A stretch of DNA of 39,898 nt from Desulfobacterales bacterium. GTDB taxonomy: Bacteria > Desulfobacterota > Desulfobacteria > Desulfobacterales > G020353555. The DNA is taken from NCBI GenBank assembly GCA_020353555.1, contig CP070697.1, positions 6,678,865-6,718,762 of the forward strand, in the 5' to 3' direction. Positions 1 through 39,898 of the stretch are shown piece after piece; positions within the stretch are counted from its first letter, which is position 1, and every line of letters starts with the position of its first letter. Under the pieces are notes generated by a model. That model was not told the DNA's origin. It was given only the letters and a program-made list of their open reading frames with translations, and made no database searches. The position numbers and the translations under genes were made by a program.

Positions 1-148
1 GCACGATCCCGCCGACTAGTTGCCTGGCCGGGGGCGTGATCTGCTTCTCCTCCGTTAGGAAATCTTTTATTTCCTTTTCGCACTCCGTCGCGCGGGCGGG
101 ATACCAGCTACCGGCGAAAACTGCTTTTCTGACTTTAGCCGTTCTCAT
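1..148 (-). CDS. amrB: MEMO family protein (AmmeMemoRadiSam system protein B), N-terminal fragment
   Basis: The first 49 codons of a minus-strand gene that runs off the left edge. The translation begins MRTAKVRKAVFAGSWYP and continues to a GGIV just before the edge. The AVFAGSWYP start followed by a short acidic helix and a VGGIV strand is the N-terminal signature of the MEMO1 fold, a dioxygenase-like family that in bacteria and archaea is encoded with AMMECR1 and a radical SAM protein. The start is supported by a GGGAGGTG ribosome binding site a few bases upstream of ATG at 148. The partner genes would lie left of the window and cannot be checked. Biochemical function of the bacterial family is poorly known. 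Only the N-terminus is seen, so the family call rests on the motif. Confidence 0.72.
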   Translation of the reverse strand, partial: MRTAKVRKAVFAGSWYPARATECEKEIKDFLTEEKQITPPARQLVGGIV

Positions 149-169
149 GATGGCACCTCCCTTGTTGGA

Positions 170-197
170 GCTAAAAGCTCAAGGTCCCAAGCAAAAT
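170..197 (+). repeat. Degenerate heptamer repeat, left arm
   Basis: Four consecutive 7-base units in phase: GCTAAAA, GCTCAAG, GTCCCAA, GCAAAAT. The unit resembles GCTCAAA. The reverse-complement unit recurs at 311-338, so the two form arms of an inverted arrangement. Confidence 0.5.
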
Positions 198-310
198 GGC
201 TTCAATCACCTTTTTCCTCAAGTTTTGAGATTCAAACCGTCTTTCTCGAGCCGCAAATGTCGTCGTTCCAGCGCGAAACATAGGTCGCGTGGCCAGACTT
301 CTTCATCTGC

Positions 311-338
311 CTTTGAGCTTTGCGCTTGCCCCTTGTGT
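311..338 (-). repeat. Degenerate heptamer repeat, right arm
   Basis: Four in-phase 7-base units (CTTTGAG, CTTTGCG, CTTGCCC, CTTGTGT), the reverse complement of the GCTCAAA-type unit seen at 170-197 and again at 2704-2738 and 2874-2936. Confidence 0.6.
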
Positions 339-709
339 TTAATTACGCAACCGGTACCCTCGGTAACGATTTCAACCGTTGTGTCTCCTTTAATATATGA
401 ATCCCGAAGGCGTTGTCCATGGCGATCGATGCGGACCATTGCCAAAATTGCGCCTGTGATTTTGCACGGCAGCGTGCTTTAACCGCGCAACGCCCTGTTT
501 TCGGCCCGGAATGCGGTCCCCGCGCGGTCAAACGCTGATCGCGTTCGGCAGACAAATATTATTGGATCGGCCGGCTTTTTTTTTGGGTTTCAATGCTTAT
601 TATGTTTCATGGCGTTCGGCCAAGCGCCCGCCATCTTTGAAAAGTTTTAATGGGTAAAAGGATCTGCCGAATTTCGTCAGTGGAAATTAGATGCAAATGA
701 GGAGGAACC

Positions 710-1537
710 ATGTGGGAATATACGGACAAGGTGAAAGACCATTTCTTGAATCCGCGCAACGTCGGGGTCATCGAAGATGCCGATGGGGTCGGCGAAGTCG
801 GATCCATCGCCTGCGGGGATGCGTTGACATTCTATTTCAAACTCGATGACAACGGTAAAATCAAAGATGCGACGTTCCAGACCTTCGGCTGCGCAAGCGC
901 TATTGCCTCATCTTCGGCCCTGACCGAAATGGTTAAAGGACTGACCCTCGAACAAGCCGAAAAGATCACCAACGAGGACATCGCCAATTTCCTCGGAGGG
1001 CTTCCCAGAGAAAAAATGCACTGCTCGGTGATGGGTCGGGAAGCCCTGGAGAAAGCAATCTCGTGCTACCGGGGTGAACCTGATAAAAAGGTCGAAGGGG
1101 AAATCGTCTGTGAGTGCTTTGGGGTCACCGACCGGGAAATCGAGCGGGTGGTTCGGGAAAACCGGCTGAGCACCATCGAAGACGTAACCGATTATACCAA
1201 AGCGGGGGGGGGCTGCGGAAAATGTCACGAGCGCATCCAGGAAATCATTGATTCCATCCTGGGGACCGCGCGCCCGGTCAAAAAGAAACCAGCGGCATTG
1301 ACCAATATTCAGAAAATCAGACTGATCGAAGAAACCATCGAACGGGAAATCAATCCCAACCTGCGCAAAGACGCCGGCAAACTGGAGCTGGTGGATGTGG
1401 ACGGCAACCGGGTATTGGTAAGGTTGGGGGGAACCTGTGCCGCCTGCACCAAATCCCCGGTTACGCTCAAACATTATGTGGAAGCCAAATTGCGCGAATT
1501 GGTGACACCCGAGCTTGTCGTTGAGGAGGTGCAGTGA
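710..1537 (+). CDS. nifU: Fe-S cluster scaffold NifU (three-domain)
   Basis: A 275-residue full-length NifU that assembles Fe-S clusters from sulfur delivered by the cysteine desulfurase encoded next to it. Domains in order: IscU-type scaffold (about 1-125) with cluster cysteines at 35, 61 and 105; a BFD-like [2Fe-2S] domain (about 132-185) with Cys134, Cys136, Cys169 and Cys172; and a C-terminal Nfu domain (about 200-275) with CxxC at 243-246. The start is fixed by a GAGGAGG site just upstream of ATG. It overlaps nifS at a TGATG junction, so translation is probably coupled. No nitrogenase genes are in view; in many anaerobes and epsilonproteobacteria this NIF-type pair is the general Fe-S machinery, which is the likely role here. 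Confidence 0.95.
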   Translation: MWEYTDKVKDHFLNPRNVGVIEDADGVGEVGSIACGDALTFYFKLDDNGKIKDATFQTFGCASAIASSSALTEMVKGLTLEQAEKITNEDIANFLGGLPREKMHCSVMGREALEKAISCYRGEPDKKVEGEIVCECFGVTDREIERVVRENRLSTIEDVTDYTKAGGGCGKCHERIQEIIDSILGTARPVKKKPAALTNIQKIRLIEETIEREINPNLRKDAGKLELVDVDGNRVLVRLGGTCAACTKSPVTLKHYVEAKLRELVTPELVVEEVQ

Positions 1538-2730
1538 TGAAGGTGATCTATGTGGACAACAACGCGACCACGAAAGTGGCGCCCGAAGTTCTGGAAGAAA
1601 TGCAGCCCTACTTCAGCGAATACTACGGCAACCCGTCCAGCATGCACTCCTTCGGCGGCAACGTGGCCGGCAAAATCAGAGAGGCACGGCAGAAGGTCGC
1701 CGCGCTGATCGGGGCGACTCCGGAGGAAATCGTTTTCACCAGCTGCGGCACCGAAAGTGACGGTACCGCCATTCGGGCGGCTTTGGAATCCAATCCGGAC
1801 AAACGCCACATCGTCACGACCCGGGTGGAGCATCCGGCCGTCAAAAACCTCGGGGAGACCCTTTCCAAGAGAGGATATCGCGTCACCTTTGTGCCCGTTG
1901 ATTCCGAGGGACGGCTGGATCTTGATTATCTCCATCAAAACCTGAGCGATGACACGGCCGTTGTCAGCATCATGTGGGCCAACAATGAAACCGGCGTCAT
2001 CTTTCCCATCGAAGAGATCGCCCAGAAGGTCAAGGATCAGGGCATTGTCTTTCACACCGACGCGGTGCAGGCCGTGGGCAAAATCCCCATGGATGTCAGC
2101 CGGACGGGGATCGACATGCTGTCGCTTTCGGGCCACAAGCTGCATGCGCCCAAAGGAATCGGCGTGCTTTATATCCGCAAAAGAACCAAATTCGCCCCCT
2201 TTATGATCGGCGGCCACCAGGAGGGCGGTCGTCGCGGCGGCACCGAAAACGTGGCTTCCATCATCGGATTGGGCAAGGCCAGCCAATTGGCAAGGGAACA
2301 CTTGCAGGCCCGGGGTTACGAGCGCATCCGCAAACTGCGGGACAAACTGGAAAATACGCTGATCGCCAAGGTCCCCCATGCACTGATCAACGGAGACCGC
2401 CAAAACCGTCTGCCGAACACCACCAGTATCGCCTTTGAATATGTGGAAGGGGAAGCGATTTTGCTCATGCTGAACGAGTACGGCATCTGCGCCTCCTCCG
2501 GTTCGGCCTGTACGTCCGGTTCTCTGGAGCCCTCCCATGTCCTGCGCGCCATGGGCGTTCCCTTCACGGCCGCCCACGGCTCGATTCGCTTCAGCCTCAG
2601 CCGTTACAACACGGAAGAGGAAATCGATTTCATCCTGGAAAAATTGCCGCCGGTCATTGCGCGCCTACGGGAGCTATCGCCTTTCTGGAAAGAAGCCGTC
2701 AGGGCTCAAAGCTCAAAGCTCAGAGCCTAA
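1537..2730 (+). CDS. nifS: Cysteine desulfurase NifS/IscS
   Basis: PLP-dependent cysteine desulfurase (397 residues) that converts cysteine to alanine and passes persulfide sulfur to NifU. Visible features: His99 and Asp175 of the cofactor site, the SGHK motif with PLP lysine at 201, and the mobile loop SSGSACTSG with catalytic Cys325. An in-frame GTG sits at 1534, but ATG at 1537 is preferred: it follows GAGGAGGT (1523-1530) by six bases and gives the usual MKVIYVDNNATT start. The gene overlaps nifU by one base. The last ten residues (AQSSKLRA region) and the stop codon are encoded inside a heptamer repeat at 2704-2738, so the tail was probably created or altered by repeat invasion. Confidence 0.95.
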   Translation: MKVIYVDNNATTKVAPEVLEEMQPYFSEYYGNPSSMHSFGGNVAGKIREARQKVAALIGATPEEIVFTSCGTESDGTAIRAALESNPDKRHIVTTRVEHPAVKNLGETLSKRGYRVTFVPVDSEGRLDLDYLHQNLSDDTAVVSIMWANNETGVIFPIEEIAQKVKDQGIVFHTDAVQAVGKIPMDVSRTGIDMLSLSGHKLHAPKGIGVLYIRKRTKFAPFMIGGHQEGGRRGGTENVASIIGLGKASQLAREHLQARGYERIRKLRDKLENTLIAKVPHALINGDRQNRLPNTTSIAFEYVEGEAILLMLNEYGICASSGSACTSGSLEPSHVLRAMGVPFTAAHGSIRFSLSRYNTEEEIDFILEKLPPVIARLRELSPFWKEAVRAQSSKLRA

Positions 2731-2738
2731 AGCTGATT
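2704..2738 (+). repeat. Heptamer repeat overlapping the nifS stop codon
   Basis: In-phase 7-base units GCTCAAA, GCTCAAA, GCTCAGA, GCCTAAA, GCTGATT. The nifS stop codon is inside the fourth unit. The opposite arm is at 2874-2936. Confidence 0.75.
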
Positions 2739-2873
2739 TCCGGTTGCTGGTCGCTGGAGATGCGGAGCGGATTCCTGGGGCAAAGTGCACAAGGCTTTAA
2801 AGGTGGAGGATAGACACTGAAATAAAGAGATTGCTGCGAAAACACAAAGCATAAAATGAATGGCCCCTTCTTG

Positions 2874-2936
2874 CTTTGCGCTTTGAACCTTGAGATTGCC
2901 GCCTTCAGCTTTGAGCTTTCCGCTTTGCGCTCTCGT
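2874..2936 (-). repeat. Heptamer repeat, nine units, near hypB end
   Basis: Nine 7-base units in perfect phase (CTTTGCG, CTTTGAA, CCTTGAG, ATTGCCG, CCTTCAG, CTTTGAG, CTTTCCG, CTTTGCG, CTCTCGT). It is the reverse complement of the unit at 2704-2738, so the nifS-hypB spacer is bracketed by inverted arms. The 240-base spacer holds nothing else I can identify, and no T-tract terminator. Confidence 0.75.
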
Positions 2937-2974
2937 GTTGGCGTCACTTGACCGGAACGAATCAGCCCTGAAGG

Positions 2975-3766
2975 TTACGGTAAGCTGCTTTTCTGCCCGA
3001 CCCGATCCCTTATCCACTCGATCCAGGGATCAAAACCGTCCTGGGTTTTGGCGGATATCTCGAAAACAGGCATATCCGGATGGACCTGGTGGATATACGC
3101 GATGGCTTTTTGCTTGTCGTAATCCAGATAGGGCAGTAGATCGATTTTATTCAGCAGGGCGGCATCGCATTGCCGGAACATCAGCGGATATTTGACCGGT
3201 TTATCCTCGCCTTCCGTCACACTCAAAACCACCACCCGTGCATCTTCACCGATGTCGAATTCCGCCGGACAGACTAAATTCCCGACGTTTTCGACGATCA
3301 AGAGATCGACTCCCCCCAGCTCCAGGTTGCTCGCGGCTTTCTCAATCACATGCGCGGCCAGATGGCAGTCGCCTCCGAACTCGTCCGTATTGACCTGCAC
3401 CACCGGTGCCCCGCTAATCGCCAACCGGTCCGCATCGTGGGTGGTGCAAATATCGCCCACGATCACGGCACACTTGATTTCCGGCATGATGCGCGCCAGT
3501 GTCTTTTCCAGCGTGGTGGTCTTGCCGGAACCGGGCGAGCTCATCACGTTGAGCACATACACGCCCTGGGCGGCAAACATCCGGCGGTTCTGTTCGGCCA
3601 TTTTGGCATTCACGTCCAGAACGCGGCGAACCACTTTAATCTCCCGGGTACCGGCCTGGCGCTCCCCTGCGGGCGCAATGCGGTTTGATTGCCCGGGCCG
3701 AGGTTTATGAAACTCCTCATGATGATAATGACACCGTTGGATTTTCAAACCGTCATTTAGAATCAT
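2975..3766 (-). CDS. hypB: Hydrogenase/urease nickel incorporation GTPase HypB
   Basis: SIMIBI-class GTPase that delivers nickel to [NiFe]-hydrogenase precursors with HypA. In the 263-residue form: P-loop SSPGSGKT at 76-83, metal-binding residues in GDICTTHDADR (Cys107, His110) and CHL (Cys134, His135), Cys166 in the switch region, and NKID at 206-209. The frame is open upstream to 3889, but ATG at 3766 is preferred: AGAGG lies six bases upstream and it overlaps the hypA end by 14 bases, typical of this pair. The N-terminus has a short His-rich stretch (CHYHHEEFH) but no CxxCGC nickel motif. No hydrogenase or other hyp genes are in the window. Confidence 0.93.
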   Translation of the reverse strand: MILNDGLKIQRCHYHHEEFHKPRPGQSNRIAPAGERQAGTREIKVVRRVLDVNAKMAEQNRRMFAAQGVYVLNVMSSPGSGKTTTLEKTLARIMPEIKCAVIVGDICTTHDADRLAISGAPVVQVNTDEFGGDCHLAAHVIEKAASNLELGGVDLLIVENVGNLVCPAEFDIGEDARVVVLSVTEGEDKPVKYPLMFRQCDAALLNKIDLLPYLDYDKQKAIAYIHQVHPDMPVFEISAKTQDGFDPWIEWIRDRVGQKSSLP

Positions 3767-4121
3767 TTCCATCCTCTTCGGCAATTTCAATGGATTCGAT
3801 ATCCAGCTCACGCCCTGATAGAATCTCCAGGGAACCGCTGTTGCACTGCTCACAGGTAAAGACCGGATCGCTGATAATCCATTCCGCACGGCAGGCCTTG
3901 CACCGGGCTAACACGGGAAGCTCCTCGATGACCAACTCCGCATCCGCCAGAGGCGTATCTTTCACGGCGATATCAAAACAAAAACGCAGACTGTCGGGGA
4001 CAATGGCCGCCAGCTTGCCCACCTTCAAGTTGACCCGCACCACACGCACATTTTCCAGCTCCGCCGGGATGGATGCGCTGGCGATCTCGACAATCTGTAA
4101 GGCGATCCCCATTTCGTGCAT
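3753..4121 (-). CDS. hypA: Hydrogenase nickel incorporation protein HypA
   Basis: A 122-residue nickel metallochaperone working with HypB. It begins MHEMG, with the nickel-binding His2 and neighbouring Glu, and carries a zinc site made of two CxxC pairs (Cys74/77 and Cys90/93). Length and motif spacing are typical. The ribosome binding site is weak. Its 3' end overlaps the hypB start. It lies about 125 bases downstream of sucD on the same strand, so hypAB may be read from the same transcript or from a promoter in that spacer. Confidence 0.94.
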   Translation of the reverse strand: MHEMGIALQIVEIASASIPAELENVRVVRVNLKVGKLAAIVPDSLRFCFDIAVKDTPLADAELVIEELPVLARCKACRAEWIISDPVFTCEQCNSGSLEILSGRELDIESIEIAEEDGNDSK

Positions 4122-4156
4122 GCGTTTTAAACTCTCAGCGTCTCAAAGGCTGGCCC

Positions 4157-4220
4157 TGGCCAAACGCCAAAAAGCCATTCGTTTTGCGTGTCTTTGCGTG
4201 TTTTTGCGTGCATTTGGTGG
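4157..4220. repeat. Degenerate 10-bp tandem repeat with inverted arm, sucD-hypA spacer
   Basis: Units TTTGCGTGTC, TTTGCGTGTT and TTTGCGTGCA follow one another with a period of 10 between 4183 and 4212, then TTTGGTGGCC. A partial reverse-complement arm (GGCCAAACGCCAAAAAG) lies at about 4158-4174. It fills most of the spacer between sucD and hypA. Confidence 0.6.
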
Positions 4221-4245
4221 CCATGGCAGAATGGCTGCGAAATTT

Positions 4246-5118
4246 TTACTTAAACACCTCCGCGCAGAACTCCCCGAAGGTTCCCAGATCTCGACAAACG
4301 TGAATCCCGCCCGCTTGCATGGCTTCAATTTTGGCCTGGGCCGTGCCGCTGCGGCCGCTGATGATGGCGCCGGCATGTCCCATCCGCCGTCCCGGCGGGG
4401 CCGTGAGGCCCGAGATAAAGCCGACCACCGCTTTGGAAAAATTTTGGGAAATAAACTCGGCGGCTTGCTCTTCGGCGGTTCCTCCGATTTCTCCCACCAA
4501 AACGACCCCCCGGGTTTCGGGATCTTTTTCGAAGGCCTCCAGACAGTCGATAAAATCCGTGCCGTTGATCGGATCGCCCCCGATACCGATACATGTGGTC
4601 TGGCCGATTCCCTGCAAGGTCAATTGGTTCACGACTTCATAGGTTAGGGTGCCGGAACGCGAGATGACACCGATCGGGCCGCCGGGCTTGTGGATGGGCG
4701 CCGGCATGATTCCGACCTTCGTCCGGCCGGGGGAAATAATGCCCGGACAGTTGGGCCCGATCAGACGCGCCGGTTTATGGTCCAGATAATTTTTGACTTT
4801 CAGCATGTCCAAAACCGGAATCCCCTCGGTGATGGTGACGATCAGCTCGATTCCGGCGTCGGCGGCCTCCATGATCGCATCGGCGGCAAAAGCTGGGGGC
4901 ACGAAAATCAGGCTGCAGTTGGCACCGGTCTTTTCCACCGCATCTTTCACCGTATTAAAAACCGGAACCTCGTCCATTTTCTGGCCGGCTTTGCCCGGTG
5001 TCACTCCGGCCACGACCTGTGTGCCGTAGGCGATACAGTTCCGGGTGTGAAATTGCCCCTCGCGGCCGGTAATTCCCTGCACCACAACACGCGTATTCTC
5101 ATCTGCAAATATGCTCAC
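4246..5118 (-). CDS. sucD: Succinyl-CoA synthetase (ligase) alpha subunit
   Basis: Alpha subunit of succinyl-CoA synthetase, which converts succinyl-CoA to succinate with substrate-level phosphorylation. With the GTG start at 5118 it is 290 residues, matching E. coli SucD (289). A CoA-binding Rossmann domain occupies about 1-130, and the phosphorylated histidine is His248 in GHAGAI. Upstream ATG at 5184 would add 22 residues with no family counterpart; the GTG follows a GAGGAA site and yields the expected (M)[18 protein letters not shown]-terminus. It pairs with sucC immediately upstream and completes the methylmalonyl-CoA route encoded by the preceding genes. Confidence 0.95.
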
Positions 5119-5188
5119 ACCGTGTTCCTCGAAACTTTCTAATTTTGTGTGTTTGTCCTTACTTCCGAGGACGGAGAACCGCAATCAG

Positions 5189-5216
5189 CCTCCAACCTCT
5201 AACCTCCAGCCCCAAA
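5189..5216 (+). repeat. Heptamer repeat CCTCCAA, sucC-sucD spacer
   Basis: Four in-phase units: CCTCCAA, CCTCTAA, CCTCCAG, CCCCAAA. The same CCTCCAA unit occurs twice at 9137-9150 in another spacer of this gene cluster. Confidence 0.6.
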
Positions 5217-5286
5217 CGTGATGCGCTGCCCTCGACTCGATGATCACGGCTTTTCGTCGGCGCTGGCCGTTCTGAGCCTTGGGCAT

Positions 5287-6450
5287 TTAACCGCCCACCA
5301 ACCCGGCCACCTTGCGGGCCGCATCCTTCAGGTCCGTCGCGGTGATCAGATTGAGGCCCGATTCCGCCAGAATTCGGCGGCCTTCTTCGATGTTGGTCCC
5401 TTCCATGCGGACCACCACCGGTACGTTGATTCCGGTTTTTTTCGCGGCCTGCACCACGCCTTCGGCCAGCACGTCACAGCGCAGGATCCCGCCGAAGATG
5501 TTGATCAGAATGCCTTTGACGTTCTGATCGCTCAGGATGATCCGGAAGCCGTTTTCAACCATTTCGGCACTGGCGCCTCCCCCGACATCCAAGAAGTTGG
5601 CCGGTTCGGCACCGGCTTGTTTGATGATATCCATGGTGGCCATGGCCAAACCGGCGCCGTTGACCATATTGCCCACATTACCGTCCAGATTGATATAATT
5701 GAGGTTGAATTCGGAGGCTTCGATCTCCAGGGGATCTTCCTCATCCAGATCGCGATACTCACGAACATCCGGATGTCGAAACAGCCCGTTATCATCAAAA
5801 TTGATTTTGGCATCCAGGGCGACCACAGTGTCCTCGGCGGTGATTACCAGAGGGTTGATCTCCACTAACGAACAGTCATAATCGACGAACAGTTGGTAAA
5901 GGTTTTTTAACATGGAGGTAAACGGCTTGATCAAGGCCGGTGCCAGATTCAAACCGAAGGCCACCTCCCGGCCATGATAGGGCTGGATGCCCAGCAGGGG
6001 ATTGATAAAGACTTTGATGATTTTCTCGGGGGTTTGGGCGGCCACTTCTTCAATGTCCATCCCACCGGCGGCGCTGGCCATGACCACAATCTTGGCCGTG
6101 GCCCGGTCCGGGATCACACTCAGATAGAGTTCCTTGGCGATGTTCAGTCCCTGTTCCACCAGAATTTTGCGAACCCGCCTTCCCTCCGGTCCCGTTTGAG
6201 GCGTCACCAGGTTCATGCCCATGATCGCCTGGGCGGCCTTCTGAACCTGCTCCGCGGATGGGGCCAGCTTGACGCCTCCGCCCTTGCCGCGACCGCCGGC
6301 ATGGATCTGGGCCTTGACCACCACGGGATAGCCGCCCAAGGTTTCCGCAACCTCCACAGCTTCCTCGGCGCTGAAAGCCACCCCGCCCTCCGGGATGGGA
6401 ACGCCGTATTTTCTGAACAATGCCTTCGCCTGGTATTCGTGAATTTTCAT
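5287..6450 (-). CDS. sucC: Succinyl-CoA synthetase (ADP/GDP-forming) beta subunit
   Basis: Beta subunit of succinyl-CoA synthetase, 387 residues from ATG at 6450 (E. coli SucC is 388). The N-terminus MKIHEYQAKALFRKYGVP is characteristic. An ATP-grasp domain (about 2-210, with the VKAQIHAGGRGKGGGV nucleotide-binding segment) is followed by the CoA-ligase domain with VGGGAS and IFGGILRCD motifs. The frame is open upstream to 6543, but the added residues do not match the family and a GGGAG site precedes 6450. It sits directly downstream of the transcarboxylase gene and upstream of sucD. Confidence 0.96.
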   Translation of the reverse strand: MKIHEYQAKALFRKYGVPIPEGGVAFSAEEAVEVAETLGGYPVVVKAQIHAGGRGKGGGVKLAPSAEQVQKAAQAIMGMNLVTPQTGPEGRRVRKILVEQGLNIAKELYLSVIPDRATAKIVVMASAAGGMDIEEVAAQTPEKIIKVFINPLLGIQPYHGREVAFGLNLAPALIKPFTSMLKNLYQLFVDYDCSLVEINPLVITAEDTVVALDAKINFDDNGLFRHPDVREYRDLDEEDPLEIEASEFNLNYINLDGNVGNMVNGAGLAMATMDIIKQAGAEPANFLDVGGGASAEMVENGFRIILSDQNVKGILINIFGGILRCDVLAEGVVQAAKKTGINVPVVVRMEGTNIEEGRRILAESGLNLITATDLKDAARKVAGLVGG

Positions 6451-6535
6451 GTTCGTCTGCTCCCATCGAAGATGTCCGAAGACGCACGACCGATGGCCGA
6501 ATTCCGAAAACAGAAATTCCGCCGGCGCTGGGCCC

Positions 6536-8602
6536 TTAGCCAATCACGCACAGCACATCCCCCTTCGCCACCGTATCTCCGCTGCTATAGTTGACGGCCT
6601 TGAGGGTGCCGCCGATGGGCGCCGGCAGAGCGTTTTCCATTTTCATGGCCTCCAGGATCACCACCGTTTCACCCTGACTGACCGTATCGCCCACCTTCTT
6701 CTCATAGCTGACGATCATACCCGGCATGGGCGCGGGCAGCGGGGTCCCCGCCGCCTCTCCCGCGGGTCGGGCGGGTTCCGTCTTGGCGGCGGGTTCAGGC
6801 GCTTTGGCCGCGGCCGGGGCAGCCGGCGCAACTGCTGGCTCCGGCCGGGGTCCGGCCGGGGCGGCGGGAGCCGCAGCGGGCGCGGGAGTCGCGGGGGGCG
6901 CGTACATGGGTGCCGTCCACGGCATGGGTCCCGACGGCTGCACATAGCTGATCATGGGGGACCCCCCGATTTCATCCACTCCCACCTCAAAATAATCATC
7001 ACCGACAAACACGTTAAACGTCCGGACGTTTTCGCTTTTAGGCGGGGCCTCCTTTTCTTTCTTTTCAACGAGCTTTCCGGCTTTGGCCTTCTGAATGAGC
7101 TCTTTTTCTTTGCGCACATCTCCCAGGGTTCGGGGTTTGACTTCGGCCGGGGGCTGTTCCTTGCCATATTTCCATCTCAAGAATTTTTTGCCTGTTATGG
7201 GATAGAGGGCATAAATCAGGACATCATCCAGGTCGATGGCCAGGCCCTTGGTTTCTTCCTTGGCTTTTTCAAGTTCCGGCTTCAGGACCTCGGCCGGCCG
7301 GCAGGTAATCGGTTCTTCCCCCCGTTCATACCCTTTAAGGGCTTTTTTCTGAACTTCCGGATCAATGGGGACGGCGGTTTTGCCGTACAACCCATAGCAC
7401 AGGTCTTTGACCTGGGCGGTGATCATCTTGTAGCGCTCATTTCCTTCGTCAAACAAAACGTTGTTGACCGTTTGGATTCCGACAATCTGGCTGGTGGGAG
7501 TCACCAGCGGGACTTGCCCGAGCTCTCTGCGCACCCGCGGCAGCTCGGCATATACCTGGTCAATTTTTTCCAGGGCATCCATTTCCCTTAACTGGTTGAC
7601 CAGGTTGGACAGCATGCCCCCCGGCGTCTGATGCAGCAACACATTGATATCGATGACCGATATCTTGGTATCATCCAGCAAATGCCGGTATTTGGGCAAA
7701 ATTTCCTTTTCCAGGATTTCGTTGATGGCAGCCAGATGTTTAATGTCAAAACCGGTGTCGCGGTTGGTCCCCAGCAAGGCCATCACCAGGGGCTCAATGG
7801 CCGGGTGGGAAGTGCGAAAGGCATAGGGCGACATGCAGGTGTCAATGATATCGACCCCGGCTTCAATCGCCTTGAGATGGGACATTTGCGCCATGCCGGA
7901 GGTAAAATGACTGTGAAGATGAATGGGCTTTTGGACGGCCGCTTTTAAGGCTTTGACGAGGGCATAGGCATCGTAGGGTGCGATCATCCCCGCCATATCT
8001 TTGATGCAGATGCTGTCGGCTCCCATCGCTTCCAGATCTTTGGCCTTGTTGACGTAATAGTCAATGGTGTAAACCTCCCCGCCCATGCGTGGCTCGGTAA
8101 GGCTGTAGCAGATGGACCCCTGAAAATGTTTGCCGGAGGCCTTGATCACCGGAACGAAGGTTTCGAAGTTGCGAAAGTCATTGAGGGCGTCAAAAGTCCG
8201 GAAAATATCCATCCCGTTGGCCGCCGCTCTTTCCACGAAAGCCCCGGCCACATCGTCGGCATAATTGCGATAGCCCACCAGGTTCTGACCCCGCAGCAGC
8301 ATGGAAAAAGGCGTCTTTTTGATATACCGCTTGAGTGTGCGGATTCTTTCCCAGGGATCTTCATTTAAAAAGCGGTGCATGGTATCAAAAGTCGCGCCGC
8401 CCCAAACGTCCCTGGCCCAGTATCCGACTTCATCCTTCATTTCGGCCACCGGGATCATGTCTTCCGTCCGTCCCCGGGTGGCGAACAGGGACTGATGCCC
8501 GTCGCGCAAAGTCAGATCTTCCACCTTGACCGGATTTTCGGCCGCGGGGCGCTCCTTACTATAGTTCATCGGGGTCATCTTCACTGCGTTTTCGTCACTC
8601 AT
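6536..8602 (-). CDS. Transcarboxylase 5S + 1.3S fusion (pyruvate/oxaloacetate carboxyltransferase with biotin carrier)
   Basis: A 688-residue biotin-dependent carboxyltransferase. An HMGL-like TIM barrel (about 20-295) carries TLRDGHQS, the metal-binding HLHSHF and the CIKDMAG segment with the expected carboxylated lysine; a PYC/OADA domain follows (about 310-520); then an Ala/Pro-rich linker (about 570-620); then a biotinyl domain with EAMKMEN, biotin lysine near 654. Start ATG at 8602 follows GGAGGAG; an in-frame TTG at 8620 overlaps that site. With the 12S gene nearby and no biotin carboxylase or OadB pump in view, the likely reaction is methylmalonyl-CoA + pyruvate <-> propionyl-CoA + oxaloacetate. 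Oxaloacetate decarboxylase alpha or pyruvate carboxylase subunit B are alternatives on sequence alone. Confidence 0.9.
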   Translation of the reverse strand: MSDENAVKMTPMNYSKERPAAENPVKVEDLTLRDGHQSLFATRGRTEDMIPVAEMKDEVGYWARDVWGGATFDTMHRFLNEDPWERIRTLKRYIKKTPFSMLLRGQNLVGYRNYADDVAGAFVERAAANGMDIFRTFDALNDFRNFETFVPVIKASGKHFQGSICYSLTEPRMGGEVYTIDYYVNKAKDLEAMGADSICIKDMAGMIAPYDAYALVKALKAAVQKPIHLHSHFTSGMAQMSHLKAIEAGVDIIDTCMSPYAFRTSHPAIEPLVMALLGTNRDTGFDIKHLAAINEILEKEILPKYRHLLDDTKISVIDINVLLHQTPGGMLSNLVNQLREMDALEKIDQVYAELPRVRRELGQVPLVTPTSQIVGIQTVNNVLFDEGNERYKMITAQVKDLCYGLYGKTAVPIDPEVQKKALKGYERGEEPITCRPAEVLKPELEKAKEETKGLAIDLDDVLIYALYPITGKKFLRWKYGKEQPPAEVKPRTLGDVRKEKELIQKAKAGKLVEKKEKEAPPKSENVRTFNVFVGDDYFEVGVDEIGGSPMISYVQPSGPMPWTAPMYAPPATPAPAAAPAAPAGPRPEPAVAPAAPAAAKAPEPAAKTEPARPAGEAAGTPLPAPMPGMIVSYEKKVGDTVSQGETVVILEAMKMENALPAPIGGTLKAVNYSSGDTVAKGDVLCVIG

Positions 8603-8672
8603 TTTATGGCTCTCCTCCAAAAGAAAATTATTTTTAGATCTTATCCGATTATGATTTTGGGCGCTTAGGCGC

Positions 8673-8894
8673 CTATCTGAATTTCGCCCCGTGAAAATTG
8701 CGCATCTGCATCAGATTGCGCATCTGCATCTGGGCCTGTCGCCCGCTCAGACTCCAGGGCTTAAAGACCATGGGCGGCGGTCCAACCTGTTTTCCAGGGG
8801 GTCCAGCCGCCTGCCGCGCGAGCGCTTCCTGCTCGGTCCGAATGTAATGCAAAACCGCGGTTACGGCCGCAATCAGTCTCTTTTCTTCATCCAT
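8673..8894 (-). CDS. Small protein between transcarboxylase subunits
   Basis: A 73-residue acidic-to-basic protein starting MDEEKRLIAAVTAVLHYIRTE, with an amphipathic helix at about 3-24, a Pro/Gly-rich middle (GPPGKQVGPPP), and a C-terminus containing a near-repeat (QMRNLMQMRN). ATG at 8906 is an alternative start; neither has a strong ribosome binding site. Position between the 12S and 5S genes suggests an assembly or accessory subunit. Small MEEE-helix proteins accompany decarboxylase and transcarboxylase genes in other anaerobes, but I cannot name a family. It has no membrane segment, so it is not an OadG/MmdD gamma subunit. The C-terminal repeat may come from the local repeat sequence rather than selection. 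Confidence 0.6.
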   Translation of the reverse strand: MDEEKRLIAAVTAVLHYIRTEQEALARQAAGPPGKQVGPPPMVFKPWSLSGRQAQMQMRNLMQMRNFHGAKFR

Positions 8895-9193
8895 CGGGTC
8901 ACCCATCTCTATAGTTTTGAGGGCCTCAAGTGCCTGAAATTAGAATAGAATCACCCGCCCGCGATCCCCCGCCCCTTGAGGCGGCCCTGCCGGCGGAGAG
9001 ATAACCCCGCGTCGGGCGGCTTCATCCAACTTGGCGAGGCGACAACGACAGAATTTTGTCGATCTTTCAAATCTTTGAGGCATCGTGTTATGGTTCAAGG
9101 CTGGCGAAGCGCTCCGCTCAAGGCAACAACCGCTGGCCTCCAACCTCCAAAATTTTCCAAACTTGGCCTTGGAAAATGCTTGGATCACTTCAG
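8895..9193. other. Non-coding spacer inside the methylmalonyl-CoA cluster
   Basis: About 300 bases between the 12S gene and the small protein, unusually long for this operon. It contains two CCTCCAA heptamers (9137-9150) and a short hairpin TTGAGGCCCTCAA near 8925. Open frames through it look like shadows. No convincing promoter, terminator or RNA gene was seen. Confidence 0.45.
9137..9150 (+). repeat. Two CCTCCAA heptamers
   Basis: A tandem pair of CCTCCAA, the same unit as the four-copy array at 5189-5216. Confidence 0.5.
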
Positions 9194-9209
9194 TCCCGTT
9201 TATACGGGA
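9194..9209 (-). promoter_or_regulatory. Perfect small hairpin spanning the 12S stop codon
   Basis: TCCCGT-TTAT-ACGGGA: a 6-bp perfect stem and 4-base loop. On the minus strand the TAA stop codon of the 12S gene starts at the edge of the loop. There is no T-tract, so it is not an intrinsic terminator; mRNA processing or stabilisation at this long intercistronic gap is possible. Confidence 0.4.
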
Positions 9210-10756
9210 ATGTTGCCGTGTTTTTTCGGCGGTCGGGTTTCGCGTTTGCTGGCCATGATTTCCAAAGCATCGATCAAGCGCGGCCGGGTCTCGCTGGGCA
9301 CAATCACCGCATCCACATACCCGCGGCTGGCCGCGGCGTAAGGATTGGAAAAGAGGTCCTGGTATTCCTTGATTTTCTCTTGGCGCTTGGCCACCGGATC
9401 GGGGGCTTCTTTGATTTCTCGACGATGAATGATGTTGGCGGCACCCTCGGCTCCCATGACCGCAATTTCGGCCGTCGGCCAGGCAAAGGTCATGTCCGCC
9501 CCCAAATCGCGGGAGCACATCGCCAGGTAGGACCCGCCGTAATCCTTGCGGGTAACGAGCAGCAGCTTGGGTACGGTGGCCTCGGAGTAGCACCACAGAA
9601 GTTTAGCCCCGTGTCGAATGATTCCGCCCCATTCCTGCTGGCTACCGGGCAGATAGCCGGGAACGTCGGCGATGGTCAGGAGCGGAATGTTAAACGAGTC
9701 ACAAAACCGGATAAAACGGGTGGCCTTATCCGAGGCGTTGATATCGAGGCAGCCGGCCAGGACTTTCGGCTGATTGGCAATAATCCCGATGCTGCGGCCG
9801 TTGAGCCGGGCAAAACAAACGATCATATTGCGCGCATAATATTGATGGGGTTCGAAGATCTCCCCGTTATCCACAATGGCACGGATCACCTCGATCATGT
9901 CATAGGATTTGCTGGGGCTGTCGGGAATGATGGTATCCAGAGCTGGAGCAGTGCGATGGGGGTCATCAGCGGTCTCGACAAACGGTGGATCTTCCATGTT
10001 GTTGGACGGCAGGTAGCGGAGGAGCCGCTTGATTTGGTTCAGGGCGTCTTCATCACTTTCACAGGCAAAATGGGCCACCCCGCTTTTTTCGTTATGGGTT
10101 TTGGCCCCCCCCAACTCCTCAAAGGTGATCTCTTCGCCGGTCACGGCTTTAATGACCTCGGGCCCGGTAATAAACATGTAACTGCTGTTTTTGACCATAA
10201 AGACCCAGTCGGTCATGGCGGGCGAATAAACCGCTCCACCGGCCGTCGGGCCCATGATGGCCGAAATCTGCGGTATTACCCCCGAACAGGCGGAATTGCG
10301 AAAAAATATCTGACCGTATCCGGAGAGGGCATCGACCCCCTCCTGTATGCGCGCCCCGCCGGAATCGTTAATGCCGACAAAGGGCACCCCGGCTTTCAGC
10401 GCCAAATCCATCACTTTGCAGATCTTCTGGGAATGCATTTCACCGAGGCTGCCGGCACGGGCGGTGAAATCCTGGGAAAAGGCAAAAACCGGTCGTCCGT
10501 TCACCAGGCCATGCCCGGTGATGACACCGTCGGACGGAATGTCGATCTTTTCCATCCCGTAGTTGACACAACGGTGCTTGACGAACATGTCGATCTCGCG
10601 AAACGTGCCTTTATCAAACAAGATCGCCAGACGTTCCCGGGCGGTCAGCTTGCCTTTCGCATGTTGACCGGCAACCGCCTTTTCGCCGCCCATTTGTCGA
10701 ACTTTGGCTTCGCGGGCTTTCAGTTCCTTGATCTTATCTTCCACAATACCCATCAT
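9200..10756 (-). CDS. Methylmalonyl-CoA carboxyltransferase 12S subunit (carboxyl transferase family)
   Basis: A 518-residue acyl-CoA carboxyltransferase of the propionyl-CoA carboxylase beta / transcarboxylase 12S family, with two crotonase-like halves. Visible motifs include ARERLAILFDKGTF near the N-terminus, SGGARIQEGVDALSGYG and GPTAGGAVYSPAMTDW in the first half, and ADVPGYLPGSQQEWGG, DLGADMTFAWPTAEIAVMGAEGAA in the second. Two adjacent ATG codons (10756, 10753) follow AAAGGA; the upstream TTG/ATG frame to 10771 is less likely. It would carry the methylmalonyl-CoA half reaction and transfer CO2 to the biotin of the 5S/1.3S protein. Propionyl-CoA carboxylase beta is the main alternative, but no biotin carboxylase gene is present. 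Confidence 0.92.
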   Translation of the reverse strand: MMGIVEDKIKELKAREAKVRQMGGEKAVAGQHAKGKLTARERLAILFDKGTFREIDMFVKHRCVNYGMEKIDIPSDGVITGHGLVNGRPVFAFSQDFTARAGSLGEMHSQKICKVMDLALKAGVPFVGINDSGGARIQEGVDALSGYGQIFFRNSACSGVIPQISAIMGPTAGGAVYSPAMTDWVFMVKNSSYMFITGPEVIKAVTGEEITFEELGGAKTHNEKSGVAHFACESDEDALNQIKRLLRYLPSNNMEDPPFVETADDPHRTAPALDTIIPDSPSKSYDMIEVIRAIVDNGEIFEPHQYYARNMIVCFARLNGRSIGIIANQPKVLAGCLDINASDKATRFIRFCDSFNIPLLTIADVPGYLPGSQQEWGGIIRHGAKLLWCYSEATVPKLLLVTRKDYGGSYLAMCSRDLGADMTFAWPTAEIAVMGAEGAANIIHRREIKEAPDPVAKRQEKIKEYQDLFSNPYAAASRGYVDAVIVPSETRPRLIDALEIMASKRETRPPKKHGNIPV

Positions 10757-10843
10757 CAAGATCCTTTCCACTGGCTAAGGGCTGACTCCCGCCGGACGAG
10801 ACCCGCGGATCAACCCCCAATTGAAAATCAGGACGTCAATCTT

Positions 10844-11857
10844 CTAGACCGCGGGATTATTGTCAAGAAAAAAAAGTAGTTCACTGGCGGCAAGGGTGGG
10901 AGCCAGGGTTCCTTTTTCGACGGCGCGGGTGATTGCACCCAAACGTTTTTGCACCCCCGGGTGATTGTAAAAGCGCTCTTTCAGCCCGTTTTCCACCAGA
11001 GACCACATCCAGTCCAGGGCTTGTTTGCGGCGTTTGGCTTGCAGCTCACCCGCATCCGCAAGGCTTTCGCGGTGGTCTAAAACGGTTTGCCAGATCTCAT
11101 CGATCCCGGTCAAATCCACGGCACTGCAGGTCAGTACAAGGGGCGTCCAATTGGGTGATGCCGGCTGCAAAAGCTGCAAGGCCGCTTCGTAGTTCTTAGC
11201 TGCTTTTTGCGCTTTCTCGATGTTATCGCCATCGGCTTTGTTGATCGCAATGGCATCGGCGAGTTCCAGAACGCCCTTTTTGATCCCCTGCAGCTCATCT
11301 CCGGCCCCGGCCAGCATCAACACCAAAAAAAAATCCACCATGGAAGCCACCGTTATCTCGGATTGGCCCACGCCCACCGTTTCGATGATAATCACGTCAA
11401 ATCCGGCGGCTTCGCATATGAGCATGGTTTCTCTGGTTTTACGGGCCACCCCCCCTAAGGTGCCCCCGGACGGTGAAGGACGGATAAAGGCCCGGTCTTC
11501 GCAAGCGAGCTTTTCCATGCGTGTCTTGTCGGCCATCACACTTCCGCCGCTGCGGGAGCTGCTGGGATCAATCGCCAAAACCGCCAGACGGTGGTCATTT
11601 TGCACGAGGCTCATGCCGAGGCTTTCGATAAAAGTGCTCTTGCCGACGCCTGGAACCCCGGTGATACCCAGGCGCACCGCGTTGCCGGTCAGAGGCAGCA
11701 AGGCATCCACGATGGTGCGCGCCAGAGCCTGATGGGCGGGAAGCGCACTTTCGATCAAGGTAATGGTCTTGGAGAGCATCCGCCGGTCCTGCGCCCGCAC
11801 TCCCTCAATATAGGGCTGGGGATCTGGCGAATTCCGATCGAGGTTATGATGAGCCAT
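10844..11857 (-). CDS. meaB: Methylmalonyl-CoA mutase-associated GTPase MeaB
   Basis: A 337-residue G3E-family GTPase that gates cofactor loading and protects the B12-dependent mutase encoded just upstream. P-loop GVPGVGKS at 67-74, the GGSVMADKTRM switch region near 104-114, ETVGVGQSE near 159-167, and the base-specificity motif NKAD at 206-209. C-terminal dimerisation arm present; length typical. Older annotations call this family ArgK or LAO transport ATPase, but the neighbouring mutase makes the MeaB role clear. Confidence 0.95.
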   Translation of the reverse strand: MAHHNLDRNSPDPQPYIEGVRAQDRRMLSKTITLIESALPAHQALARTIVDALLPLTGNAVRLGITGVPGVGKSTFIESLGMSLVQNDHRLAVLAIDPSSSRSGGSVMADKTRMEKLACEDRAFIRPSPSGGTLGGVARKTRETMLICEAAGFDVIIIETVGVGQSEITVASMVDFFLVLMLAGAGDELQGIKKGVLELADAIAINKADGDNIEKAQKAAKNYEAALQLLQPASPNWTPLVLTCSAVDLTGIDEIWQTVLDHRESLADAGELQAKRRKQALDWMWSLVENGLKERFYNHPGVQKRLGAITRAVEKGTLAPTLAASELLFFLDNNPAV

Positions 11858-11872
11858 TTTCCAATGCGATAC

Positions 11873-12005
11873 CGGTTAAATCGTCGAACGGCAATTGGGT
11901 TAAATGATCGCGGCGTTAAATGGTCAGACGGTCATATTGATCACAATTGTTGAAGCCGCTGCGCGACGATGATACCATTCCGCCCTCTGACCATTTAACC
12001 AAACC
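11873..12005. repeat. Inverted arms of degenerate 8-bp repeats, mutase-meaB spacer
   Basis: Ten in-phase octamers run from 11873 to 11952 (CGGTTAAA, TCGTCGAA, CGGCAATT, GGGTTAAA, TGATCGCG, GCGTTAAA, TGGTCAGA and so on). Reverse-complement units TCTGACCA and TTTAACCA begin at 11986 and reach the mutase stop codon. A 14-bp stretch at 11915-11928 (GTTAAATGGTCAGA) is a perfect inverted repeat of 11986-11999. The whole 148-base spacer is made of this material. Confidence 0.7.
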
Positions 12006-14135
12006 CTACCGCCTCTGCTCCAATGCATCAAGGACCTGGTTGGCCGAATCCGTCACCGCGGTCCCCGGGCCGAATATGCTTACCGCCCCGGCCCGGTGCA
12101 GAAAATCATAATCCTTGGGCGGGATGATGCCGCCGACCACTACCAGAATGTCTTCGCCGCCTTCTTTTTTCAGCGCTTCGGTCAGTTGCGGAACGAGAGT
12201 CTTGTGGCCGGCGGCCAGACTGGATACGCCTACCATGTGGACGTCATTCTCCACGGCCATGCGAGCGGCTTCGGCCGGCGTCTGAAACATCGGGCTGATG
12301 TCGACATCAAAGCCCAGGTCGGCATAGGCGGTGGCAATCACCTTGATTCCACGGTCATGGCCGTCCTGCCCCATTTTGGTGACGAGAATCCGGGGCCGGC
12401 GCCCTTCTTTCTCCATGAACTTGGCGGTTCGCTTGCGGATCGCTTCGATGATTTCGCTGTCGCCATATTCGCTCGCATATACGCCGGAGATGCATTGGGT
12501 GGTCGCCACGAAGCGTCCGAAAACCTTCTCCATGACGTCCGAAATCTCGCCGACGGTCGCTCGCGCCCTCACGGCCGGAATACACGCCTCCAGCAGATTG
12601 CCGCCGGAGGCCGCCGCGTTGGAAAAGGCTTCCAAGGCTTTTTCAACGGTCCGATTGTCCCGCCGGGCCTTGATCTCCTTGAGCCGGGCGATCTGCTCAT
12701 CCCGGACACTGGCGGGAACCTCCAGAATTTCCAGGTCGATGTCTTCTTCGATCTGATATTTGTTGACGCCTACAATCACATCGTCGCCTTTGTCGATCCG
12801 CGCCTGGCGGCGCGCGGCGGCTTCCTCGATGCGCAGTTTCGGCATCCCCGTTTCAATCGCCTTGGCCATGCCGCCCAGTTGTTCAACTTCTTCAATGATT
12901 TTGGCGGCTCTGCGGATAATTCCGTCGGTCAGAGACTCCACATAATAAGAACCGGCCAGCGGGTCAATCGCATGACAGACCTGAGATTCCTCCTGGACAA
13001 TCAGCTGGGTATTGCGGGCAATCCGTGCCGAAAAATCGGTCGGCAGCCCCACGGCCTCATCAAACGAGTTGGTATGCAGGGACTGGGTGCCCCCCAAAAC
13101 GGCGGATAAACACTCCAGGGTGGTCCGGATAATGTTGTTGTAGGGGTCCTGGGCCGTCAGACTCCAGCCGGAAGTCTGGCAATGGGTGCGCAACATGGTA
13201 GACTGCGGATCTTTAGGGCCAAATTGGCTGATCCGTTTATGCCACAAGCACCGGGCGGCCCGCAGCATGGCAATATCCATAAAAAAGTTCATGCCAATGC
13301 CGAAGAAAAACGACAAGCGCGGTGCAAATGCGTCGATGTCCAGGCCCGCGGCCAGGGCCGCCCGGACATATTCCACCCCGTCGGCCAGCGTAAAGGCCGT
13401 CTGGAGCGCCGAGTCGGCGCCGGCCTCCATCATGTGATAGCCGCTGATACTGATGGTGTTGTACTTGGGCATATGTTTCGAGCAATACCCAATGATGTCC
13501 GACACGATCCGCATGGAGGGTTCCGGGGGATAAATGTAAGTATTGCGGGTTAAGTACTCCTTGAGGATATCGTTTTGAATGGTTCCGGTGAGTTTGTCCT
13601 GGGGTACGTTCTGTTCTTCGGCGGCCACGATATAACCGGCCAGAATCGGCAAGACCGCCCCATTCATTGTCATGGAAACCGACATCTGCTCCAGCGGAAT
13701 TTGATCAAAAAGAATTTTCATATCTTCCACGGAATCCACGGCCACGCCGGCCTTGCCGATGTCCCCGGCCACCCGGGGATGATCGGAATCATATCCCCGA
13801 TGAGTGGCGAGATCAAAGGCCACCGAAAGACCCTTCTGGCCCGCAGCGAGACAACGGCGGTAAAAGGCATTGGATTCTTTGGCGGTCGAAAACCCGGCAT
13901 ACTGGCGGATGGTCCAGGGCCGGCCGGCATACATCGTGGCTTTAGGGCCGCGCACATAAGGCGCCAGGCCCGGTAACCCATTCAAATGTTCCAGATCTTT
14001 AAGGTCTTCGGCCGTATATAGAGGTTTTACCCGAATACCGTCCGGCGTCATCCAGTTGAGGGACTCCAGGGGTTTCCCCCTAAGCTCTTTGGTTGCAAGA
14101 TCGATCCATTTTTGTTTCTCAGGATGTTCTGCCAT
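12006..14135 (-). CDS. mut: Methylmalonyl-CoA mutase, single-chain large subunit
   Basis: Adenosylcobalamin-dependent mutase converting (R)-methylmalonyl-CoA to succinyl-CoA. At 709 residues it has the complete large-chain architecture: an N-terminal substrate-binding TIM barrel (about 40-560, beginning with the [16 protein letters not shown] segment) and a C-terminal B12-binding domain with DGHDRG at 591-596, where His593 is the lower cobalt ligand, followed by the [12 protein letters not shown] and VVVGGIIP segments. Size resembles E. coli Sbm (714), so it probably acts without a separate small subunit. Start supported by GAGGAG upstream of ATG. Flanked by its epimerase and by MeaB. Confidence 0.97.
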
Positions 14136-14261
14136 GGCACACTCCTCAGTTAACGGTTGCGTTTGCGGCTTTCCAGGCGCGGAATCGGCCTCCCCGATTC
14201 TCGCCGCTGCCTTCGGATTTCTTCGGTTCTCTGTATTTCGCGTTCCGCCTCCCGTCCGCGT

Positions 14262-14663
14262 CTATCTTTCGCACAATTCAACCAGCACCCCGTGGGTGTC
14301 CTTGGGGTGTAGGAAAGCAATTTTGGCGCCCCCCGCACCGTGCCTGGGTTTTTCGTCAATCAATCGGATTCCTTTAGCTTTCAATTCATCCAGCGCCGCC
14401 TCCAGATTTTCAACGCGAAAGGCAATATGCTGGATCCCTTCCCCCTTCTTTTCCAGATACTTGGCAATGGGTCCGTCCGGCGCGGTGGACTCCAGCAGTT
14501 CCACTTCGCTTTCTCCCACCGGTAAAAAAGCGGTGGTAACCTTCTGCTCCTCGATGGTTTCGGTACCTTCCAATTTAAGCCCCAGAACATCGGTCCAGAA
14601 ATTCTTGCCTTCGGCAATCCGATTAACGGCGATCCCGAGATGGTCGATCTTGAGAACCTTCAT
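14262..14663 (-). CDS. mce: Methylmalonyl-CoA epimerase
   Basis: A 133-residue glyoxalase-fold metalloenzyme that interconverts (S)- and (R)-methylmalonyl-CoA for the adjacent mutase. Two beta-alpha-beta-beta-beta units are visible. Metal-ligand segments are IDHLGIAV at the N-terminus (His8), IQHIAFRV in the middle, and HGVLVELCE at the C-terminus. AAAGGA lies seven bases before the ATG. A perfect TATAAT stands 39 bases upstream at 14702-14707, but with no good -35, so a separate promoter for the mce-mut genes is only possible. Confidence 0.95.
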
Positions 14664-14763
14664 TGTTATGTCCTTTCATCTCTTAAGACGGTATCGACAA
14701 GATTATAACGATATTAGATCACTCAACGTGATTGGCAGTGGGAGCCGGCCCGAAAGTGGCTAT

Positions 14764-16382
<1,619 letters not shown>

Positions 16383-17456
16383 CTAGGCGATGTACATCGC
16401 ATCCCCGTAACTGTAAAACCGGTACCTTCGTGTAATCGCTTCCTGATAGGCATTCAGCACATTCTCACGGCCGGCAAAAGCCGCCACCAGCATCAGCAGC
16501 GTCGACTCGGGTAAATGAAAATTGGTGATCAGCGCATTCACGATCTTAAACCGGTAGCCGGGGTAAATGAAAAGGTCACACTTGCCGCTGCCGGAGGTAA
16601 GATGGCCATGCGCATCGGAGGCGTACTCCAGGGTTCGCACGCAGGTGGTGCCCACGGCGACTACGCGACCGCCGCCGGCCCGGGCGCATTTGATCGTTTC
16701 AGCCGCTTCGGTGGAAATGCAGAAGCCCTCGGCATGCATCCGGTGGCGGCGAATATCAGAGACCCTCACCGGCAAAAAGGTTCCATAGCCGACATGCAGC
16801 GTGACGGCTACGATCTGAACGCCTTGGGACCTGAGTTTGACAAGCATCTCGGCGGTGAAATGCAGTCCTGCCGTAGGAGCGGCGATGGCCCCTTTCTGCG
16901 AAGCATAGACGGTCTGGTAACTCGTCCGGTCATCGCAGGGCGGTTTGACACCGCGACCCCTTTTGATATACGGGGGAAGCGGCACGTGTCCGATCCGATC
17001 CAGTAAGGCCTCGAAATCTTGGCTCCCATAAAATCTGACGGTATGGGTTCCGTTGCGGCTGTCGATGATCTCACCCGTCAATCCTTCTTCGAAAAATAAG
17101 CGCGTTCCGGGTCCGGAACGTTTGGCGGCCTTCACCAGGCACTGGCAGATAAATTCACCCTCATTTGCATTTGTCCGGCGGGCCTCGGCAAAATCGAAGA
17201 TCAGCACCTCCACCTTGCCCCCTGTCTCTTTGTGGCCGCATAACCGCCCGGGAATCACCGCCGTGTTGTTGAGGACCAAGACATCACCGGACCTGAGCAG
17301 ACGGCAGAGGTCGCCAAAACAATGATGCGTCACAGTCCCGTTGCGGCGGTTTAAGAAAAGAAGGTTGGATCGATCCCGCTGCACCAGAGGCTTTTGGGCG
17401 ATGAGCTCCGCTGGGAGGTCATAGTCGTAATCCGACAATGAAAACACCGTCTTCAC
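16383..17456 (-). CDS. queA: S-adenosylmethionine:tRNA ribosyltransferase-isomerase QueA
   Basis: QueA adds the ribosyl moiety of SAM to preQ1-tRNA to form epoxyqueuosine, the step after Tgt. Recognised by DYDLPAELIAQKP at the N-terminus, VLNNTAVIPGRL, GHVPLPPYIKR, TAGLHFT, VGYGTFLPVR and NFHLPESTLLML. GTG at 17456 is chosen as the start because it forms a GTGA overlap with the stop of the upstream DUF2065 gene and gives 357 residues (E. coli QueA has 356). GTG at 17447 (VFSLSDYDYD, with AAGGTGA upstream) and TTG at 17480 are alternatives. Adjacent tgt makes a queuosine pair. Confidence 0.95.
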   Translation of the reverse strand: MKTVFSLSDYDYDLPAELIAQKPLVQRDRSNLLFLNRRNGTVTHHCFGDLCRLLRSGDVLVLNNTAVIPGRLCGHKETGGKVEVLIFDFAEARRTNANEGEFICQCLVKAAKRSGPGTRLFFEEGLTGEIIDSRNGTHTVRFYGSQDFEALLDRIGHVPLPPYIKRGRGVKPPCDDRTSYQTVYASQKGAIAAPTAGLHFTAEMLVKLRSQGVQIVAVTLHVGYGTFLPVRVSDIRRHRMHAEGFCISTEAAETIKCARAGGGRVVAVGTTCVRTLEYASDAHGHLTSGSGKCDLFIYPGYRFKIVNALITNFHLPESTLLMLVAAFAGRENVLNAYQEAITRRYRFYSYGDAMYIA

Positions 17457-17638
17457 CTTCTTCCCAGGTAAACCAGCCAAAGTCCGACGGCCATCAAAAA
17501 CAAACCGAACTTTCGCAGCGCACCATCGGGCGTCCCGAGGACTCTTTGAACCCAGCGTTTCATCTTGGCTGGGATCGCAAAATAGGGAAGCCCTTCAACG
17601 ATCAAGACCATTCCCAGCACGCACAGGAAATATTTCAT
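17453..17638 (-). CDS. DUF2065 (YjeT-like) small membrane protein
   Basis: A 61-residue protein MKYFLCVLGMVLIVEGLPYF with two hydrophobic segments (about 3-20 and 42-58) separated by a basic stretch (KMKRWVQRVL). This layout, including EGLPYFA and the C-terminal GLWLVYLGR, matches the DUF2065/YjeT family of inner-membrane proteins of unknown function. The frame is open to 17737 but the extra residues are not membrane-like and not family-like. Its stop overlaps the queA start, so it is the first gene of the queA-tgt transcript from the promoter at 17754-17783. Confidence 0.8.
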   Translation of the reverse strand: MKYFLCVLGMVLIVEGLPYFAIPAKMKRWVQRVLGTPDGALRKFGLFLMAVGLWLVYLGRR

Positions 17639-17753
17639 TATCCTTTTGATCCGTCTTCCAAAACCGTCTTCGCCGGGGTAACCCTTCGAAGCGCTGCACC
17701 GCTCGCCGCCGGCATGCTTGCTTGTCCACTGCGTCATTCGAATTAAAATTTTA

Positions 17754-17783
17754 TATATAAACTCATCCCCATGATTTTGTCAA
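17754..17783 (-). promoter_or_regulatory. Sigma-70-type promoter for the DUF2065-queA-tgt operon
   Basis: On the minus strand a perfect TTGACA (17778-17783) is followed after 18 bases by TATATA (17754-17759) in an AT-rich run. Transcription would begin about 110 bases before the DUF2065 start codon and read into queA, tgt and possibly the methylmalonyl-CoA genes. Confidence 0.6.
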
Positions 17784-18053
17784 AACAAAACCATCCGTGC
17801 GCGGCATGCCCACAAAACTTCGTCTTCGCCCGGGTGGCAGGCAGGGCCTCTCGGGGCCGGCCCTTGCCTGCCACCTCTTACTTTGGACCTCGTCTTGACA
17901 TCACCTTCCAACATCGTTATCACCTTGCTATTCAGACCCGCCGCGCGCCCCTCCTGCGGCACGCGAGCATCCCTGAGAACTATGCGAATTGTTATGCATT
18001 ATATGTTTGCGGTGGTCACCCTCACCCTATACGGCGGCCAGGTCTGACCGTTT
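17784..18053. other. Divergent spacer between the queA operon and the first phosphatase gene
   Basis: Holds the long hairpin at 17834-17874 and the upstream region of the phosphatase gene. A 21-codon open frame at 17981-18046 (MRIVMHYMFAVVTLTLYGG) is hydrophobic and ends just before the phosphatase start in another frame; it could be a leader or a relic of a longer N-terminal membrane segment lost by frameshift. No clear plus-strand promoter was seen. Confidence 0.4.
17834..17874. repeat. Long near-perfect hairpin upstream of the queA operon promoter
   Basis: GTGGCAGGCA (17834-17843) pairs with TGCCTGCCAC (17865-17874), and inside it GGGCC (17844-17848) pairs with GGCCC (17859-17863), with one bulged T. 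The total is 15 bp around a 10-base loop. No T-tract follows on either strand. It lies between divergent genes, where a terminator is not expected, so a REP-like element or a regulatory structure is more likely. Confidence 0.65.
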
Positions 18054-19514
18054 ATGGCGACGCTGCCCCCCGTGACCCTGGGGGTGATCATTCTGGTTGC
18101 TTTTCTGGCGACGTGCGCGCTGCGCAAACCCCTGGAACGGGCGGTCGTGCTCCGGGCTGCCGCAACCGCACAACCCCAACGCCAATTCTATCTCGATCTC
18201 CTATTGTGCCTTTTGGCCGCCGGGATGGCCATCGGTTACAACTCCTATATTTTGCATTTTCCCGCGCCCAGCGGGATTGCCTTGGCAATGGGAGGACTGG
18301 TAGCAGGATTTTTCGTTTCCCTCGACATGGCACTGGCCCGTGAACGCACCGTTATCCAAAATGCGTTGGCCCAGCATCATGTTCGGCCACCGCCCCGACG
18401 CCTTTATTCCATCACCAAGAGATTTGCTTTGGTGGCCGTCACGACGGCGCTGTTCGTTGTGATCATTATTGTTATGGTCATCTCCCGCGACCTCGTCTGG
18501 CTGTCTGGGATCGGGCCGAACGCCGCCGCACTCGCCCAGGCCCAAAAGTCCGTGACCTACGAAATATTTTTTATCATGGCCGTTCTTTTGACCCTCGTTG
18601 TCAATTTGATTATCTCCTACTCGCGGAACCTGAAACTGCTTTTTGAAAACGAAACCGGTGTCTTGGAGCGCGTCAGCCGAGGCGACCTCAGTCGCATGGT
18701 CCCGGTGGCAACCAAAGACGAGTTTGGCGTCATTGCCGGCCACACCAATGACATGATCCGCGGCCTGCAACACCGCATCGAGCTCCTGACCGCCCTCAAA
18801 CTGGCCGAAGAGGTCCAGCAAAATCTTCTGCCGCTGAGTGCGCCTCACCATCCGCGCGTGGATATAGCGGGCACCAGCATTTACTGTGATGAAACCGGCG
18901 GGGATTATTACGATTACTTCAACTTGCCGGAGGGTCGGCTGGGGGTCGTTGTGGCCGATGCTTCCGGCCACGGCGTCGGTGCGGCCCTGCAAATGACAAC
19001 GGCCAGAGCCTTTCTCCAGTTCGGTGCGCGCGATTACCGCGGGCCGGCACAGCTTCTGGCTGAGGTCAACCGATTCTTGACGAGAGACAGCTCCCACACG
19101 AGCCGCTTCATGAGCATGTTTTTTTTGGAAATCGATCCCGCCGATCAATGCCTATGCTGGGTCCGCGCGGGCCACGACCCGGCGCTTTTTTACGAGCCGT
19201 CCCGGAATTCATTCCGCGAATTGTCCGGCGCCGGAATGGCCATGGGGGTCGTGGCCGACTACGATTATCACGCGTACACCCACCGGGGGTGGTCATCCAG
19301 CAGCCTCATCGTGATCGGCACCGACGGCATCCCTGAAACCCGCAACAAGGACGGTCGAATGTTCGGCCTGGAACGCCTGCGGGAAGTGATCCGGGCCCAC
19401 GCCGCCGAGCCTTCCGATGTCATCCAAACCGCCGTGATTGACGCGCTGCGCTGCTTTCGCAATGACGCGCCCCAGGAGGATGATATCACGCTGGTCGTCG
19501 TCAAACTCCTTTAG
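18054..19514 (+). CDS. Membrane HAMP-SpoIIE/RsbU-type serine phosphatase
   Basis: A 486-residue PP2C-like phosphatase expected to dephosphorylate a STAS-domain antagonist. About five membrane segments (near 8-22, 46-62, 72-92, 123-143, 169-190), then HAMP (about 191-243), a short linker helix ending AEEVQQNLLP, and the SpoIIE/PP2C domain (about 270-486). Metal-binding acidic residues are visible in GDYYDYF, ADASGHG, GTDGIPETRNKDG and EDDITLVV. A TGA lies three codons upstream in frame, so ATG at 18054 is the earliest start. Its last 14 bases overlap the end of a second, opposite-facing phosphatase gene, with which it shares a 30-base identical segment. Confidence 0.88.
   Translation: MATLPPVTLGVIILVAFLATCALRKPLERAVVLRAAATAQPQRQFYLDLLLCLLAAGMAIGYNSYILHFPAPSGIALAMGGLVAGFFVSLDMALARERTVIQNALAQHHVRPPPRRLYSITKRFALVAVTTALFVVIIIVMVISRDLVWLSGIGPNAAALAQAQKSVTYEIFFIMAVLLTLVVNLIISYSRNLKLLFENETGVLERVSRGDLSRMVPVATKDEFGVIAGHTNDMIRGLQHRIELLTALKLAEEVQQNLLPLSAPHHPRVDIAGTSIYCDETGGDYYDYFNLPEGRLGVVVADASGHGVGAALQMTTARAFLQFGARDYRGPAQLLAEVNRFLTRDSSHTSRFMSMFFLEIDPADQCLCWVRAGHDPALFYEPSRNSFRELSGAGMAMGVVADYDYHAYTHRGWSSSSLIVIGTDGIPETRNKDGRMFGLERLREVIRAHAAEPSDVIQTAVIDALRCFRNDAPQEDDITLVVVKLL
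19339..19368 (+). repeat. 30-bp perfect inverted repeat, copy 1
   Basis: Within the first phosphatase gene, encoding RNKDGRMFG. Identical over 30 bases to the reverse complement of 19680-19709 in the convergent paralogue. Confidence 0.85.
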
Positions 19515-21660
19515 CGTCCCCGCCCTTTTGTTCGTCCACCTTGATAATGACTAAGGTAACATCGTCTTCCTTTTGCGTCAGCGGATGGCGGAACTTTTCC
19601 AGCGCGGTGGTCACGGCCTGAATGATTTGCGCCGCGGAGTTGTGCGCCTGGGAACGGATGAGCCTTTGCAGCGATTCTCGGCCGAACATTCGACCGTCCT
19701 TGTTGCGGGCCTCCCAGATACCGTCGGTGCCGATAATGATGATCTGCCCGGGGCTAATTTCCCGCTGCTGTTCCTCGTATTGGGCATCCTCAAAAACGCC
19801 CAGAGGCAACCCGCGTCCGCCCAGCTCTTCAAAGGCGTCGGTATGGACATCATAGATCATGGCCGGCTCGTGCCCGGCGCGAACCCAACGAAATTTCTTC
19901 TGACGTCCATCGACTTGACCGTAAAAAAGGGTCATGAATTGGCCTGAATCTTCTACATCCTGGGAAAGCTGGCGATTGACGTCGGCCACGATTTGTTCAA
20001 CGCTGCCCGGCAAGGCCGTCCGCTGCCGCAAGAGGGCGCGCGCCGTGGCCATCAGCAGCGCGGCCGAAATACCGTGACCGGAGACATCCCCGACGACGAC
20101 GCCCAACTCGGCTTTCTTTAGTTTGGCGGGCGGGATAAAGTCATAGTAGTCGCCGCCGGTTTCTTCACAATAGACAATTTGGCCGGCGATATCCAATCCG
20201 TCGACAAGCGGGTTGGCTTTCGGCAAGAGATTCTGCTGCACTTCCTTGGCCAAGTCCAGCGCTTGGCGCATGTGCAGGTGCTCCTCAAGTTGCGGGCCGA
20301 CGAGGTTAAAAACCCGCCCCATTTCGCCGAATTCGTCCCGGGAACGAATGTTGACCCGGGTATCAAAATGCCCCCTCGCCAGGCGCGCGGCGCCTTCGGC
20401 CAAGATGTGCATCGGTTTGGTCACGGTCCGGGAAAAGGCCAACGCCAGCCCCATAATTACCGGCAAAATCGCCGCCACACCGTAACGGGTAACTTCCAGC
20501 AGGTCATCAATTTGACCCTGAATGTACGCTTGTGCCTGCTGGGCCGGCTTGAGAAGCTCCGCATACGGGGTGATGAGCACTAAAAAGCCCCGCGTATGCA
20601 TCGGCCCGTATACCCAAAGACATTCGCAACCCTTGTAACGCATACGGCGGATGTTGCTTATCCCCAGTTCAAAATCGTCCAGCACGGCCTTAAACTGTTT
20701 TTCATCGGTGGATACCAGCCAGTCGTCGGCCATCGAGGACCGCCAGCCCCTTGGACGATCAGCGCTGGGTTCCTCCCGCGCCACGATGCGAGCACCGCGG
20801 GCTCCTGTCTCCGGGTGCACCTCCAAATAAACCATCAACGGTTGCGTCTCGGTAGGAATGTTTTCCAGGAGCACCCGACGCTCCAGGAGGCTGCTGATCG
20901 GCACGATCAGCGACGTCACGCCGGCGATCTCTCCGCCGGGGCCCTTGACCGGCCTGGACACGGCGACAACACTCTGGCCGGTCTCCGGATCCACAAATTG
21001 ATCCGTCCACGGACTCTGCCGCTTGAAGGCGGCTGTATACCACAGCTGTTGGCGCGGATCGAAATCCAGGGGAATTTGACCGTGTCCCGGAAAAACACTG
21101 AGCAACCCATTTTCCAAGACGGTGTAGTGCCAGATAACAAGACCGCGAATCCGCTTGGAGAGTTCTTGATAAACCGGGGTCATGGCCGCGAGGCGCGCCA
21201 TATCAGCCGCCACATCTTCCGCTTTCACTCCGGAGACCCGTTTAAAAACCTGAGTCGAATAAGCCACTTCCATAATTTCCACCCGGTTTGCACCCAGTAT
21301 CCGAAAATGATTCGCCGAGGGGCTCAAGTCCGGGGGACGCCGAAGGGGGTCTTGAAAGTCGTGCGTGCGATAAATCTCGAGAGGGGTGCTCGGGTTCCGG
21401 GCCAAAAGTTCTTCCACCTCCCGCGCCTGTAAAAGAAGGGCCATTTCCAATTGCTCCCGCCCCTGCCAGAGCATCTGGGAATAAGTGGTGATCAGAAATC
21501 GCAGGCGGTCTTCGGCACTGTCAATCAGATTGGCGCGGGAACGTGCGATCAGCTCCTCCGCCAATCGCCGCACGGAGCGTACCCCCAAGGTGCGCATAAA
21601 CATAATCGGCACCAGCGCTATAATCAAAAGCACAACAAGCAATTTCCAGCGGAATCGCAT
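19501..21660 (-). CDS. Sensor phosphatase: extracytoplasmic Cache-like domain, HAMP, SpoIIE/RsbU phosphatase
   Basis: A 719-residue membrane receptor. One N-terminal membrane helix (about 5-22), a large periplasmic region (about 30-385) with a Cache-like stretch (WYTAAFKRQSPWTDQFVDPETGQSVVAVSRPV), a second helix (about 405-425), HAMP with RSRDEFGEMGRVFN, then AKEVQQNLLPK and a PP2C domain with GDYYDF, VGDVSGHG, GTDGIWEARNKDG and EDDVTLV. ATG at 21660 is preferred because GGAGG lies six bases upstream; the frame is open to 21735. It would sense a ligand outside the cytoplasmic membrane and dephosphorylate an anti-anti-sigma-type protein such as the STAS protein at 25984. It converges on and overlaps the first phosphatase gene. 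Confidence 0.9.
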   Translation of the reverse strand: MRFRWKLLVVLLIIALVPIMFMRTLGVRSVRRLAEELIARSRANLIDSAEDRLRFLITTYSQMLWQGREQLEMALLLQAREVEELLARNPSTPLEIYRTHDFQDPLRRPPDLSPSANHFRILGANRVEIMEVAYSTQVFKRVSGVKAEDVAADMARLAAMTPVYQELSKRIRGLVIWHYTVLENGLLSVFPGHGQIPLDFDPRQQLWYTAAFKRQSPWTDQFVDPETGQSVVAVSRPVKGPGGEIAGVTSLIVPISSLLERRVLLENIPTETQPLMVYLEVHPETGARGARIVAREEPSADRPRGWRSSMADDWLVSTDEKQFKAVLDDFELGISNIRRMRYKGCECLWVYGPMHTRGFLVLITPYAELLKPAQQAQAYIQGQIDDLLEVTRYGVAAILPVIMGLALAFSRTVTKPMHILAEGAARLARGHFDTRVNIRSRDEFGEMGRVFNLVGPQLEEHLHMRQALDLAKEVQQNLLPKANPLVDGLDIAGQIVYCEETGGDYYDFIPPAKLKKAELGVVVGDVSGHGISAALLMATARALLRQRTALPGSVEQIVADVNRQLSQDVEDSGQFMTLFYGQVDGRQKKFRWVRAGHEPAMIYDVHTDAFEELGGRGLPLGVFEDAQYEEQQREISPGQIIIIGTDGIWEARNKDGRMFGRESLQRLIRSQAHNSAAQIIQAVTTALEKFRHPLTQKEDDVTLVIIKVDEQKGGDAKGV
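19680..19709 (-). repeat. 30-bp perfect inverted repeat, copy 2
   Basis: Within the second phosphatase gene, encoding the same RNKDGRMFG motif as 19339-19368, in opposite orientation, 311 bases away. Confidence 0.85.
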
Positions 21661-22190
21661 GTCCATCCTCCTTAAAAACAGGCCGCCCCTGAATGCGCGG
21701 GAATGATTGATTTTGGTATGGCGAACATCTCCCAAGGCCGGCCGCTTCGGGGGTCAAGGCTCTTAAAATCCCTTGGAATGCGAGGGAATTAAAGCATTGG
21801 CTCAAGTTTGAAAATTCCGCCTTCGGCAGCGACAGCCTGCTGATGACGCCTCCCGAACCTTCAAGGCTTGTTTTAATCGTTTGAGATCATTATATTAACG
21901 TAGATTGGCCGCAAAAATTAAGGCTTGTCAAGCGATTATGATAGATAGTATGAGAAACTACCTGGGGATTGATTTGTGCCAGCTCGACCGTCTTCTGTCG
22001 AAATCTAATCATCCCGGCTGCTTGGGGCTAAACGAAACCGGTCCGCGAAGAACGACGACGGAAGGCCTAGATGCCGGTTCCGGGTTCCTGGCAACAGGAG
22101 GCGGGCCAAGCCTCATTCTTAAACCGCTGACCGTCTTTGCCTTCCTCACGGCCGTTAATTCATTTCCCGCAAAGATTGGAGGAGCTTCCT
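21661..22190. other. Divergent spacer between the sensor phosphatase and the ABC exporter
   Basis: About 530 bases without a supported gene. The centre (about 21880-21960) is AT-rich and contains the palindrome GCTTGTCAAGC (21923-21933), which gives a TTGTCA on the plus strand with TATGAG 18 bases on, and a TTGACA on the minus strand. A short hairpin TCCTG-GCAA-CAGGA lies at 22086-22099. This is the likely promoter region for both genes. Confidence 0.4.
21925..21954 (+). promoter_or_regulatory. Candidate promoter for the ABC exporter operon
   Basis: TTGTCA (21925-21930), 18-base spacer, TATGAG (21949-21954). Only a partial match to sigma-70 consensus; the long leader (over 200 bases) weakens it. 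Confidence 0.25.
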
Positions 22191-24704
22191 ATGGCAAAAG
22201 GTGAAACCCCCATCGTCAAGCGATCCCTTTATTCCTGGGTATTCGCAGGCAATGTCGGCCTTCAACTCCTGCTGTTGCTCATTATTGTCGTGATGGTTTT
22301 TACCCGGGTTCTACCCTTGGAAATGCAAAAACGCATCGTCAATGAGGCCATAAATTTACGAAAAATCGATTTGTTGTTGAGTTACTGCGGAATCTATTTG
22401 GCGGCCGTGGTTTTGGCCAACGGGCTCAAATACCTCAATTCGATGGTGACGACCGTTATCACGCAACGCGCGACCGCTAACATGCGCAAGGGACTATACC
22501 ACTACATTTTAACCCTGCCCTTAAGTTTTTTCCGCAACACGCAGCCGGGGATGGTGGTCAACTCGCTCGTCAACGAGCTGACGCTGCCGGCCAATTTTGT
22601 GGGCATGGCCGTGGCGGCGCCAGTCAGCAATGTGTTGACCTTGCTGGCGTTTGCCGGTTACCTGTTTCGGCTGAATCCGCTCTTGGCGGCGGTTTCCCTG
22701 AGTATTTACCCGATCGTCGTTTTTTTGGTTCCGATGCTGCAAAAAGGGGTCAACCGGGCCAACAAAAAACGCGTGGACACCGCCCGAACGTTATCGAGCG
22801 CCATCGCGGAATCCATTTCCGGCATTCATGAAATCCAGGGTAACGGCGCCTACGGCATCGAACACCGCAAGTTTGACGGTTTGGCGGATAAGCTGGAGAA
22901 AATTCGGGTCATCTGGAGCCTGTATCGCTTTGGCGTAAAGACGATGAACAATTTCTTCACCGGGCTGGGTCCATTTATCGTTTTCATTCTGGGCGGTTTC
23001 CTAACCATCAAAGGTCAGCTGGAATTGGGCGCCCTCGTCGCCTTTTTGTCGGCCCAGGAAAAGCTCTATGATCCCTGGCGGGAACTCATCGAGTTCTATC
23101 AGGTTTACCAGGATGGCGTGGTTAACTACAACCGCACCATGGAATATTTCAATGTGGAACCGGAGCATGCCCTGGAACCTCAAGGCCGCCCGCCGTTTGA
23201 ACTGGACGGCAGTGTCGAAGTCAAGGATCTGCAATTTGAAACCTCCAGCGGGATTCGCCTGCTCGACGGCATCAATCTTTCACTAAAGCCCGGCGAGCAC
23301 CTCGCTCTCGTCGGTTTTTCCGGCAGCGGCAAAAGCACGTTGGCGCTGTGCATCGGACAGTTGTATAAGTATACGGACGGTCATGTTTTGATCGGCGATA
23401 AAGAAGTCGCCGAGCTGAGCAAAAAAGACATGGTCATCAATATCGGTTTTGTCTCCCAGAGCCCCTTTATTTTCGAGGGAACCCTCGAGGAAAATCTTCT
23501 TTACTCCTGTAAGGCGATGATCGACGGGCAGGGCCAGCCGGTGAACAATCATTTGCCGACCCTGGATGACATCATTGCGGTGCTCCATCAAACCGGCATT
23601 TTCGTGGACGTGCTCCGCTTCGGCCTGAACACGATTTTGGCCCGGGACGAGCATGAAGACCTGGTGGAAGTGCTCACGCGGGTTCGTAGGAATTTTCAGC
23701 GCGATTACGGAGAGGAACTCGCCGATTATGTGGAATTTTTTGATGAAAACAAATATCTTTACTACTCCAGTGTGGCCGAAAATTTGACCTTCGGCGCGTC
23801 CGCCAAAGAAGCCTTCAACAATTCGAATTTGGCTAAGAACGAATATTTTCTGAACTTTCTGGATCGGGCGGATTTGACCCGGCCGTTACTGAGTTTGGGC
23901 GCCGCGCTTTCCAAACAAACGGTGGATATCTTGGGCAATCTTACCCCCGATGCGGTGTTTTTCGAACAAAGCCCCATCACCGCCGATGAGTTGGATGATT
24001 ACAAATTGATCGTTGAACACCAAAAAAGGCAGAAACTGCATCAGCTTACAGGTACCGATCGCCAGAGACTCCTTGAACTGGCCTTGCGGTTTACCCCGGG
24101 GATCCATAAAATGGCCGCACTTCCTCAGATGCTGGAAACCCTTATCCTGGAGGGACGCGCCCTTTTCCGCGAAAAAATTTCCGCCGACGACCCCGGAGCA
24201 TTTTCGTTTTATCAGTTAGCGGAATACATCTATTCCCAGACGATTCTGAACAATATCTTCTTCGGTAAAACCAAAACCGCCAGCCCTCAAACCCAGGAAA
24301 AAATTGACCAGAGCATTGTGCAGCTGCTGATCGAAGAGGATCTTTTGGAAACGATTATTGAAATCGGTATGCGCTATGACGTCGGCACCAAGGGAGACAA
24401 ACTGTCCGGAGGGCAGCGCCAAAAACTGGCGATTGCCCGCGCGTTTCTCAAGGCCCCCAGGATTTTGATTATGGACGAAGCCACCTCCGCCCTGGACAAC
24501 AAATCCCAGGCCCGTATCCAGAATCTGCTCGAAACCCGCTGGAAAAACAAAAGCACGTTGATTGCCGTGGTGCACCGGCTGGACACCATCAAAAACTTTG
24601 ATCGGGTGGCGGTGATGAAGGCCGGCAAAATCGCTGAAATGGGCACTTACAACGAACTCATAGCCCAGAAAGGAATGCTATATGAACTCGTCGGAAAAAA
24701 ATGA
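22191..24704 (+). CDS. ABC exporter with fused membrane and ATPase domains and a ~250-residue insertion in the ATPase
   Basis: An 837-residue ABC half-exporter. Transmembrane domain about 15-310 (six helices), then a nucleotide-binding domain with Walker A GFSGSGKS (375-382), Q-loop Gln423, signature LSGGQ (738-742), Walker B ILIMDEA (758-764) and H-loop His795. Q-loop to signature is normally about 60 residues; here it is 315. Three similar segments occur: FIFEGTLEENLLYS (426-439), YLYYSSVAENLTFG (522-535) and YIYSQTILNNIFFG (679-692), each like the stretch following a Q-loop, so the helical subdomain seems to have been repeated. Start ATG at 22191 follows GGAGG by eight bases; the frame is open to 22137. 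Substrate unknown; it overlaps the next gene and sits in a partner-switching locus. Confidence 0.9.
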   Translation: MAKGETPIVKRSLYSWVFAGNVGLQLLLLLIIVVMVFTRVLPLEMQKRIVNEAINLRKIDLLLSYCGIYLAAVVLANGLKYLNSMVTTVITQRATANMRKGLYHYILTLPLSFFRNTQPGMVVNSLVNELTLPANFVGMAVAAPVSNVLTLLAFAGYLFRLNPLLAAVSLSIYPIVVFLVPMLQKGVNRANKKRVDTARTLSSAIAESISGIHEIQGNGAYGIEHRKFDGLADKLEKIRVIWSLYRFGVKTMNNFFTGLGPFIVFILGGFLTIKGQLELGALVAFLSAQEKLYDPWRELIEFYQVYQDGVVNYNRTMEYFNVEPEHALEPQGRPPFELDGSVEVKDLQFETSSGIRLLDGINLSLKPGEHLALVGFSGSGKSTLALCIGQLYKYTDGHVLIGDKEVAELSKKDMVINIGFVSQSPFIFEGTLEENLLYSCKAMIDGQGQPVNNHLPTLDDIIAVLHQTGIFVDVLRFGLNTILARDEHEDLVEVLTRVRRNFQRDYGEELADYVEFFDENKYLYYSSVAENLTFGASAKEAFNNSNLAKNEYFLNFLDRADLTRPLLSLGAALSKQTVDILGNLTPDAVFFEQSPITADELDDYKLIVEHQKRQKLHQLTGTDRQRLLELALRFTPGIHKMAALPQMLETLILEGRALFREKISADDPGAFSFYQLAEYIYSQTILNNIFFGKTKTASPQTQEKIDQSIVQLLIEEDLLETIIEIGMRYDVGTKGDKLSGGQRQKLAIARAFLKAPRILIMDEATSALDNKSQARIQNLLETRWKNKSTLIAVVHRLDTIKNFDRVAVMKAGKIAEMGTYNELIAQKGMLYELVGKK

Positions 24705-25206
24705 CGCCACTGCGCCCTGCGAATTTATGGATAATCTGAACCTTTTGAGACAAACCTACTTTTTTTCCAGCTTTCCCCTGGAAACGCTCAAGGTGATCGC
24801 CTATCTTTGCGCCCGCGAGAAGTTCAAAAAGGGCCTAGCCCTGTTCAATCAGAACGAAGACGACGGCCAAGCCTTTTTAGTCATCGACGGTAAAGCCAGG
24901 CTCGAGCGCGAAGACGACGGCAAAATGACGGTAATCCGAGAATGTCATGCCGGAGAGTTCCTGGGAGGTCTGACATTATTAGGCGGCAGACACCGCCTTT
25001 TTTCTTTGATCGCCGTTGAAGACACTACTTGCCTGATCATACACCGTGAGAAGTTTACCAAAGCGATCAAACAATTCCCTGATATCATGCCTAAAATTTT
25101 GAAGGCCGTGGTCGATAACATCAGCACCTGGGAAGAACGCTTTTTGACGGAACGCGCGGAGGAGTGCGGCGGTTGCCTCGAAAAACTGGGCGTCAGTCTG
25201 GTCTGA
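24682..25206 (+). CDS. Cyclic-nucleotide-binding-like domain protein
   Basis: A 174-residue cytoplasmic protein with one CNB/CRP-type beta-roll (about 28-145: KFKKGLALFNQNEDDGQAFLVIDGKARL...) and a short helical tail with a CGGC pair near the end; there is no DNA-binding domain. The phosphate-binding cassette is degenerate: the usual FGE is replaced by LGG in EFLGGLTLLGGRHRLFS, so cyclic nucleotide binding is doubtful. The gene begins 23 bases inside the ABC exporter gene, so the two are translationally linked and the protein may regulate the transporter. Start ATG at 24682 is consistent with the overlap. Confidence 0.82.
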   Translation: MNSSEKNDATAPCEFMDNLNLLRQTYFFSSFPLETLKVIAYLCAREKFKKGLALFNQNEDDGQAFLVIDGKARLEREDDGKMTVIRECHAGEFLGGLTLLGGRHRLFSLIAVEDTTCLIIHREKFTKAIKQFPDIMPKILKAVVDNISTWEERFLTERAEECGGCLEKLGVSLV

Positions 25207-25275
25207 CCTCTGAACTTTAGAATTAAGTCCGGCCGGGTTGATGGTTGTTTGTTTTCCGCGGCGAAAGCTGCCACG

Positions 25276-25300
25276 CCCGCGCTTGCAATTGCAGCGCGGG
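25276..25300. terminator. GC-rich hairpin after the CNB-like gene
   Basis: CCCGCGC and GCGCGGG form a perfect 7-bp stem around TTGCAATTGCA, which can itself pair. It lies 70 bases after the CNB-like gene and before the rsbW-like gene. The downstream side is AT-rich but lacks a T-tract, so the terminator assignment is tentative. Confidence 0.45.
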
Positions 25301-25336
25301 GACTCCCGGATTATATCTTTATGCATCTTAACAACT

Positions 25337-25342
25337 TATAAT
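25337..25342 (+). promoter_or_regulatory. Candidate -10 element for the rsbW-rsbV pair
   Basis: A perfect TATAAT inside the near-palindrome CTTAACAACTTATAATTATTAAG region, 140 bases before the RsbW-like start. No good -35 element is present, so it could be activator-dependent or chance in AT-rich DNA. Confidence 0.3.
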
Positions 25343-25481
25343 TATTAAGAAAACACACCATGAAGCACGGACGGTTGCCATGGCGTCGATTTAAATTACC
25401 TTGAAAATTTTTCCAAATTTTAGGAAAATAAATACAAAGACGCGCCAAGATCAGGCTGGGAAATGCGGAAGGTTAAAGGTG

Positions 25482-25919
25482 ATGGCGAAAAAGACGTATA
25501 GTTTTGAACTCAAAAGCAACCTGTCGGAGTTGGATCGACTCTGTCACAATCTGCAGCAGTTTTGCCATTCGATGGGGCTGCACCCCAAATGCCTGTTTGA
25601 GATCAACCTGGCCTTGGACGAGCTGTTTACCAACATCATTTCCTATGGCTTTCAGGACGATAAAGAGCATCAGATCAAATTCACACTGACACCGCAAAAA
25701 GATTTGCTGATTTTGTGCATTGAAGATGACGGCGTACCCTTTAACCCCATTGAAGCGGATACGCCGGACCTGGAATGTTCCATCAGTGAATGCAAAATCG
25801 GTGGCCTCGGTATTCATTTGATCAAAAATCTAATGGATGAGGTGTGTTATCGAAGATGCCGCGGAAAGAATATTTTGACGATGAAAAAGAAAATTGACGC
25901 CCACGAAGCCGCAGGATAA
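25482..25919 (+). CDS. RsbW/SpoIIAB-like serine kinase (anti-sigma factor type)
   Basis: A 145-residue GHKL-fold kinase. N-box EINLALDELFTNIISYGF (near 41-58), ATP-lid motifs IEDDGVPFNP and GGLGIHLIKNLMDEV. These are the hallmarks of RsbW-type proteins that phosphorylate a STAS antagonist and sequester a partner, often a sigma factor. ATG at 25482 gives the usual start; the frame is open back to 25401. The STAS partner lies 64 bases downstream. No sigma factor gene is in the window, so the target may be encoded elsewhere or may not be a sigma factor. Confidence 0.9.
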   Translation: MAKKTYSFELKSNLSELDRLCHNLQQFCHSMGLHPKCLFEINLALDELFTNIISYGFQDDKEHQIKFTLTPQKDLLILCIEDDGVPFNPIEADTPDLECSISECKIGGLGIHLIKNLMDEVCYRRCRGKNILTMKKKIDAHEAAG

Positions 25920-25983
25920 TTGCGTGCCAATCTAGTCATTTTTTTCAAATCAGATCAATGTGTATGAGGTGGGAGGAAAGTAA

Positions 25984-26316
25984 ATGGAAATCATAGAGGA
26001 AAAACAAAATGCGGTTAATATCTTTAAGCTGAATGGTCGCCTCGATTCAAATACATCCCAGGGGTTTGAGAAGAAAATTTTTCAGGCCATCACGGACGGC
26101 TCGAAAAGTTTGGTTATCGATTTCAAAAATCTCGATTACATATCGAGCGCCGGCCTGCGCGTTATTTTGAAGGCCACCAAAGCCATCAAACGTGAAGAAG
26201 GTCAAATCATGCTATGCGATATGCAAGATTACGTCAAAGAAGTCTTTGAAATCGCCGGCTTTGATTCCTTTCTGCCGATCGTCCCCACGATGGAAGATGC
26301 CCTGAAATCGTTTTAG
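25984..26316 (+). CDS. STAS-domain anti-sigma factor antagonist (RsbV/SpoIIAA-like)
   Basis: A 110-residue single STAS domain, MEIIEEKQNAVNIFKLNGRLDSNTS, with the phosphorylation motif YISSAGLRV at about 56-64. It is expected to be phosphorylated by the RsbW-like kinase just upstream and dephosphorylated by the two RsbU-type phosphatases at 18054 and 19501. GGGAGGAAAG precedes the ATG at good spacing. It is the last plus-strand gene before the minus-strand operon. Confidence 0.93.
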   Translation: MEIIEEKQNAVNIFKLNGRLDSNTSQGFEKKIFQAITDGSKSLVIDFKNLDYISSAGLRVILKATKAIKREEGQIMLCDMQDYVKEVFEIAGFDSFLPIVPTMEDALKSF

Positions 26317-26466
26317 TTATTGACATCCCTGAGGCCAATGCTTTGGAATTCTGGTTTCGTTAGACTTCAGGCCGTGATGAGTGGTCAATTGGTGAAAAAG
26401 TGAAATCGTTGCATGGCAAGGTTGATGGATTGATGAGGATAACCCTTTAACACCATTTGACGCAAT

Positions 26467-26865
26467 CTAGCACAAACCAATTAAACCACGTTGACCCAGT
26501 TCGCGAATAAAGCGCGTGACGGCCACCTCAGCCTCCTTCGGCTGCAATTGATGCTTTGCAGCAAACGCCTGGATGACCTGGCGCACCGAACGTTTGCCGT
26601 CCACCAAATCCCAAACTTCGGTACCCAGTGCATCAAGCTGCAGCTTTTTGGTCTGGACGCGACCCTCCGGTCCACCGAAGCGTTTGACCCACCCGGCGAT
26701 CCAAGGGCGCATGATGGTCGGGTAATTGATGATGACCTCATTGGCCGTCAGCCGCTCCACGACGGCCTGGACGTTTTTGACCGGTGTGAGGTTCAGCGCT
26801 TCGGCCCGGTGCAATTGCTTTGCATGGGATCTGCGAGAGCCTCTGGTTCTAAATACTCTCATAGC
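26467..26865 (-). CDS. PqqD-like protein
   Basis: A small protein of about 132 residues from ATG at 26865. The C-terminal half (LDALGTEVWDLVDGKRSVRQVIQAF...AVTRFIRELGQRGLI) matches the PqqD fold, the winged-helix recognition domain best known from RiPP biosynthesis. The N-terminal half is basic with LTPVKN and a IINYPTIMRPWIAGWVKRFG segment that looks amphipathic. Starts at 26880 and 26898 are possible; 26865 gives a 17-base overlap with the gene upstream. No radical SAM enzyme or precursor peptide is seen nearby, so a RiPP role is not supported; stand-alone PqqD-like proteins occur with unrelated genes. Confidence 0.72.
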   Translation of the reverse strand, partial: AMRVFRTRGSRRSHAKQLHRAEALNLTPVKNVQAVVERLTANEVIINYPTIMRPWIAGWVKRFGGPEGRVQTKKLQLDALGTEVWDLVDGKRSVRQVIQAFAAKHQLQPKEAEVAVTRFIRELGQRGLIGLC

Positions 26866-27775
26866 GTGCACAAATTCCATCGAGCAGTTGACGATCAAAC
26901 GCTCGATGTCCTTCCGCCCTGACCCCGAGGATACGGTTTTTTTCTTTCAAATGCCAAAGTCGATACCATTGATGGGAAGGTTTGGATCGCAGAGGGTTCC
27001 ACCACCACCGCCAGCGGGTCGGCGGTGATAAGCTCCATTCAAGGCCCGGATAGCCGCCCGGCGTCACGGCCCAGGGCTTGCCCTCCGAGAATTGCGCCTG
27101 CGTTTTTGCGAACTGCGTCAAATTCCGCCCATTCAAGCAAACCGACGCCAAGCCCCAGCGATGCAACGCAATTCTTTGCGGACCCGCGGCAAAGGCAAGT
27201 TCAAATTTACCGGCCTCGAAACGATAGCGCACTAATTGGAATGTTTCCGGAACCGTAGCGCGAATATCAAAAATGGCCCACCGTATTTGGCTGTCCGGCG
27301 GGTGGTCTTGAAAATTGGCCAGGATACACGAGGCAATCTCGGGCACGGGCACGGGTCTGCGGTGGAAGAACTGGATGAGCGTGGCCCTCCGGCAGACCGG
27401 ACAAAACAGGATGACGCCCCGGCCACCAGCGGCTTGGGCCTCCCAGGAAAACCCGCTAACTTCGAAATCAGAAAGGGCGGTTTGCCAATCTCGCGGCAGG
27501 GAGCATTCTTTTAAGGCTCTCCCGGGTTGTTTCCCCAGGAGGGCCGCCAACTTTTTCAGATGGGCCTGATGGGAAAAATTGCCTTTAATGAGCCCCCATT
27601 TGATTTCCAGGGCCGGCCCCTCCGCGTCTTCGAGCAAAAGGTGACAAATCCCGACTGGACTCACTTCCCAGTCCCCGGGGGCTGGAAAACGAATGCCGTT
27701 CCAGGCGACTTCTTGCGCGGAATTGGTCATAGCGTTCAGCGGTGGCTGGGTAAAATGACGGCGGATCGTGCGCAC
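26849..27775 (-). CDS. Unknown protein, 308 residues
   Basis: I do not recognise a family. The protein appears soluble, rich in tryptophan (about 14 Trp) and basic, with a possible metal pair CPVC in ILFCPVCRRATLIQFFHRR, and a Trp-rich segment near the C-terminus (TRWRWWWNPLRSKPSHQW). The sequence pattern suggests two similar beta-rich halves: AWNGIRFPAPGDWEVSPVG near the start and RATVPETFQLVRYRFEAGKFELAF in the second half. GTG at 27775 is taken because AAGGGG lies eight bases upstream, overlapping the stop of the preceding gene; ATG at 27730 has no such site. It overlaps the PqqD-like gene and probably works with it. Confidence 0.72.
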   Translation of the reverse strand: MRTIRRHFTQPPLNAMTNSAQEVAWNGIRFPAPGDWEVSPVGICHLLLEDAEGPALEIKWGLIKGNFSHQAHLKKLAALLGKQPGRALKECSLPRDWQTALSDFEVSGFSWEAQAAGGRGVILFCPVCRRATLIQFFHRRPVPVPEIASCILANFQDHPPDSQIRWAIFDIRATVPETFQLVRYRFEAGKFELAFAAGPQRIALHRWGLASVCLNGRNLTQFAKTQAQFSEGKPWAVTPGGYPGLEWSLSPPTRWRWWWNPLRSKPSHQWYRLWHLKEKNRILGVRAEGHRAFDRQLLDGICARYESI

Positions 27776-27787
27776 TGGCCCAACCCC

Positions 27788-28408
27788 TTAGCGGGGAATG
27801 AACAAATCCCAGCCGCTCAACTCCTGATTCTTGGGTTCCCACTTCTGTCCCCGCAAGCCCTCGCGCGGGTCGAGCTGCTTTTCTTTATAGCAACGCTGAT
27901 CGTCCTCAACCAAATTTGTCATGGTGAGTTTGATCGCGTTGCCGAGCTTTTCTTCCTCGTCCATGGCATTGTGCTGCAGAATCAGGCTGATGCGATTATT
28001 ATCTTCATCGGTAAAAGACCATTTCCAGGCGATGAGAATGTGAAAAGGGTCCCCCCGATACTCGTCCGGCTCGCCGAAGCGCTCTTTGGTGAGTTTCAGG
28101 AGTTTTTCAAAAAAACGTTTACTCGCATCGTCATATTTGAGTTTGATCCGCACGATTTTGCCCGGAGCGGCGCAGGTTCCGTACGCGATAAGCCCGCTTT
28201 TGATCCCCTCCAGGGGTTTTATCTCCACTTCCTCGACACTTTCCAGATAGCGGATCGGTAAAGCCGTCTCCAGGATGACTTGATCCGCAAAATCTTTGAT
28301 GTTTTTGTTCAGCACGAACCCTCCCACCCCGTGCGGAGCTTCGGCGAAGCCCACGCCGGCCGAAAGGATCAATGCCACCGCCATGCCCACAATTACCGTC
28401 CTTTTCAT
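27788..28408 (-). CDS. Secreted protein of unknown family
   Basis: A 206-residue protein with a clear Sec signal peptide (MKRTVIVGMAVALILSAGVGFA, predicted cleavage after residue 22). The mature part has a GVGGFVLNKNIKDFAD start, a beta-rich middle (IVRIKLKYDDASKRFFEKLLKLTKERFGEPDEYRGDPFHILIAWKWSF) resembling small periplasmic proteins that measure or bind a ligand, and a polar tail. Family not identified. It has two cysteines and no lipobox, so a soluble periplasmic location is likely. It is separated from the OPT-like gene by about 260 bases but follows it on the same strand. Confidence 0.78.
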   Translation of the reverse strand: MKRTVIVGMAVALILSAGVGFAEAPHGVGGFVLNKNIKDFADQVILETALPIRYLESVEEVEIKPLEGIKSGLIAYGTCAAPGKIVRIKLKYDDASKRFFEKLLKLTKERFGEPDEYRGDPFHILIAWKWSFTDEDNNRISLILQHNAMDEEEKLGNAIKLTMTNLVEDDQRCYKEKQLDPREGLRGQKWEPKNQELSGWDLFIPR

Positions 28409-28669
28409 AATGACCCCCGAACGCTGAAAATTCGAAACCCCAATGCTTCCAACCGTCTTAAATCGCGGTCATTCGCTATTCCTATTGCGGAATGGACACC
28501 GCCTAATCGAACCTTTTATGCCATATCCGTTGTCTTTTGTCGATCTCTTAAATCTTGGAGGACAGGGTAAACCCATTAGGTACTTTTGGGGGGATGGAGG
28601 TCTTGGCGGGAAGACCAGATCCCCCGTAGGTATCACCCCCAGCGGCACGGTGACTGCCGATTTGAGAAA

Positions 28670-30631
28670 TCAATACGCCAACCGTCCCAATGATTTCAGT
28701 ATCAGCGTAACCCCCATGGAGAACATCCCGGTCAGGCCCATCCCACAGGAAAATCCGGCCAGTAGGACGGGAGCATATTGGCGCCACATGGCGCCGTAGC
28801 GTTTCAGGAAGAAAAAACGGCCCAGCAGGGCGCCCACGACTTCCAGGATAAGTCCGTGGGGCGTGCTCTGGCCCAGCCCCCGCACCATCCCGTAAACCAA
28901 AAGTATCGGCAGTCCCAAAAGGGTCAGAATCGCATAGGTGATTACGCCGAGCCCCATACCCGCCAAAACATAAACGCCGTTGAGGGCCTCGTAGAAAAGG
29001 GAATTCCCTTCCAGCGTGGACGTTTGCATCAAGAGCGTATTGAGCGCCTGCAGGTGCCACAACTCCTGTGCAAAAGGATAAGCGCTGGAAGGAATGGGCG
29101 CCAAGCGCCAGATGAACTGGGAAAACAGCAGACTGGCCACCATCACCACCGGAAAAACGACGATTTCAGACTTTATGATTCCCCGGATGCTTGTGCCGGT
29201 CAGCTCGATTTCGCGGAAATTCACGGTGGCCTGACCATAGTTGTGGATGGGAATCGGTGCGTACCAGATCTCAATGCCCTGATAGCCGAAGTACTTGGCT
29301 CCGGCAATAAAACTGGCCTCCCGCACCAACGGTAGGCTCACAAACTGGCCGGCGATCCCTTCCATGCGAGCCGTAATGTAGGATACAAGCGGAGTATAGA
29401 CAAAACCGTAGGCCAGAAAGAAAATCCACGGAAAACTCGGCACCAGCCAGACGCAGAGCAACACATAGGAAGTGGTGGAAAAAACATAAATGCCGATGGA
29501 AATCCAGAAATTAAAATCGCCCCGGCCCGGCGGCGGCCGGAATAAATCCCTGAAGCTGCCCCGTTGCCCGACGGCATTTTGGCCAAAGGATCGCAAGACA
29601 TGCCAAATGCCCACCAGGGCGATGGCCAGCCCCAACCCGATGCTGAAGCTCATGTAAAAATCGAAGTTATTGGCGAAGACCGTATCTACCGTTCCCATGC
29701 CCGGGTGCCATCGCGAGAGGATTCCGTGGCGAAATAGGATTGGATTGGCGACGACCGTGATGACGAGTCCGATCAGACCACCGATCACGGCCCAGAAGGG
29801 CAGGACCATACCGACGAAAATAAGCCCGAGATCAAGCTGAATGCCGGTGGCCACCGCCGGCAGGATCTCTTCCGTGTGCCGCGTAAGCTCCACCCAGGGA
29901 ATCGGAATCAGCCGGATTGGTTCGGTAAACAAAAGACCCGAAAGGGTGGGCAAGAGCACATAGATCCCGCCGAAGCCAAGTCCGATAACCCCCCCAATGG
30001 AGAATATGCGCCATTTCCAGCTTTTCTGCTTATCTTCGGTGGACTCGGCCAAAGCCATGGTCCCCAGAGCCGCCACCGGCGCCATGGGAAAGGGGAGCTT
30101 CTCCACATCCGAAGTGATGCGGTAGAGGGCATACCCCAAGCCAAACTGGTCGATGCGCTGAATGATCTGGGTGCCAACCAGCAGAAGGATCGGAATCAGC
30201 CAGTCCCGATGGAAAAAAGTCCGTTCCGCCAACGAAATCGATTCCGGGGAAGGTGCGACCCAGTTAGGGATAAACTCGGTTAAGCCCAGCATCCGGGCAG
30301 CATCGGATTGGACCAGATATTGATTCCACAGGAGGCCCTGAAAGGGTGTGTGCAGCGCCGCACCGGCCATGTAATAAAGCAGGAAAATCTCCTGCTGCTT
30401 GAGTTCGCTGTAAGAGCGTTTGGCCATTTCGGCAAAGAGGATAATCGTCACCCAGCGCGCCGCCGGACCGATTCCGGTGCCGATCACCAGCTGCAAATAC
30501 ATACTGCCCGGCATCATCAAAAAGCCGATAAAGACCGCCCCGACAATCGTTTTCCAGTCAAAGCCTTCTTCGAAATGATCCGGGGCTTTTAAGAGATCCC
30601 TGTATTCCTGGAGTTCTTTGTCTTCGTACAT
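28670..30631 (-). CDS. OPT-like polytopic membrane protein
   Basis: A 653-residue integral membrane protein with about 14 hydrophobic segments. It starts with a 25-residue acidic cytoplasmic tail then DWKTIVGAVFIGFLMMPGSMYLQ. The C-terminal half has FREIELTGTSIRGIIKSE, WRLAPIPSSAYPFAQELW, and ALLGRFFFLKRYGAMWRQYAPVLLAGFSCGMGL, which resemble the oligopeptide/metal-peptide transporter (OPT) superfamily; this is recollection of the family pattern, not a search. Substrate unknown. It follows a second large membrane protein gene of a different family, in the same operon. Confidence 0.75.
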   Translation of the reverse strand: MYEDKELQEYRDLLKAPDHFEEGFDWKTIVGAVFIGFLMMPGSMYLQLVIGTGIGPAARWVTIILFAEMAKRSYSELKQQEIFLLYYMAGAALHTPFQGLLWNQYLVQSDAARMLGLTEFIPNWVAPSPESISLAERTFFHRDWLIPILLLVGTQIIQRIDQFGLGYALYRITSDVEKLPFPMAPVAALGTMALAESTEDKQKSWKWRIFSIGGVIGLGFGGIYVLLPTLSGLLFTEPIRLIPIPWVELTRHTEEILPAVATGIQLDLGLIFVGMVLPFWAVIGGLIGLVITVVANPILFRHGILSRWHPGMGTVDTVFANNFDFYMSFSIGLGLAIALVGIWHVLRSFGQNAVGQRGSFRDLFRPPPGRGDFNFWISIGIYVFSTTSYVLLCVWLVPSFPWIFFLAYGFVYTPLVSYITARMEGIAGQFVSLPLVREASFIAGAKYFGYQGIEIWYAPIPIHNYGQATVNFREIELTGTSIRGIIKSEIVVFPVVMVASLLFSQFIWRLAPIPSSAYPFAQELWHLQALNTLLMQTSTLEGNSLFYEALNGVYVLAGMGLGVITYAILTLLGLPILLVYGMVRGLGQSTPHGLILEVVGALLGRFFFLKRYGAMWRQYAPVLLAGFSCGMGLTGMFSMGVTLILKSLGRLAY

Positions 30632-30643
30632 GTCAGAGGTTCC

Positions 30644-30692
30644 GGGTTACGGATTGCGCGGTACGCGCTTCGGGTTGCGGGTGACGTGGGGC
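30644..30692 (+). repeat. Heptamer repeat, OPT-like/DUF6785 spacer, left arm
   Basis: Seven in-phase units: GGGTTAC, GGATTGC, GCGGTAC, GCGCTTC, GGGTTGC, GGGTGAC, GTGGGGC. A short reverse-complement arm (CGCAATC, CGCGACT) lies at 30791-30804, reaching the stop codon of the neighbouring gene. Confidence 0.65.
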
Positions 30693-30803
30693 CCGTTTGG
30701 CAACGGCCAATCACCTCCTCCCCAAAGCATCACAAAACGCGGAGAAAGACTCGAGCCAATCGCAAAAAATGCTGTGGATTAAGCCTCACTCGCAATCCGC
30801 GAC

Positions 30804-32843
30804 TCAGTCCGGTAGGACCAAGTAACTGGAATGGCTGAAGAGCCCGATGATGGCCCAGGTGCCGGCCATGAAAAAATCCCCGATGATCAAACCCACAAAG
30901 AAGTTGCGCAGTTTTTTAAACAAAACCACTCCACCATAACGCATGCAAAGCGCATTGCACAGCCAGCCCACAAAAAAACTGAACCACAGCGTCTGCATGG
31001 AGAAGCTGTAGGCCGTCAGATACCCGATCGGATGGATTGGCCACCAGTAAAACCGGTGATAACAGGTTACCAGGCCCAACATAATGGCGGCTCCGGCCAG
31101 GGAGAATATCAGCACCCATTTTCCGGGCTCGATCGGGGATTCAATCAATGTGTAGATATTATCGTAGACCGTTAGGGTGGTCCGTGTCGCCCAGTCCAGT
31201 TGGAGCTCGCGGATCCCGAACTTGTAAGAAAGAGTCAGCATGGCCAGCAAGGAAACGACCACACCGGCGGCCAGCATGACCGCTAGGCAGACAAAAATTC
31301 TGCGAGTGTTGCGGGCCCCATCGACGACCTTGCGCGCATGCAGCAAAGACGGCATGAGGGATTCCCGCAGATCCACGAAAAGGACCTTTTGGATAATCGC
31401 CGCGACCAAAATCCCCATACCGGTAAACATCCTGACGCCGAAAAAGGCCGTTATTCCATCAATTGGGGCCGCGCTGAGCGTGAAATAGGCAATCCCGCCC
31501 TGGCAGATAACCCGCGTGGCCACCAGGGTAAAAAGAAAAAAAGCGCCGACCACCAAAAAAGAAACCAGCAAGGGAATACCGAAATAATGACACCACACCA
31601 CGATTCCGCATCCTCCGGCCACAAACCCCCAAAAGGCCGTTCGGGTGGAAAGCCAGCCGGATTCCGCATCGACCTCCTTTTTGAGACCTAGGCCGACCCG
31701 CACGGTCTCGAGAAAATGGAATCGGGCCAGCCAGGCCAGAAACACAAAAAAAACCAGATAAGCTCCAATCATCTGGGTTTCCTCGGGCCGGGATAGGGCT
31801 GGACCGAATGTGACCCCTAGCGCCGCCGCCGGAATATTGATGCCCAGGACGCTCAACAAACCGATCAACAATTCTCCCGCAATAAAGAAAAACCAGAAGG
31901 AAAACGAGATCTGCTTCGATGTCAGGAAGGCAAAACCGATAAAAGCCGGATAAATATATATCTTGAGTTTGTAAAACCCCGCGAATAAACCGGTTTTTGA
32001 GAAATATTGGCCCGCCAGAATCAATGTCGGTATCTGGGGGATCTCAGGATTATAAAAACTCAGGCCGTTCATCGTATGCAGAAAGACCGGAACCAAGAGG
32101 CCGGCCAGCATAAAGCGATTGGCGAAAAAACGGCCCAGCGCGTTCTCGTCCATGGCTTCCTGCATCAACAGAGGAACGCGCAGCAGGGGAAAATTCATCC
32201 GTTCATTATAAAGCGGCTGTTTGCTGAGCAGACTGACAATACACGCCATCACGAAATAACAAAGGAAGATAAAACCGCCCCAGGACAGCAGGGGGAGCAA
32301 CCAGGCCTCCCAGGGTATCTGCCGGAGAACCTCCCACCAGCCCAACTGCCGACCTCCCGTAAATCCATTGTAGAGGTCGGCGATCGCCGCTTCACTTTGA
32401 GGGTACCAAATTCGCGGCATAAGCGGGTGCAGGACTTCTTCCCAGCGGTTTTCAACGGTGGCAAAGTGATAGGGCGCCGTCAGATTGATAAAGAAGGTGC
32501 GGGCCAGTCCGGTCCAGGCGACTCCCGAAACGACAACCATCAGGGCCCAGACTACCAGGACCTCCTTGCCGGTCAGCAATTCCCGGTCTTTGAAAATCCA
32601 GCGGATCGCCCCGATTAAAATCATCAGCCATACCAGAATGTAAAAGGGTGCCAACGGAAAATGGCCGCCGCCCAGGGGTGTTGCTTGACGATAAGCATTA
32701 TTGAAAGGCGTGATCAGGCAGATTACCAGCGCCAGCAACATTCCCAATGAAAGGGCCCGCCCCCGGACCCTGTCGCCGGTTGGAGGGTCTTTATCCTTTC
32801 GCAATGCATCCGGGGTTTTGAAACTCGGGGGGGTTGGTGTCAT
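30804..32843 (-). CDS. DUF6785-like polytopic membrane protein
   Basis: A 679-residue integral membrane protein with about 14 hydrophobic segments. A soluble N-terminal tail of about 30 residues precedes the first helix; PFNNAYRQATPLGGGHFPLAPFYILVWLM and, after the third helix, PYHFATVENRWEEVLHPLMPRIWYP are typical of the DUF6785/DUF6784 membrane proteins found mainly in PVC-group bacteria and Armatimonadota (from memory). The function is unknown. Its start lies 53 bases inside the end of the giant M28-FtsX gene, so expression is coupled. The ribosome binding site is weak. ATG codon 34 (MLLALVICLITPF) is a less likely alternative start. Confidence 0.8.
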   Translation of the reverse strand: MTPTPPSFKTPDALRKDKDPPTGDRVRGRALSLGMLLALVICLITPFNNAYRQATPLGGGHFPLAPFYILVWLMILIGAIRWIFKDRELLTGKEVLVVWALMVVVSGVAWTGLARTFFINLTAPYHFATVENRWEEVLHPLMPRIWYPQSEAAIADLYNGFTGGRQLGWWEVLRQIPWEAWLLPLLSWGGFIFLCYFVMACIVSLLSKQPLYNERMNFPLLRVPLLMQEAMDENALGRFFANRFMLAGLLVPVFLHTMNGLSFYNPEIPQIPTLILAGQYFSKTGLFAGFYKLKIYIYPAFIGFAFLTSKQISFSFWFFFIAGELLIGLLSVLGINIPAAALGVTFGPALSRPEETQMIGAYLVFFVFLAWLARFHFLETVRVGLGLKKEVDAESGWLSTRTAFWGFVAGGCGIVVWCHYFGIPLLVSFLVVGAFFLFTLVATRVICQGGIAYFTLSAAPIDGITAFFGVRMFTGMGILVAAIIQKVLFVDLRESLMPSLLHARKVVDGARNTRRIFVCLAVMLAAGVVVSLLAMLTLSYKFGIRELQLDWATRTTLTVYDNIYTLIESPIEPGKWVLIFSLAGAAIMLGLVTCYHRFYWWPIHPIGYLTAYSFSMQTLWFSFFVGWLCNALCMRYGGVVLFKKLRNFFVGLIIGDFFMAGTWAIIGLFSHSSYLVLPD

Positions 32844-35800
32844 CTTTGGTTTCTTTCTGATCGGAACTTGCTCCCAATTCTTGCTCAGCTTCCGCCAACA
32901 AATGTTCGTAGTGCGCTTTGGACGCCAGATCGAAGGACCGCCATACTAACAGCTGTCTGCGTATTTGATGCAGAAAGGTTTTGTTGATCCGGTGCCAGGC
33001 ATTGGCTTCGCCGGATTCACGGATCAGGCGCACCCGGATTTCCAGAAATCCGGGTTCACCTCCGGCCGGCAGGAAGGCCAGCTCCACTTGCTGCATGATA
33101 CCGAAGTCAAAGGGGGCCAGCCAGACGCTGGAACTGACTTGAAGACAGGCTTCGAATTCACATTCCTGTTCGGGACATGTGTTTTCAACTTCCGAAATAC
33201 CCGGCGCGACGTGGCAGACAAATCCGAATTCAATATTGCCGGTTGAGAACATCCCGTGGGATACATCCTGGTGTCCCTGAAAATAATCGTAAAGATATCC
33301 GCCGACACTGCGGTGCTCCCGGTAGCGCATCAAAAAAGGCAGCGTCAGTTCGAGCTCATTTCCTTGGGACTCCGGCAGCGTCCAGGATCGGTTCACATCC
33401 GGAATGGCGATTTCGCCGGCCACCTTGGACGGATAAATGACGGAGACCAGCACCACGATAATCACCAGGAGCATCGCCGCCACACCGGCCCATGACGAAT
33501 AGTTCACTGTAATTCCGGCCCACAGCGACGTCGCCGCAAAGAGTTTGGCGGTGGTCTGGGCCAGCAAGTAGCCCAGCACGACACTCAGGACCGCCAAGGC
33601 CAGAGCCTCGGCAATGAACAGAAATGACACATGGGACGGCGCCAAACCCACCGAAGTGTAAATGCCGATCTCCCGTTTTCTCTCATACACACTGCCGATC
33701 ATGGTGTTTAAGACAATGAAGACCGAGATGACCAGGGGAATGAGAATGTTCGGCACCCCGCTGTAACTCATGGTGTCGCTGGCATGATACAGATAGGTGC
33801 CATCCGGTTCGCCGCTGAAAAGGGACAGTCCGAAACGATCCACCAGATTCTGAGCCGAGGTTTGGATGGAGGTCGCCGGCTGGGGACGAATGGCAACCCC
33901 CTTGAGATGCCCGCCGGCGGCCAGCAGCGTGCGGTAAGGAATGATCAGCGTCAGATCACCGGAAATGTGCTGATATTGGCTCTGAAACTCCTGCACGTCT
34001 TCGCCGGACTCCAGGGCTTCGACCTCCACTTCCGTCAGCTCGGTGGTAACTTCCCGCGGAAAGGTCACCGGGGTCAGCGGTTCGCCGTCCAGGTCGAGCC
34101 GGTTCTGCAATTTGGAACCTGCAAAAACACCGACCACGTCAAACGGCATCCCCCACAGGGTGACCGTCGTCCCCTGGAGACGGCCGGGATCGATGCCTAA
34201 CTTCCGCGCCAAACGCTCCGGCAATAGAACCGCCTGCCGTTCGTCGGCCGCCAGCCACCGTCCGCCGACCAGAATATCGTCCAATCCGGACACCTGGGCT
34301 TCTGCATGCGAAAGTCCCACCAGACCCTGAGCCTCAAAAACCTGGTCTTCAAAACGAACGGGGATGCGGGGCGCCCGGGTTTTATCCTCGTCCTCCAACC
34401 ACACCCGTGGGACCGTCAGCCCTTGGCCGGCAAACGCATTGGATATGATGCCCAGGGCTTCTGGTGGCAGATTTTGCCAATTAAAGTTCTTCAACAGAAA
34501 GCCCTGATAAGGCGCGCTGCGCTGGAACAAAAGACGGGCATGGTGCCGCATGGATTTGACGGAGGTGAAACTCATGATGGTAAAGGTGAGAATCACCAGC
34601 GTGGCACAGGTTAGGGCGGTTCGCAACCGGCGGCGTCTTAAATTGCTCACTCCCAACAAGAAAGCGGCGACAAAAGCTTTCCAACGACCGATCTCACCGG
34701 CCTGCGCCAGTTGGGCCCGTGTCTGGAGCCGGGTCATCTCCTCCTCAAAGCGAAAGAAGATAATGAGCGTCACCATCAAGGAAAGTCCCATGATGAAAAA
34801 GGCCAGAATCACCACCATCGGGCTATAGGCGAGTTGGAAAGCGGGGTGGACGTTGTAGATCAAAGCGATCAAAAGGATCAGAATGGTACAGAAGGCAATG
34901 ATACGTTTGTAGATGTCGGAGTAGGAAAACAGGAGACGCTCCAGGCAAAATGCAAAGGGAACAAACAGGGCAATGTAAAACAATACTCCGTAAAGGACAT
35001 CTTTCTGTGTTTTTTCCACATCCTCATAAACCCGGCTGGCCAGGGCCCACGATCGGGCACTGGCTTCGGAAAAGCGATCGTATCTTTTATTCGCAAGCGC
35101 GGTTTCAGCCGTTTCTAAGGCCGCCAACCCCTCTTGCTCGAGCCGGCGGATACGGTCATTGAAAATGCCGCGCGCCTCCAGGTTGGCAATCCGGGGTCCC
35201 AGCAGGGTCCACATATCCCGGGCCACCCGAAATTCCGTCATGTGCAGGAAGGGCCATTTTTCCACCATGTACCCGGCCCCTTCGGGCTTATTTTCCGTGG
35301 CATTCAGCAAAACAAGTTTGTTGCGCAGAATGGTATCGGAAAGGGTCATCTTAAGAGGGGTCCCCGCCTCCAGAAAGATGGAGGTGATGACGGAGGACCA
35401 GGTGTCGAGTCGGCTCATAAACCAGCGCAGGGGATCGGCCTCCCGCCGCCCGTCAATCACATTGGGTTTCGTCAGATACCGAAATGTACGCGGTTCCAGC
35501 AAGTTAAACAGGGTGGTCCCGTTGCAGGCAAACATCACCAGGTCGGTTTCCATGAATCGGCGCTGCATTTTCACCCGATAGGCATCCTTGCCGGTTTGTT
35601 TTTTATCGATGGTCCAGATGACGGACCCGGTCAGCGGGTCGAATTTATACCCTTCGAGAATGACTTTGTGAAAGCTGTGTTTGCTGTCGGCCACGCCCCG
35701 GATCTGAAATTCTCCCAAGTGATCGACCATGACATGGTAACGGGCCGGACCTTGATAGGCCAACAGGACGGTTCCCGGCGCGGGCTGGTCCGCGAAAAGT

Positions 35801-37872
35801 TCGCCATGCCGGAGAAATTTGGCCCGCCCGGTCAAGTCGGAAAACCCGTTGCGCGGGTAAATATCGGCATTCCATTTGGGGGCCTGCGCCAAATGGCGGA
35901 TCAGCCCGCACACCAAGGCACTTTGCTTGAGCGCATATGCGATGTTCAGCTTCTCGGCCGTGTCGTAAGGGGTTCCCCACGTCGGCCGGGCATCATAGGT
36001 CGTCACCAAGCTGATACCATGATAACCCGCCAGGGCGGTCACCTCCCCGCCTAAAGGTGGCCGATCAAGAAAATAACTCTGCCAGGAAGCGCGCCGGCTG
36101 GGCCGCAAAGTATCTTGAAACAGACCGGAAAGTCCCTCCGCTTGCTCCAGTTGGCGGGCCCCTTGCCGCAAAACCTCGTCCAGCTCACTGTAGGCGGCCA
36201 CGCGGTTGATGCGCGGCCGGAAGGGATAAAGCCAGCCGTAGTTGAAAGCGCCGAACCCGTCGCCGTGGCTGGACAGGTGCAACGAGACGGCTGCCACCAG
36301 GTCAAAGGCCTTGACCTGTCCGCGAAAATTGCGAGCACTTTCTACTTGTTCAAGCTGAATCTTGGCATCGGTCAGGATGGCTCTTTGATCTTGCAGTGCC
36401 TTGGGTACCAGGCGAGCGAGAATTTCGCGCTCTTCGAGGGGAAGGTCTTTAAAATCGGTACGCCAGAGCAACCGGCGCAACGCCTGCCTTTCCTGGGCCA
36501 GCTGCTTGATAACATTCGGGTCAACTTCATCTTCCGTTTGCAGCCGAAGGCGCATCAGGTGACGGGAAACACTGTCCGCCTCGGTCTTGACGCGCTCATC
36601 CAGGGCTTCTTTAAAGGCACGGCCCGCTTGCTCTTCCCCGGATTCAGCTTGTGCGGCGCTTTCAAACGAGGGTTCGGACAGGGCGCGGATCGTCTGGCGC
36701 GTCTCGGAAATAAGCGCTTTGAGCGCTCTTTTACTATCTCTTAAGTCCTTTGATCGGGCTGAGAGACTCCAAACGAGTTCACGCATTCCGGCCAATGCCT
36801 GGGCATGCCCGCCGGTCGCCACCAGCAGAACCGATCGTTGGGGAGGATGGCGCTTCAAAAGCCGGGCCGAAGCCAACAGGGTCGCCACACCGCAGGCCTC
36901 GTCAGCTCCCGGAGACAGCCCCGGAACGAAGGCGGTGCTGTCGTAAAAGGCGTCCACCATCACCAGCTCTTCGCCCAGCTTGGGATCGGTGCCGGGAATT
37001 AAGCAATAAATATTTTCCGCGGTAACGTTCTGCCAGGTCATCTCGGACACCAACCGGATCTCGGCGGCGACGCTTCCTTCCGGTAAGGTCTCAAAGGTAC
37101 CAAAATGCGCGCGCGCTTCGCTCAAAGACATCCAGAAGCGCGGAAACTGGATCGGTGATAGCTCCCGTTTCTCTTCGAAAAACATTTTGGACGATGATCC
37201 CCGATCGACATAGATCAGGGCTTGGGCCCCCAAATTCGCTGCATGCAGCCAGTTTTTACCGGACTCGAGCTCCATCAAAACGATGGCGCCCGCGATTAAT
37301 TTGCCGTTAAAATCAGCCAGCTCACCCGCGCCGACATAAACCAGCGGGCCGCTGACGCCAGGGGGGGGGATGGTTTGGGGCGTAATCGCGTTGGCGCGCA
37401 CAGGATGGATGGGAATCGTCAGGTCACGGCTGAGAAAGGTCAGGGTGCTTTGCCCATGGCGGATCACCGGTACGCTAAATTGGTGTGCACCCACATCTTC
37501 AAAGCCGAGTTCGGCAAATCTTTCAAGGATATAGGCGCCGGCCGCCGCGTTGCCCGGCGTACCGGTGCTGCGGTCGCCCAAAGATGCCAAGGTCCGGATG
37601 ACATCCATGAACTCGTCGGAAGGTGTCTTCGCATTTGAACCGGCCGCCCCAGGCGTCGCAAGAAAACCGCCCAAAAGAACTAAAAAAAGTAAAACGATCC
37701 ATTGACTCCAGCGCGAGGGTCGCCCGGGATGCCGGTCCCGCGGCGCCGGTCGCTGGTTGCGGGCGTCTGCGGTCTGGAAATTATTGACGAGACCCCGGAT
37801 GCCTGATTCGTGGTCCCGGCACCCGAATAAGCGATGCATGAACATTTCCGCTTCCAATCTCTGGTTTGCCAT
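32791..37872 (-). CDS. Giant fusion: degenerate M28 peptidase domain + FtsX-type permease
   Basis: A 1693-residue membrane protein. Order: basic tail (1-56); membrane anchor (57-77); M28-like domain in two parts (about 85-365 and 520-665, with a PA-like insert near 165-280) split by a charged helical insertion (366-520); beta-rich region (about 690-800); coiled-coil (about 900-950); three membrane helices (about 958-1042); FtsX helix (about 1082-1103); large periplasmic MacB-like region (1104-1370); three FtsX helices (1372-1395, 1418-1445, 1455-1480) with ERKREIGIYTSVGLAPSHV; cytoplasmic C-terminal domain (1490-1693). The peptidase metal ligands look mostly replaced: DAFYDS for the usual AHxDS, ATGGHAQ for the EE segment, GTPYDT for YHTxxDT; only the Asp in GADEACGVA remains. 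ATG at 37872 lacks a good ribosome site; ATG at 37845 is an alternative. Confidence 0.85.
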   Translation of the reverse strand: MANQRLEAEMFMHRLFGCRDHESGIRGLVNNFQTADARNQRPAPRDRHPGRPSRWSQWIVLLFLVLLGGFLATPGAAGSNAKTPSDEFMDVIRTLASLGDRSTGTPGNAAAGAYILERFAELGFEDVGAHQFSVPVIRHGQSTLTFLSRDLTIPIHPVRANAITPQTIPPPGVSGPLVYVGAGELADFNGKLIAGAIVLMELESGKNWLHAANLGAQALIYVDRGSSSKMFFEEKRELSPIQFPRFWMSLSEARAHFGTFETLPEGSVAAEIRLVSEMTWQNVTAENIYCLIPGTDPKLGEELVMVDAFYDSTAFVPGLSPGADEACGVATLLASARLLKRHPPQRSVLLVATGGHAQALAGMRELVWSLSARSKDLRDSKRALKALISETRQTIRALSEPSFESAAQAESGEEQAGRAFKEALDERVKTEADSVSRHLMRLRLQTEDEVDPNVIKQLAQERQALRRLLWRTDFKDLPLEEREILARLVPKALQDQRAILTDAKIQLEQVESARNFRGQVKAFDLVAAVSLHLSSHGDGFGAFNYGWLYPFRPRINRVAAYSELDEVLRQGARQLEQAEGLSGLFQDTLRPSRRASWQSYFLDRPPLGGEVTALAGYHGISLVTTYDARPTWGTPYDTAEKLNIAYALKQSALVCGLIRHLAQAPKWNADIYPRNGFSDLTGRAKFLRHGELFADQPAPGTVLLAYQGPARYHVMVDHLGEFQIRGVADSKHSFHKVILEGYKFDPLTGSVIWTIDKKQTGKDAYRVKMQRRFMETDLVMFACNGTTLFNLLEPRTFRYLTKPNVIDGRREADPLRWFMSRLDTWSSVITSIFLEAGTPLKMTLSDTILRNKLVLLNATENKPEGAGYMVEKWPFLHMTEFRVARDMWTLLGPRIANLEARGIFNDRIRRLEQEGLAALETAETALANKRYDRFSEASARSWALASRVYEDVEKTQKDVLYGVLFYIALFVPFAFCLERLLFSYSDIYKRIIAFCTILILLIALIYNVHPAFQLAYSPMVVILAFFIMGLSLMVTLIIFFRFEEEMTRLQTRAQLAQAGEIGRWKAFVAAFLLGVSNLRRRRLRTALTCATLVILTFTIMSFTSVKSMRHHARLLFQRSAPYQGFLLKNFNWQNLPPEALGIISNAFAGQGLTVPRVWLEDEDKTRAPRIPVRFEDQVFEAQGLVGLSHAEAQVSGLDDILVGGRWLAADERQAVLLPERLARKLGIDPGRLQGTTVTLWGMPFDVVGVFAGSKLQNRLDLDGEPLTPVTFPREVTTELTEVEVEALESGEDVQEFQSQYQHISGDLTLIIPYRTLLAAGGHLKGVAIRPQPATSIQTSAQNLVDRFGLSLFSGEPDGTYLYHASDTMSYSGVPNILIPLVISVFIVLNTMIGSVYERKREIGIYTSVGLAPSHVSFLFIAEALALAVLSVVLGYLLAQTTAKLFAATSLWAGITVNYSSWAGVAAMLLVIIVVLVSVIYPSKVAGEIAIPDVNRSWTLPESQGNELELTLPFLMRYREHRSVGGYLYDYFQGHQDVSHGMFSTGNIEFGFVCHVAPGISEVENTCPEQECEFEACLQVSSSVWLAPFDFGIMQQVELAFLPAGGEPGFLEIRVRLIRESGEANAWHRINKTFLHQIRRQLLVWRSFDLASKAHYEHLLAEAEQELGASSDQKETKDDTNPPEFQNPGCIAKG

Positions 37873-37970
37873 CGTCCGGGCAAATGTTCAATTCTTCAGA
37901 AAGGTTTTCTCAAGCCTGCTTTGACCAATCTGAAAATCGTTTGAGGGCTAAACGGCCATCGACCCGTGCC

Positions 37971-38708
37971 TCACTCCCGCGTGCCGATTTGACCGATTGA
38001 AATCGAAAGCTCTTCACGATCTTCGATTTTGTCGACTCGTCCGTCGCGGATCCACACCACCTGGTCGGAAACGTTCAACATCTTAAAATCATGGGTGGCG
38101 GAAATCACCGTAACATTGCGCTCTTGGCTGAGACGCTTCAACAGGGCGATCACATCTTCCCCGGTATTCAAATCAAGGTTGCCAGTGGGCTCATCCGCCA
38201 GAATGATGGCGGGATCATTGGCCAAGGCGCGGGCAATCGCCACCCGCTGCTGCTGCCCGCCGGAAAGCTCAAAAGGCTTATGGTTGAAACGATCAGCCAG
38301 TCCCACCAGCTCCAGCAGCTGGAGCCCTTTCTCTACCGCGGCATCGTTATTCATCCCGGCAAAAATCATGGGCAGGGTGACATTTTCCAGCGCCGTCATC
38401 ACCTGGATGATGTTGAAGGTCTGAAAAATATAGCCAATCTTACGGCAACGCAGCCAAGCCAATTCGTAGGCGTCGAGTTGGGCAATGTCGACTTCGTCGA
38501 TGAAGACCTTACCAGAGGTGGGTTTGTCCAGCCCGCCGATCATATTAAATAACGTGCTCTTCCCGGACCCGGACGGTCCCATGATGGAAATATAATGGCC
38601 CTTGGCGATTTCGAGATCGATCCCTTTTAAAGCCTGGACTTCCACCTTACCCAGTCGGAAAGACTTGGTGACTCCGGTCACACGGACGATATTGCTGGAT
38701 TCTGCCAT
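37971..38708 (-). CDS. ABC transporter ATPase, LolD/MacB type
   Basis: A 245-residue ATPase with Walker [10 protein letters not shown] (44-52), Q-loop Gln96, signature LSGGQ (148-152), Walker B with ADEPTGNLD (171-179) and H-loop His206. These match the FtsE/LolD/MacB group that energises FtsX-type permeases. ATG at 38708 follows AGGA at good spacing and gives the normal length; the frame is open to 38822. It lies between the small FtsX gene and the giant FtsX fusion, so the likely transporter is two ATPase copies with two different permeases. Confidence 0.93.
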
Positions 38709-38859
38709 CGTTGCGTCCTGATTACCTGGGTCGTGTCGTTTCACTCTTATCCCCGAAAAGCCGTGCGGAAAAGCCGCACGCGTAAAGCCAATGGTAAAAT
38801 AAGGCATCCGGTCCCCCGCCACTTCTGACCCGCCCTCAGAGACCCGAAACCGCCATAGG

Positions 38860-38901
38860 CTTTGAACTTGCAGCCTCTTTTTCCGGCCTTCTGCCCTCTA
38901 C
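38860..38901 (-). repeat. Degenerate heptamers running into the end of the small FtsX gene
   Basis: 7-base spaced units CTTTGAA, CTTGCAG, CCTCTTT, TTCCGGC, CTTCTGC, CCTCTAC, the last overlapping the stop codon of the FtsX gene. More degenerate than the arrays at 2704 and 2874. Confidence 0.4.
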
Positions 38902-39593
38902 TGCTCCACCCGCATGGCCTCCACCGGCTGCATCCGCGCGGCGACCAGGGCCGGGTACAAAACGCCGAGGAGGCTCAACAAGCACCCGACGCCGGTGGCG
39001 ATCCCCACGGAAAAAAACACACCGGTCCAGGAAACTTCGATTAGCGCCACGGTACCAAAGCGCAACACCGCGTTCAGCAGCGAAAAAAGGCCGCCGGCCA
39101 GGGCACCGGCACCGGCACCCGCCAAGCCTTGCATGCCGGCCTCAAGAATAAACAGTCGCAGGATAAAACGATCCAGCGCCCCCAAGCATTTCATGGTACC
39201 GATCTCACGAAATCGCTCGGTCACCGCCATGAGCTGGGCATTGACAATCCCCACCACGCAGACCAACAGGGAGAGGATCACAATCCACCTTTGCTTGGGG
39301 CTGCTGTCTACACGGGTGTCCTCAGCCCCCAGGTCGTAGCCGGAACGGACAACCGCCTGACGTAATTCGGGGTTCTGGGTGGCCAGAAGGCCATTGGCCA
39401 CCTCATTGCTGACACTGATGAAACCCAAAAACGAGACGGCCAGCACGAGACTCATGGTGGTAATCAGGGACCGGAAAAAGCGTACCTTGATGCTCTTCAA
39501 CGCAATCTCAATCGATTTAAGAAATGGCAGGACCACTAATCGGTCCCTTGAAAGTAGATTTTTTTTTGAACCGATGATTTGATCGCTATTCAT
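38898..39593 (-). CDS. Compact FtsX-type permease
   Basis: A 231-residue permease with four membrane helices (about 43-62, 103-122, 146-172, 190-214). The FtsX coupling segment TERFREIGTMKCLGA (125-139) and the C-terminal PALVAARMQPVEAMRVE are intact. Between helices 1 and 2 there are only about 40 residues, where MacB/LolC-type proteins carry a 200-residue periplasmic domain. It therefore keeps the membrane core but not the mechanical periplasmic arm; the large periplasmic part is supplied by the giant partner. First gene of the minus-strand operon; AAGGGA lies about ten bases before the ATG. Confidence 0.88.
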   Translation of the reverse strand: MNSDQIIGSKKNLLSRDRLVVLPFLKSIEIALKSIKVRFFRSLITTMSLVLAVSFLGFISVSNEVANGLLATQNPELRQAVVRSGYDLGAEDTRVDSSPKQRWIVILSLLVCVVGIVNAQLMAVTERFREIGTMKCLGALDRFILRLFILEAGMQGLAGAGAGALAGGLFSLLNAVLRFGTVALIEVSWTGVFFSVGIATGVGCLLSLLGVLYPALVAARMQPVEAMRVEQ

Positions 39594-39898
39594 GCCTGCG
39601 AGTCCCTTTTTTAGAACCCCCGATAGACGTGTTTAGAAAGTTTTCTTCCCCCGGCCGCCGCAAAGTCACGCAGATTTTATAGAGGCCCCCTTTTGATCAA
39701 CCTGTCCGGGGTGCTGGGATTTTCCCTGAAGCGATGCCTTTGCTGACGGGACCCCACGTACACCCCCTGATGAGATGTCCCCTTGCGGGGTGAGATAATC
39801 CTCTATCATAAGAACTGCCGCAAGTAAACGAGAATGATTCCTGATAAACTCCCCGCAGCGCTAATTTTTCATACGGGTGGAGCCTGACGGTTGCTCGG
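39594..39898. other. Region upstream of the FtsX operon
   Basis: About 305 bases without a supported gene, probably containing the operon promoter. An inverted pair CACCCC (39761-39766) and GGGGTG (39787-39792) can form a hairpin with an inner CCCC-TTGC-GGGG alternative. A TATGAT-like -10 is present on the minus strand near 39807-39812 but without a good -35. Confidence 0.35.

Follow-up and report, generated by a model that had tools for sequence, protein, structure and literature searches.

The genes described here may encode a co-inherited envelope machine of Desulfobacterota that is built around an asymmetric Type VII ABC complex and acts on an amphipathic substrate, a statement to which, as a whole, we give slightly less than an even chance. 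Its parts differ in strength: the gene set very probably works as one functional system, asymmetric mechanotransmission by the Type VII complex is probable by analogy, and export or extraction of an amphipathic substrate is a tentative proposal. The genes lie in a 39,898-nucleotide stretch of a Desulfobacterales genome (the window; Table 1). The eight consecutive minus-strand ORFs (g1 to g8) proposed in a first-pass annotation were confirmed at the positions given there, with intergenic gaps of at most 261 bp or overlaps; no terminator-like sites were found in the g1–g8 gaps on the minus strand, in itself weak evidence. Profile searches and hydropathy also bear out its descriptions of a compact FtsX (g1), a LolD-type ATPase (g2), a 1693-residue M28–FtsX fusion with M28, MacB_PCD, and FtsX domains (g3), a DUF6785-like protein (g4), a signal-peptide protein (g6), and a PqqD-like protein (g8). 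Overall, its central interpretation stands, namely that of an asymmetric FtsX ABC system that is conserved and carries a pseudo-peptidase head, whereas the OPT label given to g5 and the boundaries drawn are not supported.

Table 1. Features of the proposed system and its neighbors, with positions in the window
Feature	Position	Strand	Description	Basis
ABCx	22137..24704	+	MsbA-type (Type IV) ABC exporter, 855 aa	ABC_membrane and ABC_tran; best score MsbA
cNMP	24682..25206	+	cNMP-binding protein	PF00027, 57.4 bits; overlaps ABCx end
RsbW-like	25401..25919	+	Anti-sigma kinase (HATPase_c_2)	Neighbor in 26/80 loci (best 80 of 224 relatives)
STAS	25984..26316	+	Anti-sigma-factor antagonist	Neighbor in 27/80 loci (best 80 of 224 relatives)
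g8	26467..26898	-	PqqD-like protein, 143 aa	PF05402, 43.3 bits (cut-off 23.4)
g7	26849..27775	-	Soluble protein, no TM	Hydropathy
g6	27788..28408	-	Secreted/periplasmic protein, two invariant Cys	N-terminal hydrophobic signal-like segment; model
g5	28670..30631	-	Polytopic membrane protein without Pfam family	Sequence searches
g4	30804..32843	-	DUF6785+DUF6784 polytopic membrane protein, ~11 TM-like segments	PF20581, 547.7 bits; PF20580, 121 bits
g3	32791..37872	-	1693-aa M28–FtsX fusion	Pfam; profile matches to 2ek8 and MacB
g2	37971..38822	-	LolD/FtsE-type ABC ATPase	PF00005, 119.4 bits; LolD model, 226.8 bits
g1	38898..39593	-	Compact FtsX permease (231 aa) with 4 TM-like segments, lacking a periplasmic core domain	PF02687, 58.1 bits; hydropathy

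The g3 protein begins with an N-terminal TM segment, followed by a PA+M28 region with a long helical insertion, an unassigned domain, three TM segments, an FtsX permease, and a C-terminal cytoplasmic domain. The permease part (PF02687, 47.2 bits; MacB_PCD, 28.5 bits with a cut-off of 27) carries a MacB-like periplasmic core between TM1 and TM2, and the M28 domain scores 33.5 bits against a Pfam cut-off of 21.3. The head has the fold of a PA+M28 aminopeptidase (profile match to 2ek8, 1.2e-16), and its zinc-binding and catalytic residues are changed, with FYDS in place of HHDS, AQ in place of EE, and WGTP in place of YHTP. The glutamate pair is gone in 10 of 12 relatives and partly retained in the other two (L065 and L066). 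Because both zinc histidines are lost in all 12, the name pseudo-peptidase, under which the head was originally described, is supported: the fold is kept and the metal ligands are not. Among the open-access literature searched, we found no report joining an M28 peptidase with an FtsX-like permease, and no homology was detected among the pieces of g3, g6, g7, and the insertion in ABCx described below.

The second permease, g1, was detected in each of the 12 positive genomes among the 198 Desulfobacterota genomes that we sampled for presence and absence; apparent losses of g1 or g2 in three genomes (G161, G162, and G187) are artefacts of overlapping ORFs. MacB_PCD is matched by Pfam in g3 only and is missing from g1, which scores 40.5 against the LolCE equivalog cut-off of 362.45. 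LolD is the closest model for g2, yet the score of 226.8 bits falls below the equivalog cut-off of 307.75. The Walker A, LSGGQ signature, and Walker B motifs of g2 are all intact, its identity to relatives among the 198 genomes is 70–84%, and its true start is probably an inner ATG near 38708 rather than the annotated one. The hallmarks of a Type VII (MacB/FtsX) transporter are found together here, namely an FtsX-type permease with four TM segments, a MacB-like core (in g3), and an ATPase with intact motifs (g2).

Two polytopic proteins follow. No paper naming DUF6785 or DUF6784, the domains of g4, was found in the open-access literature searched. The g5 protein is the best-conserved member of the set (71–91% identity across the loci aligned) and has no significant match to a Pfam or NCBIfam family; its predicted structure has a pLDDT of 37, hhalign detected no homology between g4 and g5 (the g5 profile being shallow), and a plasmid search returned no g5. 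Although g5 had been labeled OPT-like, the OPT profile (PF03169) has no significant match anywhere in the genome, and g5 itself lacks a Pfam match, so OPT membership is not supported for g4 or g5.

Full-length g3, g4, and g5 have identical distributions, occurring in the same 12 of the 198 genomes, which are spread over nine family-level groups and share an insertion in ABCx seen nowhere else among the 198. Under independence of the genomes, the common profile of g3, g4, g5, and this insertion would arise once in 5.4e18; real genomes share ancestry, and this relatedness inflates the figure. Gene order is conserved as well: g4 adjoins g5 in 69 of the 70 g5 loci with room to look, the series g1-g2-g3-g4-g5 is in order in 40/47 such loci, and dozens of Desulfobacterota loci keep an identical order. 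The g1-g2-g3 and g4–g8 blocks share genomes even where they are separated. This arrangement is far beyond chance. The first-pass annotation had held that scattered homologs would count against the system; within Desulfobacterota the neighborhood proved to be conserved, and the system survived. Its bearers are sulfate reducers and related bacteria, among them cultured Desulfatibacillum alkenivorans, Desulfopila, and Desulfogranum. A scan of genome contigs covered the best 80 of 224 relatives.

The original boundaries require revision, as the MsbA-type exporter ABCx and the cNMP-binding protein belong to the system despite lying outside the interval. ABCx resembles MsbA in its domains and has MsbA as its top match but differs in that its score (305.6 bits) is below the equivalog cut-off of 602 and in that its nucleotide-binding domain is split by the insertion of ~230 aa. 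In Desulfobulbales, ABCx is flanked by g5 and g6, with all three on a single strand, and in several genomes it is unlinked to g1–g5; the cNMP-binding protein stands beside it in most contexts inspected. Because ABCx always occurs with the system, the machine extends beyond the eight genes originally proposed. The RsbW-like kinase and STAS protein are probable regulators, conserved as neighbors in part of the range only.

At the other end, g6–g8 are a second, movable module rather than part of one fixed block. Both g6 (9/198 genomes) and g7 (6/198) are confined to genomes with g3/g4/g5, and g6 is not linked to g5 in most genomes with the system; g8 lies downstream of g6-g7 in many relatives and ahead of g1 in one genome (G026). 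Neither g6 nor g7 has a significant Pfam or NCBIfam family. The model of g6 is confident and mostly beta, with no PDB match below 0.001 in a fold search; g7, which probably starts at an inner ATG near 27730, has no significant PDB relative.

By analogy with MacB, LolCDE, FtsEX, BceAB, and YbbAP, two g2 ATPases would drive a g1-g3 heterodimer in which g1 has no periplasmic domain and g3 supplies one large periplasmic arm. ATP binding would zip the stalk helices and move the g3 head. Presumably unable to cleave as a zinc peptidase, the head may instead serve as a receptor, gate, or scaffold. More speculatively, the substrate might be an amphipathic lipid, glycolipid, or lipopeptide that ABCx delivers to the outer leaflet under the control of its cNMP-binding partner; g4 and g5 could provide a channel or docking site in the inner membrane, from which the substrate could be raised by the Type VII arm toward g6 and the outer membrane, and g7 and g8 could act on the cytosolic side. 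We thus cautiously advance, as a possibility short of likely, a two-engine pathway by which Desulfobacterota would carry a new envelope substrate from the inner membrane to the periplasm. It would combine an asymmetric Type VII lever bearing the dead peptidase head, a Type IV exporter whose nucleotide-binding domain is split, and the DUF6785 and g5 proteins.

Type VII complexes can function without transport, and the same genes might form a sensing complex in which the dead M28 head detects envelope state or a ligand and signals inward in the manner of BceAB or FtsEX, with ABCx/cNMP and a SpoIIE-RsbW-STAS partner switch as output. The cNMP-binding partner adjoining ABCx, the RsbW-like and STAS proteins and a pair of SpoIIE proteins encoded nearby in the window, the conservation of HATPase and STAS in 26–27 of 80 loci from the best 80 of 224 relatives, and a histidine kinase within the G026 cluster are all in keeping with such a role. 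We consider it fairly unlikely, however, since the regulators are missing from some lineages and are frequently encoded in the opposite orientation, and two large polytopic proteins plus a full Type IV exporter exceed the needs of a sensor. A defense or stress response of the CARF type, with g3 sensing the cyclic nucleotides of phage infection, is suggested by a match of g3 residues 896–1532 to the PADLOC model PDLC01991, CARF_m8--CARF_LolE_TM (2.7e-57, 192.5 bits) and to PDLC01990, by matches likewise present in three relatives, and by the cNMP-binding protein of the set. We regard this as very unlikely: the PDLC01991 match ends near position 596 of the 810-position model, the C-terminal 201 aa of g3 alone match nothing in PADLOC, no defense gene was noted at the loci inspected, and g5, unlike most defense loci, is co-inherited and conserved at 71–91%.

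Two further explanations center on peptides. In RiPP or peptide export, the PqqD-like g8 would bind a peptide, ABCx would export it, and the aminopeptidase-like head, which retains its fold, would bind it in the periplasm; NHLM bacteriocin exporters are among the many likenesses of ABCx, a radical SAM gene lies near g8 in G026, and an S58-family peptidase lies near ABCx in five divergent genomes. Against this, no precursor peptide or maturase gene is found among the conserved families, the radical SAM gene is seen in G026 only and on the other strand, several genomes showed no PqqD next to the core, and the top match of ABCx is MsbA, making peptide export unlikely. Oligopeptide uptake, with M28 trimming peptides that g4 and g5 import as OPT transporters, would account for the M28 fold and for the polytopic nature of the DUF6785 protein and g5, but the loss of the zinc histidines and of most glutamate pairs, together with the null results for OPT and for g5 in Pfam, renders it extremely improbable.

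As the first-pass annotation had claimed, no characterized system with this gene set was found in the open-access literature searched. Permutations of the Type VII ABC architecture have been described (PMC12646458, PMC5985334). YbbAP-TesA of Escherichia coli, a hydrolase-coupled Type VII ABC system, extracts hydrophobic molecules (PMC12646458) and, like the system proposed here, couples a Type VII motor to a periplasmic partner with a hydrolase fold. TesA, however, is a separate active esterase, whereas the dead PA-M28 head is fused to the permease g3; YbbP unites 10 TM segments and two periplasmic domains in one fused permease, whereas two separate permeases are found here along with g4, g5, and ABCx. 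LolCDE likewise pairs a heterodimer of separate FtsX permeases with a LolD-like ATPase, but g1 has no periplasmic domain, g1 and g2 score below the LolCE and LolD cut-offs, and a LolCE-type gene above cut-off sits elsewhere in the same genome. BceAB shares the asymmetry of a large extracytoplasmic domain on one permease half and not the other; BceB is one fused protein, and the account of it mentions no M28 head (PMC5985334). The coil, TM, and LolE/FtsX half of CARF_m8--CARF_LolE_TM is homologous to g3, unlike the last ~214 model positions, presumably the CARF part, which are unmatched. By its name and its length of 1791 positions, CARF_Beta-galactosidase_LolE_TM is likewise a fusion of an enzyme-like domain with a LolE membrane region; the sources searched gave no function for the CARF_m8/LolE_TM models.

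Co-inheritance with a recognizable ABC motor gives DUF6785/6784, g5, and g6 a testable home, and a fused dead-enzyme head extends the Type VII ABC family. The phylogenetic profile ties two types of ABC engine to one system, a connection that a reading of a single locus would miss. If a lipid or glycolipid proved to be the substrate, this would suggest an as yet unrecognized envelope layer in a globally important group. As clues to the substrate, arginase, S58 peptidase, poly-gamma-glutamate hydrolase, and TamB/Omp85 neighbors were set aside as lineage-specific. Envelope-related neighbors in some lineages count in favor of an envelope machine, although in this genome no Omp85, TamB, or glycosyltransferase gene adjoins g1: elsewhere, Omp85 lies beside g1, and TamB and Omp85 lie ahead of g4; a GT28 glycosyltransferase and a polysaccharide deacetylase are likewise neighbors in some lineages only.

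The eight consecutive open reading frames proposed in the first-pass annotation (g1 to g8, running from 39593 down to 26467) were borne out in position and in their minus-strand orientation, within an assembly of 79.57% listed completeness and 4.72% contamination. By hydropathy, g3 carries eight TM-like segments, comprising one at the N-terminus, three after the M28 head and four of the FtsX type.

Genes of the candidate system and nearby features in the window
Feature	Coordinates	Strand	Family or domains	TM-like segments (hydropathy)
g1		-	FtsX family	4
g2		-	ABC ATPase, nearest LolD (profile search)	
g3		-	M28 + MacB_PCD + FtsX	
g4		-	DUF6785 + DUF6784	about 11
g5		-		9
g6		-		
g7		-		
g8		-	PqqD	
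ABCx	22137-24704	+	MsbA-type ABC exporter	
Two SpoIIE-phosphatase proteins	18054-21735	+ and -	MASE10-HAMP-SpoIIE (+); dCache-HAMP-SpoIIE (-)	
TGT	14982-16052	-	queuosine biosynthesis	
PF02547 family	16383-17480	-	queuosine biosynthesis	

The first five genes form a cluster that is conserved within Desulfobacterota. Full-length g3, full-length g4 and g5 occur in exactly the same 12 of 198 genomes from the phylum, and all 12 also carry g1 and g2; an extra g4 match in G071 from the same search is a fragment (E 2.8e-4). The positive genomes are spread over nine family-level groups, in one of which (f21) the system is present in G088 only, the other sampled members having none. The expectation that these genes would be conserved neighbours holds within the phylum: among the best 80 of 224 g5 loci from a scan of genome contigs, g4 adjoins g5 in 69 of the 70 with enough upstream sequence, and the order g1-g2-g3-g4-g5 is found in 40 of the 47 with about 9.3 kb upstream. 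Carriers of g5 among these best 80 loci include Desulfatibacillum alkenivorans, Desulfopila and Desulfogranum marinum. A profile search with DUF6785 gave matches above the cut-off in 28 of 395 phylum genomes. In the genomes newly reached by this search, which partly overlap the 80-locus set and so are not a fully independent sample, g5 lies beside g4 in 16 of 16 cases and the complete g1-g5 cluster is present in 11, with contig ends cutting some of the remainder.

The best conserved protein of the system is g5 (71-91% identity in the loci aligned). It had been described as OPT-like, a label that we do not retain: the OPT profile has no match in this genome, and g5, like g6 and g7, has no significant match in Pfam or NCBIfam. 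The predicted structure of g5 is of low confidence (pLDDT 37). That of g6 is confident (87.5), and a fold search with this model returned no PDB match below 0.001.

In a profile comparison, residues within the first third of g3 align with the aminopeptidase 2ek8 (1.2e-16), the PA domain included. The catalytic motifs of the M28 family are altered: HHDS is replaced by AFYDS or similar, 10 of the 12 g3 relatives have lost the EE pair and the other two retain half of it, and YHTPxDT has become WGTPxD in all 12. The WGTP scaffold motif is invariant, so the fold has survived the loss of the zinc site. Judging from these motifs, the g3 head is a dead peptidase, in agreement with its earlier description as a pseudo-peptidase. 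The membrane half of g3 has named relatives in PADLOC, matching the model CARF_m8--CARF_LolE_TM at 2.7e-57 and also CARF_Beta-galactosidase_LolE_TM; three g3 relatives likewise match LolE_TM models, and the C-terminus of g3 searched alone in PADLOC gave no match. On the strength of these profile matches, proteins of comparable general architecture are already catalogued, and for this reason we make no claim that the system is of an entirely new kind.

The extent first proposed for the system stands in part: its eight genes are present, but the system is larger, with ABCx lying outside the original interval, and g6-g7-g8 constitute a separable second block. This block follows g5 in many Desulfobacterales and is located elsewhere in other genomes. 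Matches to g6 and g7 are found in 9 and 6 of the 198 genomes, respectively, all among the 12 with g3, g4 and g5. ABCx adjoins g8 in the window and is followed, likewise on the plus strand, by genes for a cNMP-binding protein, an RsbW-like kinase and a STAS protein; in Desulfobulbales, ABCx and the cNMP protein share a strand with g5 and g6 and stand between them. The nucleotide-binding (ATPase) domain of ABCx is split by an insertion of ~230 residues, in which repeated stretches (..SSVAENLTFG..) resemble the post-Q-loop region. A profile of the insertion alone matches the same 12 of 198 genomes as g3, g4 and g5 and none besides, and in several of the 12 the insertion is unlinked to g1-g5. The chance of this coincidence is 1 in 5.4e18 if the genomes are taken as independent, a figure weakened by their relatedness.

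In published Type VII complexes, periplasmic domains are moved using ATP. Among the permutations described are LolCE heterodimers and the one-domain BceB (PMC5985334), and YbbAP passes hydrophobic molecules to a hydrolase (PMC12646458). The g1-g2-g3 set fits this family as an unfused, asymmetric Type VII member with a dead-enzyme head. Drawing on analogy and gene neighbourhood, we infer a route in which ABCx would deliver an amphipathic substrate to g1-g2-g3, which would lift it through or past g4/g5 towards g6.

Lineage-specific neighbours point to the envelope and to no single substrate. An Omp85-family protein adjoins g1 in some lineages, a GT28 glycosyltransferase lies upstream of g1 in 22 loci, and a DUF2334 deacetylase does so in 18. 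One clade (L100, L108, L125, L126 and L131) has TamB-like, Omp85-like and arginase-family genes ahead of g4-g5, and its g1-g2-g3 genes lie at another site in the genome.

Several further features of the surroundings were observed. The two SpoIIE-phosphatase proteins near the RsbW-like and STAS genes make up a partner-switching set adjoining the system. The queuosine biosynthesis genes of the window are ordinary. In Desulfatibacillum alkenivorans (G036, L056:3-1617), a further pair of FtsX permease and ATPase, of the ordinary kind, lies close to the system. Divergent genomes (L199, L200, L201, L202 and L203) repeatedly carry an S58-family peptidase gene close to ABCx, and in three of them an HD-domain protein lies between the two.

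Follow-up and report, generated by a model that had tools for sequence, protein, structure and literature searches.

The metal ligands of M28 peptidases are a His, a bridging Asp, a Glu, an Asp and a His, and a catalytic Glu lies beside them. The best-known pseudo-M28 proteins are eukaryotic: the transferrin receptor, nicastrin and GPAA1 use the M28 fold without the normal zinc site. Type VII ABC transporters (MacB/LolCDE/FtsEX-like) usually do their periplasmic-side work through partner proteins, and E. coli YbbAP works in this way with the hydrolase-fold module TesA (PMC12646458). In this study, we analyzed a locus that combines an M28 fold with a permease of this type in the window, the whole stretch of 39,898 nucleotides from a Desulfobacterales bacterium (GCA_020353555.1, contig CP070697.1). 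The sequence-only reading of this DNA had concentrated on the gene at 32791-37872; the larger finding is the conserved five-gene system of which this gene forms the third member (Table 1).

Table 1. Features of the locus, with positions in the window; residue numbers refer to the large permease.
Feature	Position	Strand	Basis
Short FtsX permease, 231 aa, without periplasmic domain	38898..39593	minus	Pfam FtsX
LolD/MacB/FtsE-like ABC ATPase	37971..38822	minus	Pfam/NCBIfam; intact motifs
Pseudo-M28/FtsX permease, 1693 aa	32791..37872	minus	open ORF; Pfam M28, MacB_PCD, FtsX; 49 homologues aligned
PA-containing M28-like pseudo-peptidase domain, residues 84-665, insertion included	35878..37623	minus	AlphaFold, Foldseek
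PA (protease-associated) subdomain, residues ~173-229	37186..37356	minus	weak Pfam PA match
F309 (DAFYDS), first zinc-ligand His position	36946..36948	minus	never His in 49 homologues
D324 (GADEACG), bridging Asp, only ligand retained	36901..36903	minus	49/49
H356-A357 (GGHAQ), catalytic Glu / metal Glu pair position	36802..36807	minus	profile alignment, homologues
Charged four-helix insertion, residues 374-520	36313..36753	minus	DSSP on model
H532 (SLHLSSHGD), metal Asp position	36277..36279	minus	homologue alignment
G633 (WGTPYD; family WGTPxD), final ligand His position	35974..35976	minus	never His in 49
Three extra transmembrane helices before FtsX core, residues 958-1039	34756..35001	minus	hydropathy, 49 homologues
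MacB-like periplasmic core domain, residues 1167-1299	33976..34374	minus	Pfam; Foldseek to MacB periplasmic domain
FtsX permease C-terminal helices, residues 1378-1484	33421..33741	minus	Pfam E 2.7e-12
Conserved C-terminal domain, predicted cytoplasmic, residues 1494-1670	32863..33393	minus	conservation; weak fold matches
DUF6785/DUF6784 polytopic protein, distantly OPT-like	30804..32843	minus	Pfam E 2.9e-164; co-occurrence
653-aa polytopic protein, possibly distantly OPT-like	28670..30631	minus	conservation, co-occurrence
Accessory secreted or periplasmic protein, 206 aa	27788..28408	minus	linked in several, not all relatives
Accessory protein, 308 aa	26849..27775	minus	linked in several, not all relatives

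The M28 head of the large permease

Pfam detected Peptidase_M28 at residues 287-367 of the large permease (E 4.6e-8, 33.5 bits against a cut-off of 21.3), and the family profile aligned to the zinc aminopeptidases 2ek8 and 6hc6 across the N-terminal half, PA domain included. The Pfam PA match itself was below cut-off (E 0.0012), and 12 of 31 members matched. The AlphaFold model of residues 84-740 was confident (pLDDT 89), and the top fold matches of this head in Foldseek were 2ek8 (E 1.9e-20), 6hc6, PaAP, TfR1 and GCPII. By fold and by sequence profile, the large permease is an M28 family member by descent. The helices of the insertion, most of them confidently modeled, span residues ~374-399, 411-444, 452-470 and 479-520. 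Hydropathy across the family placed an N-terminal signal or anchor at residues 58-78 and the four FtsX helices at about 1086-1106, 1375-1395, 1414-1434 and 1460-1480, with the MacB-like periplasmic domain between TM1 and TM2, as in type VII systems. The rest of the model was poor overall (pLDDT 62); its confident part matches MacB. With this layout, both the pseudo-M28 head and the MacB-like domain would be periplasmic, and the C-terminal domain would be cytoplasmic. The proposal of the sequence-only reading, an M28 fold joined to an FtsX permease, carried on its periplasmic side and split by a long charged helical insertion, was thus borne out: the fusion by the Pfam matches, the profile alignment, the confident model and its fold matches, and the insertion by the four modeled helices, while the periplasmic location agrees with the predicted topology. 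For the C-terminal domain, we obtained weak, consistent START/SRPBCC/Bet v1-like fold matches that were not significant (E 0.02-0.1); sequence searches of Pfam and the PDB gave no match and left a START-like identity unconfirmed.

In the window protein, four of the metal ligands are replaced (His by Phe309, Glu by Ala357, Asp by His532 and His by Gly633) and the catalytic Glu position is occupied by His356. In the profile alignment to 2ek8 and 6hc6, F309 falls on the ligand His and H356/A357 on the Glu-Glu pair; G633 falls on the His of HTPED, in a piece of that alignment that alone scores below zero. The register of H532 comes from an 'xLDxxG' pattern and its strand position, not from a strong alignment. 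All ligand positions lie at the expected strand or helix ends in the confident head model. We then compared these positions in 49 aligned homologues, a sample that extends to sequences sharing about 33-38% identity with the window protein. Position 309 was F in 39, P in 5, S in 3 and R in 2 of them, and position 633 was G in 46, S in 2 and E in 1, with His at neither. Position 532 was His in 40 and Asp in one, position 357 was Asp in 2 and never Glu, and position 356 was His in 36 and otherwise N, R, Q, Y, K, G or S. Asp324 was the sole ligand in 46 of the 49, and any one homologue had at most two canonical ligands. No homologue with a canonical M28 metal site was found among the 49, indicating that the ligand loss predates the family sampled. 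The earlier claim that the zinc ligands are lost except for the bridging Asp therefore stands, and the homologue alignment proposed at the time as a check revealed losses common to all 49 proteins and no differently aligned canonical ligands. Two loci with long ORFs that were considered as canonical fusions (L064 and L065) encode M28 proteins of the secreted type; these contain the first His and the Glu-Glu motifs, have no permease and do not belong to the family.

The head thus does not have the five metal ligands and catalytic Glu of an active M28 peptidase and, judged from the aligned residues, a two-zinc site should not be able to form from their homologous positions. Its cleft is conserved: D324, W632, T634 and D637 are each present in 49/49, position 610 is E or D in 49/49, and D311 is invariant or nearly so. 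Such residues argue for a maintained function and not for decay, and the head is very probably a pseudoenzyme of old origin that has been conserved, not an enzyme in decay. It may act as a binding or mechanical module, as the sequence-only reading proposed. That the domain is a decaying relic without function, as the survival of a single catalytic ligand might suggest, is extremely improbable, because it is present in every full-length member and many cleft residues are invariant at pairwise identities down to 26%. It is also quite unlikely that the head is still an enzyme, with either non-metal chemistry or a reconstructed metal site such as a 2-His-1-carboxylate site made by H356, H532 and D324. 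The frequent His at 532 (40/49) and 356 (36/49) and the constant acidic residues at 324 and 610 would be available for such a site, and the profile match 2anp, which we take to be an E151H aminopeptidase mutant with some activity kept, has His at the same catalytic position. However, although many close members have this set, residue 356 is Arg in two homologues (L034 and L017) and Asn in another (L012) with H532 staying in all three. Among the most divergent members, the majority show N, D, S or Y at 532 and a residue other than His at 356. Because H356 is replaced or H532 lost in several members, a conserved replacement metal site is unlikely. The His/Glu/His positions missing here are, to our knowledge, needed by every known M28 enzyme, and we know of none that works without them.

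The five-gene cluster and its distribution

The short FtsX and ATPase genes lie upstream of the pseudo-M28 permease gene, in this order, and the genes for the DUF6785/6784 protein and the 653-aa protein lie downstream, the former overlapping the pseudo-M28 gene by 53 bp. This order is kept in divergent members; in several relatives (L037, L043, L045 and L047), the last two genes are not adjacent to the others. The Walker A, signature and Walker B motifs of the ATPase are intact in 20/20 aligned homologues, and its best NCBIfam match is LolD, at 226.8 bits and so below the cut-off of 307.75. From these motifs and from the adjacency of its gene, we predict that it is the active, dedicated LolD/MacB/FtsE-type ATPase of a type VII system. 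The short FtsX protein, 219-242 aa long in 19/19 homologues, keeps the membrane helices and has almost no loop at the usual site of the periplasmic domain. The accessory genes near the system gave no hint of a substrate. Two relatives (L045 and L046) have the pseudo-M28 permease divided among at least 2 ORFs, which may be real or due to assembly error. Elsewhere in the window, a cluster at 18054-25919 encodes SpoIIE phosphatases (18054-19514 and 19501-21735), an ABC-exporter-like protein (22137-24704), a cNMP-binding protein (24682-25206) and an RsbW-type HATPase (25401-25919); in some relatives, the neighborhood of the system again contains homologues of the ABC-exporter-like, cNMP-binding and HATPase proteins.

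To determine the distribution of the system, the same 297 genomes of the phylum were searched separately for the pseudo-M28 permease by profile, for the 653-aa protein and for DUF6785 by its Pfam model. Each search returned the identical 20 genomes with one copy per genome, and in several carriers (e.g., G045, G190, G266 and G346) the pseudo-M28 and 653-aa genes are on different contigs. The carriers are spread over 12 families, two of which (f59 and f75) hold both carriers and non-carriers, and DUF6785 was absent from 14 control genomes. The identical genome sets with one copy each suggest that the three proteins are gained and lost as one unit. This strict co-occurrence shows that they belong to one pathway, not necessarily to one complex. 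Across 14 shared loci, mean pairwise identity was 78% for the 653-aa protein, 74% for the ATPase, 53% for DUF6785, 52% for the short FtsX and 39% for the M28 region, making the 653-aa protein the most constrained part of the system; it is 71-90% identical to its homologues and at least 67% identical in every pair compared. The genes neighboring its homologues are mostly far less conserved than the 653-aa protein itself. A scan of 84,980 species with exact peptide patterns, which divergent members would escape, returned 17 loci, and every one of their titles names a Desulfobacterota-type or Deltaproteobacteria organism. Our search for family members on plasmids and viral contigs found none.

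No Pfam or NCBIfam family was found for the 653-aa protein, and neither it nor the DUF6785 protein of the window matched Pfam OPT (PF03169), the family of oligopeptide/metal-chelate transporters. We compared both with a profile of 14 OPT transporters from the phylum, using reversed, block-shuffled and unrelated FtsX alignments as controls. DUF6785 scored 46.9 over 409 columns, near end to end, and the 653-aa protein 43.5 over 220 columns, with control alignments at 30.8 or less; the HHalign probabilities for the two proteins were 48-58%. An 'E..L.fP' stretch is common to both alignments, and a divergent 653-aa homologue (G129) matched Pfam OPT at E 7.9e-4 with 18.7 bits, below the cut-off of 25.8. 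No direct homology between the two proteins was detectable. These similarities, which lie below standard significance, hint that DUF6785 and the 653-aa protein may be very distant OPT relatives, at a level below that for OPT membership.

Possible modes of action

We lean slightly toward the view that the five-gene set encodes a heteromeric type VII ABC complex in which the zinc-free head acts with the OPT-like pair. Assembly of the five proteins into a single complex is moderately supported, and it is by inference that they are placed in one complex or pathway. In this model, ATP-driven motion of the FtsX helices, produced by the ATPase and the two FtsX proteins, would be passed to the pseudo-M28 head, which would serve as a docking or substrate-binding head for a partner or substrate. 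A plausible ligand would be a peptide N-terminus or another small ligand held in the old active-site cleft, which the head might hand to the OPT-like permease pair or use in gating it. A peptide-related ligand could suit both the aminopeptidase-fold head and the OPT-like proteins. Whether the ABC motor with its pseudo-aminopeptidase head drives or gates a divergent OPT-fold pair, and hence represents an undescribed class of ATP-powered envelope transporter, is a tentative and rather doubtful extension; if true, a mechanotransmission ABC would be coupled to secondary-transporter-like proteins.

Instead, the protein might be a regulator without a role in transport, in which docking to the head switches a periplasmic enzyme or a cell-wall hydrolase, much as FtsEX acts through EnvC (PMC12646458). 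The helical insertion could then serve as a lever, with DUF6785 and the 653-aa protein as membrane-bound partners comparable to BceS for BceAB. We consider such a regulator rather unlikely, because no peptidoglycan hydrolase or EnvC-like gene was found in the conserved cluster and the partner with the highest conservation is polytopic and resembles a transporter. A complex that pulls lipids or lipoproteins out of the inner membrane, like LolCDE or YbbAP-TesA, with the head receiving the cargo, would accord with LolD as the best, sub-cut-off match of the ATPase and with the START-like fold matches of the C-terminal domain. This too is unlikely: those matches (E at least 0.02) are not significant and are absent by sequence, the domain carrying them is predicted to be cytoplasmic, and one half-permease has no periplasmic domain, which LolC and LolE both have. 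The place of the permease in a conserved five-gene system, with a domain-less second FtsX and two obligate polytopic partners, tells more about function than the lost ligands.

Our literature search, covering the fusion, DUF6785/6784, the OPT combination and pseudo-M28 proteins, found no paper on this system and none with a pseudo-M28 domain fused to a type VII ABC permease. Altogether, the results suggest that sulfate-reducer-type bacteria have an ATP-powered envelope machine not yet described. Because the pseudo-M28 permease occurs strictly together with two membrane proteins, the set stands out as a coherent and unstudied system of environmentally important anaerobes, and it supplies a functional context for DUF6785/DUF6784.

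Comparison with known systems

The head has the same fold and domain order as the PA-containing M28 aminopeptidases (2ek8, BSAP 6hc6 and PaAP), but with four of five zinc ligands and the catalytic Glu replaced, a four-helix insertion added and the domain fused to a permease. Its likeness to the transferrin receptor, nicastrin and GPAA1, none of which is fused to an ABC permease, is one of fold and weak profile matches: TfR1 is among the top fold matches of the head, and Pfam Nicastrin weakly matches 6 of 31 members. With MacB, LolCDE, FtsEX and BceAB, the system has in common the FtsX-fold helices, the MacB-like periplasmic core domain and the LolD/MacB-like ATPase. It differs from LolCDE itself in the sub-cut-off LolD score of its ATPase and in its short FtsX, and from the whole group in its giant pseudo-M28 head, in the three TM helices added ahead of the FtsX core, in its second permease without periplasmic domain and in its two obligate polytopic partners. 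Like YbbAP-TesA, it is a type VII ABC system with a hydrolase-fold periplasmic module; whereas TesA is a separate, active esterase, the module here is fused to the permease, has an M28 fold and is without catalytic ligands.
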